From Verrucomicrobiota bacterium (GTDB taxonomy: Bacteria; Verrucomicrobiota; Verrucomicrobiia; Opitutales; UBA2995): a stretch of DNA of 33,132 bases. Both the position numbers and the translations under genes were made by a program. Below are positions 1 to 33,132 of this stretch, piece after piece. Under the pieces are notes generated by a model that saw nothing but the letters and a program-made list of their open reading frames with translations, made no database searches and was not told the origin of the DNA. The DNA is taken from NCBI GenBank assembly GCA_027622555.1, contig JAQBYJ010000064.1, forward strand, positions 1-33,132. Direction: 5' to 3'. The stretch's first letter is position 1. Every line of letters starts with the position of its first letter.

Positions 1-280
1 ATTCACACCCATTATACCCCGATTATGACGTTTTTTATTGATCTATCCTTATTGCCTGTCTCCTACATTCAGTTTTTGGACGTTTCGTATCAAAAAAAAA
101 ATACATCACACTAATATCGCATTGAACGAACAACGCCTCACCTCTCGAAATTGGTGGCGGCAGAACAGGGATGCTCTTGCCCTACCATTTAAGTGATAAT
201 GGCAACTGCGTCCTCGCAGTGCCGTGGTTTCACCAGCAAATGCTGATTTTTTTTTTGAGACTACCTATAACTAAACTGAT
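1..280. other. left-edge intergenic stretch
   Basis: No gene is recognisable here. The stretch lies downstream of the minus-strand propeller gene that ends at 281. It contains one copy of a dispersed hairpin repeat (about 153-230) and homopolymer runs near 93-101 and 247-255. No convincing promoter was seen. A gene may continue to the left of the window, but there is no supporting reading frame. Confidence 0.5.
153..230. repeat. dispersed hairpin repeat, copy A
   Basis: About 78 bp that align with 4466-4546. Both copies share a GG(T)GGCGG-like start, a CCCT(A/G)CCATTT block, a GATAA block, and the perfect core ACTGCGTCCTCGCAGTGCCG. The core contains the hairpin ACTGCG-TCCT-CGCAGT. The copies diverge outside the core, as in old non-coding elements of the REP/MITE type. 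No mobility gene is nearby. Confidence 0.7.
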
Positions 281-1720
281 CTAATTTTTAGCTCCACTCC
301 CAAACGCATACAGCTTCGTCTCAGTCCGCACGTAGATCTTATTTTCTACAATGGCGGGAGTGGCAAAAATGCGTTCGCCGAAATCAGCTTGATGGACGAG
401 CTGAGGTTCGTTGCCTCCCGCTTTCACAACACTAAACAGTCCATCAAGCGACGACAGGTAAAGATGACCATTAGCCGCAACCGGAGATGCGTAGTATTTA
501 CCGGCTCCTTCGATCTTTGATTCAAAATAGAGTTCACCCGTATCCGCGTTCAGGGAAGACAGGATTCCACCATCCTTTATCATATAAATTCTGCCCTCAT
601 AAAAAAGAGGTGAGGAGACGTAGGGCAGGCCTTTCCGGTGTGACCAGCTTACATGTGAAGTTGTGATGTCGCCTTTTCCTCCGGCTTCGATTGCGACAAG
701 CAGATTCTTAGTTCTGTTTGAAGTGGTTGTCATCAATTCCCAGTCATCGGAGTCGATGGCGTCGTTTTCGTTCTTGTCCATCCCGCGCATAAAGTTCCAG
801 GTTCTGGTACCCAGATCTGATTCACCAACTTTGTTGTCGGTGTTCTTGTCGTGCGTGGCCAGGAACTCTGCCCAAGGCGCCCTTGGTGAATCGAATCCTC
901 CGGGACACCAGGCGCCCTGATAAAGGCGGCCATTCCCCAGCACAGGAGTTGTGCACGATACCGGACTTAAACCGTCCACAAGCCAACGCTGTTTTCCTGA
1001 TTCAAGGTCATAGGAGTTGAGCTGAACCGATCCGGGAACGATTATCTGATCATCCCAGACGATGGGTGTTCCATAACCACCCCTTGCCTCGGGTCGGGCA
1101 GATTCCCAGCGTAGTTTTCCATTCGTCACGTCGAAGGCGATCAGCCGGGCATTTACGCGGTCATCGCGAATGAGATAAACGTTATTATTCGCTATGATGG
1201 GTGAGGTGCTCGATCCGTAACGTCCATGTGTCCATGCGGTAGGCATTTCGTACTTCCAGAGCTCTTTGCCGTTGAGGTCATAGCAAATCACCCCGAACGA
1301 GCCGAAATAACTAACGACATGGCTCCCGTCGGTTGCTGGTGTTGGCGCGGCTGGACTGTTGTCGAATTGATGGTACTCCTCCAACTGCGCAGGTTTCACT
1401 CCTCGTTTCCACAGCAGCTTGCCGTTGGTCCTATCATAACAACGCGTCTCCAGGCTACCTTCATCCCAGGTCGTTAGAAATAGTTTATCTCCCCAGACCG
1501 ATGGCGAAGAGGGCGACCAGGGAACGTCGATAGCCCACGACACATTCGATTCGGGGCCGATTTCAATCGGCGGCTTCCCATTCTCTGAAATGCCCGAAGC
1601 ATTAGGTCCGCGAAACTGCGACCAGCTGGCAGGCTGTGATTTGTGATGATTCGCCGACACGTCTGTAGCGACGAAAATTATTAAACAAAATAGCGAGATG
1701 ATCCTGATCGAAATTTTCAT
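281..1720 (-). CDS. secreted PQQ-type beta-propeller protein with EF-hand-like insert
   Basis: A 479-residue protein with an N-terminal signal peptide (about residues 1-23, basic start then a hydrophobic stretch ending in SA), so it is probably periplasmic. The body shows repeated propeller-blade signatures such as CYDRTNGKLLWKR, CYDLNGKELWKYE and SYDLESGKQRW. These are typical of the PQQ-like/BamB-like eight-bladed propeller family. Unusually, two calcium-loop-like segments sit between blades: DKNTDNKVGESD (about 291-302) and DKNENDAIDSDD (about 314-325), both with Asp/Asn at loop positions 1, 3 and 5 and Asp at 12. Nothing shows that it binds PQQ or is an enzyme; many planctomycete and verrucomicrobial homologues have no known substrate. 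It is transcribed alone, leftward; the next gene (1752-2285) ends 31 bp upstream. Confidence 0.85.
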   Translation of the reverse strand: MKISIRIISLFCLIIFVATDVSANHHKSQPASWSQFRGPNASGISENGKPPIEIGPESNVSWAIDVPWSPSSPSVWGDKLFLTTWDEGSLETRCYDRTNGKLLWKRGVKPAQLEEYHQFDNSPAAPTPATDGSHVVSYFGSFGVICYDLNGKELWKYEMPTAWTHGRYGSSTSPIIANNNVYLIRDDRVNARLIAFDVTNGKLRWESARPEARGGYGTPIVWDDQIIVPGSVQLNSYDLESGKQRWLVDGLSPVSCTTPVLGNGRLYQGAWCPGGFDSPRAPWAEFLATHDKNTDNKVGESDLGTRTWNFMRGMDKNENDAIDSDDWELMTTTSNRTKNLLVAIEAGGKGDITTSHVSWSHRKGLPYVSSPLFYEGRIYMIKDGGILSSLNADTGELYFESKIEGAGKYYASPVAANGHLYLSSLDGLFSVVKAGGNEPQLVHQADFGERIFATPAIVENKIYVRTETKLYAFGSGAKN

Positions 1721-1751
1721 AATGGTGGTTTAGTCTGGAACTTTGGACATA

Positions 1752-2285
1752 TCAATGATCAACCCCTTCAATCTGGGAATTAACTGGTTGAAGCATTGAA
1801 TCCAGAAATTTCTGATTTCTTTCGGGATCGCTCCCTTCAAGGATTTTATCGACGATTTCCACAAATTCTTTATCCTCTTCCTCCCTTAAATGAGCCCACC
1901 AACGACGACCTACTTGATTGCCCAGATGCCAATCCAGGTATTGAGTCATTTTATTCAAGGTCTCCTCGTCCACCAGACCGTAGATCTGCATGTCTTTTAG
2001 CCTGGAGATTTGAATGAGCCCGTAATTGAAGTAGCGATCCAGTGCTGCCAGGTCTTCCTTCAAAAGTTCGTCAGGTGAGTAGACAGCGCGGGTCCATGAT
2101 AAGTGTGGCGTGTCCCCCATCATTTTCAGTTCAAGTTGCATGTCCGCCAAATGATAGTCGTTAAGTATCTGAGCCTTGGTAATCTCGGTGTTTTGCCTGA
2201 TCTCAACGGCAACGAGAATCAAACCAGCAAAGACTCCGATGTTGGCGAGGATGGTAATCCATTTTTCTACTGTGGGAAGTTTCAT
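1752..2285 (-). CDS. small membrane-anchored protein of unknown function
   Basis: About 177 residues from the ATG at 2285. A longer frame reaches 2375, but it would overlap the preceding gene and its extra 30 residues look like chance. One transmembrane helix lies near the N-terminus (about residues 7-25), followed by EIRQNTEITKAQ. This hydrophobic segment plus V(E/Q)IRQNT pattern is widespread in short uncharacterised proteins of marine bacteria. The rest is soluble and acidic, rich in Trp and charged helices. The function is unknown. It lies 31 bp downstream of the amine oxidase remnant on the same strand, so the two may once have formed an operon. Confidence 0.6.
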   Translation of the reverse strand: MKLPTVEKWITILANIGVFAGLILVAVEIRQNTEITKAQILNDYHLADMQLELKMMGDTPHLSWTRAVYSPDELLKEDLAALDRYFNYGLIQISRLKDMQIYGLVDEETLNKMTQYLDWHLGNQVGRRWWAHLREEEDKEFVEIVDKILEGSDPERNQKFLDSMLQPVNSQIEGVDH

Positions 2286-2316
2286 TTGAGAATGGGGAAT
2301 AATAACTAGAGCTGTC

Positions 2317-3174
2317 CTACTTCGGCAAATCCAAAGCAGGGTTCCGATCAAAGAAATCGAAAGGACGAAGCTCAAAGGAATGCCAGGCGACAGGCATGAC
2401 GGGCCAGTTCTGCCACTCGATCATATGCCCATCGACTTTGAATCCCGGGCCATTCGGCTGTTGAACGAGGATCGGGCTTGGAACCTCTCTCGCTTTGCCG
2501 ATACTTTCTCGATCGTAATCAATAGATACATCAGGTGTTGGCACAACACCTTCATCCACTATGCGAATGATCTCTTCAGAATTCAAATCGACAACGGCTA
2601 CCAGTCCTTCAATTTCGCGATGCCACCCGACTCTCTCTCCACGATATTCCATAAAGATGACGTGGCTTATCCGGCGGCCTTCCTCTTCTTCGATTCCAAA
2701 AGATCCCAATGGAAGCGCAACCGAGCTTATAAAGGTTAAATCCTTAATTCCTCTACGTTCTAAAGCTGCAACGACATCTGGGTGAGATAAAATATCTTCC
2801 TCCATCGCTCCGTATTCTTCACCGCTCCACATCGGTTGGATTCCCTCCAGCAATGTCCACTCACTTACCTCGCCCTTATTCAGATCCACAATTGCCCGGA
2901 AAGTCCTTTCCTCTTTGCGCACGATGACATTGGCGGATCGAGGAATGGTTCTTCCCGATTTCCATTTCAAAACAAAGTCTTTTGCAGGTTCAACCAGGTT
3001 GACCGAAGTGAGGGTGGTACCTTTGTCGTATTGCCCGGCTTCATGCAGCGTCTTGGTAACGGTCCAATACTCCTCCCACGTGAGCGGGTCCAATGGGTGC
3101 TGCGCTTTCTGCGCATCAGCCGAAGCAGAAAAGAATATGAGAAGTGTAGCTAGAAGCCCTGTCTGATAATTCAT
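2317..3174 (-). pseudogene. copper amine oxidase with the catalytic domain deleted in frame
   Basis: An open frame of 285 residues from ATG 3174 (an upstream ATG at 3207 is also possible), with a signal peptide ending near SASADA. Residues up to about 255 match the N2/N3 domains of copper amine oxidases (HPLDPLTWEEYW, GPGFKVDGHMIEWQNW). The remaining residues, PVMPVAWHSFELRPFDFF then DRNPALDLPK, match the extreme C-terminus of the same family (compare WPIMPV...FKLRPEGFFDRSP in the Arthrobacter enzyme). The two ends meet at the Trp codon 2404-2406. Everything between is gone: the topaquinone tyrosine, the catalytic Asp and the three copper-binding His, roughly 350-400 residues against a usual length near 640. 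The product cannot be an amine oxidase. It could be a true deletion allele or an assembly collapse. Confidence 0.8.
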
Positions 3175-3349
3175 AAGGTTTAGTTGGAGGAAATATTTTA
3201 AAAACAAATTTTAAGGGAAGCCGTTGTGTTCTGGTTTAATGCCCAAGGAGCCAGGCTTTGTCTAGTTCTTTGCTTCCACCAAATCACCTGTGAATAATTG
3301 AAATGCTGTGGCTCATCGGAATCCCCCAAAATAGTATTCCTCCCAGATG

Positions 3350-3617
3350 TATAGGGCTCGATGCTTGCATCGACGCCTTCCGGGAACGTTGTAGGTCACG
3401 GGGCCGAGTTGCCAGCAACTGACCCTACAGCGAAATAGATGTAGGGCTCGATGCTTGCATCGACGCCTTCCGGGAACATTGTGGGTCACGGAGGCCGAGT
3501 TGCCAGCAACTGACCCTACAGCGAAATAGAGGTAGGGCTCGATGCTTGCATCGACGCCTTCCGGGAACATTGTGGGTCACGGAGGCCGAGTTGCCAGCAA
3601 CTGACCCTACAGCGAAT
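3350..3617. repeat. three tandem copies of a 91-bp palindromic element
   Basis: The units start near 3350, 3441 and 3532 with a 91-bp period. Copies 2 and 3 are almost identical; copy 1 differs at a few bases. Each unit begins GTAGGG (TATAGGG in copy 1) and ends ACCCTAC, giving terminal inverted repeats. Inside are two small hairpins, CGATGC-TT-GCATCG and GTTGC-CA-GCAAC. An open frame across the array is only a by-product of the repeat. The surrounding 3208-3660 holds no gene. The structure resembles a tandemly amplified REP/MITE-like element; it is not a CRISPR because there are no unique spacers. Confidence 0.85.
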
Positions 3618-3678
3618 TATTAGCTCATCCCCACATCTTCAATCACATGGTTCTCAAGGAGGAGTGTTCAATTTGCTT

Positions 3679-3716
3679 TTGACATATAGCTACGCATATT
3701 CATGTATGCTTATATG
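3679..3716 (+). promoter_or_regulatory. putative vapBC promoter/operator
   Basis: A TTGACA hexamer (3679-3684) is followed by nested inverted repeats: GCATA (3694-3698) with TATGC (3705-3709), flanked by CATATA (3683-3688) and TATATG (3711-3716). They run into the start codon at 3714. Autorepression by VapB-type antitoxins through inverted repeats over the promoter is known for the family. Its use here is inference, and the -10 element is not clear. Confidence 0.35.
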
Positions 3717-3968
3717 AGAACTTCTATTGATATTCCGGATAAGCTATTCAAAAAGGCTAAAATCACGGCGGCGGAACAAGGGACTTCCATTAAGGATTTA
3801 TTGATTCGCGGCTTACAAAAAACCCTTAACGAATTGTCTGCCAAACCGGATGCTTCGCGTTTGCCAAAGTTACCGGTTGAAGGACGAAAGCCTTACGATT
3901 TGAGTGGCGAGCAAATACAATCTCTGTTGGCTGCCGAGGAAGCTGGTTGGTATGGGAATTCTCGCTGA
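3714..3968 (+). CDS. VapB-like ribbon-helix-helix antitoxin
   Basis: 84 residues from ATG 3714; an alternative ATG at 3702 adds four residues. The N-terminus RTSIDIPDKLFKKAK followed by AAEQGTSIKDLL is the usual RHH/CopG-type DNA-binding fold of VapB antitoxins: a beta strand, then two helices. The C-terminal half (KLPVEGRKPYDLSGEQIQ onward) resembles toxin-wrapping tails of this class, ending in LLAAEE. Its last 17 bases overlap the start of the PIN toxin in another frame, a layout that couples translation. It probably neutralises the toxin and represses its own promoter. Family assignment is firm; the specific subfamily is not. Confidence 0.8.
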   Translation: MRTSIDIPDKLFKKAKITAAEQGTSIKDLLIRGLQKTLNELSAKPDASRLPKLPVEGRKPYDLSGEQIQSLLAAEEAGWYGNSR

Positions 3969-4377
3969 CATCAATGTCCTTCTTGCCTTGGTGGATCCCA
4001 GGCATGTTCACAACAAGAAGGTCGAGAAGTGGTTCAATGCGTTGGAGGAAGGATCAAAACTAATGATTTGCCGAACCGCTCAAATGGGCTTGCTTCGTCT
4101 CCTGGTTAATTCCGCAGTTATGCAAGGTAGCCCATTGAGCCTAAAGGACGCATGGGCCTTTTATGGGAACTTTATTCAGGACCCTTGTGTGTTTGAAGTG
4201 AAAGAGCCTGATGGACTCCAGAAAGTTTGGGCCGGACTTTGTTTTGATTTTGGGAGCTCGCCCAAAATCGTTGCCGATGCCTACCTCGCCGCCTTCGCCA
4301 TGGCAGGAGGACTCAAACTCGGAACTTTGGACAAAGGGTATAAGCAGTTTAAAGGCTTGGAGCTTATTCTGCTCTAA
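3952..4377 (+). CDS. VapC-like PIN-domain ribonuclease toxin
   Basis: 141 residues from ATG 3952. A longer frame begins at 3904, but MGILADINVLLAL is the conserved PIN start. Visible acidic residues of the metal site are DIN near the N-terminus, ADAYLAAFA in the middle and LGTLDKGY near the end. The stretch CRTAQMGLLRLLVNSAVM matches a common VapC subgroup. VapC toxins are Mg-dependent RNases that often cut tRNA or rRNA; the target here cannot be read from sequence. It pairs with the overlapping VapB gene upstream. The reading frame is intact, so the module may be active. Confidence 0.82.
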   Translation: MGILADINVLLALVDPRHVHNKKVEKWFNALEEGSKLMICRTAQMGLLRLLVNSAVMQGSPLSLKDAWAFYGNFIQDPCVFEVKEPDGLQKVWAGLCFDFGSSPKIVADAYLAAFAMAGGLKLGTLDKGYKQFKGLELILL

Positions 4378-4824
4378 CCTTCCCTGACACAAACCTGACT
4401 TGCGGAAAGTAGAGCAAATTCATTTAGTACTTCATTCGGAAGATAGTGTTTATGTCGTAGCATATGGGGCGGTAGAGCACGAAAATTCGCCCTGCCATTT
4501 CAACTGATAAAGGCAGGGCCACTGCGTCCTCGCAGTGCCGCGTTCCTTAGAAACAACAACCACAAATTTCACTGATTCTCACTGACGAGATACGACCCAT
4601 TTATTTGTATCAATTCGAGTCCAGGGGCAGGGTGTCGTAAGCTCGGTTAGTTGTTTTTTTCAGACAGATCCCGCCTTCAATATTTCGCGTAATTCAGCGC
4701 TTTTCGTAGTTTAACTTTTGTTCTTCGAACTTTCCCCAGATGATCTTTAGTGGTTTTTGGCCTTCGAAATTTAAGAATCAGACAATCCCAGTTCATCCGT
4801 GTTGTCGTCCACTTCTTCATAAGA
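4378..4824. other. intergenic region between vapC and the M20 gene
   Basis: About 450 bp without a gene. It contains one copy of the dispersed hairpin repeat (4466-4546); the remainder is AT-rich, with no recognised promoter, RNA or terminator. The genes on both sides end here (vapC rightward, amidohydrolase leftward), so this is a convergent 3' region. Confidence 0.5.
4466..4546. repeat. dispersed hairpin repeat, copy B
   Basis: Second copy of the element at 153-230, sharing the exact 20-base core ACTGCGTCCTCGCAGTGCCG (4521-4540) with its ACTGCG/CGCAGT hairpin. This copy has a few extra bases before the core (GGCAGGGCC against GGCA). Confidence 0.7.
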
Positions 4825-6131
4825 CTATTGTTTCTTCATCAATGTCATGGCAGCCACTACCATAGCTTCGGTGCCGACTTTGATAGAGGGTTCGGGCTCG
4901 ATCTTGAAGAAAGGTGAATGATGGGAAGGGGCTTTTTTGATTTCATCCTCAGGCGTACCGCCCACGAGGAAATACACACCTTTAACGCCGTGTTTCGGGT
5001 CCACGAAGTGGGCAAAGTCCTCCGCGCCCATGCCTTCGGGGGGAAGTGCAATCAGCTGATCATTACCAAAGTGAGTAGCGAACGTTTCCTGGATGAGTTG
5101 AGCGGTGGGCTCATTGTTGATGGTGGGAGGAGTCGATTCCATGGTGGAGCGGATCACTTCTGGCAAGAGCTCTTCTGGAACTCCGAGTGAGCGCGCCACT
5201 CCTTCGGCTACCCGGTCGATACCATCTAATAATTGGGTCCGGATTTCGTGGTCGTTGGAGCGTACCGTTAACTGCATCTCCACCTTGTTGCCGATGATAT
5301 TGTGTTTCGTTCCACCGTGAATGGCTCCGACGGTGATGACTCCGGGTTGAAGCGGATTGATGGTTCGGCTAACCACGGATTGGAGTGTGACAACAATCTG
5401 GGACGCTATCAAAACCGGATCAATGCCCCTATGGGGTGCGGCGCCGTGCGCACCGACGCCATGAACCACAATATCGACCGAATCTGAACTGGAGTAGACC
5501 AGGTCCTGTTTTACTTCAATTTTTCCGGTCGGTCGATCGGCGCTGACATGGAATGCCAAGGCGTACTCTGGCTTTGGGAAACGGGTATAGAGGCCATCTT
5601 TTATCATTGCCGCTGCACCAGCTATCCGTTCCTCAGCAGGTTGCACAATCAACACCAGAGTGCCCGACCACTGATCGCGTCTGTTTTGCAATTGCCGTGC
5701 GGTACCGACCAATGAAGTGATGTGTACGTCATGGCCGCAGGCATGCATAACGGGTTGTTCAAGTCCTGTTATATCCACTTGCCGGACTTTCGATGCGTAA
5801 TTCAATCCGAGTCCTCCTGAACGGGTAATCCGTCCATGTCGGCTCGCAGCAGGACTGTCGGCCCTTCGCCGTTTTTCAGTACCGCCACCACCCCGGTTTG
5901 CCCAACACCTTCGGTCACATCGTAGCCCAGGGCACGCAGCTCCTTCGCCATCCGTTTCGCCGTTTCAAACTCACGAAAGGACAGCTCCGGATTCTTGTGG
6001 AAATGCACAAACAGCTCCGCCAGATTGTTGTCATAGTCTTTGGAAATGGCCTCTCGCAATGACTCGGCAGATACCGTCAGAAATGCATACAGACTCAGGT
6101 GGGTCAGGAATAGCAACTTGGTAATTTTCAT
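4825..6131 (-). pseudogene. secreted M20D amidohydrolase, broken by a -1 frameshift
   Basis: Two frames together make one M20D peptidase/amidohydrolase (hippurate/IAA-amino-acid hydrolase-like). The first runs from ATG 6131 with signal peptide MKITKLLFLTHLSLYAF and includes FHKNPELSFREFETA and LLRADMDGLPVQED. It stops right after EDSD. The second frame (from 5805 to 4825) continues exactly where the family would: NYASKV, the metal motif MHACGHDVH, QPAEE, and GMGAEDFAHF near the C-terminus. Inserting one G in the GG of the minus-strand string CTCGGATTG (about 5806-5812) restores EDSGLNYASK. A single homopolymer base separates a gene of normal length (about 434 residues) from a pseudogene, so sequence error is a serious alternative. 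Known relatives cleave N-acyl amino acids. Confidence 0.85.
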
Positions 6132-6219
6132 GGGAATGTTCTGTTGTTGATAGTGAAGGCTATGTGCTTTTGTTCTCTCAAACTGTTTCGCGTTGTTTAG
6201 CGTCTTTGGTAGTTTAAAT

Positions 6220-6774
6220 TCAATCCTCCAGTAATTCCTTGAGCCTTTCCAATATTGGCTGATCTGGTTTTGACGGCGCAAGGTCTCCTAACTGTTTTAT
6301 TATATAATGAAAATCCAGCTGTCCCGCTTGTCTAAACAGAATTCCTTCAATATCGCTCCAATCCCGGGGTCGATTGGCGAAGGCCTTCAGCACTACCAGA
6401 TCTTCCGCTGAACAAATTCTCAATGAGTAACCGGCAAAAGAAATATCCTTCGCCCTGGAAGTAACGGCTTCCTCGAAGGACATCGCTCCTAGTGCCAGGT
6501 CAACGGGAATTCCACTTTGTGTCTGAAGCAGAAGCACGCGACTCTGTAAGGCAAAGTCCCGGGCATCCGAAAATCGAGGTGAAATCAGGGATAGCAATTC
6601 ATCCACCACCTTTTCTTCATTACCCAAATCTGCCAGGACGGTCACATCAATGTCTTGGGTAAGTCGAGGCTCCCCCCAATGCAAGTTTGCCAATCCACCG
6701 ATGAAGCAGAAAGGTAGTCCCGCTTGCTCGAGGGAATCCTGTACTTCCCGGGCGGCAGTAATCAAATCGTCCAT
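6220..6774 (-). CDS. AbiEii-like minimal nucleotidyltransferase
   Basis: 184 residues from ATG 6774 (the frame is open further upstream, without family resemblance). FCFIGGLANLHWGEPRLTQD followed by IDVTVL gives the nucleotidyltransferase core: a GG motif, then Asp-x-Asp at the active site, with a further Asp in IPVDLALG. AEDLVVLKAFANRPRDWSD and IEGI match the C-terminal part of AbiEii-type toxins and related proteins. These enzymes transfer nucleotides to RNA or protein and often act as toxins with a small partner. The small gene immediately upstream (6785-7018) is probably that partner. Catalytic residues appear complete. Its 3' end is 89 bp before the M20 gene start. Confidence 0.75.
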   Translation of the reverse strand: MDDLITAAREVQDSLEQAGLPFCFIGGLANLHWGEPRLTQDIDVTVLADLGNEEKVVDELLSLISPRFSDARDFALQSRVLLLQTQSGIPVDLALGAMSFEEAVTSRAKDISFAGYSLRICSAEDLVVLKAFANRPRDWSDIEGILFRQAGQLDFHYIIKQLGDLAPSKPDQPILERLKELLED

Positions 6775-6784
6775 ACCGCCAGAA

Positions 6785-7018
6785 CTAAGGCTTGATTTCC
6801 CGTAAGGCGGCAAAGCAGGCTTGCTGCTCGACCAGTCCCGTGTGACGACGCTTGGTTCCCGCTTTTTTGGCCACTTTCCAGGACAGACGAAAACGCTCAA
6901 TCACTTCGGAGGTTTCTAGCAATGGAAGCTTGCGCCGCCGCTCCTCCTTCAACCGTTCTTCCACGCTTTCCCAGTTGGTTCTTTCTGCAAACAAGCTATG
7001 AGGCGCACGATTTTTCAC
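6785..7018 (-). CDS. small partner protein of the nucleotidyltransferase (possible antitoxin)
   Basis: 77 residues, charged and helical, with SLFAERTNWESVEERLKEER then RRKLPLLETSEVIERF. It ends 10 bp before the nucleotidyltransferase start. Small proteins of this kind often stand directly before such enzymes and are taken as antitoxin or partner. The TNWESVEERLKEE segment looks conserved; no catalytic motif was seen. The assignment rests on gene order and on recalled similarity, so the role is inference. Confidence 0.55.
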   Translation of the reverse strand: MKNRAPHSLFAERTNWESVEERLKEERRRKLPLLETSEVIERFRLSWKVAKKAGTKRRHTGLVEQQACFAALREIKP

Positions 7019-7039
7019 AGCTACAACTTGAGGGCTATT

Positions 7040-7369
7040 TTAAAACATGTAAATGCAAAGCTTTTGAAACCTCTGTTTCCTCCGTTTTTGTTCAACTTTT
7101 GTCGTTTTGATCCCCTCCGGAGTCAGCTCAAAAGCCCAGGCGATGATCAGCGAAACGGGAAACCCCAATAACACCATCAGCACCACAAAACGAAACGCCC
7201 ATTCCGGGATGCCGAAGCCACTAAAGGTCGTAGCGGCAATTTGGATGATCAACCAGGCCACCACGGCGTAGACCGTTCCCACCCGCACGACGTGCCGACG
7301 CTTTAGTTCGGCCCAGAAAGCTGAGAAACCGGTTGGCTTGGATGATTTTGGAGAAGAATCGTTTTCCAT
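7040..7369 (-). pseudogene. N-terminal fragment of a TolB/TPR adenylate-cyclase-like membrane protein
   Basis: 109 residues: FWAELKRRHVVRVGTVYAVV, then AWLIIQIAATTF, then a second membrane helix and IIAWAFELTPEGIKTTK. This is the hallmark N-terminal membrane module (two helices) of a family whose full-length members, about 600 residues, continue into a TolB-like domain and TPR repeats. Here the frame stops shortly after TPEGIKTTK, in a basic tail not seen in the family. Matching C-terminal TPR pieces occur separately at 7913-7963 and 9606-9923, but on the wrong side for a simple insertion. It is most likely a relic. Confidence 0.75.
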
Positions 7370-7458
7370 GGGGAATGGCTGTCGAGCAGTGGAATCCCCA
7401 TTTAATTGATGAAATACCTATTTAATACAAGAACGGAAGTTCCGAAACCTCATGGTAC

Positions 7459-7737
7459 TTATTCTATTTCCTCGCCCAGACTTTCCAAATCCACCTTGTC
7501 TTTTAAACGTCCACTTGCCCGTTTGTTTAATACAAAGTCATCGTAACTGATAACCGGAATGGGCAAATTATCCAAGACGATTTCCATCCTCCTTGGATAA
7601 CATTCAATAAATTCCACACCGGTTGCTTTAACATAACCATGAACACCCAGAGCCCAACCTCCGACCACGAGATACTCAACCTGCTTTTCGTTTAAGAAAC
7701 TCAGGAATTCGCTGAAGTCGTCCGGTAGCTGCTTCAT
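7459..7737 (-). pseudogene. nucleotidyltransferase with active site deleted in frame
   Basis: 92 residues from ATG 7737. The N-terminus EFLSFLNEKQVEYLVVGGWA then LGVHGYVKATG is the start of a short nucleotidyltransferase common in this lineage. The family normally continues directly into the Asp-x-Asp catalytic strand. Instead, the next residues are VEFIECYPRRMEI and the usual C-terminus LPIPVISYDDFVLNKRASGR to DLESLGEEIE. The junction is at about 7618, in frame, and it removes the catalytic core (roughly 50-60 residues). The protein cannot transfer nucleotides. It overlaps the partner gene 7676-7870 in another frame. Confidence 0.7.
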
Positions 7738-7870
7738 CGCCCCAAAAAGCCACCCGAAGCCGCTGGATGCAAGCAATCCTTTCAGCTGGAGACAGGTTCC
7801 GACAGTCCTCGAGATAATCCTTGCCGGAATCTTTTAACTTGCTCACTTGGACTGCCACTTCTTTAGCCAT
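7676..7870 (-). CDS. small partner gene of the deleted nucleotidyltransferase
   Basis: 64 residues: MAKEVAVQVSKLKDSGKDYL, then LSPAERIACIQRLRVAFWGD and ATGRLQRI. The LSPAER-x-x-x-QRLR pattern with RLQR at the end is typical of small proteins encoded just before minimal nucleotidyltransferases. Its 3' end overlaps the nucleotidyltransferase start by 62 bases in a different frame, and both frames look family-like in the overlap. It may be an orphan antitoxin now that the enzyme's core is gone. Role inferred from position only. Confidence 0.55.
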   Translation of the reverse strand: MAKEVAVQVSKLKDSGKDYLEDCRNLSPAERIACIQRLRVAFWGDEAATGRLQRIPEFLKRKAG

Positions 7871-7912
7871 ACAGAAAATTCATTCTTCCGTCTTCCACTT
7901 TCAACCTTTTAA

Positions 7913-7975
7913 TCACTCCTCCAAAAGTTTATCAAACCGCGGAATCCCCCGCAGGTGGTGAAGCTTTATCCATGG
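7913..7975 (-). pseudogene. C-terminal shard of a TolB/TPR protein
   Basis: Read on the minus strand, this gives WIKLHHLRGIPRFDKLLEE and then stop. It matches the C-terminal end of the TPR fragment at 9606-9923 (FDRLRGNPRFDKLLED, stop). A stop lies just upstream in frame, so only this tail survives. It sits in gene-poor sequence between the partner gene and the DAHP synthase. Confidence 0.6.
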
Positions 7976-8108
7976 AGGTCAGTCGTTAGAGGACGGGACG
8001 AAATTGATCTTTTAATTTAACTTAAGACTAAACAGGATGATACAAGCCCTGATGTTGCCGAGGATTGTGGTCGGGTGTGATTCTTTCTGTGGTGAAACTT
8101 AAACTCAA

Positions 8109-8182
8109 AATCGGGAGCAAGCAGCTCTCCTACAAATCAGGATTGGGTAGCTCAACTGTAGGAAGGGAGCTTGCTCCCGATT
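8109..8182. repeat. long inverted repeat upstream of the DAHP synthase gene
   Basis: Perfect 14-bp arms AATCGGGAGCAAGC (8109-8122) and GCTTGCTCCCGATT (8169-8182), extended by the imperfect inner pair AGCTCTCCTACA and TGTAGGAAGGGAGCT. It looks like a dispersed palindromic element rather than a terminator, since no T-run follows. It accounts for part of the 300 bp gap 7976-8267; no gene was seen in the rest. Confidence 0.7.
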
Positions 8183-8267
8183 CTTTCAGGTTCTGTTTAT
8201 CCCCGGATTTCAATTGATCAGGGATAGGATTGACCAAGGCGTCACTTATGCCCTTTAGATACCTGCC

Positions 8268-9332
8268 ATGGAATTCAGAATAGACGACATTCGTATAGCC
8301 GGGTTGCGGCCGCTGTTACCGCCGGCGATCCTTTTAGAAGATTTCCCGCTCTCCGAGAGGGCCGCCGAAAAAGTATCCCAATCGCGGAAAGCCATCGCCG
8401 ATGTATTCCACGGCAGGGATGACCGTCTGGTGGTGGTGGTGGGCCCGTGTTCCATTCACGATGTCGAGGCCGCTTTGGAATATGCCGAAAAACTGCGTCC
8501 GGTGGCGGAACGTTTGCAGGGTGAGCTGGTCATTGCCATGCGTGTTTATTTTGAAAAACCCCGAACGGTGGTGGGTTGGAAAGGGCTGATAAACGATCCT
8601 TTTATCGACAACAGTTTTCAGATAAACAAGGGACTGCGAATGGCCCGCAAACTCCTGCTGGATGTGAATGAAATGGGCTTGCCGTGCACCACCGAGTTTC
8701 TCGACACCATCACCCCGCAATTTATTGCCGACCTTATCTCCTGGGGCGCCATCGGTGCGCGCACAACCGAGAGCCAGGTTCACCGTGAATTGGCTTCCGG
8801 GATGTCCATGCCCATCGGTTTTAAAAACGGAACCGCCGGAAGTGTGCGGATTGCCGTCGATGCGATCAGCTCGGCCAGCCAGGGTCACTGGTTCAACTCG
8901 GTCACCAAACAAGGCGTGGCAGCCATATTCGAGACAACGGGCAATCCCGATTGCCACCTCATCCTGCGAGGCGGCTCACGGACGGGGACCAATTACCAGG
9001 CCAGCGACGTTTCAGAAGCCATCGACATGCTGGAAGCTTCCGGAGTAACCCCCCATTTGATGATCGATTGCAGCCATGCCAACAGTGGCAAGGACCATGG
9101 GAACCAGCCAATTGTCGCCAAGGACATTGCCGGACAAATCTCGGGCGGCAATGCCAACATCGCCGGAGTCATGCTCGAAAGCCACCTGGTGGAAGGAAAG
9201 CAGTCCTACGAGGCGGGCAAGGCGGTTTACGGCCAAAGCATCACCGATGCCTGCCTGTCCCTGGAGCATACCATTCCCGTATTGGAGTTTCTAGCTGAAG
9301 CTATAAAACAACGGAGAGTTTTGAGCCAGTAG
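8268..9332 (+). CDS. aroG: 3-deoxy-7-phosphoheptulonate (DAHP) synthase, class I
   Basis: 354 residues, the usual length for AroF/G/H-type enzymes. It condenses phosphoenolpyruvate and erythrose 4-phosphate, the first step of aromatic amino acid synthesis. Diagnostic motifs are VVVVGPCSIHD (metal-ligand Cys at residue 61, the same number as in E. coli AroG), RVYFEKPRTVVGWKG, GARTTESQVHRELASGMS with PIGFKNGT, DCSHANSGKDHGNQ (metal His) and VMLESHL (metal Glu), then SITDACL (metal Asp). The start ATG 8268 gives the family N-terminus (DDIRIAGLRPLLPP). It stands alone between relics. Feedback type (Phe, Tyr or Trp) cannot be read safely. Whether it is the only DAHP synthase of the genome is unknown. 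Confidence 0.95.
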   Translation: MEFRIDDIRIAGLRPLLPPAILLEDFPLSERAAEKVSQSRKAIADVFHGRDDRLVVVVGPCSIHDVEAALEYAEKLRPVAERLQGELVIAMRVYFEKPRTVVGWKGLINDPFIDNSFQINKGLRMARKLLLDVNEMGLPCTTEFLDTITPQFIADLISWGAIGARTTESQVHRELASGMSMPIGFKNGTAGSVRIAVDAISSASQGHWFNSVTKQGVAAIFETTGNPDCHLILRGGSRTGTNYQASDVSEAIDMLEASGVTPHLMIDCSHANSGKDHGNQPIVAKDIAGQISGGNANIAGVMLESHLVEGKQSYEAGKAVYGQSITDACLSLEHTIPVLEFLAEAIKQRRVLSQ

Positions 9333-9388
9333 CCACCGGACTGCTTGGCAGCCTTCTCTATTTTCTCACCCAGGCTTTCCAGGTTCAT
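9326..9388 (-). pseudogene. possible C-terminal shard of a minimal nucleotidyltransferase
   Basis: On the minus strand this reads NLESLGEKIEKAAKQSGG, close to the C-terminal end DLESLGEEIE of the deleted nucleotidyltransferase at 7459-7737. About 22 of 29 bases match in the shared part. The match is short and begins just after the 3' end of the DAHP synthase. It may be a leftover of a second, lost copy. The rest of 9389-9605 holds only hairpins. Confidence 0.4.
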
Positions 9389-9468
9389 GGTCTCACGACC
9401 ATGGCTACATTTTCTTTTCTGTGCCTCTTGCGCTTTATGTGGTTTCAAAAAATGAAATCGCGCAGCTC

Positions 9469-9536
9469 AGAAAGCCACTCTACGTGGCGAGACCACGTGG
9501 TATCAAAGGCTTTCTGTCCTGCCCTTCGGCCAGGAG
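9469..9536. repeat. paired hairpins downstream of the DAHP synthase gene
   Basis: AGAAAGCC (9469-9476) pairs with GGCTTTCT (9508-9515), with CCAC...CCACGTGG pairing inside. A second hairpin follows, TCCTG...CCAGGA (about 9518-9535). There is no U-tract after either, so a Rho-independent terminator is not supported. It resembles the other intergenic palindromic elements of the window. Confidence 0.45.
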
Positions 9537-9605
9537 CGCACCGCGATTGATCGAAAGTGAAATTATAAACCTGTGGCAAAGTCCACAGGTAATGTTCTAG
9601 CAGAT

Positions 9606-9923
9606 TCAATCCTCCAAGAGTTTATCAAAGCGCGGATTTCCCCGCAGCCGGTCGAACATGAACCAGAGGTCGAACTCGCGGTTAAGAAAGATGGGGCCGT
9701 TCATCTTGCTGGCGACTTCGAGAGTCTCGATGGCTTTGTCGTTGTCGCCGAGGACGAGATAGCAGATGGCGATGTGCATCTCGGTTAAGTCTCCACGCCT
9801 GTAATGCCACTTGGGCGAGCTGGTCTGAGCCCGGACTTCACTTATTGCCTTCTTCATCAGGTCCCGTTCACCGGTCAGCGCATAGCAGATCGCCAAGGTT
9901 GACTCAAAAGTCAGGATCAGCAA
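9606..9923 (-). pseudogene. C-terminal TPR fragment of a TolB/TPR protein
   Basis: 105 residues from a TTG at 9923, with an in-frame stop three to eight codons upstream. The text STLAICYALTGERDLMKKAI, then HIAICYLVLGDNDKAIETLE shows tandem TPR-like helices. The end, FMFDRLRGNPRFDKLLED, is the conserved tail of the TolB/TPR family whose N-terminal membrane module is found at 7040-7369. Most of the protein (membrane part, TolB-like domain, first TPRs) is missing, so this is a relic or an unexpressed piece. Confidence 0.65.
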
Positions 9924-10087
9924 TCGGATCCATTGTCGCTATACCTTCAAACCGACCTTAGCTTTTCCTGCCGCGAAGGAGAGTTTTTTTCTCAGGTTTT
10001 AGTTTAGAGTGGCAAATAGTCGGTTAGGCTCCGTAACCTTCAGGTTTTCTTTACCTAAAAAGCACTTCCCTGTAATTCTCAATCGAT

Positions 10088-11914
10088 ATGAAATTAACTT
10101 CACTGGTCTTCCTGCTCCTAACGGCATCCTTAACCTGGTCTCAAAACCTCGACATGGCTATCAAGGTAACTCATGGCCCTCTTCTGGGACGTCCTGGATC
10201 GGACACGATGAGTGTCTGGATGCGAACCAACGGGCCCACCAACGTTTCGGTTACCTATGGCACTCACCGCCACATTCTGGATCAACAATCTGCCGCGGTT
10301 GAAACAAAGGCGGAAAATGATTACACGGCGGTGGTTACACTGACAAATCTGGAGCCAGATACCCTTTATTATTATCGAACCGACACAGGCAGAGGAGGCT
10401 CATTCAGAACCTTTCCGGACTCCAAGGATTTCAGAAACGAGACACATAACCCTGAAGGTCTGTTTAATTTTCAATTTCACGCGACCTCTTGCATCAACCA
10501 AAATCCAAGTTCAGGCGCTGGTCCAGATCTCCCCTCTTACGATATTTTAAACGATCAGTGGACAGGCAAAGTCCTCTTCGGCATAAACAACGGTGATTTT
10601 ATTTACGAAGAAGACAGAGACTTCTCGGTGGAGGCCTGGCGGCACCAAGTGCGAATCGGCTCTGAAAAAACTCCCGAAGTGCTCGAGATCGCCCCGTCTA
10701 TCGCAGGGGTTTGGGAAAACTATAAAACCTACCTTTCCCGTGGTATCAACCTCATGGAATGGCATCAAAACGTGCCAAACTTCTACACCTTCGACGACCA
10801 CGAATTGCTAAACGACATTTACGGCACCAACGAAATCGGGTTGGTAAATCGTCGCGCAGTTTTCAGGGATCCCGGAGTGAAGGCCTGGCATGATTACGTA
10901 GGTTGGGCCAACCCGATGGAGCATAACGCCGACGCCTACTTTGGCCGCGGACAGTTTAAGAAAGACAGCGATATCCTCTACGATCCAAAAGCTGATTTCA
11001 CCAGCATGAACATGGAGGATTACAGCACGCTGCACGTCCATTGGGGGAAAGGCCTCGACGGTACTCTGGACATGGCGCTTGATATAGCCCCTCCGGGAAA
11101 TCCCAATTCGGCAGTCTACGGTGTGGTAGAAGTCATCGACAAACATCGCCTCAAGATTACCCCGGCCGCCAAAGTATCAAACGAAGGAACCTATTCGATC
11201 GGTCGGAGGAGTTACGGCTCCTTCAAAGTAGCCAACTGCGAGTACTTTATGCTGCAAACCCGGCCCCATCGTTCCTTGCATGTGTTAAGCGATCCCTGGA
11301 AGGCCGATGCAACTATTCTAGGACAACAACAATTGGAGTGGCTTAAAGAGGGAATCGCAAATTCGACGGCTGATTTTATTTTCCTGGTTTCGTCGGTCGA
11401 TTTCATGATCCCCCATGTCGGCAGTGGAGGCGGAGCGGATAAAAACGCCTATCCCAAGGACGAGGCCTGGACGGTTTTCCTGACAGAACGCGAGGAACTT
11501 ATTGAATACTGTAACACAAAAGCGCCTAAACAATTCTTCGTGCTCACCGGAGATCTTCACAACAGTTTCGCAATCCAGATCACCGATAACATGTGGGAAT
11601 TCGCGGCCGGTCCCGGTAACTCCGTCAATCATATGCCCATAGAAGACGAAGGCGGAAGACCGATCAACGGACCTTTTAAATACGGCCCCCGCGAAGTGGA
11701 CATCAAATGGTCAACCTATGCCTACTCCGATGCACCGCGATCGGAACGCATGTATCCCACCTTCTGCATTGCCCAGGTGAACAACGTATTTAATAACCCT
11801 GTACAGCGGGGAGGAACACGCTGGGTGGCTTACCCGAAACCACATATTGTGTTCAAATACTACGACGGCTACACGGGGGAGCTGATTTATGCACAACCGG
11901 TCCACGCCCGGTGA
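10088..11914 (+). CDS. secreted PhoD-like alkaline phosphatase/phosphodiesterase
   Basis: 608 residues with signal peptide MKLTSLVFLLLTASLTWS. The N-terminal beta domain (THGPLLGRPGSDTMSVWMRT, then LEPDTLYYYRTDTG) is PhoD_N. The metallophosphatase body shows NNGDFIYEE, YTFDDHELLNDIYG and LTGDLHNSF, which carry the expected Asp/Asn/His metal ligands. PhoD enzymes hydrolyse phosphomonoesters or diesters outside the cytoplasm and usually use Ca and Fe. The inserted region around residues 270-380 is longer than in Bacillus PhoD. It is monocistronic: a 164-bp gap precedes it and a repeat follows. Family assignment is firm, the substrate unknown. Confidence 0.88.
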   Translation: MKLTSLVFLLLTASLTWSQNLDMAIKVTHGPLLGRPGSDTMSVWMRTNGPTNVSVTYGTHRHILDQQSAAVETKAENDYTAVVTLTNLEPDTLYYYRTDTGRGGSFRTFPDSKDFRNETHNPEGLFNFQFHATSCINQNPSSGAGPDLPSYDILNDQWTGKVLFGINNGDFIYEEDRDFSVEAWRHQVRIGSEKTPEVLEIAPSIAGVWENYKTYLSRGINLMEWHQNVPNFYTFDDHELLNDIYGTNEIGLVNRRAVFRDPGVKAWHDYVGWANPMEHNADAYFGRGQFKKDSDILYDPKADFTSMNMEDYSTLHVHWGKGLDGTLDMALDIAPPGNPNSAVYGVVEVIDKHRLKITPAAKVSNEGTYSIGRRSYGSFKVANCEYFMLQTRPHRSLHVLSDPWKADATILGQQQLEWLKEGIANSTADFIFLVSSVDFMIPHVGSGGGADKNAYPKDEAWTVFLTEREELIEYCNTKAPKQFFVLTGDLHNSFAIQITDNMWEFAAGPGNSVNHMPIEDEGGRPINGPFKYGPREVDIKWSTYAYSDAPRSERMYPTFCIAQVNNVFNNPVQRGGTRWVAYPKPHIVFKYYDGYTGELIYAQPVHAR

Positions 11915-11956
11915 TATGCGGCGCTGGGCAGCTGTGTGCAAAGGGATCTCAAAAAT

Positions 11957-12017
11957 GTAGGAGCGGTTTTAACCGCGATAGATTCGCCTATATGGTCGCG
12001 AATAAATTTGCTCCTAC
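11957..12017. repeat. palindromic intergenic repeat
   Basis: About 61 bp bounded by GTAGGAG (11957-11963) and CTCCTAC (12011-12017). Inside is GCGGTT-TT-AACCGC, plus a TCGCG motif repeated on the other arm. The class is close to the GTAGGG-ended units at 3350-3617 and the TGTAGGA arm at 8157. It suggests a genome-wide family of palindromes with GTAGG(A/G) ends. Confidence 0.65.
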
Positions 12018-12113
12018 CCTGGCAAGACAAGGATCCATTTTCAACAAATGCATTTTTAATTCAGGAACCCTGACACCTGAACACCGACACCACCAAAGAC
12101 TACCTTCTACCCC

Positions 12114-13598
12114 ATGCCCGATTCCAAACTTCGCAACGCCCCGACCAGCATCATTGGAACTCTCAAAGAACTGGGGCCGGGACTTATTATCGCCGGCGGG
12201 ATTGTTGGTTCGGGTGAACTGATCGCTACGACAGCAACCGGTGCCGAAGCAGGTTTCTGGCTTCTCTGGATCATAATCGTCGGTTGCGTGATCAAGGTGT
12301 TTGTCCAACTGGAAATTGGTCGTTACGTAATACTGACTGGGAAAACAACGCTACAGGGGATCAATGGACTTCCAGGCCTGAAGATCAAAGGGGCTCATTG
12401 GATAGCCTGGTTTTGGTTGGCGATGTTTATCACAAGCACAGCCCAACAAGGAGGCATCGTTGCCGGGGTTGGACAAGCGTTGAGCATCAGCGTACCTTTG
12501 ACTGAAACAGGAGCCGCGTTTAATGAGGCAGCAGAAGAACAAGTTCTGGCAAAACTTGCATTAGCGTCAGGCGAAATTTCCGCGGAAGAAACTAGGGCCA
12601 TAGCAACAAAATTACCAGACGCAGGCTATGACATTTATATTTGGGCGATCCTGGTAACTTTGCTCACTTCTGCCATCCTGTTCTGGGGTCGTTATGGAGC
12701 TATTGAAACCGTTGTAACCTCCTTTGTCGCCTTCTTCACACTAATCACCCTTATCAATCTTGTCCTGCTGCAAATGAACCCCGAATGGGCGGTAAGTTGG
12801 GAGAGCCTTAAACAAGGAATGTCCTTCCGACTTCCTCCTTTTACCGAAGGTATTAATCCTATAGTAACCGCCCTGGCAACGTTCGGAATTATCGGTGTAG
12901 GTGCCGGTGAACTGGTTTATTACCCTTACTGGTGCTTGGAAAAAGGGTACGCCTCATTCATTGGTAAACGCGAAGACACAGATGCCTGGAACCATAGAGC
13001 CAGGGGTTGGTTGAGGGTGATGAAATGGGATGCCTGGCTTTCGCTGATCGTATACACTTCCTCTACCGTGGTATTTTACATCCTGGGAGCCGCAGTCCTA
13101 CACCGGGCGAATTTGCATCCTCAAGGAATGGAAATGATTCGAACCCTTGCTGCTATGTATGAACCGGTTTTTGGATCCTGGGCAGTTGGACTATTTCTGG
13201 TAGGTGCTATTGCGGTTCTCTACTCCACCTTCTTTGTTGTAGGAGCAAGCAAGGCCAGAGTCTTCGCCGATGCGATGGTCATTTTTGGTTGGCGAGAATC
13301 CACTCCTGAAAAGAACCACACGTGGGTAAGGTGGCTTTGCCTGGCTTTTCCCATCATAGGCTTCCTCTTTTTCTGGCTCTATCCAAAGCCGAAAGAGTTA
13401 GTGCTTCTTGCCGGAACCATGCAGGCGTTTCTACTTCCCATGCTGGCGTTTTCCGCCATTTATTTCCGCTACAAATTTGCAATCCCTGCTCTCCGGCCGA
13501 CCAAGATCTATGACCTATTTCTTTGGATATCCGCCATCGGTATGCTAATAGCAGGTTTATGGTTGGCCTGGTCAAAACTGGCACCTGCCTTTTCCTAA
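12114..13598 (+). CDS. Nramp-related membrane transporter lacking the DPGN metal motif
   Basis: 494 residues, with about 11-12 hydrophobic helices. ELGPGLIIAGGIVGSGELIA aligns with the first helix of Nramp transporters (GPG...DPGN), but the metal-binding DPGN is replaced by GSGE. In helix 6 the usual MPH metal motif is replaced by GVGAGELVYYPYWCLEKGY. The two sites keep a symmetric G-x-GEL pattern. Such homologues in Planctomycetes and Verrucomicrobia are annotated as Nramp, but the substrate may not be Mn or Fe. There is a soluble loop with many Glu/Ala at residues 125-165. The gene for the DUF1697 protein follows after 5 bp, so they are probably co-transcribed. Confidence 0.75.
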   Translation: MPDSKLRNAPTSIIGTLKELGPGLIIAGGIVGSGELIATTATGAEAGFWLLWIIIVGCVIKVFVQLEIGRYVILTGKTTLQGINGLPGLKIKGAHWIAWFWLAMFITSTAQQGGIVAGVGQALSISVPLTETGAAFNEAAEEQVLAKLALASGEISAEETRAIATKLPDAGYDIYIWAILVTLLTSAILFWGRYGAIETVVTSFVAFFTLITLINLVLLQMNPEWAVSWESLKQGMSFRLPPFTEGINPIVTALATFGIIGVGAGELVYYPYWCLEKGYASFIGKREDTDAWNHRARGWLRVMKWDAWLSLIVYTSSTVVFYILGAAVLHRANLHPQGMEMIRTLAAMYEPVFGSWAVGLFLVGAIAVLYSTFFVVGASKARVFADAMVIFGWRESTPEKNHTWVRWLCLAFPIIGFLFFWLYPKPKELVLLAGTMQAFLLPMLAFSAIYFRYKFAIPALRPTKIYDLFLWISAIGMLIAGLWLAWSKLAPAFS

Positions 13599-13603
13599 AA
13601 AGT

Positions 13604-14140
13604 ATGTCCAAATTTATAGCATTATTGCGGGGCATCAATGTAAGCGGTAAAAATAAAATCCGCATGGTTGAGCTCAAGGCTCTCTTCGAAACATTGGGTT
13701 ACGAAGAAGTCACCACCTATCTTCAAAGCGGTAACGTCGTTTTTAACGCAAAAAAGAAACCCAATTCCTCACAGATTGAAAAGACTATCTTCGATCAACT
13801 CGGACCAACCGTTCCCGTTTTGATCCTGTCTCAGTCACAGTTAGATCAAGTATTTTCAAACAACCCTTTTCTGACCAAGGGTTCGACTGATCCGGCACAT
13901 TGCTACGTGACTTTTTTATGGGAAGCTCGATCGGAAAAAGAGACCCAAGCAATCGCATCACCCGCCAATGAAACAGGTTCTTTTGAATGCAGAGACGCGC
14001 TCGTTTATGTGATCTGCCCCGATGGATATGGAAAGACCAAGATCAATAACCAGTTTTTCGAAAAGAAACTCAAGGTGATCGCTACAACACGAAACTGGAA
14101 AACGGTCACCACCTTGTTAACTTTAGTAAACGAGGGCTAG
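13604..14140 (+). CDS. DUF1697 family protein
   Basis: 178 residues from ATG 13604, just after the transporter stop (the open frame extends upstream into the transporter gene). KFIALLRGINVSGKNKIRM, then YLQSGNVVF are the conserved opening motifs of DUF1697. The middle carries DPAHCYVTFL and the end DGYGKTKINNQFFEKKL. Members are small cytoplasmic proteins of unknown function, widespread in bacteria. Its closeness to the transporter may simply reflect a shared promoter. Confidence 0.9.
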   Translation: MSKFIALLRGINVSGKNKIRMVELKALFETLGYEEVTTYLQSGNVVFNAKKKPNSSQIEKTIFDQLGPTVPVLILSQSQLDQVFSNNPFLTKGSTDPAHCYVTFLWEARSEKETQAIASPANETGSFECRDALVYVICPDGYGKTKINNQFFEKKLKVIATTRNWKTVTTLLTLVNEG

Positions 14141-14200
14141 GATTTGCATTATTCGGATTATAAATAGCGTAGATATTTTCAGATAAACCTGCTCCCTGTT

Positions 14201-14239
14201 TTGACATAAGCTGCCTGTTCAATTAACGTTCAATTAATG
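14201..14239 (+). promoter_or_regulatory. putative promoter and direct-repeat operator of the ppdK-hydrogenase operon
   Basis: A TTGACA hexamer lies at 14201-14206. The 10-base direct repeat GTTCAATTAA occurs at 14217-14226 and again at 14228-14237, an 11-bp period, ending on the ppdK start codon. If TTGACA is a -35 box, the -10 falls at about 14224 (TAACGT, weak) and the mRNA would be nearly leaderless. The 96-bp gap 14141-14236 is the only non-coding space before the 13-gene operon. The promoter call is tentative; the repeat is seen directly. Confidence 0.35.
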
Positions 14240-16969
14240 AAGGCAAAAAATGTCCTGCAGTCTAATGTTCAAGCTTCAACCCATAGATGGGTTTACAACC
14301 TAGATGAGTTCGAGAGGGTAAACAGTAAGGCGTTAAAGGAAGGAACAACGACAGCGGCTATTCTAGGTGGAAAAGGAAGCTGTCTAGCTGAAATGACCTC
14401 TCTGAATTTACCTATTCCCGTCGGCCTGATTGTTACAACCGAGGCCTGCAATCGATACCTACAAGCAGATCAAAGTCTGGATAATGAAGTATGGAATCAG
14501 ATCCTTGCAGGCCTGGCCGATCTGGAAAAGGAAACAGGCAAAAAACTGGGCGATCCGACAAAGCCATTGCTTGTTTCCTGTCGGTCCGGCGCAAAACTAT
14601 CCATGCCGGGCATGATGGATACAGTCCTGAATCTGGGAATGAATAGCCAGGTAGTGAAAGCGCTATCAAACTCTGGAGAAAACAGCTCCTTCGCTCATGA
14701 CCTCTATCGGAGGCTCATTCAGATGTTTTCCAGTGTTGTTATGGGGATTGATGACGACGCCTTTGAAGAAGTTCTTGCAGAAAAACGCGCACAAGCTGGA
14801 GTAAGCTTCGATTTTGATTTAACCAGCGAACAATGGGTTGAAATCTGCGAAACGTTTGAAGGATTGTATTTAAAAGAAACCGGCAGCACCTTTCCTCAAG
14901 ACCCCAAAGAACAAATTCGTCTGGCTACAGAAGCCGTTTTCAAAAGCTGGAATGGAAAGCGGGCGATCGACTACCGAAATGCTTCCGGAATTCCGCACGA
15001 TTGGGGAACTGCCGTAAATATTATGACCATGGTGTTTGGTAACCGGGATTCTCAATCTGCTACCGGGGTCTGTTTCACCCGCAATCCCGATACCGGGGAA
15101 AACGAGCTGTACGGTGACTTTCTTGTGAACGCCCAAGGTGAAGACGTGGTTTCGGGAACCCGGAATACTCTACCCATAAAGCAGCTGGAAGCATTCTTTC
15201 CGGAAGTGTATCAACAATTCTATGACATTTGCCACCAGCTCGAGGATCACTTTCAGGATATGCAGGATATTGAGTTTACCATTGAACAAGGGAAGTTATG
15301 GATTCTTCAAACCCGCAATGGCAAACGTACCGCTCGGGCAGCAATTAAAATTGCAGTAGATCAAGTCGAAGAGAAATTGATCAGCAAAAAGGATGCGCTT
15401 CTTCGCGTCTCGCCCAACCAGGTGGATACTATTCTGCACCCAAATTTTGATGTGGCAGCCAAGCAAGAGGCTGTTGATTCCGGACGAGCCTTTACCAAGG
15501 GAGTGAATGCCTCCCCTGGCGCGGCTGTCGGAGCCGCCGTCTTCGATGCCGATAAAGCAGAGGAATGGGGCAAAGCAGGGAAAGCGGTCATCATGGTCCG
15601 CCCATTCACCAAACCGGACGACATACACGGTATGTTGGCATGCAAGGGCATCCTTACCGCCGAAGGTGGCGCAACCAGTCATGCCGCAGTTGTGGCCCGT
15701 CAATTTGGAGTACCCTGTGTCGTGGGCGCCAGTAGTCTGGAGATTGACTTGGAAAAAAAGCAGATGAGATCAAACGACCTGCTTATAGAAGAAGGCGAGA
15801 CGATCTCCATTGATGGATCTACGGGCGAATGCTTCCTCGGTGACATCCCGTCCATTGAAGAATCCATTGAGAACCAGGTAGACCTAAAAAAACTGCTGCA
15901 TTGGGCGGATGCTGAAAAAAAGCTTCGGGTATGGGCGAACGCCGATAACCCCAAAGATGCTAAACGAGCTATCGATCTGGGCGCAGAGGGAATTGGACTT
16001 TGCCGAACAGAACACATGTTTTTCCATGAGGATCGTCTGCCGATCTTCCAAAAAATGATTCTCTCCAAAGACGAAGCTGAAAAAGATGAATGCCTCGCCA
16101 GATTGCTTGAGTTTCAGAGAAGTGATTTCATTGGCCTGTTTAAAGTCATGGAAGGAAGGCCTATCATTATCCGACTCATCGATCCTCCATTGCATGAATT
16201 TATACCGGAAAAAGACGATCTGCTAATTGAGGTTCACGATCTCAAACATTCGAAGGACCAACCCCGGTTGGCAGAGAAAGAAGCATTGCTAAAAACGATC
16301 GAGGCCATGCATGAAAGTAATCCCATGATGGGACTTCGTGGTGTTCGGCTCAGCATTATTCTGGAAAAGATTGTAACCATGCAGGTAAGGGCCATCTTTG
16401 AAGCTGCCTGCGAAGTGGCGTCCCTAAACATTCCGGTCAACCCCGAGATTATGATCCCGTTAGTTAGTCACCCTAACGAATTGAAAACCGTGCAACCCCA
16501 ATTGGAGAGAGTTGCCGACGAGGTCATGCAGAAAATGGGCGTTCAGATTAAGTACCAGTTTGGCAGTATGATCGAGTTACCGAGGGCCTGTGTGGTGGCG
16601 GATGAAATTGCTCAAATTGCCCAGTTTTTTTCATTCGGTACCAATGATCTTACACAAATGACGTTTGGGCTTTCCCGCGATGATGCCGAATCAAGCTTCT
16701 TGCTCAAGTACCTGGAGCGAGGAATACTGAGCCGCAATCCGTTTAAAACTCTGGATATAAATGGAGTAGGAAAACTGATTATCGAAGCAGTTAAACTCGG
16801 ACGAAAGATCAATCCAGAGATACAAATTGGCGTCTGTGGAGAACATGGCGGGGATCCAGAATCGATAAAATTCTTTGATAAAGTTGGCCTCAACTATGTA
16901 AGTTGCTCACCTTTGAGAATACCGGTCGCCCGGTTGGCAGCTGCACAGGCTGCTCTTTCACACGCATGA
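14237..16969 (+). CDS. ppdK: pyruvate, phosphate dikinase
   Basis: 910 residues. PPDK interconverts pyruvate + ATP + Pi with PEP + AMP + PPi. Domains in order: ATP-grasp nucleotide-binding part (GGKGSCLAEMTSLNLPIPVG, SMPGMMDTVLNLGMN, TGVCFTRNPDTGENELYG), the swivelling phosphohistidine domain (GGATSHAAVVARQFGVPCVV, His near residue 480) and the PEP/pyruvate barrel (GIGLCRTEHMFF, FGTNDLTQMTFGLSRDD, CGEHGGDPESIKFF with the catalytic Cys). PPi-dependent PPDK can drive glycolysis or gluconeogenesis under low-energy or anaerobic conditions. Its stop codon overlaps the start of the hydrogenase beta subunit as ATGA (16966-16969), so the two are translationally coupled. This pairing is not a textbook hydrogenase operon. 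Confidence 0.96.
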   Translation: MKAKNVLQSNVQASTHRWVYNLDEFERVNSKALKEGTTTAAILGGKGSCLAEMTSLNLPIPVGLIVTTEACNRYLQADQSLDNEVWNQILAGLADLEKETGKKLGDPTKPLLVSCRSGAKLSMPGMMDTVLNLGMNSQVVKALSNSGENSSFAHDLYRRLIQMFSSVVMGIDDDAFEEVLAEKRAQAGVSFDFDLTSEQWVEICETFEGLYLKETGSTFPQDPKEQIRLATEAVFKSWNGKRAIDYRNASGIPHDWGTAVNIMTMVFGNRDSQSATGVCFTRNPDTGENELYGDFLVNAQGEDVVSGTRNTLPIKQLEAFFPEVYQQFYDICHQLEDHFQDMQDIEFTIEQGKLWILQTRNGKRTARAAIKIAVDQVEEKLISKKDALLRVSPNQVDTILHPNFDVAAKQEAVDSGRAFTKGVNASPGAAVGAAVFDADKAEEWGKAGKAVIMVRPFTKPDDIHGMLACKGILTAEGGATSHAAVVARQFGVPCVVGASSLEIDLEKKQMRSNDLLIEEGETISIDGSTGECFLGDIPSIEESIENQVDLKKLLHWADAEKKLRVWANADNPKDAKRAIDLGAEGIGLCRTEHMFFHEDRLPIFQKMILSKDEAEKDECLARLLEFQRSDFIGLFKVMEGRPIIIRLIDPPLHEFIPEKDDLLIEVHDLKHSKDQPRLAEKEALLKTIEAMHESNPMMGLRGVRLSIILEKIVTMQVRAIFEAACEVASLNIPVNPEIMIPLVSHPNELKTVQPQLERVADEVMQKMGVQIKYQFGSMIELPRACVVADEIAQIAQFFSFGTNDLTQMTFGLSRDDAESSFLLKYLERGILSRNPFKTLDINGVGKLIIEAVKLGRKINPEIQIGVCGEHGGDPESIKFFDKVGLNYVSCSPLRIPVARLAAAQAALSHA

Positions 16970-18117
16970 TTTCACAATCTCCATTACCAGGAAGCAAAGT
17001 AGTCATAGATGCTGGAGGATTGGCGGAAGTTCTAAAAAACTTAACAGGTTATGGCTATACACTGATTGGACCGAAAGTTGAAGATTCGGCTATTGTTTAT
17101 AGCGAGATCCAATCCCTGGAGGAGCTCCCTCAGGGTTGGATGGACGAACAGGGTCCCGGATTCTACCGGATTAAAAAAACAGACGATCGACATTACTTTA
17201 ACTATACTGTCGGACCCACATCATGGAAAAAATATCTCCATGCACCCCAGCAACGCCTTTGGCAGGCAGAGAGACAGGGAACCAGTTTTCGAGTGATTCC
17301 CGAAAAAGCATCTGATACTTCTTACGCTTTCATTGGTGTCCGGCCCTGCGAAATTAAGGCGATTGAAATCCAGGACCGTGTCTTCAGAGGCGATCATTAT
17401 ACCGATCCTCATTACGATCAAGCGCGTCGCAAGTCCTTCATTTTCGCTGTCAATTGCGGCAGGGCCAACAGCACCTGTTTCTGCACCTCTATGGATTCCG
17501 GCCCTCGGGCAAAGAATGGTTTCGACTTGGCCTTAACTGAATTTTTCATGGATGACCGGCATCTATTTCTTATAGAAGTTGGCTCAGACAAAGGCAGCAT
17601 GATCCTCGAAGGTATTGCGCCCGAGGAAGCAGATGCCCAAGTGCTTGCAACATGCCAAAAACAGACCGAAGAAACCGCGGCTCAAATAACTCGGCGGTTA
17701 AACACGGATGGTTTGCGGGAAGCTCTCGTCGATAATCCAGAGCACCCGCGATGGGCGGAGGTGGCAGATCGCTGTCTTTCCTGCGCCAATTGCACAATGG
17801 CATGCCCCACTTGCTTTTGCACCACTGTGGAGGATACTTCCGATCTGACGGGTGATCATGCTGAACGCTGGCAGCGATGGGATTCCTGTTTCACCATGGA
17901 CTTTTCCTATATCGCGGGAGGCAACATCCGCAGCTCAACTAAATCCAGGTACCGTCAATGGCTGACTCATAAGTTATCTACCTGGTATAATCAATTTGGC
18001 TCCAGCGGCTGCGTCGGTTGCGGACGATGTATCACCTGGTGCCCGGTCGGCATTGATATCACCGAGGAGGCAGCCGCGATTCAGACCAATCCTTTATCTC
18101 ATGAACCAATCGAATAG
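16966..18117 (+). CDS. hydB: NAD(P)-linked NiFe (sulf)hydrogenase, beta subunit (Fe-S protein)
   Basis: 383 residues from the ATG overlapping the ppdK stop. It is an iron-sulfur electron-transfer subunit of group 3b hydrogenases, related to anaerobic sulfite reductase subunit A. Cysteine clusters seen: CGRANSTCFC (about 164-173), CLSCANCTMACPTCFC (about 270-285) and CVGCGRCITWCP (about 349-359), enough for two [4Fe-4S] clusters plus the extra family Cys. It should pass electrons between the small subunit and the flavin gamma subunit. The gene order beta, gamma, delta, alpha equals hydBGDA of Pyrococcus furiosus sulfhydrogenase, except for one gene inserted after hydB. Confidence 0.9.
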   Translation: MISQSPLPGSKVVIDAGGLAEVLKNLTGYGYTLIGPKVEDSAIVYSEIQSLEELPQGWMDEQGPGFYRIKKTDDRHYFNYTVGPTSWKKYLHAPQQRLWQAERQGTSFRVIPEKASDTSYAFIGVRPCEIKAIEIQDRVFRGDHYTDPHYDQARRKSFIFAVNCGRANSTCFCTSMDSGPRAKNGFDLALTEFFMDDRHLFLIEVGSDKGSMILEGIAPEEADAQVLATCQKQTEETAAQITRRLNTDGLREALVDNPEHPRWAEVADRCLSCANCTMACPTCFCTTVEDTSDLTGDHAERWQRWDSCFTMDFSYIAGGNIRSSTKSRYRQWLTHKLSTWYNQFGSSGCVGCGRCITWCPVGIDITEEAAAIQTNPLSHEPIE

Positions 18118-18595
18118 TATGGAAACTTTGAAAACCATCTTGTCAGAACAAACCGTGTTCAAAGACCTTAAACCCGAATTCCTCCACTGGTTATGTAACT
18201 GCGCAGGTGAGGAGGCATTTGAAGCTGGCAAGTTTATTTTTAAAGGCGGTGAGTCAGCTGAAAATTTTTATCTCATTAAATCGGGTAAAGTTGTCGTACA
18301 GGTCTATGCACCTCCAAAAGGTGCTCTTAATATTATGACTCTGGAAAATTATGACATCCTGGGATGGTCATGGCTTTACTCACCCTACACCTATAATTTC
18401 GACGCAAAGGCGGTTACCGGTACTCAGGCTTTTGTATTCGATGCCGTCAAAGTCCGAAACAAATGCAGTGAGAATTATGAATTTGGATACCATTTCATGA
18501 ATTGTTTCAGTCAAATCATGTTAAGACGCCTGGTTGCTACGAGACTGCAACTTCTGGATATTTTTGGACCCGATACTGCAAGCTCGAAATTATAG
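18101..18595 (+). CDS. cyclic nucleotide-binding domain protein in the hydrogenase operon
   Basis: About 164 residues. ATG 18101 overlaps hydB by 17 bases; an ATG at 18119, one base after the hydB stop, is equally possible. The protein is a single cNMP-binding beta-roll: FKDLKPEFLHWL, then FEAGKFIFKGGESAENFYLI followed by KSGKVVVQVYAP. It ends after the C-helix (LVATRLQLLDIF) with no helix-turn-helix, so it is not a CRP/FNR regulator. The phosphate-binding cassette GE(L)AL of classic cAMP sites is not evident: after NIMTLENYDILGWSWLYSPY the usual R is replaced. It may sense another ligand or act as a structural subunit. Its place between hydB and hydG implies a direct role at the complex. Confidence 0.8.
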   Translation: MNQSNSMETLKTILSEQTVFKDLKPEFLHWLCNCAGEEAFEAGKFIFKGGESAENFYLIKSGKVVVQVYAPPKGALNIMTLENYDILGWSWLYSPYTYNFDAKAVTGTQAFVFDAVKVRNKCSENYEFGYHFMNCFSQIMLRRLVATRLQLLDIFGPDTASSKL

Positions 18596-18604
18596 ATAAT
18601 TCCC

Positions 18605-19471
18605 ATGCCTGAACCAGCCGAGAGAGTTGAAACGATGACCGCCCCCATGGTTCCTACACCTTGGGTTGTTCGCGATGTTATCTCCGAAACAGCCGATACT
18701 TTCACTCTCGAACTTGAGCCGGAAACACCTGCCAATTTTCCAGATGGTTTCCACTTCCTTCCTGGTCAGTTTAATATGATGTATGTTTTTGGAATTGGCG
18801 AGGTTCCCATTTCCATTTGCAGCGATCCCAAAGTTAAAAACCGGATCAAGCATACCATAAGAAGGGTTGGAACCGTAACCAGGATCATGGAAAATTTGGA
18901 AATAGGTGATACGGTGGGCATACGAGGTCCCTATGGTATTGCTTGGCCTATAGACAAAGCTCGAGGAAAAGACGTCCTTCTTATAGCCGGAGGAATTGGT
19001 TTGGCTCCAATAAGACCGGCCATGTACCACCTCCTTCATCATCGGAAAAAATATAATCGAGTTTCACTATGCTATGGAGCCCGCACACAGGAGGATATAC
19101 TTTATCGTAGTCAACTTGAGTACTGGAGCAGTCGTCTAGACCTCGAGATATTTGTGACTCTGGATAGAGACTCACCCTCCTGGCATGGAAGTATCGGTGT
19201 AGTTACCCAACTGATTCAGCGAGTTCCGGCAGATCCGAACAACTCAATTGTCATGATCTGTGGCCCTGAAATCATGATGAAGTATTGCCTGCCAGAACTG
19301 CACGATCGGAGGATTTCAAATGAACAGATCTACGTATCCCTTGAGCGGAATATGAAATGCGCGATTGGTCACTGTGGTCATTGTCAATACGGGCCAGAAT
19401 TTGTCTGTAAGTCGGGACCGGTATTCCAGATGAATCAGGTAGCGCGATTAATGAATATTGAGGAGCTATGA
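18605..19471 (+). CDS. hydG: NAD(P)-linked NiFe (sulf)hydrogenase, gamma subunit (FAD/NAD(P)H reductase)
   Basis: 288 residues; an internal start at 18635 is possible. [20 protein letters not shown] and ISICSD form the ferredoxin-reductase-like FAD domain. [19 protein letters not shown] and [12 protein letters not shown] form the NAD(P)-binding part. [11 protein letters not shown] continues the fold. The C-terminus has a [2Fe-2S] motif, [17 protein letters not shown]. This is the diaphorase-type subunit that exchanges electrons with NAD(P)H. Its stop overlaps the start of the small subunit by four bases (ATGA). Confidence 0.92.
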
Positions 19472-20250
19472 AAACGACACGCATAAAACCAAAACTCGCC
19501 GTTTGGAAATTTGCTTCATGCGATGGTTGTCAGTTGAGCCTCCTCGATTGTGAAGACGAATTATTGGCTGTAGCAGGTGAAGTAGAAATCGCAAACTTTC
19601 CGGAAGCATCCCGGGCAATCGTTGAGGGACCTTACGATGTTTCGCTGGTCGAAGGCTCCATTACAACCCCTCACGACCTGGAAAGAATTCAACAGGTCCG
19701 GAGAGACTCTGGTGTCCTTATAACCATCGGAGCCTGCGCTACCGCCGGTGGAATCCAGGCGCTCCGAAACTTTAAAAATATTAAGGATTTTATTTCCCTA
19801 GTGTATGCGCGTCCAGAATACATTGATACACTTGATAAATCGACCCCTATCTCCGATCATGTTCATGTCGATTTTGAACTGCGTGGTTGTCCAATAAGCA
19901 AAGCCCAATTACTCGAGGTCCTGAATGCATTCCTAAACAATCGCAAGCCGGTCATTCCAAAACATAGTGTTTGCGTTGAGTGTAAGCTTCGCGGGACTCC
20001 CTGTGTTATGGTAGCCCAGGGTATCCCTTGCCTTGGACCGGTTACTCAAGCCGGATGTGGTGCCATTTGCCCAGCCTATGACCGTGGCTGCTACGGTTGC
20101 TTCGGACCCCAGGAAACAACGAACACAGCCTCCTTAAGCGAACACTGGAAAAAAGGCCTGAACGTTCCGTCTGACCGCCTGATGAGAACGTTTCGAAGTT
20201 TCAACGCCTGGGCGGAACCCTTTAAAGACGAAAGTAACAAACATGAGTGA
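19468..20250 (+). CDS. hydD: NiFe hydrogenase, small (delta) subunit
   Basis: 260 residues without a Tat signal, so it is cytoplasmic. [18 protein letters not shown] carries the first cysteines of the proximal cluster, then GACATAGG and [12 protein letters not shown]. Eight further Cys lie in [29 protein letters not shown] and GCYGCFG, fitting the three [4Fe-4S] clusters of group 3 hydrogenases. It links the NiFe site to the beta subunit. It overlaps hydG by 4 and the large subunit by 8 bases. Confidence 0.93.
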
Positions 20251-21583
20251 CGATCAGAATGCTTCTTCCGAATCCGGTAAGAGAACCATCAAGGTTAACT
20301 ATATGGCTCGCGTTGAAGGCGAAGGGGGGCTGGATATCAAAATACGCAACAATGTTGTTGAGGACGTAAAACTTCACATCTTCGAACCTCCACGATTTTA
20401 CGAAGCATTTTTAAGGGAAAGGGAATATACCGAAGCGCCAGACATTACAGCTCGTATTTGTGGCATATGCCCAATTGCCTACCAAATGAGTTCTATCCAT
20501 GCGATGGAGAACGCCTTGGGAGTTAAAATAGAGGGTCAACTGCGCGAACTGCGTCGCCTCATTTACTGTGGAGAATGGATTGAGAGCCACGTGCTGCATG
20601 CTTACATGCTGCATGCGCCCGATTTCCTCGGATATCAAGATGCAATCGGCATGGCCAAGGATTTCCCGGATGTCGTTAAGAAAGGCTTACAGCTTAAAAA
20701 AACCGGTAACGAGATCGTGAGTCTTCTAGGAGGTCGTGAGATCCACCCTATCAACGTGAAGGTTGGCGGATTCTACAAGCTGCCTGCAAAGCAGGACCTA
20801 TTGGAATTAGCTGAAAAACTGAGAAAAGCCAAAGACCTGGCTGGTGAAATGGTTGAGTTTACCTCCACGCTTGAGTTTCCGCACTTTGAGCAGGATTACG
20901 AATATGTCAGCCTGAGGCATCCCACAGAATACCCTTTTAATGAAGGTCGAATTGTTTCCAACAAGGGACTCGATATCGACATTGCCAGTTTCAGTGAGTT
21001 TGTAACTGAAGAACATGTTGAACATTCCACTTCACTGCATGCCTATCTTAAAGAGCGCGGAGCGTATCATGTAGGTCCATTGGCGAGATACAATCTCAAC
21101 TTCGATCGATTGTCACCCGCAGCCCAGGCTTTAGCTGAATCAGCCGGACTGGAACCAACCTGTTTTAATCCTTTTAAGAGCATCATTATCCGAAGCGTAG
21201 AAACCTTCTGGGCTGTTGAGGAAGCACTACGCATAATTGAACAGTACGAGAAGCCGGATAAACCGGCTGTTCCTCTGGAGGTGAAAGCAGGTGTCGGACA
21301 TGGTTGCACAGAAGCTCCTCGCGGGATTCTGTATCATCGGTACGAAATAGACAATATCGGCCTGATTAAAGATGCCGTTATTGTGCCACCCACCTCTCAA
21401 AATCAAAAAATGATCGAAGCCGATTTATGGAAATTTGCCGAACAGTATATCAACCTAAATGACGAGGACTTGAAGTGGAAATGCGAACAGGCCGTCCGTA
21501 ATTACGATCCCTGTATATCTTGCTCCTGTCATTTCCTGAAACTTCGAATTGATAGAGACGGGGAAGTCAGCGAAATCAAATAA
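20243..21583 (+). CDS. hydA: NiFe hydrogenase, large (alpha) subunit
   Basis: 446 residues. It binds the NiFe(CN)2CO site through the N-terminal motif [17 protein letters not shown] (L1) and the C-terminal motif DPCISCSCH (L2). After the last His comes a 16-residue tail ([16 protein letters not shown]) that should be removed by a maturation protease; such a protease is encoded next. The L1 sequence and operon partners point to group 3b, the NADP-linked bidirectional sulfhydrogenases; exact subgroup assignment would need a tree. It may oxidise H2, evolve it as an electron sink, or reduce S0/polysulfide. Confidence 0.95.
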
Positions 21584-21587
21584 GGAT

Positions 21588-22061
21588 ATGATGGATACAA
21601 ATGCAGTATGTGTGGTCGGGATTGGAAATCCGGATTGTGGAGACGACAGTGCTGGTCCGGAAGTTATTGATCTATTGAAGGATCTCGGTGCAAAAGGTGC
21701 AATTACCCTGAAGGCCAGTGGTGAAACTGCAGGCTTGATCGAAATCCTATCAGCTAACCCTTGCGTGATCTTGATAGATGCCATTGCTGTAGCCAGAGAA
21801 CCCGGAGCCATCCACCGCTTTGATGCAACGTATGATTCGCTACCCGCGGACCTCTTTACAAATTACTCCACCCATAGTATGGGTGTGCACGAAGCAATCG
21901 AAATGGCGAGGGTTCTGGGAGAGCTCTCAAATAAAGTAATTGTTTACGGCATTGAAGGTTTAAATTTCCAGCCTGGGGATTCCATGAGTCCCGCGGTCAA
22001 AACAAACCTGATAGAACTCACTAATCTCGTCGCCAAAGAAATCACCGAATTAATCCACTAA
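21588..22061 (+). CDS. hydrogenase maturation endopeptidase (HycI/HoxW type)
   Basis: 157 residues; the start is ATG 21588 or 21591, behind the TAAGGA at 21581-21586 (the second gives better spacing). VVGIGNPDCGDDSAGPEVID is the family opening with a metal-binding Asp. ILIDAIAV and STHSMGVHEAI carry the other Asp and His ligands. It should cleave the C-terminal tail of the large subunit after nickel insertion. It follows hydA by only 4 bases, which fits. Confidence 0.92.
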   Translation: MMDTNAVCVVGIGNPDCGDDSAGPEVIDLLKDLGAKGAITLKASGETAGLIEILSANPCVILIDAIAVAREPGAIHRFDATYDSLPADLFTNYSTHSMGVHEAIEMARVLGELSNKVIVYGIEGLNFQPGDSMSPAVKTNLIELTNLVAKEITELIH

Positions 22062-22073
22062 AATAGAATCACC

Positions 22074-22340
22074 ATGCATGAGCACTCTTTATTGAATGAT
22101 TTATTGAGGAAAATTGAACAGGTTGTCCTCGAACAGAACGCCGCACGAGCGACCAAAGTGACTATAAAACTGGGAGCATTCTCCCACATTTCACCAGACC
22201 ATTTCCGTGAACACTTTGATCAGGCCAAACCGGGAACGGTGGCTGAGACAGCTGAACTCGAAGTTTATGCTTCAGATGATCAATCGGATCCGATGGCCCA
22301 AGAAATGATCCTGGAAAGTCTGGAAGTTGAACAGAATTGA
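22074..22340 (+). CDS. hypA: HypA-like nickel chaperone without the zinc finger
   Basis: 88 residues starting MHEHSLLNDLLRKIE; the MHE start with His2/Glu3 is the nickel site of HypA. KVTIKLGAFSHISPDHF matches the next conserved part. Normal HypA (about 113 residues) has four Cys forming a zinc site; this protein has no Cys at all and ends at LESLEVEQN. No zinc-finger coding frame is found downstream, where hypF begins 14 bases before this stop. The short zinc-less form is therefore probably native. Its partner HypB is absent from the window. Confidence 0.85.
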   Translation: MHEHSLLNDLLRKIEQVVLEQNAARATKVTIKLGAFSHISPDHFREHFDQAKPGTVAETAELEVYASDDQSDPMAQEMILESLEVEQN

Positions 22341-24609
22341 ACAGCTCGATATCCCAGTAACGACCGAAATTCGCGTTAGAATTTCCCTTCACGGTATGAT
22401 TCAAGGCGTGGGATTTCGCCCGCTTGTTTTCCAACTGGCAAAACGGATGCAACTTAATGGTTGGGTTTCTAACAGTTCGGAAGGAGTTACGATTGAACTG
22501 GAAGGAATTAAGAAATCGATAGACAAATTTCTCAGGCAACTTGAACATGAACTCCCGCCCTATGCTTCCATTCAAGGACGAAACATTGCGCTGATAGAAA
22601 CCTGGGGGGAAAAAGAATTCGCGATAAAAGAAAGCACAAACACTGGCGAAACTGCCCCACACATCCTTCCCGATATCGCAGTATGCCACGAGTGTCTGGA
22701 GGAAATGTTCGATCCCCTAAACCGGCGCTTCGCTTATCCGTTTATAAACTGCACGCATTGCGGACCTCGTTTCAGTATTGTCCAATCTCTCCCGTATGAC
22801 CGAGCCAACACCACCATGGCTGGTTTTGAAATGTGCGAGGAATGCCGTGCCGAATACGAAGATCCGACCGATCGGAGATTTCATGCCCAACCCATAGCCT
22901 GTCCAAATTGTGGGCCACAGATCGAATTTCGCCACTTATCGGAATCTTCTTCTACCTTCATTGGGAAGAAGGCAATGGAATCAGCCATTCATTCACTCAA
23001 ATCAGGAAAAATCCTGGCATTAAAGGGATTGGGAGGTTTTCAGCTTTTAGTTGACGCCACAAACACTGCGGCAGTTCAACGACTCAGAGAACGAAAACAA
23101 CGCGGCAATAAACCATTTGCCGTGATGTTTCCTGACATCGAAAGTGCACGTGAAACTGTCAAAATCTCCGATCCTGAGGAAAAGCTAATTAAGTCGCCGG
23201 AAGCCCCCATTGTTCTCGTAGAAAAACAGAACAATAAGTTTGATTCGGCTTCACCTAAAAACCCCTACCTCGGTGTTTTTCTACCTTATTCCCCCCTTCA
23301 CCACCAATTGCTTAAACAATTTAATAATCCTCTGATTGCAACGAGTGGGAACTTGGCCAATGAACCGATATGTATTCATAACGAGGAAGCGTTCCTACGT
23401 TTGAAATCTATTGCAGATGTATTCCTGGTACACGACAGACCTATTCAACGGCCTGTAGATGATTCGGTTGTGCGTATGGTTGGAGGTGACATTCAAGTAA
23501 TTCGACGAGCTCGGGGATACGCACCCTACCCTATTCAAATGAGCCAACACGTGCCTCCCACTCTCGCTGTTGGTGGTCATTTGAAGAACACCATTGCCAT
23601 AGGTAAAGGGCATCAAATCGTCCTCAGCCAACATATAGGTAATCTGGATACCATGGAATCTGTCTCGGCATTTGATTCTACCATTTCCGACTTCAGGACA
23701 CTCTATGACCTCCAGGCTGAAGCTGTGGTTGCGGATAAACATCCTGATTATGTTTCAACCCGGTTTGCAGAAGAACAAAAATCAGAACACAATGTGCACA
23801 TTCAACATCATCTGGCTCACGTATTCAGCTGTATGGCCGAACATGGATTAAAACCGCCGCTTACTGGAATTGCCTGGGACGGCACTGGCTATGGTGATGA
23901 CGGAACCATCTGGGGCGCGGAATCGTTTAAATTAACCGAGCAGACAAGCCGGAGATTCGCATCGATCTATCCTTTTCAACTTCCGGGAGGTGAATCCGCC
24001 ATCCATGAACCGGAGCGAATCGCCATTAGCCTACTTCATTCGGCAGGTCAGCAAATTCCACAAACCAAGAAAACGAACCTGCTCCTAGAATTGAATGAAA
24101 AAGGCATCAATTCCCCATACTGTTCCAGCATCGGTAGGCTATTCGATGGAATTTCCGCCATAATCGGACTATGCAGGGAGATAAATTATGAGGCCGAGGC
24201 TGCCATGCTACTTGAGTTTGAAGCTATGCAATCGGATACTCACGACCACTACGATTTTCCCGCACACAAATCCGATGGCTCCAATCTGACCGTCTTTGAT
24301 TGGCGTCCCATGATTGGTCAAATAGCTGAGGATTTAAGAACCCAGGAACCTACTACCCATATCGCTCGAAAATTCCACAATACCCTGACCGAAGCCATCC
24401 TGGAAATTGCCCGATTATCCAATGAGAACAAAGTCCTTTTAAGCGGGGGATGCTTTCAAAACAAGGTTCTCACGGAAATGACTATTCATAAATTGACCGA
24501 GGCAGGATTTAAGACCTACTCTCACCACCAAATACCATCCAATGACGGAGGCCTCGCTGCAGGCCAGGTATATGCTCAATTGTTCAAATCCAACCTGAAA
24601 TTAACCTGA
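22327..24609 (+). CDS. hypF: HypF carbamoyltransferase
   Basis: 760 residues from a TTG at 22327, overlapping hypA by 14 bases; the next in-frame ATG (about 22393) would cut the first strand. HypF makes the thiocarbamate that becomes the CN ligand. Domains in order: acylphosphatase (ISLHGMIQGVGFRPLVF, GWVSNSSEGV), two zinc fingers (CHECLEEMFDP...CTHCGP and CEECRAEYEDP...CPNCGP), YrdC/Sua5-like adenylation domain (RRARGYAPYPIQ region and the upstream KGLGGFQLLVDA) and the Kae1-like carbamoyltransferase domain (HHLAHVFSCMAEH, AWDGTGYGDDGTIWGAE). Full-length, no break. Confidence 0.95.
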   Translation: MNRIEQLDIPVTTEIRVRISLHGMIQGVGFRPLVFQLAKRMQLNGWVSNSSEGVTIELEGIKKSIDKFLRQLEHELPPYASIQGRNIALIETWGEKEFAIKESTNTGETAPHILPDIAVCHECLEEMFDPLNRRFAYPFINCTHCGPRFSIVQSLPYDRANTTMAGFEMCEECRAEYEDPTDRRFHAQPIACPNCGPQIEFRHLSESSSTFIGKKAMESAIHSLKSGKILALKGLGGFQLLVDATNTAAVQRLRERKQRGNKPFAVMFPDIESARETVKISDPEEKLIKSPEAPIVLVEKQNNKFDSASPKNPYLGVFLPYSPLHHQLLKQFNNPLIATSGNLANEPICIHNEEAFLRLKSIADVFLVHDRPIQRPVDDSVVRMVGGDIQVIRRARGYAPYPIQMSQHVPPTLAVGGHLKNTIAIGKGHQIVLSQHIGNLDTMESVSAFDSTISDFRTLYDLQAEAVVADKHPDYVSTRFAEEQKSEHNVHIQHHLAHVFSCMAEHGLKPPLTGIAWDGTGYGDDGTIWGAESFKLTEQTSRRFASIYPFQLPGGESAIHEPERIAISLLHSAGQQIPQTKKTNLLLELNEKGINSPYCSSIGRLFDGISAIIGLCREINYEAEAAMLLEFEAMQSDTHDHYDFPAHKSDGSNLTVFDWRPMIGQIAEDLRTQEPTTHIARKFHNTLTEAILEIARLSNENKVLLSGGCFQNKVLTEMTIHKLTEAGFKTYSHHQIPSNDGGLAAGQVYAQLFKSNLKLT

Positions 24610-24612
24610 CCT

Positions 24613-24873
24613 ATGTGCCTGGCGATTCCTGGAAAACTTGTTGAAGTCACCTCAGATGAGGAGTTGGCTCGTGAAGGCATTGTAGATTTCCAGGGAATAC
24701 GGAAAAAAATAAATATCACCTTCACCCCTGAAGCCCAACCAGGAGATTACGTACTGGTTCATGTGGGATTTTCTATAAGCAAGATTGACGAAACCGCAGC
24801 CCAACGAACGCTCGACACTTTGCGGGATCTTGGCGAACTGGATGAATTGAATGAGGAAAATAAAGCCGAATGA
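24613..24873 (+). CDS. hypC: HypC chaperone
   Basis: 86 residues beginning [12 protein letters not shown], the invariant HypC start whose Cys2 holds the Fe(CN)2CO moiety. [17 protein letters not shown] is the second conserved strand. It works with HypD and delivers iron to the large subunit. It starts 4 bases after the hypF stop and overlaps hypD by four (ATGA). Confidence 0.96.
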
Positions 24874-25961
24874 AGTACCTGGATGAATTCAGAGAGGCTC
24901 CGGCTGTTCATAAGCTTGCAGCGCGTATCCACAATCTGACCACCAATAATTGGACGCTTATGGAGGTTTGCGGAGGGCAGACTCATTCCCTCATTCGTTA
25001 TGGAATTGACACGCTGCTTCCCGACAAGATTTCCCTTATTCACGGCCCGGGTTGCCCGGTATGTGTAACGCCCATCGAACAAATTGATAAGGCCATAGAG
25101 CTTTCACAAAAAACGAATATTATCTTTTGCTCCTTTGGCGATATGCTGCGCGTTCCCGGATCCGAAAAGGACTTGTTTTACGCTAAAGCGAATGGAGGCG
25201 ATATCCGGATTGTCTACTCACCGATGGACGCAGTTGGTATTGCTCAAAAGAATCCTGAAAAGGAGGTGATCTTCTTTGCCGTTGGGTTTGAAACGACTGC
25301 TCCTGCCAATGCCATGGCCGTTTATCAGGCAGCAAAATTGGGACTGAAGAATTTTTCTATTCTCTGTTCACACGTATTGGTACCACCAGCCATGGAAGCC
25401 ATTCTTTCCTCACCCGAAAACCGGGTACAGGGATTTTTGGCTGCAGGACATGTTTGTACCATTATGGGAGAAAAGGAGTACGAGCCCATTGCAGATAAAT
25501 ACAAGGTTCCCATCGTGGTGACTGGATTTGAACCACTGGATCTAATGCAAGGGATTTATTACTGTGTAAAACAATTGGAGGAAGGCCGTCACGAAGTGGA
25601 AAACCAATACGACCGCTCCGTTCGCGTTGAAGGAAACCTTCCTGCGAAACAAATGATCGCGAAGGTATTTCATGTCATACCCAGGCAATGGCGTGGTATT
25701 GGTTCAATCCCGCACAGCGGATTGGGTATTCGTCCGGAATTCTCCTCCTTTGATGCCGAAGCGCGTTTTGATTTCAGACAACCAATGGTCTGTGAAAATC
25801 CCGAATGTATCGCCGGGAAAGTCTTGCAAGGTATCAAGAAACCCAAAGATTGTCCGGCATTCGGAACTCGCTGCACACCCGATCATCCCCTGGGAGCCCC
25901 CATGGTTTCAACCGAAGGTGCTTGTTCGGCCTACTACAACCACCGATCCCGTCACGCATGA
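24870..25961 (+). CDS. hypD: HypD, Fe-CN/CO assembly protein
   Basis: 363 residues. [17 protein letters not shown] and [12 protein letters not shown] hold the redox-active cysteines, and [16 protein letters not shown] follows. The C-terminal [4Fe-4S] Cys set is [29 protein letters not shown] and GACSAYY. HypD is the scaffold on which iron receives CN and CO. ATGA overlap with hypE at 25958-25961. Confidence 0.96.
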
Positions 25962-27022
25962 ACGTCGAAGGCAAATCTCCGGCATTTCCAACAAGTTGTC
26001 CCTTTCCATTTGAGGATTATCCGCAAGTGGTCCTGGCACATGGAGGTGGAGGAAAACTGACTCAGGATTTGGTAGAAAAAATATTTCTTGAAGCTTTTGG
26101 GAATCCTATATCCCGGGAACTACTGGACGGTGCTATTTTGAAGAATCCAGGTCAAACGCTGGTCATGTCTACCGACTCGCATGTTGTCTCACCCTTGTTT
26201 TTTCCAGGGGGCGACATTGGTTCTCTCTCCGTCTACGGAACCACCAATGATATTTCCATGTGCGGAGCTCGTCCCTTATTTTTAACGGCAGGCTTCATAC
26301 TGGAAGAAGGTTTTTCCATGAATGCGCTCTGGAAAATTGTGCAGTCCATGAAACAGGCGGCAGAACAAGTAGGAGTTCAAATTGTAGCGGGTGACACAAA
26401 AGTTGTTGAAAAAGGAAAAGGAGACGGGGTTTACATAAACACAACGGGCCTGGGCTTTCGTGACTCTTCGCTGTCAATTGGACCCAGTCTAATAGAAAAA
26501 GACGATGTCGTTCTCGTGAGCGGTGATATCGGACGCCACGGAATAACTATCATGGCCTCACGAGAAGGATTAGAGTTTGAAACCGAACTTATCAGCGATT
26601 GTGGACCGCTTTCAGCCATGGTAGACACACTCCTGGACTCAGGCATCCCCGTCCATTGTATGCGAGACCTGACCCGAGGCGGACTTGCTACAGCGATCCT
26701 GGAAATCAGTAAACAAGCCAACATCGACGTAATTCTGGAGGAAGATGCAATACCTGTTGATCCTGCCGTGAAAGGCGCGTGCGAAATCCTTGGACTGGAT
26801 CCGCTCTATGTAGCAAATGAAGGTTGCTTTGCCGTTTTCTTACCAGCTTCCTACAGCGAAAAAGCCCTGGATATCTTGCAGTCCTTTCCGAGTGGAAAAA
26901 ACGCCAAATGTATCGGACGAGTCGTTTCATCCGGACATTCAAATGTATCGCTTAAAACTGGACTTGGCACCCACCGATACCTGACCATGTTGAGTGGTGA
27001 GCAACTTCCTCGCATTTGCTAA
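25958..27022 (+). CDS. hypE: HypE, cyanide-forming dehydratase
   Basis: 354 residues from the ATG overlapping the hypD stop (a spurious open extension starts at 25805). [19 protein letters not shown] is the family opening. The AIR-synthase-like ATP-binding domain shows [27 protein letters not shown] and [11 protein letters not shown]. The protein ends LPRIC: the terminal Cys is the residue carbamoylated by HypF and dehydrated to thiocyanate. Intact. Confidence 0.96.
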
Positions 27023-27031
27023 AAAACAGAA

Positions 27032-27853
27032 ATGGCAACAGTACCGAAAAAAGAGTCCATTACTCAAAGCACCATCGTACGTATAGACGATACCGGTACG
27101 GTTACAACGGAACATGATAAAATTGCGGTGGAAGAACCGTTGGAGATTCGTTTAGGAAATAATCCCTTCGTTGTAACCATGCGAACCCCGGGTCATGACG
27201 ATGAGTTAGCCGCAGGGTTCTTTGTGACGGAAGGAATTGTCAGGCAACGATCGGACATAAAAGAAATCAGTCGCTGCCCTACTTCACTCACACCGGAAAA
27301 TACGGTGAGAATCGATCTGAAAGGTGGAAATAAAGCGGAAGGTCTAAAGTCCAATCGTGTAGGTGCCATTTCTGCGAGCTGCGGCGTTTGCGGAAAGACT
27401 TCTATCGAATCAGTTCAAGGTCATTTCCCTTCGATTCAAAGCAAGATAACGATTGAAAGAAATTTACTGCTCCAACTGCCGGATCGTTTAAGAGCATCAC
27501 AAGATGTTTTTGATAAAACCGGGGGTCTTCACTCTGCCGGAATTTTTGATTTGGAAGGAAACCTGGTATGCCTGCGCGAAGATGTCGGACGCCACAACGC
27601 TCTCGATAAGGTCATCGGTTACGCATTTCTCAACAACCTTCTGCCACTGGACAAGCACGTGTTGGTGGTCAGTGGAAGAGTTGCTTTTGAAATTATGCAA
27701 AAAGCACTGGCCGCCCAATTGGCAATCGTTGCTGCCATTTCCGCTCCATCGTCTCTGGCCGTTACTTTCGCCCTCCATAGTGGGCAAACGCTAGTCGGCT
27801 TTCTGCGCAAACCAAGGTTTAACGTTTATTCGCACCCGCATAGAATCAGGTGA
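27032..27853 (+). CDS. fdhD: FdhD, sulfurtransferase for formate dehydrogenase
   Basis: 273 residues, nine bases after hypE. Features: TPGHDDELAAGFFVTEGIV, the catalytic CGVC motif (Cys117 and Cys120) in SASCGVCGKTSIESV, and GGLHSAGIF, EDVGRHNALDKVIGY, VVSGRVAFEIMQKA. FdhD passes sulfur from IscS to the molybdenum cofactor of formate dehydrogenase. No formate dehydrogenase or Mo-cofactor gene is in the window, so its target is elsewhere or it serves another Mo/W enzyme. It is the last gene of the plus-strand operon; the convergent gene ends two bases away. Confidence 0.93.
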   Translation: MATVPKKESITQSTIVRIDDTGTVTTEHDKIAVEEPLEIRLGNNPFVVTMRTPGHDDELAAGFFVTEGIVRQRSDIKEISRCPTSLTPENTVRIDLKGGNKAEGLKSNRVGAISASCGVCGKTSIESVQGHFPSIQSKITIERNLLLQLPDRLRASQDVFDKTGGLHSAGIFDLEGNLVCLREDVGRHNALDKVIGYAFLNNLLPLDKHVLVVSGRVAFEIMQKALAAQLAIVAAISAPSSLAVTFALHSGQTLVGFLRKPRFNVYSHPHRIR

Positions 27854-27854
27854 T

Positions 27855-28556
27855 CTAGACTTCCGCCACTGTGCGAGAAATTGCGGAAGCCAAATGTGCA
27901 CCCATGGTTTCAATGGATTTCCTATCCTCCAAGAGGTCTGAACAGACTTCTATTTCAATCCCAAGATATTGGTTGTTTGCAAAATGTGTTCTCAAAACTG
28001 TGGTAAGCCCGTCATCCGTTCCCGCATAAGGAACGTTCTCCTTTATACGCAGGCGATCCCCCAAGTCCTTTTGCAAATGCGCGCAGAGAGATGTTGCAAA
28101 TCGAGATTCTTTTGATCGGTCAGGATCGTACAAAACTCCGATATCAACTTGTCTTTCCTTATTATTAAACATGCGAACAAAGGAATGGATCGAAAGATGT
28201 AACACGCAGTCCGACTCGTTGATCGCATCACTGATGTTTTCAAATAACTCTGCCCAATAGGGCTCGAAAACCTTTTCTTCCAATTCCTTTTGCTGACTTT
28301 CGGTTAAGGACCTTGAGTATTCGCTCCACCTGTCTGGATTGCCGATCGACCTGTTCAAATCGAGAAGTAGCCGGGTCCACTCTCCACGCACAAGCGGAGC
28401 ATCGAAAAAATCCTTTAGTTCCTGGGCCAGCCTGAATGCACCTGGATCCCATCCACGGTGAGACCAAAGAATTGTTTGATCCTTTTCAGCAAATAGGCGC
28501 TCAAAACCCTCGAGTAGCGCAGCACTCGCGTGTTCACAACTCAAGACGATTTTCAT
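27855..28556 (-). CDS. N-formylglutamate amidohydrolase-like enzyme
   Basis: 233 residues. SCEHASAALLEGFERLF, SHRGWDPGAFRLA, WTRLLLDLNRS, and VLHLSIHSFVR are the family motifs with likely metal His/Asp/Glu ligands (CEH, SHRGWD). Classic members deformylate N-formylglutamate in the histidine pathway, but no hut gene is here. It overlaps the GCS2 ligase gene by 4 bases and forms the 3' end of the cassette, so it probably hydrolyses an amide made by the two ligases. Its stop is one base from that of fdhD. Confidence 0.85.
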   Translation of the reverse strand: MKIVLSCEHASAALLEGFERLFAEKDQTILWSHRGWDPGAFRLAQELKDFFDAPLVRGEWTRLLLDLNRSIGNPDRWSEYSRSLTESQQKELEEKVFEPYWAELFENISDAINESDCVLHLSIHSFVRMFNNKERQVDIGVLYDPDRSKESRFATSLCAHLQKDLGDRLRIKENVPYAGTDDGLTTVLRTHFANNQYLGIEIEVCSDLLEDRKSIETMGAHLASAISRTVAEV

Positions 28557-29761
28557 GGCATGAACGGTTGATTCATCAACAAAGAGTTCCGCAAACGCTG
28601 ATAAACAGCGAAGATAGACTCCGCATTTACGGTTGGGCCTATGGCTTTCAAAATGCGTTCGGCCAAATTACCTTCATCGAGTATCATAAGAATCGGTCCG
28701 GTCCATTCCTGGTTTTCTGGAACCAGGTTTTTAAGTGTCTCGCCAATTTTCCTGGAATTGCCACCACCGTATACCTGAAATAAAGCTTCATCATCTACCT
28801 CTGCGTAGCGGCCACGTTTTATTGCGTCATTGAACATAGTTCTCAGCGCTTCCGTGGACACTGACTCCTGGTCCTCCAACGAAACATGCTTATTTTCGTA
28901 CCAATCCCTGACAAGGCTAATGATCATTTGAATGACCGCCAGGTCTTGACTTGGACATTCCTGAGCATCGCCCACGCGAATCTCAATAGAACCACGGTCG
29001 AATCGCCCAATTGCACCACGAGCGTTCGTCCATTCCGGTTCCAGGATGCCTTCAGGATCCAATAGTTCCAGATCGCGACGAATGACATCAAACACCTTTT
29101 CCTGATACTCTTCCTGGGAACGATAGACATCGGGAATCACACCGCCCGTGATACTCGGAACTCTTAAACAATTTTTTCTATACATATCCAACCGACTATC
29201 CAGGAGGCCGTATTTTCTCCCCTCCACCAAGGGTGAGCTGGAGGCAAGGACCGGAACGAGCGGAAGGACCAGGCGAATCGCACTGTGCAAACGCCTGAAA
29301 CTCTCATCGTCGCCTACTTCGAATGGCAGGTTCAAATGAAACGATTGAAGGTTGGACCACCCGTGACCCCGGCTATCAAATATCCGGTCAAATGTATCGT
29401 AAATTTCCCGATCTCCATGGGGCCAAATATTAACGCCATCAAATGGCTCAAACCAGGGATGAATGGCTGTTCCCAACAACCCTCCACCTGCCTTCTTCAA
29501 AAGTTTATCGGCGAGCAACATCGACTCATGGAATTGACCTGAAAGCCCTTCGAGCTGTTTTACCGGTAGACTGGTCTTAAATTCCAGGACATGCATCACC
29601 AACTCATTCGACCAGGTAATAGGTCCATGACTTAGACTGTTAACAATATTCCCATCCGAGTCACGTAACACCGTATCTGAAAGGGACCGTAGATCCAGAC
29701 TCTCCCGGTCCACGATCATGGTCTCGATTTCGATACCGTATTGACTAAATGCTTGAGCCAT
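28553..29761 (-). CDS. GCS2-family carboxylate-amine ligase
   Basis: 402 residues. YGIEIETMIVDRESLDLR is the ligand-binding opening of GCS2/YbdK-type gamma-glutamate-cysteine ligase-like enzymes. LLGTAIHPWFEP, RIFDSRGHGWSNLQSFHLNL and RGSIEIRVGDAQECPSQD carry the catalytic acidic and basic residues. These enzymes join a carboxylate to an amine with ATP. The substrate cannot be read from sequence. In this operon a RimK-like ligase precedes it by 14 bp and an amidohydrolase overlaps it, which argues for a shared small-molecule or peptide pathway rather than glutathione synthesis. Confidence 0.85.
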   Translation of the reverse strand: MAQAFSQYGIEIETMIVDRESLDLRSLSDTVLRDSDGNIVNSLSHGPITWSNELVMHVLEFKTSLPVKQLEGLSGQFHESMLLADKLLKKAGGGLLGTAIHPWFEPFDGVNIWPHGDREIYDTFDRIFDSRGHGWSNLQSFHLNLPFEVGDDESFRRLHSAIRLVLPLVPVLASSSPLVEGRKYGLLDSRLDMYRKNCLRVPSITGGVIPDVYRSQEEYQEKVFDVIRRDLELLDPEGILEPEWTNARGAIGRFDRGSIEIRVGDAQECPSQDLAVIQMIISLVRDWYENKHVSLEDQESVSTEALRTMFNDAIKRGRYAEVDDEALFQVYGGGNSRKIGETLKNLVPENQEWTGPILMILDEGNLAERILKAIGPTVNAESIFAVYQRLRNSLLMNQPFMP

Positions 29762-29775
29762 AAAATTCTCTTTCG

Positions 29776-31245
29776 TTAAACGGGATTAACACCGGTCCGC
29801 CCTTCAACGCGCTTAATAAAAGACCGGATGATGCAATCGTATAATTCGTCTTTTATTACGGCATCTTCCACACCGCTATCAATGGAAGGATTATCATTCA
29901 CCTCAATCACCAGCGCCTGTCCGTTAATTTCCTTCAGGTCTACTCCATACAGACCATCACCGATCAAATTCGCCGCACGAAGTGCGGTATCCAGGACAAA
30001 TGCCGGAACCTCTCCCAGCGGAAATGTATCCGCATTCCCGGCAACAATGCCTTTGGAACCTTCTCCCCGGTCATAGATTTGCCAGTGCCCACGCGCCATA
30101 AAATATCGGCAGGCGTAAATCGGCTTACGATCCAAAATCCCAATACGCCAGTCAAACTGAGTGGGTAAAAATTCCTGAGCGATCAACAGGTCAGTTTTTT
30201 CAAACAGTTCCTGGCAGGCTTTACGAAACCCTGCTTCATCATTTACTTTGACCACACCTAGTGAAAAGGAGGAGTCAGGCTGTTTAAGCACCAATGGAAA
30301 GGACATCCCTTTGGGAATCTCCGGATTGCTGGTAGTGTAAAGAATTTCTGTTTTGGGGGCAGAAATACCATTTCGATCAAAAAGTTCGGCCAGAAAAACC
30401 TTGTTGGTACACCGCAAAATAGAATCTGGATCGTCAATGGTTGGAATCCTTGCTTGAGTGGCGCGACGGGCAAACCTGAAAGTGAAATTTTCCACCGAGG
30501 TCGTGGCCCGGATGAATAAAGCATCCAACTCTTCAACATCGTCAATGTCATCCGGTTCCAGCATCTCGACAGCCAAATTATGGCGTTCTGCAGACTTCAA
30601 AAATTTCTTCAAAGCCATCGAGTCTGAAGGAGGAGTTGCCTCTTTGGGGTCCACTAAAATCCCAAGAGTAAATCGAGCTGGCACCTGTGCCTTGAGCCGC
30701 TTGGGGCGAGCAAACCATTGCTCTGCCGACTTCTGCACGAAGTCCATATGAGATTCGGGGATGTCTTTGGCAGAAATAAGGTTTACCGACCGCATCCTCC
30801 AGTCACCATCTTCTCCACGCCGGAAAACCGCCCTCATCAGAGGAGCGGGAAACAGTTTAAATACAGCCAGGGCCAGGCGGTCGTGCCGCTTGGCCAAGTT
30901 GCGTGAAAAGTAGACCGACAAAACGAACTCATCGTGTTGAATGTGTTCCAGGGATCGGTGAGCTGTTGCCTGGAATTCACGGGAGGGGTTTATCAGACGT
31001 CCGTGAACTTTCCTCAATGTGGAGACTAAGGGCAAGGGACGGTGACCGCGGGCTTCCGCCAGGAGAGACACATAATAACCGGCGCTTTGATAAGAGTAAT
31101 CCCGACAAAGATTATACACTCGTGCCCGTCGCAACTTCTGAATGGCCGGATCCGTTATATAACTCTTAGGCGTGAGTATTTCTACACCAGCAGGCAACTT
31201 CACCTTCCACGTAGAGGGTCTTTCAACTACAACTAAAGTTTTCAT
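29776..31245 (-). CDS. RimK-like ATP-grasp ligase with RLAN N-terminal domain
   Basis: 489 residues. The N-terminal ~180 residues (VVERPSTWKVKLPAGVEILT, RRARVYNLCRDYSYQSAGYY, VHGRLINPSREF) match the RLAN domain, found fused to RimK-like ligases. The ATP-grasp body runs from about 270: IDDPDSILRCTNKVFLAELF, PLVLKQPDSSFSLGVV, AQEFLPTQFDWRIGILD, and the Mg-binding end VDLKEINGQALVIEVNDNPS. It likely adds an amino acid or other amine to a carboxylate. RLAN ligases are known to be neighbours of GCS2 ligases and papain-like peptidases, as here. Its start is five bases from the upstream peptidase stop. Confidence 0.85.
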   Translation of the reverse strand: MKTLVVVERPSTWKVKLPAGVEILTPKSYITDPAIQKLRRARVYNLCRDYSYQSAGYYVSLLAEARGHRPLPLVSTLRKVHGRLINPSREFQATAHRSLEHIQHDEFVLSVYFSRNLAKRHDRLALAVFKLFPAPLMRAVFRRGEDGDWRMRSVNLISAKDIPESHMDFVQKSAEQWFARPKRLKAQVPARFTLGILVDPKEATPPSDSMALKKFLKSAERHNLAVEMLEPDDIDDVEELDALFIRATTSVENFTFRFARRATQARIPTIDDPDSILRCTNKVFLAELFDRNGISAPKTEILYTTSNPEIPKGMSFPLVLKQPDSSFSLGVVKVNDEAGFRKACQELFEKTDLLIAQEFLPTQFDWRIGILDRKPIYACRYFMARGHWQIYDRGEGSKGIVAGNADTFPLGEVPAFVLDTALRAANLIGDGLYGVDLKEINGQALVIEVNDNPSIDSGVEDAVIKDELYDCIIRSFIKRVEGRTGVNPV

Positions 31246-31250
31246 ACAAT

Positions 31251-31961
31251 TTATTTGTAGATAATTAAAATATTTGCATCATGCGTTAAAACGCCGAGCA
31301 GTATGGAATTGATCAATCGATCGATATGGACCGAGTAACGATGATCGACCGAGAGAGGAGCCTTGGGATAAGGATCATAGACAGTCACATGTCGTGATGC
31401 CGATTCATACCCATGGAGGACCACAAAATGGCCCTCAGGCTTTCCGCCCAAGTCATCGGGTTTGCCCGTTTCAGGAACTTCTCGGGCCTCATTGTAAAGG
31501 AATGTGGCCGACACTCCGGCCAATATTGGATGCCCATGTAGCAAGTGATTGCGAATCAATGCGCGGGTCAATGCTTCCATTTTCAAATTTCCACCTTTTA
31601 GGACATAGGATTCCAGCGCTTCCAATTCGAATCGCTCTTTTTTGCTCCGCCGGACTTTTCTGGACGCACTGAGCTTTTCAATCAAAGAAGCGGCGGTACC
31701 TGGAAACCAGGAAGGATCCAGTACACGCAGATTACAGCTATAGAAATCGGCACGGTAACCACGTTCCAGAGCATCGACACCCATATGAATGGCCAGGGTC
31801 CCCCCTTCCTGTAATACCGGTATATTCTGGATCAACTCCTCAAGTGGAACATCATTTCCATACCACCGGTAGATGGCGTGGAGACAGGTAGGTCCACAGG
31901 AAGTTTCAGTGGGCTGGCGCTCAATCCAAAAGGTAGCAGAACTCCTTGTTACCTTATTCAA
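31251..31961 (-). CDS. C39/papain-like cysteine peptidase of the ATP-grasp cassette
   Basis: 236 residues from a TTG at 31961. A TAG lies two codons upstream in frame, so a longer start is excluded and no in-frame ATG precedes the active site. ERQPTETSCGPTCLHAIYRW has the catalytic Cys22 after the oxyanion Gln; GHFVVLHGYE gives the His and YDPYP the Asp. The fold is that of bacteriocin-processing or papain-like peptidases, without membrane or ABC domains and without a signal peptide. In related neighbourhoods such a peptidase can be fused to an acetyltransferase; that part is absent. It is the first gene of the cassette and may process or ligate the peptide product. Confidence 0.78.
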   Translation of the reverse strand: MNKVTRSSATFWIERQPTETSCGPTCLHAIYRWYGNDVPLEELIQNIPVLQEGGTLAIHMGVDALERGYRADFYSCNLRVLDPSWFPGTAASLIEKLSASRKVRRSKKERFELEALESYVLKGGNLKMEALTRALIRNHLLHGHPILAGVSATFLYNEAREVPETGKPDDLGGKPEGHFVVLHGYESASRHVTVYDPYPKAPLSVDHRYSVHIDRLINSILLGVLTHDANILIIYK

Positions 31962-32207
31962 TTTCTATGAAATAAGCATTCCAGCAAGCCATCAAAAGCG
32001 ACTGGAAGAACGGCAGTAATAACAAATGCATCATACGAAAAAAATGAATCATGAGAGACAAATAATCCACTATTAATTATTTTCCTACGCATATCAACAT
32101 TCATTCCTTTCAAAAGAAAAATCAGTAAAGTCACTCAATTTACAGACTCAATTATTTTCATTCCTAAGAGCCGACCCGGGGACTAAAATGGATCGATTTA
32201 TGAACTG
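31962..32207. other. intergenic region upstream of the peptidase cassette
   Basis: 246 bp, AT-rich, between the sulfatase 3' end and the TTG start of the cassette. It must hold the cassette promoter, since all downstream gaps are 14 bp or less, but no clear -35/-10 pair could be fixed by eye. No repeat or RNA was seen. Confidence 0.4.
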
Positions 32208-33132
32208 CTAAAACAGCCACTTTCGGAATTCCTCGATTCCGAGAGCCGGTTCCTTTGCCTCAGCCATGAGCCGGGCAATCTCTTTGGTAAACCGCTCACG
32301 CACTTTCCGATAATCGAACTTCTCATAGAAATTGATCAATTCATCCGGATCCTTTTTCAGATCGAAGAGCCATGGTTTGTCTTTGTCAGAGATCACGAGT
32401 TTGTAACTATCGGAAACCGCAGCTACCCAACTGGGATGCATGGTTGTTCCCCGAATGTAGATGATTTCTTCATCCTGGATATTCATCTTTGAATTTTGGA
32501 AATGATCGGACAAATCCCTTCCTTGAGCTACAAAGCCATCGCCCTCAATGCCCATTAAAGAAAACAGGGTCGGACCAAAATCAACGGAGGTCATTGCCGA
32601 GTGGATTACCTTTCCGGCCGGCACTATCCCCGGTTGCTTCCACAAGAATGCGACTTTGGCTGAGGCTTCGAAGGGAATTCCTTTGTTGTGCTTCCGATGT
32701 TCTCCCATCAGGTCACCGTGATCGGAAGTGAAGACCACGATGGTGTTGTCCTCCAGATTCAAGCGTTTCAGCTCGTTCGCTAACCTTCCCATGTTGTCAT
32801 CTATGCATTCAACCATGCCAAAGTAGGCAGCCATCTGGCCCTGATTCAACTTCCTGTCCTTTATGTAATTATTACCCTGAAACGGGCTCCATCCTGGATT
32901 CTGTTCATCGGTTTTGAACATCGTCTTGGGTTCTTTAAAGGTCAGGTCTTTGTATTTGCTTGCATAGGGCTCACGCACTGTATTCGGGCCATGCGGATCC
33001 GGCAGACTCAACATCACACAAAACGGATTGTCTTTAGGGCACTTTGAATAATCAGTTTTTCTTTAGTTGAGACAAATAAAAGTTCTTGGTGGATTCGGAC
33101 ACACAGGATTAATACTGTAGATCCGACTGATT
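32208..33132 (-). pseudogene. sulfatase, C-terminal part, with a probable frameshift and cut by the window edge
   Basis: The long frame (from about 33017 to 32208) is the C-terminal part of an arylsulfatase/choline-sulfatase-like enzyme: MLSLPDPHGPNTVREPY, VECIDDNMGRLANEL, VVFTSDHGDLMGEHRKHNKG (metal Asp-His and Lys), GIEEFRKWLF at the end. In frame, FCVMLSLPDPHGP extends back to KTDYSKCPKDNP and then hits TAA near 33066. In another frame, VSESTKNFYLSQLKK leads exactly into KTDYSKCP if one base is added to the run of five T (33056-33060). The catalytic Cys-x-Pro-Ser-Arg site lies beyond the edge. The broken state may be a real pseudogene or a homopolymer error. Sulfatases desulfate algal or mucosal polysaccharides. 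Confidence 0.75.

Follow-up and report, generated by a model that had tools for sequence, protein, structure and literature searches.

Two ligases, a papain-like enzyme, and an amidohydrolase are encoded side by side on a contig of a Verrucomicrobiota bacterium, which raises the question of whether they act in one pathway and, if so, what that pathway might make. The window (the whole 33,132-nt stretch of DNA that was analyzed) is contig C64 of a 6.0-Mb genome. At positions 27855–31961, it carries four intact minus-strand genes, all of them full-length open reading frames (ORFs), separated by 5, 14, and −4 bases. Their products are a C39/papain-like cysteine peptidase or transpeptidase (31251–31961; 236 amino acids; Peptidase_C39_2, 44.8 bits, and Peptidase_C39), an RLAN-RimK ATP-grasp amide ligase (29776–31245; 489 amino acids; RLAN, PF14401, 135.6 bits, fused in one protein to RimK, PF08443, 28.5 bits), a GCS2 (glutamate-cysteine-ligase-2 family) carboxylate-amine ligase (28553–29761; 402 amino acids; PF04107, 59.4 bits), and an accessory FGase-family amidohydrolase (27855–28556; 233 amino acids; PF05013, 81.5 bits). 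All four Pfam family names are backed by scores over the gathering cutoff, and ORFs and Pfam agree with the initial annotation, which had described four adjoining genes with this spacing and these families. The nearest NCBI models (YbdK/glutamate-cysteine ligases, RimK, and LysX) scored far under their cutoffs; the proteins are therefore members of these families but none is a characterized member. The C39 gene starts with TTG and is without an in-frame ATG or GTG. A 48–amino acid ORF (31958–32104, minus strand) overlaps this start by 4 bases (TTGA); a comparison of small ORFs revealed no relative of it beside other cassette loci.

To map the cassette elsewhere, 84,980 species genomes were scanned with the RLAN protein as query, and profiles of the four proteins were applied to the best 80 loci. 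Among these, GCS2 lies beside RLAN in 45. A C39 gene is present in 44 of the 45 GCS2-bearing loci (in L038 it is on the other strand, just past FGase) and FGase in 31; contig ends cut 2 of the 14 loci from which FGase is absent. Since this is a single-protein scan of the best 80 loci, the share of the GCS2 cassette type among RLAN proteins is not a census. When loci from the same phylum and the window were added and one duplicate (L087 = L112) was removed, at least 54 distinct loci were found to pair a window-type RLAN with GCS2. They span at least seven phyla: Verrucomicrobiota, Planctomycetota, Bacteroidota, Pseudomonadota, Spirochaetota, Bdellovibrionota, and Myxococcota. The gene order of the window recurs in mapped loci of other phyla, and its recurrence in at least 54 distinct loci indicates that the genes are not chance neighbors. 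Many carrier loci come from metagenome-assembled genomes, where an individual placement could be a binning error; firmer placements are provided by Thioalkalivibrio sp. XN8, Planctomycetes bacterium Pla163, and the single-contig genomes G091 and G272. In distant phyla, genes of the GCS2 cassette type are thus found together rather than apart or with unrelated partners, as the initial annotation had expected of a single pathway.

A few loci deserve individual mention. In Legionella adelaidensis, a named strain, RLAN, GCS2, and FGase open a sequence record (L153:1-9073) whose edge truncates the RLAN gene and leaves the C39 side outside. This record is named “plasmid 27,” but its other genes, which include fur, bamE, and dapF, give it the appearance of a chromosomal fragment. 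In two spirochaete loci (L042 and L046), an opposite-strand gene, f28, is located between RLAN and GCS2; its product in L046 is secreted-looking and contains GKGKPDDAGPPE repeats.

Presence and absence within the window’s phylum define how tightly the four genes belong together. Of 289 genomes, about 36 have full-length RLAN, 12 have the C39 family, 10 have GCS2, and 6 have a member of the close FGase clade; more distant FGases occur in 7 others. These sets are nested in the order FGase, GCS2, C39, and RLAN. All 10 GCS2 genomes belong to the 12 C39 genomes, adjoining RLAN, and all 6 close-FGase genomes carry GCS2, with FGase adjoining in 5 and on another contig in 1 (G038). The probability of such nesting under independent draws is about 7e-17 for C39/GCS2 and 3e-10 for FGase, values that are optimistic owing to relatedness (the 10 GCS2 genomes represent eight genera). 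C39 occurs without GCS2 in G157, where it adjoins RLAN, and in G015, where it is on another contig. One RLAN relative (L127) has C39 but no GCS2, so the pathway either works without GCS2 or is in decay there. Pairwise distances are strongly correlated for C39-RLAN (0.93), C39-GCS2 (0.92), and RLAN-GCS2 (0.94) and more weakly for pairs with FGase (0.73 to 0.75; Mantel p 0.001 throughout), correlations that partly reflect the shared ancestry of the hosts.

Nesting and correlated distances together show that C39, RLAN, and GCS2 are passed on as one block, with FGase as a looser companion. The core of the cassette is thus C39-RLAN-GCS2, and FGase is a frequent accessory. The proposal of one pathway is supported by nested presence, adjacency, correlated evolution, and spread over phyla; that of a four-gene unit stands for three genes, while FGase is present in 31 of the 45 GCS2-bearing loci among the best 80 and in 6 of 10 carriers of the same phylum. 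It may be asked whether FGase is an unrelated neighbor and the unit is limited to the three-gene core. The 14 GCS2-bearing loci without FGase (even with two of them cut by contig ends) and the lower distance correlation (r about 0.74) are in line with this. However, GCS2 accompanies every FGase-clade member in the phylum (6 of 6, 5 adjoining), and FGase overlaps its neighbor by 4 bases in the window and is closely spaced elsewhere, which makes an unrelated neighbor improbable.

RLAN is also found in other settings. In a second type of locus, RLAN lies beside GNAT, which in some cases is fused to the C39-like DUF3335 (PF11814); DUF2817 is present in some of these loci and DUF155 in a few. In L133:5974-8040 and L134:5458-7470, GNAT, RLAN, and the RimK ATP-grasp are fused in a single ORF. 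The GNAT-DUF3335 fusion is described in PMC10318531, a paper citing Iyer et al. 2009. Profiles of GNAT and DUF3335 had no match in the window, and its C39 protein is a distant homolog of DUF3335 (hhalign probability of 96.8%). A common family for FGase and DUF2817 was also considered and dropped, as there was no significant profile match between them. Solitary RLAN genes occur in f20 genomes from the window’s phylum, a Pseudomonas aeruginosa plasmid record, and a phage-like contig. On the plasmid, pZYPA1927 (L151:4908-6497), a lone RLAN ligase is located between a pagP/SDR pair and an aminotransferase gene. The phage-like IMG/VR contig (L150:5998-7158) encodes a compact 386–amino acid RLAN-RimK ligase from which the RLAN domain is largely missing, with helicase-like and DHH-type phosphoesterase-like genes as neighbors. 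In the RLAN tree, most GNAT-type proteins are on one side of a well-supported split and the GCS2-type proteins are on the other. Some GNAT-type and solo proteins are nested within the GCS2-type side, indicating that partners were swapped more than once. The earlier statement that RLAN recurs beside GCS2 and a papain-like peptidase therefore describes the GCS2 cassette type but not the many RLAN proteins that have GNAT, DUF3335, DUF2817, or no partner.

Residues that are invariant in every sequence covering the site are present in the window’s C39 (Gln16, Cys22, His178, and Asp196), GCS2 (Glu11, Glu13, His142, and Arg253), and FGase (Glu8, His9, His120, His124, and Glu201) proteins. In RLAN, Lys282, Lys321, Asp436, Glu448, and Asn450 are invariant across 114 sequences, the window counted; judging from their families, these would be of the ATP/Mg type, and the roles of the other residues are likewise predicted. 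The RLAN protein consists of the RLAN domain (about residues 27 to 172) and an ATP-grasp unit (about residues 190 to 487). In its model (pLDDT 88), residues 190 to 487, which were used for the fold search, superpose on LysX, ArgX, and RimK with Z of 24 to 26. These three enzymes add an amino acid to a protein’s C-terminal carboxylate.

The C39 model (pLDDT 92) matches the leader peptidases PCAT1 and ComA (Z about 15; PCAT1, 15.5), the pseudomurein endoisopeptidase PeiR (Z 14.9), and the phytochelatin synthase Alr0975 with glutathione (Z 14.8). The fold matches to PCAT1, PeiR, and phytochelatin synthase are tied (14.8 to 15.5) and leave room for a protease and a transpeptidase alike; Pfam assigns the protein to C39 families. 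The protein has a papain fold with Gln-Cys-His-Asp, as in phytochelatin synthase–like transpeptidases. Phytochelatin synthase is a transpeptidase acting on glutathione, and since the fold is equally near to it, the C39 protein need not merely trim. It starts about a dozen residues ahead of the conserved domain, and no signal peptide is evident; with so short an N terminus, it should act in the cytosol together with the ligases. The GCS2 profile is nearest to YbdK and plant glutamate-cysteine ligase, and against the curated YbdK subfamily/GCL equivalog models, the best NCBIfam score was 41.9 at a cutoff of 176.4. In sequence identity, characterized GCS2 and phytochelatin synthase enzymes are too remote for their functions to be transferred.

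The genome of the window, being 95.8% complete and its absences therefore provisional, has no match to the glutathione synthetase domain GSH-S_ATP (GshB-type), and its GCS2 and its FGase are each the only one found. The lack of a GSH-S_ATP match and the single GCS2 indicate that the RLAN/GCS2 pair does not duplicate an existing route to glutathione. Urocanase was found in none of 10 carrier genomes (the window’s and nine others), while 5 of 14 controls were positive, which rules out FGase in these carriers as HutG, the N-formylglutamate deformylase of histidine degradation. No conserved precursor-peptide gene was detected in the 700 bases beyond either end of the cassette: among 204 small ORFs flanking cassettes, matches were limited to near relatives. 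The initial impression that no substrate peptide gene is visible is thus borne out over this distance. The shared neighbors include no conspicuous transporter family, no conserved partner beyond the four families adjoins the cassette, and no Rfam family was found in the window.

What is established here is the unity of the cassette, the families of its products, their conserved catalytic residues, and, for C39 and RLAN, the predicted fold. RLAN is nearest to LysX/ArgX/RimK, GCS2 is nearest to YbdK and plant glutamate-cysteine ligase, and the lack of urocanase in the 10 carriers removes a hut role for FGase. This leads us to favor, tentatively, a scheme in which GCS2 and RLAN may make a glutathione-like glutamyl peptide that C39 remodels and FGase deacylates. 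The four genes would then be one horizontally mobile, cytosolic, and self-contained biosynthetic unit. GCS2 would activate a carboxylate of glutamate, probably the γ one, and join it to an amine. RLAN-RimK would form an acyl-phosphate on a carboxylate of the resulting compound and add another amino acid in the manner of LysX/ArgX/RimK. The papain-like C39 would form an acyl-enzyme with this product, followed by hydrolysis or transfer to a second molecule, much as phytochelatin synthase acts on glutathione. FGase would strip an N-acyl group or cleave a glutamyl amide, thereby finishing or recycling the compound. Every substrate, the order of the steps, and the product are what we infer. A bolder proposal, and an unlikely one, is that the cassette makes cofactors of a widespread new class, glutamyl peptides analogous to glutathione and possibly oligomerized by C39. 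The GCS2/FGase and GNAT/DUF2817 operons would then be two variants of one chemistry that swap these modules around a common core of RLAN and C39.

The main rival is protein or peptide tagging, in which RLAN and GCS2 would attach amino acids to a conserved host protein and C39 and FGase would remove them; such a substrate would explain why no substrate gene is nearby. RimK and LysX act on protein C termini, GCS2 shares its fold class with the pupylation ligase PafA, pairs of ligase and peptidase are typical of tagging systems, PeiR, one of the closest C39 fold matches, is an endoisopeptidase, and a lone RLAN on a phage-like contig is what would be expected of a modifier of host proteins. We nevertheless consider tagging somewhat unlikely because the seven-phylum spread fits universal small substrates more easily and a dedicated FGase-family deacylase would be without an obvious role in it.

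Alternatively, C39 could cleave a ribosomal peptide whose gene is not linked to the cassette, and the ligases would modify it afterward, in the manner of RiPP (leader-type) pathways. The C39 domains of PCAT1 and ComA are indeed the top structural matches, and ATP-grasp ligases are known in RiPP pathways. However, no conserved short ORF adjoins the cassette and no transporter family is prominent among its shared neighbors, making this possibility highly doubtful. Just as doubtful is a catabolic unit in which scavenged glutamyl or N-acyl-glutamate compounds would be broken down by the hydrolases and the parts recycled by the ligases. It would agree with the FGase family name and with the frequent presence of FGase, but the near-constant core is the ligase pair plus C39, FGase is the dispensable gene, and the 10 carriers have no hut pathway.

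The favored glutamyl peptide scheme can be compared with known systems. Iyer et al. reportedly predicted, in 2009, amidoligase neighborhoods of RLAN/GNAT-papain and also the association of RLAN with GCS2 and papain. The cassette shares with their type an RLAN-RimK ligase with a papain-like peptidase; in that type, GNAT is fused to DUF3335, whereas the cassette has a stand-alone C39, GCS2, and usually FGase. FGase and the nested structure are added here to the 2009 prediction, turning a general prediction into a defined three-gene core plus an accessory gene, with named isolates. Glutathione synthesis together with phytochelatin synthase likewise combines two ligases, one of the GCS2 family and one of ATP-grasp type, with an enzyme of papain fold. 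However, its ATP-grasp is GshB while that of the cassette is of RimK/LysX type, and the cassette has an extra FGase, a C39 equally near to PCAT1/ComA, and no sign of using cysteine. With RimK and with LysX/ArgX, which work on the amino-group carrier protein, the RLAN protein has the ATP-grasp catalytic unit in common, but it adds an N-terminal RLAN domain, and no conserved neighbor of the carrier-protein type was seen. Pupylation (PafA/Dop) similarly pairs a ligase of the glutamine-synthetase/GCS fold with removal enzymes; in contrast, GCS2 is a separate family, and no Pup-like tag gene was found among the conserved cassette neighbors. Among the papers searched, none dealt with RLAN or with FGase alongside ATP-grasp. 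The Pseudomonas ATP-grasp gene PA1766 was weighed as a possible relative that had already been studied but was set aside, as a search on it gave no connection with RLAN; it presumably belongs to another ATP-grasp family. A compact set of amide-bond enzymes common to seven phyla points to a nameless metabolite or modification of broad use.

Other genes of the window deserve brief mention. NiFe hydrogenase-type genes with hypF, hypD, hypE, and fdhD (about 16903–27853, plus strand) converge on the cassette, the end of fdhD being one base from the FGase stop. A formate link was considered on account of this adjacency and set aside as coincidence, since, to the extent that family clustering reveals it, fdhD does not recur beside other cassettes. 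On the other side, a sulfatase ORF (32208–33017, minus strand) matches only profile positions 168 to 301, has an in-frame stop upstream, and lies 115 bases from the contig end; it is a truncated gene or a contig-edge effect. At 1752–3207 and 4825–6900 (minus strand), matches to copper amine oxidase and M20 peptidase fall in overlapping ORF pieces, which suggests frameshifts or pseudogenes.
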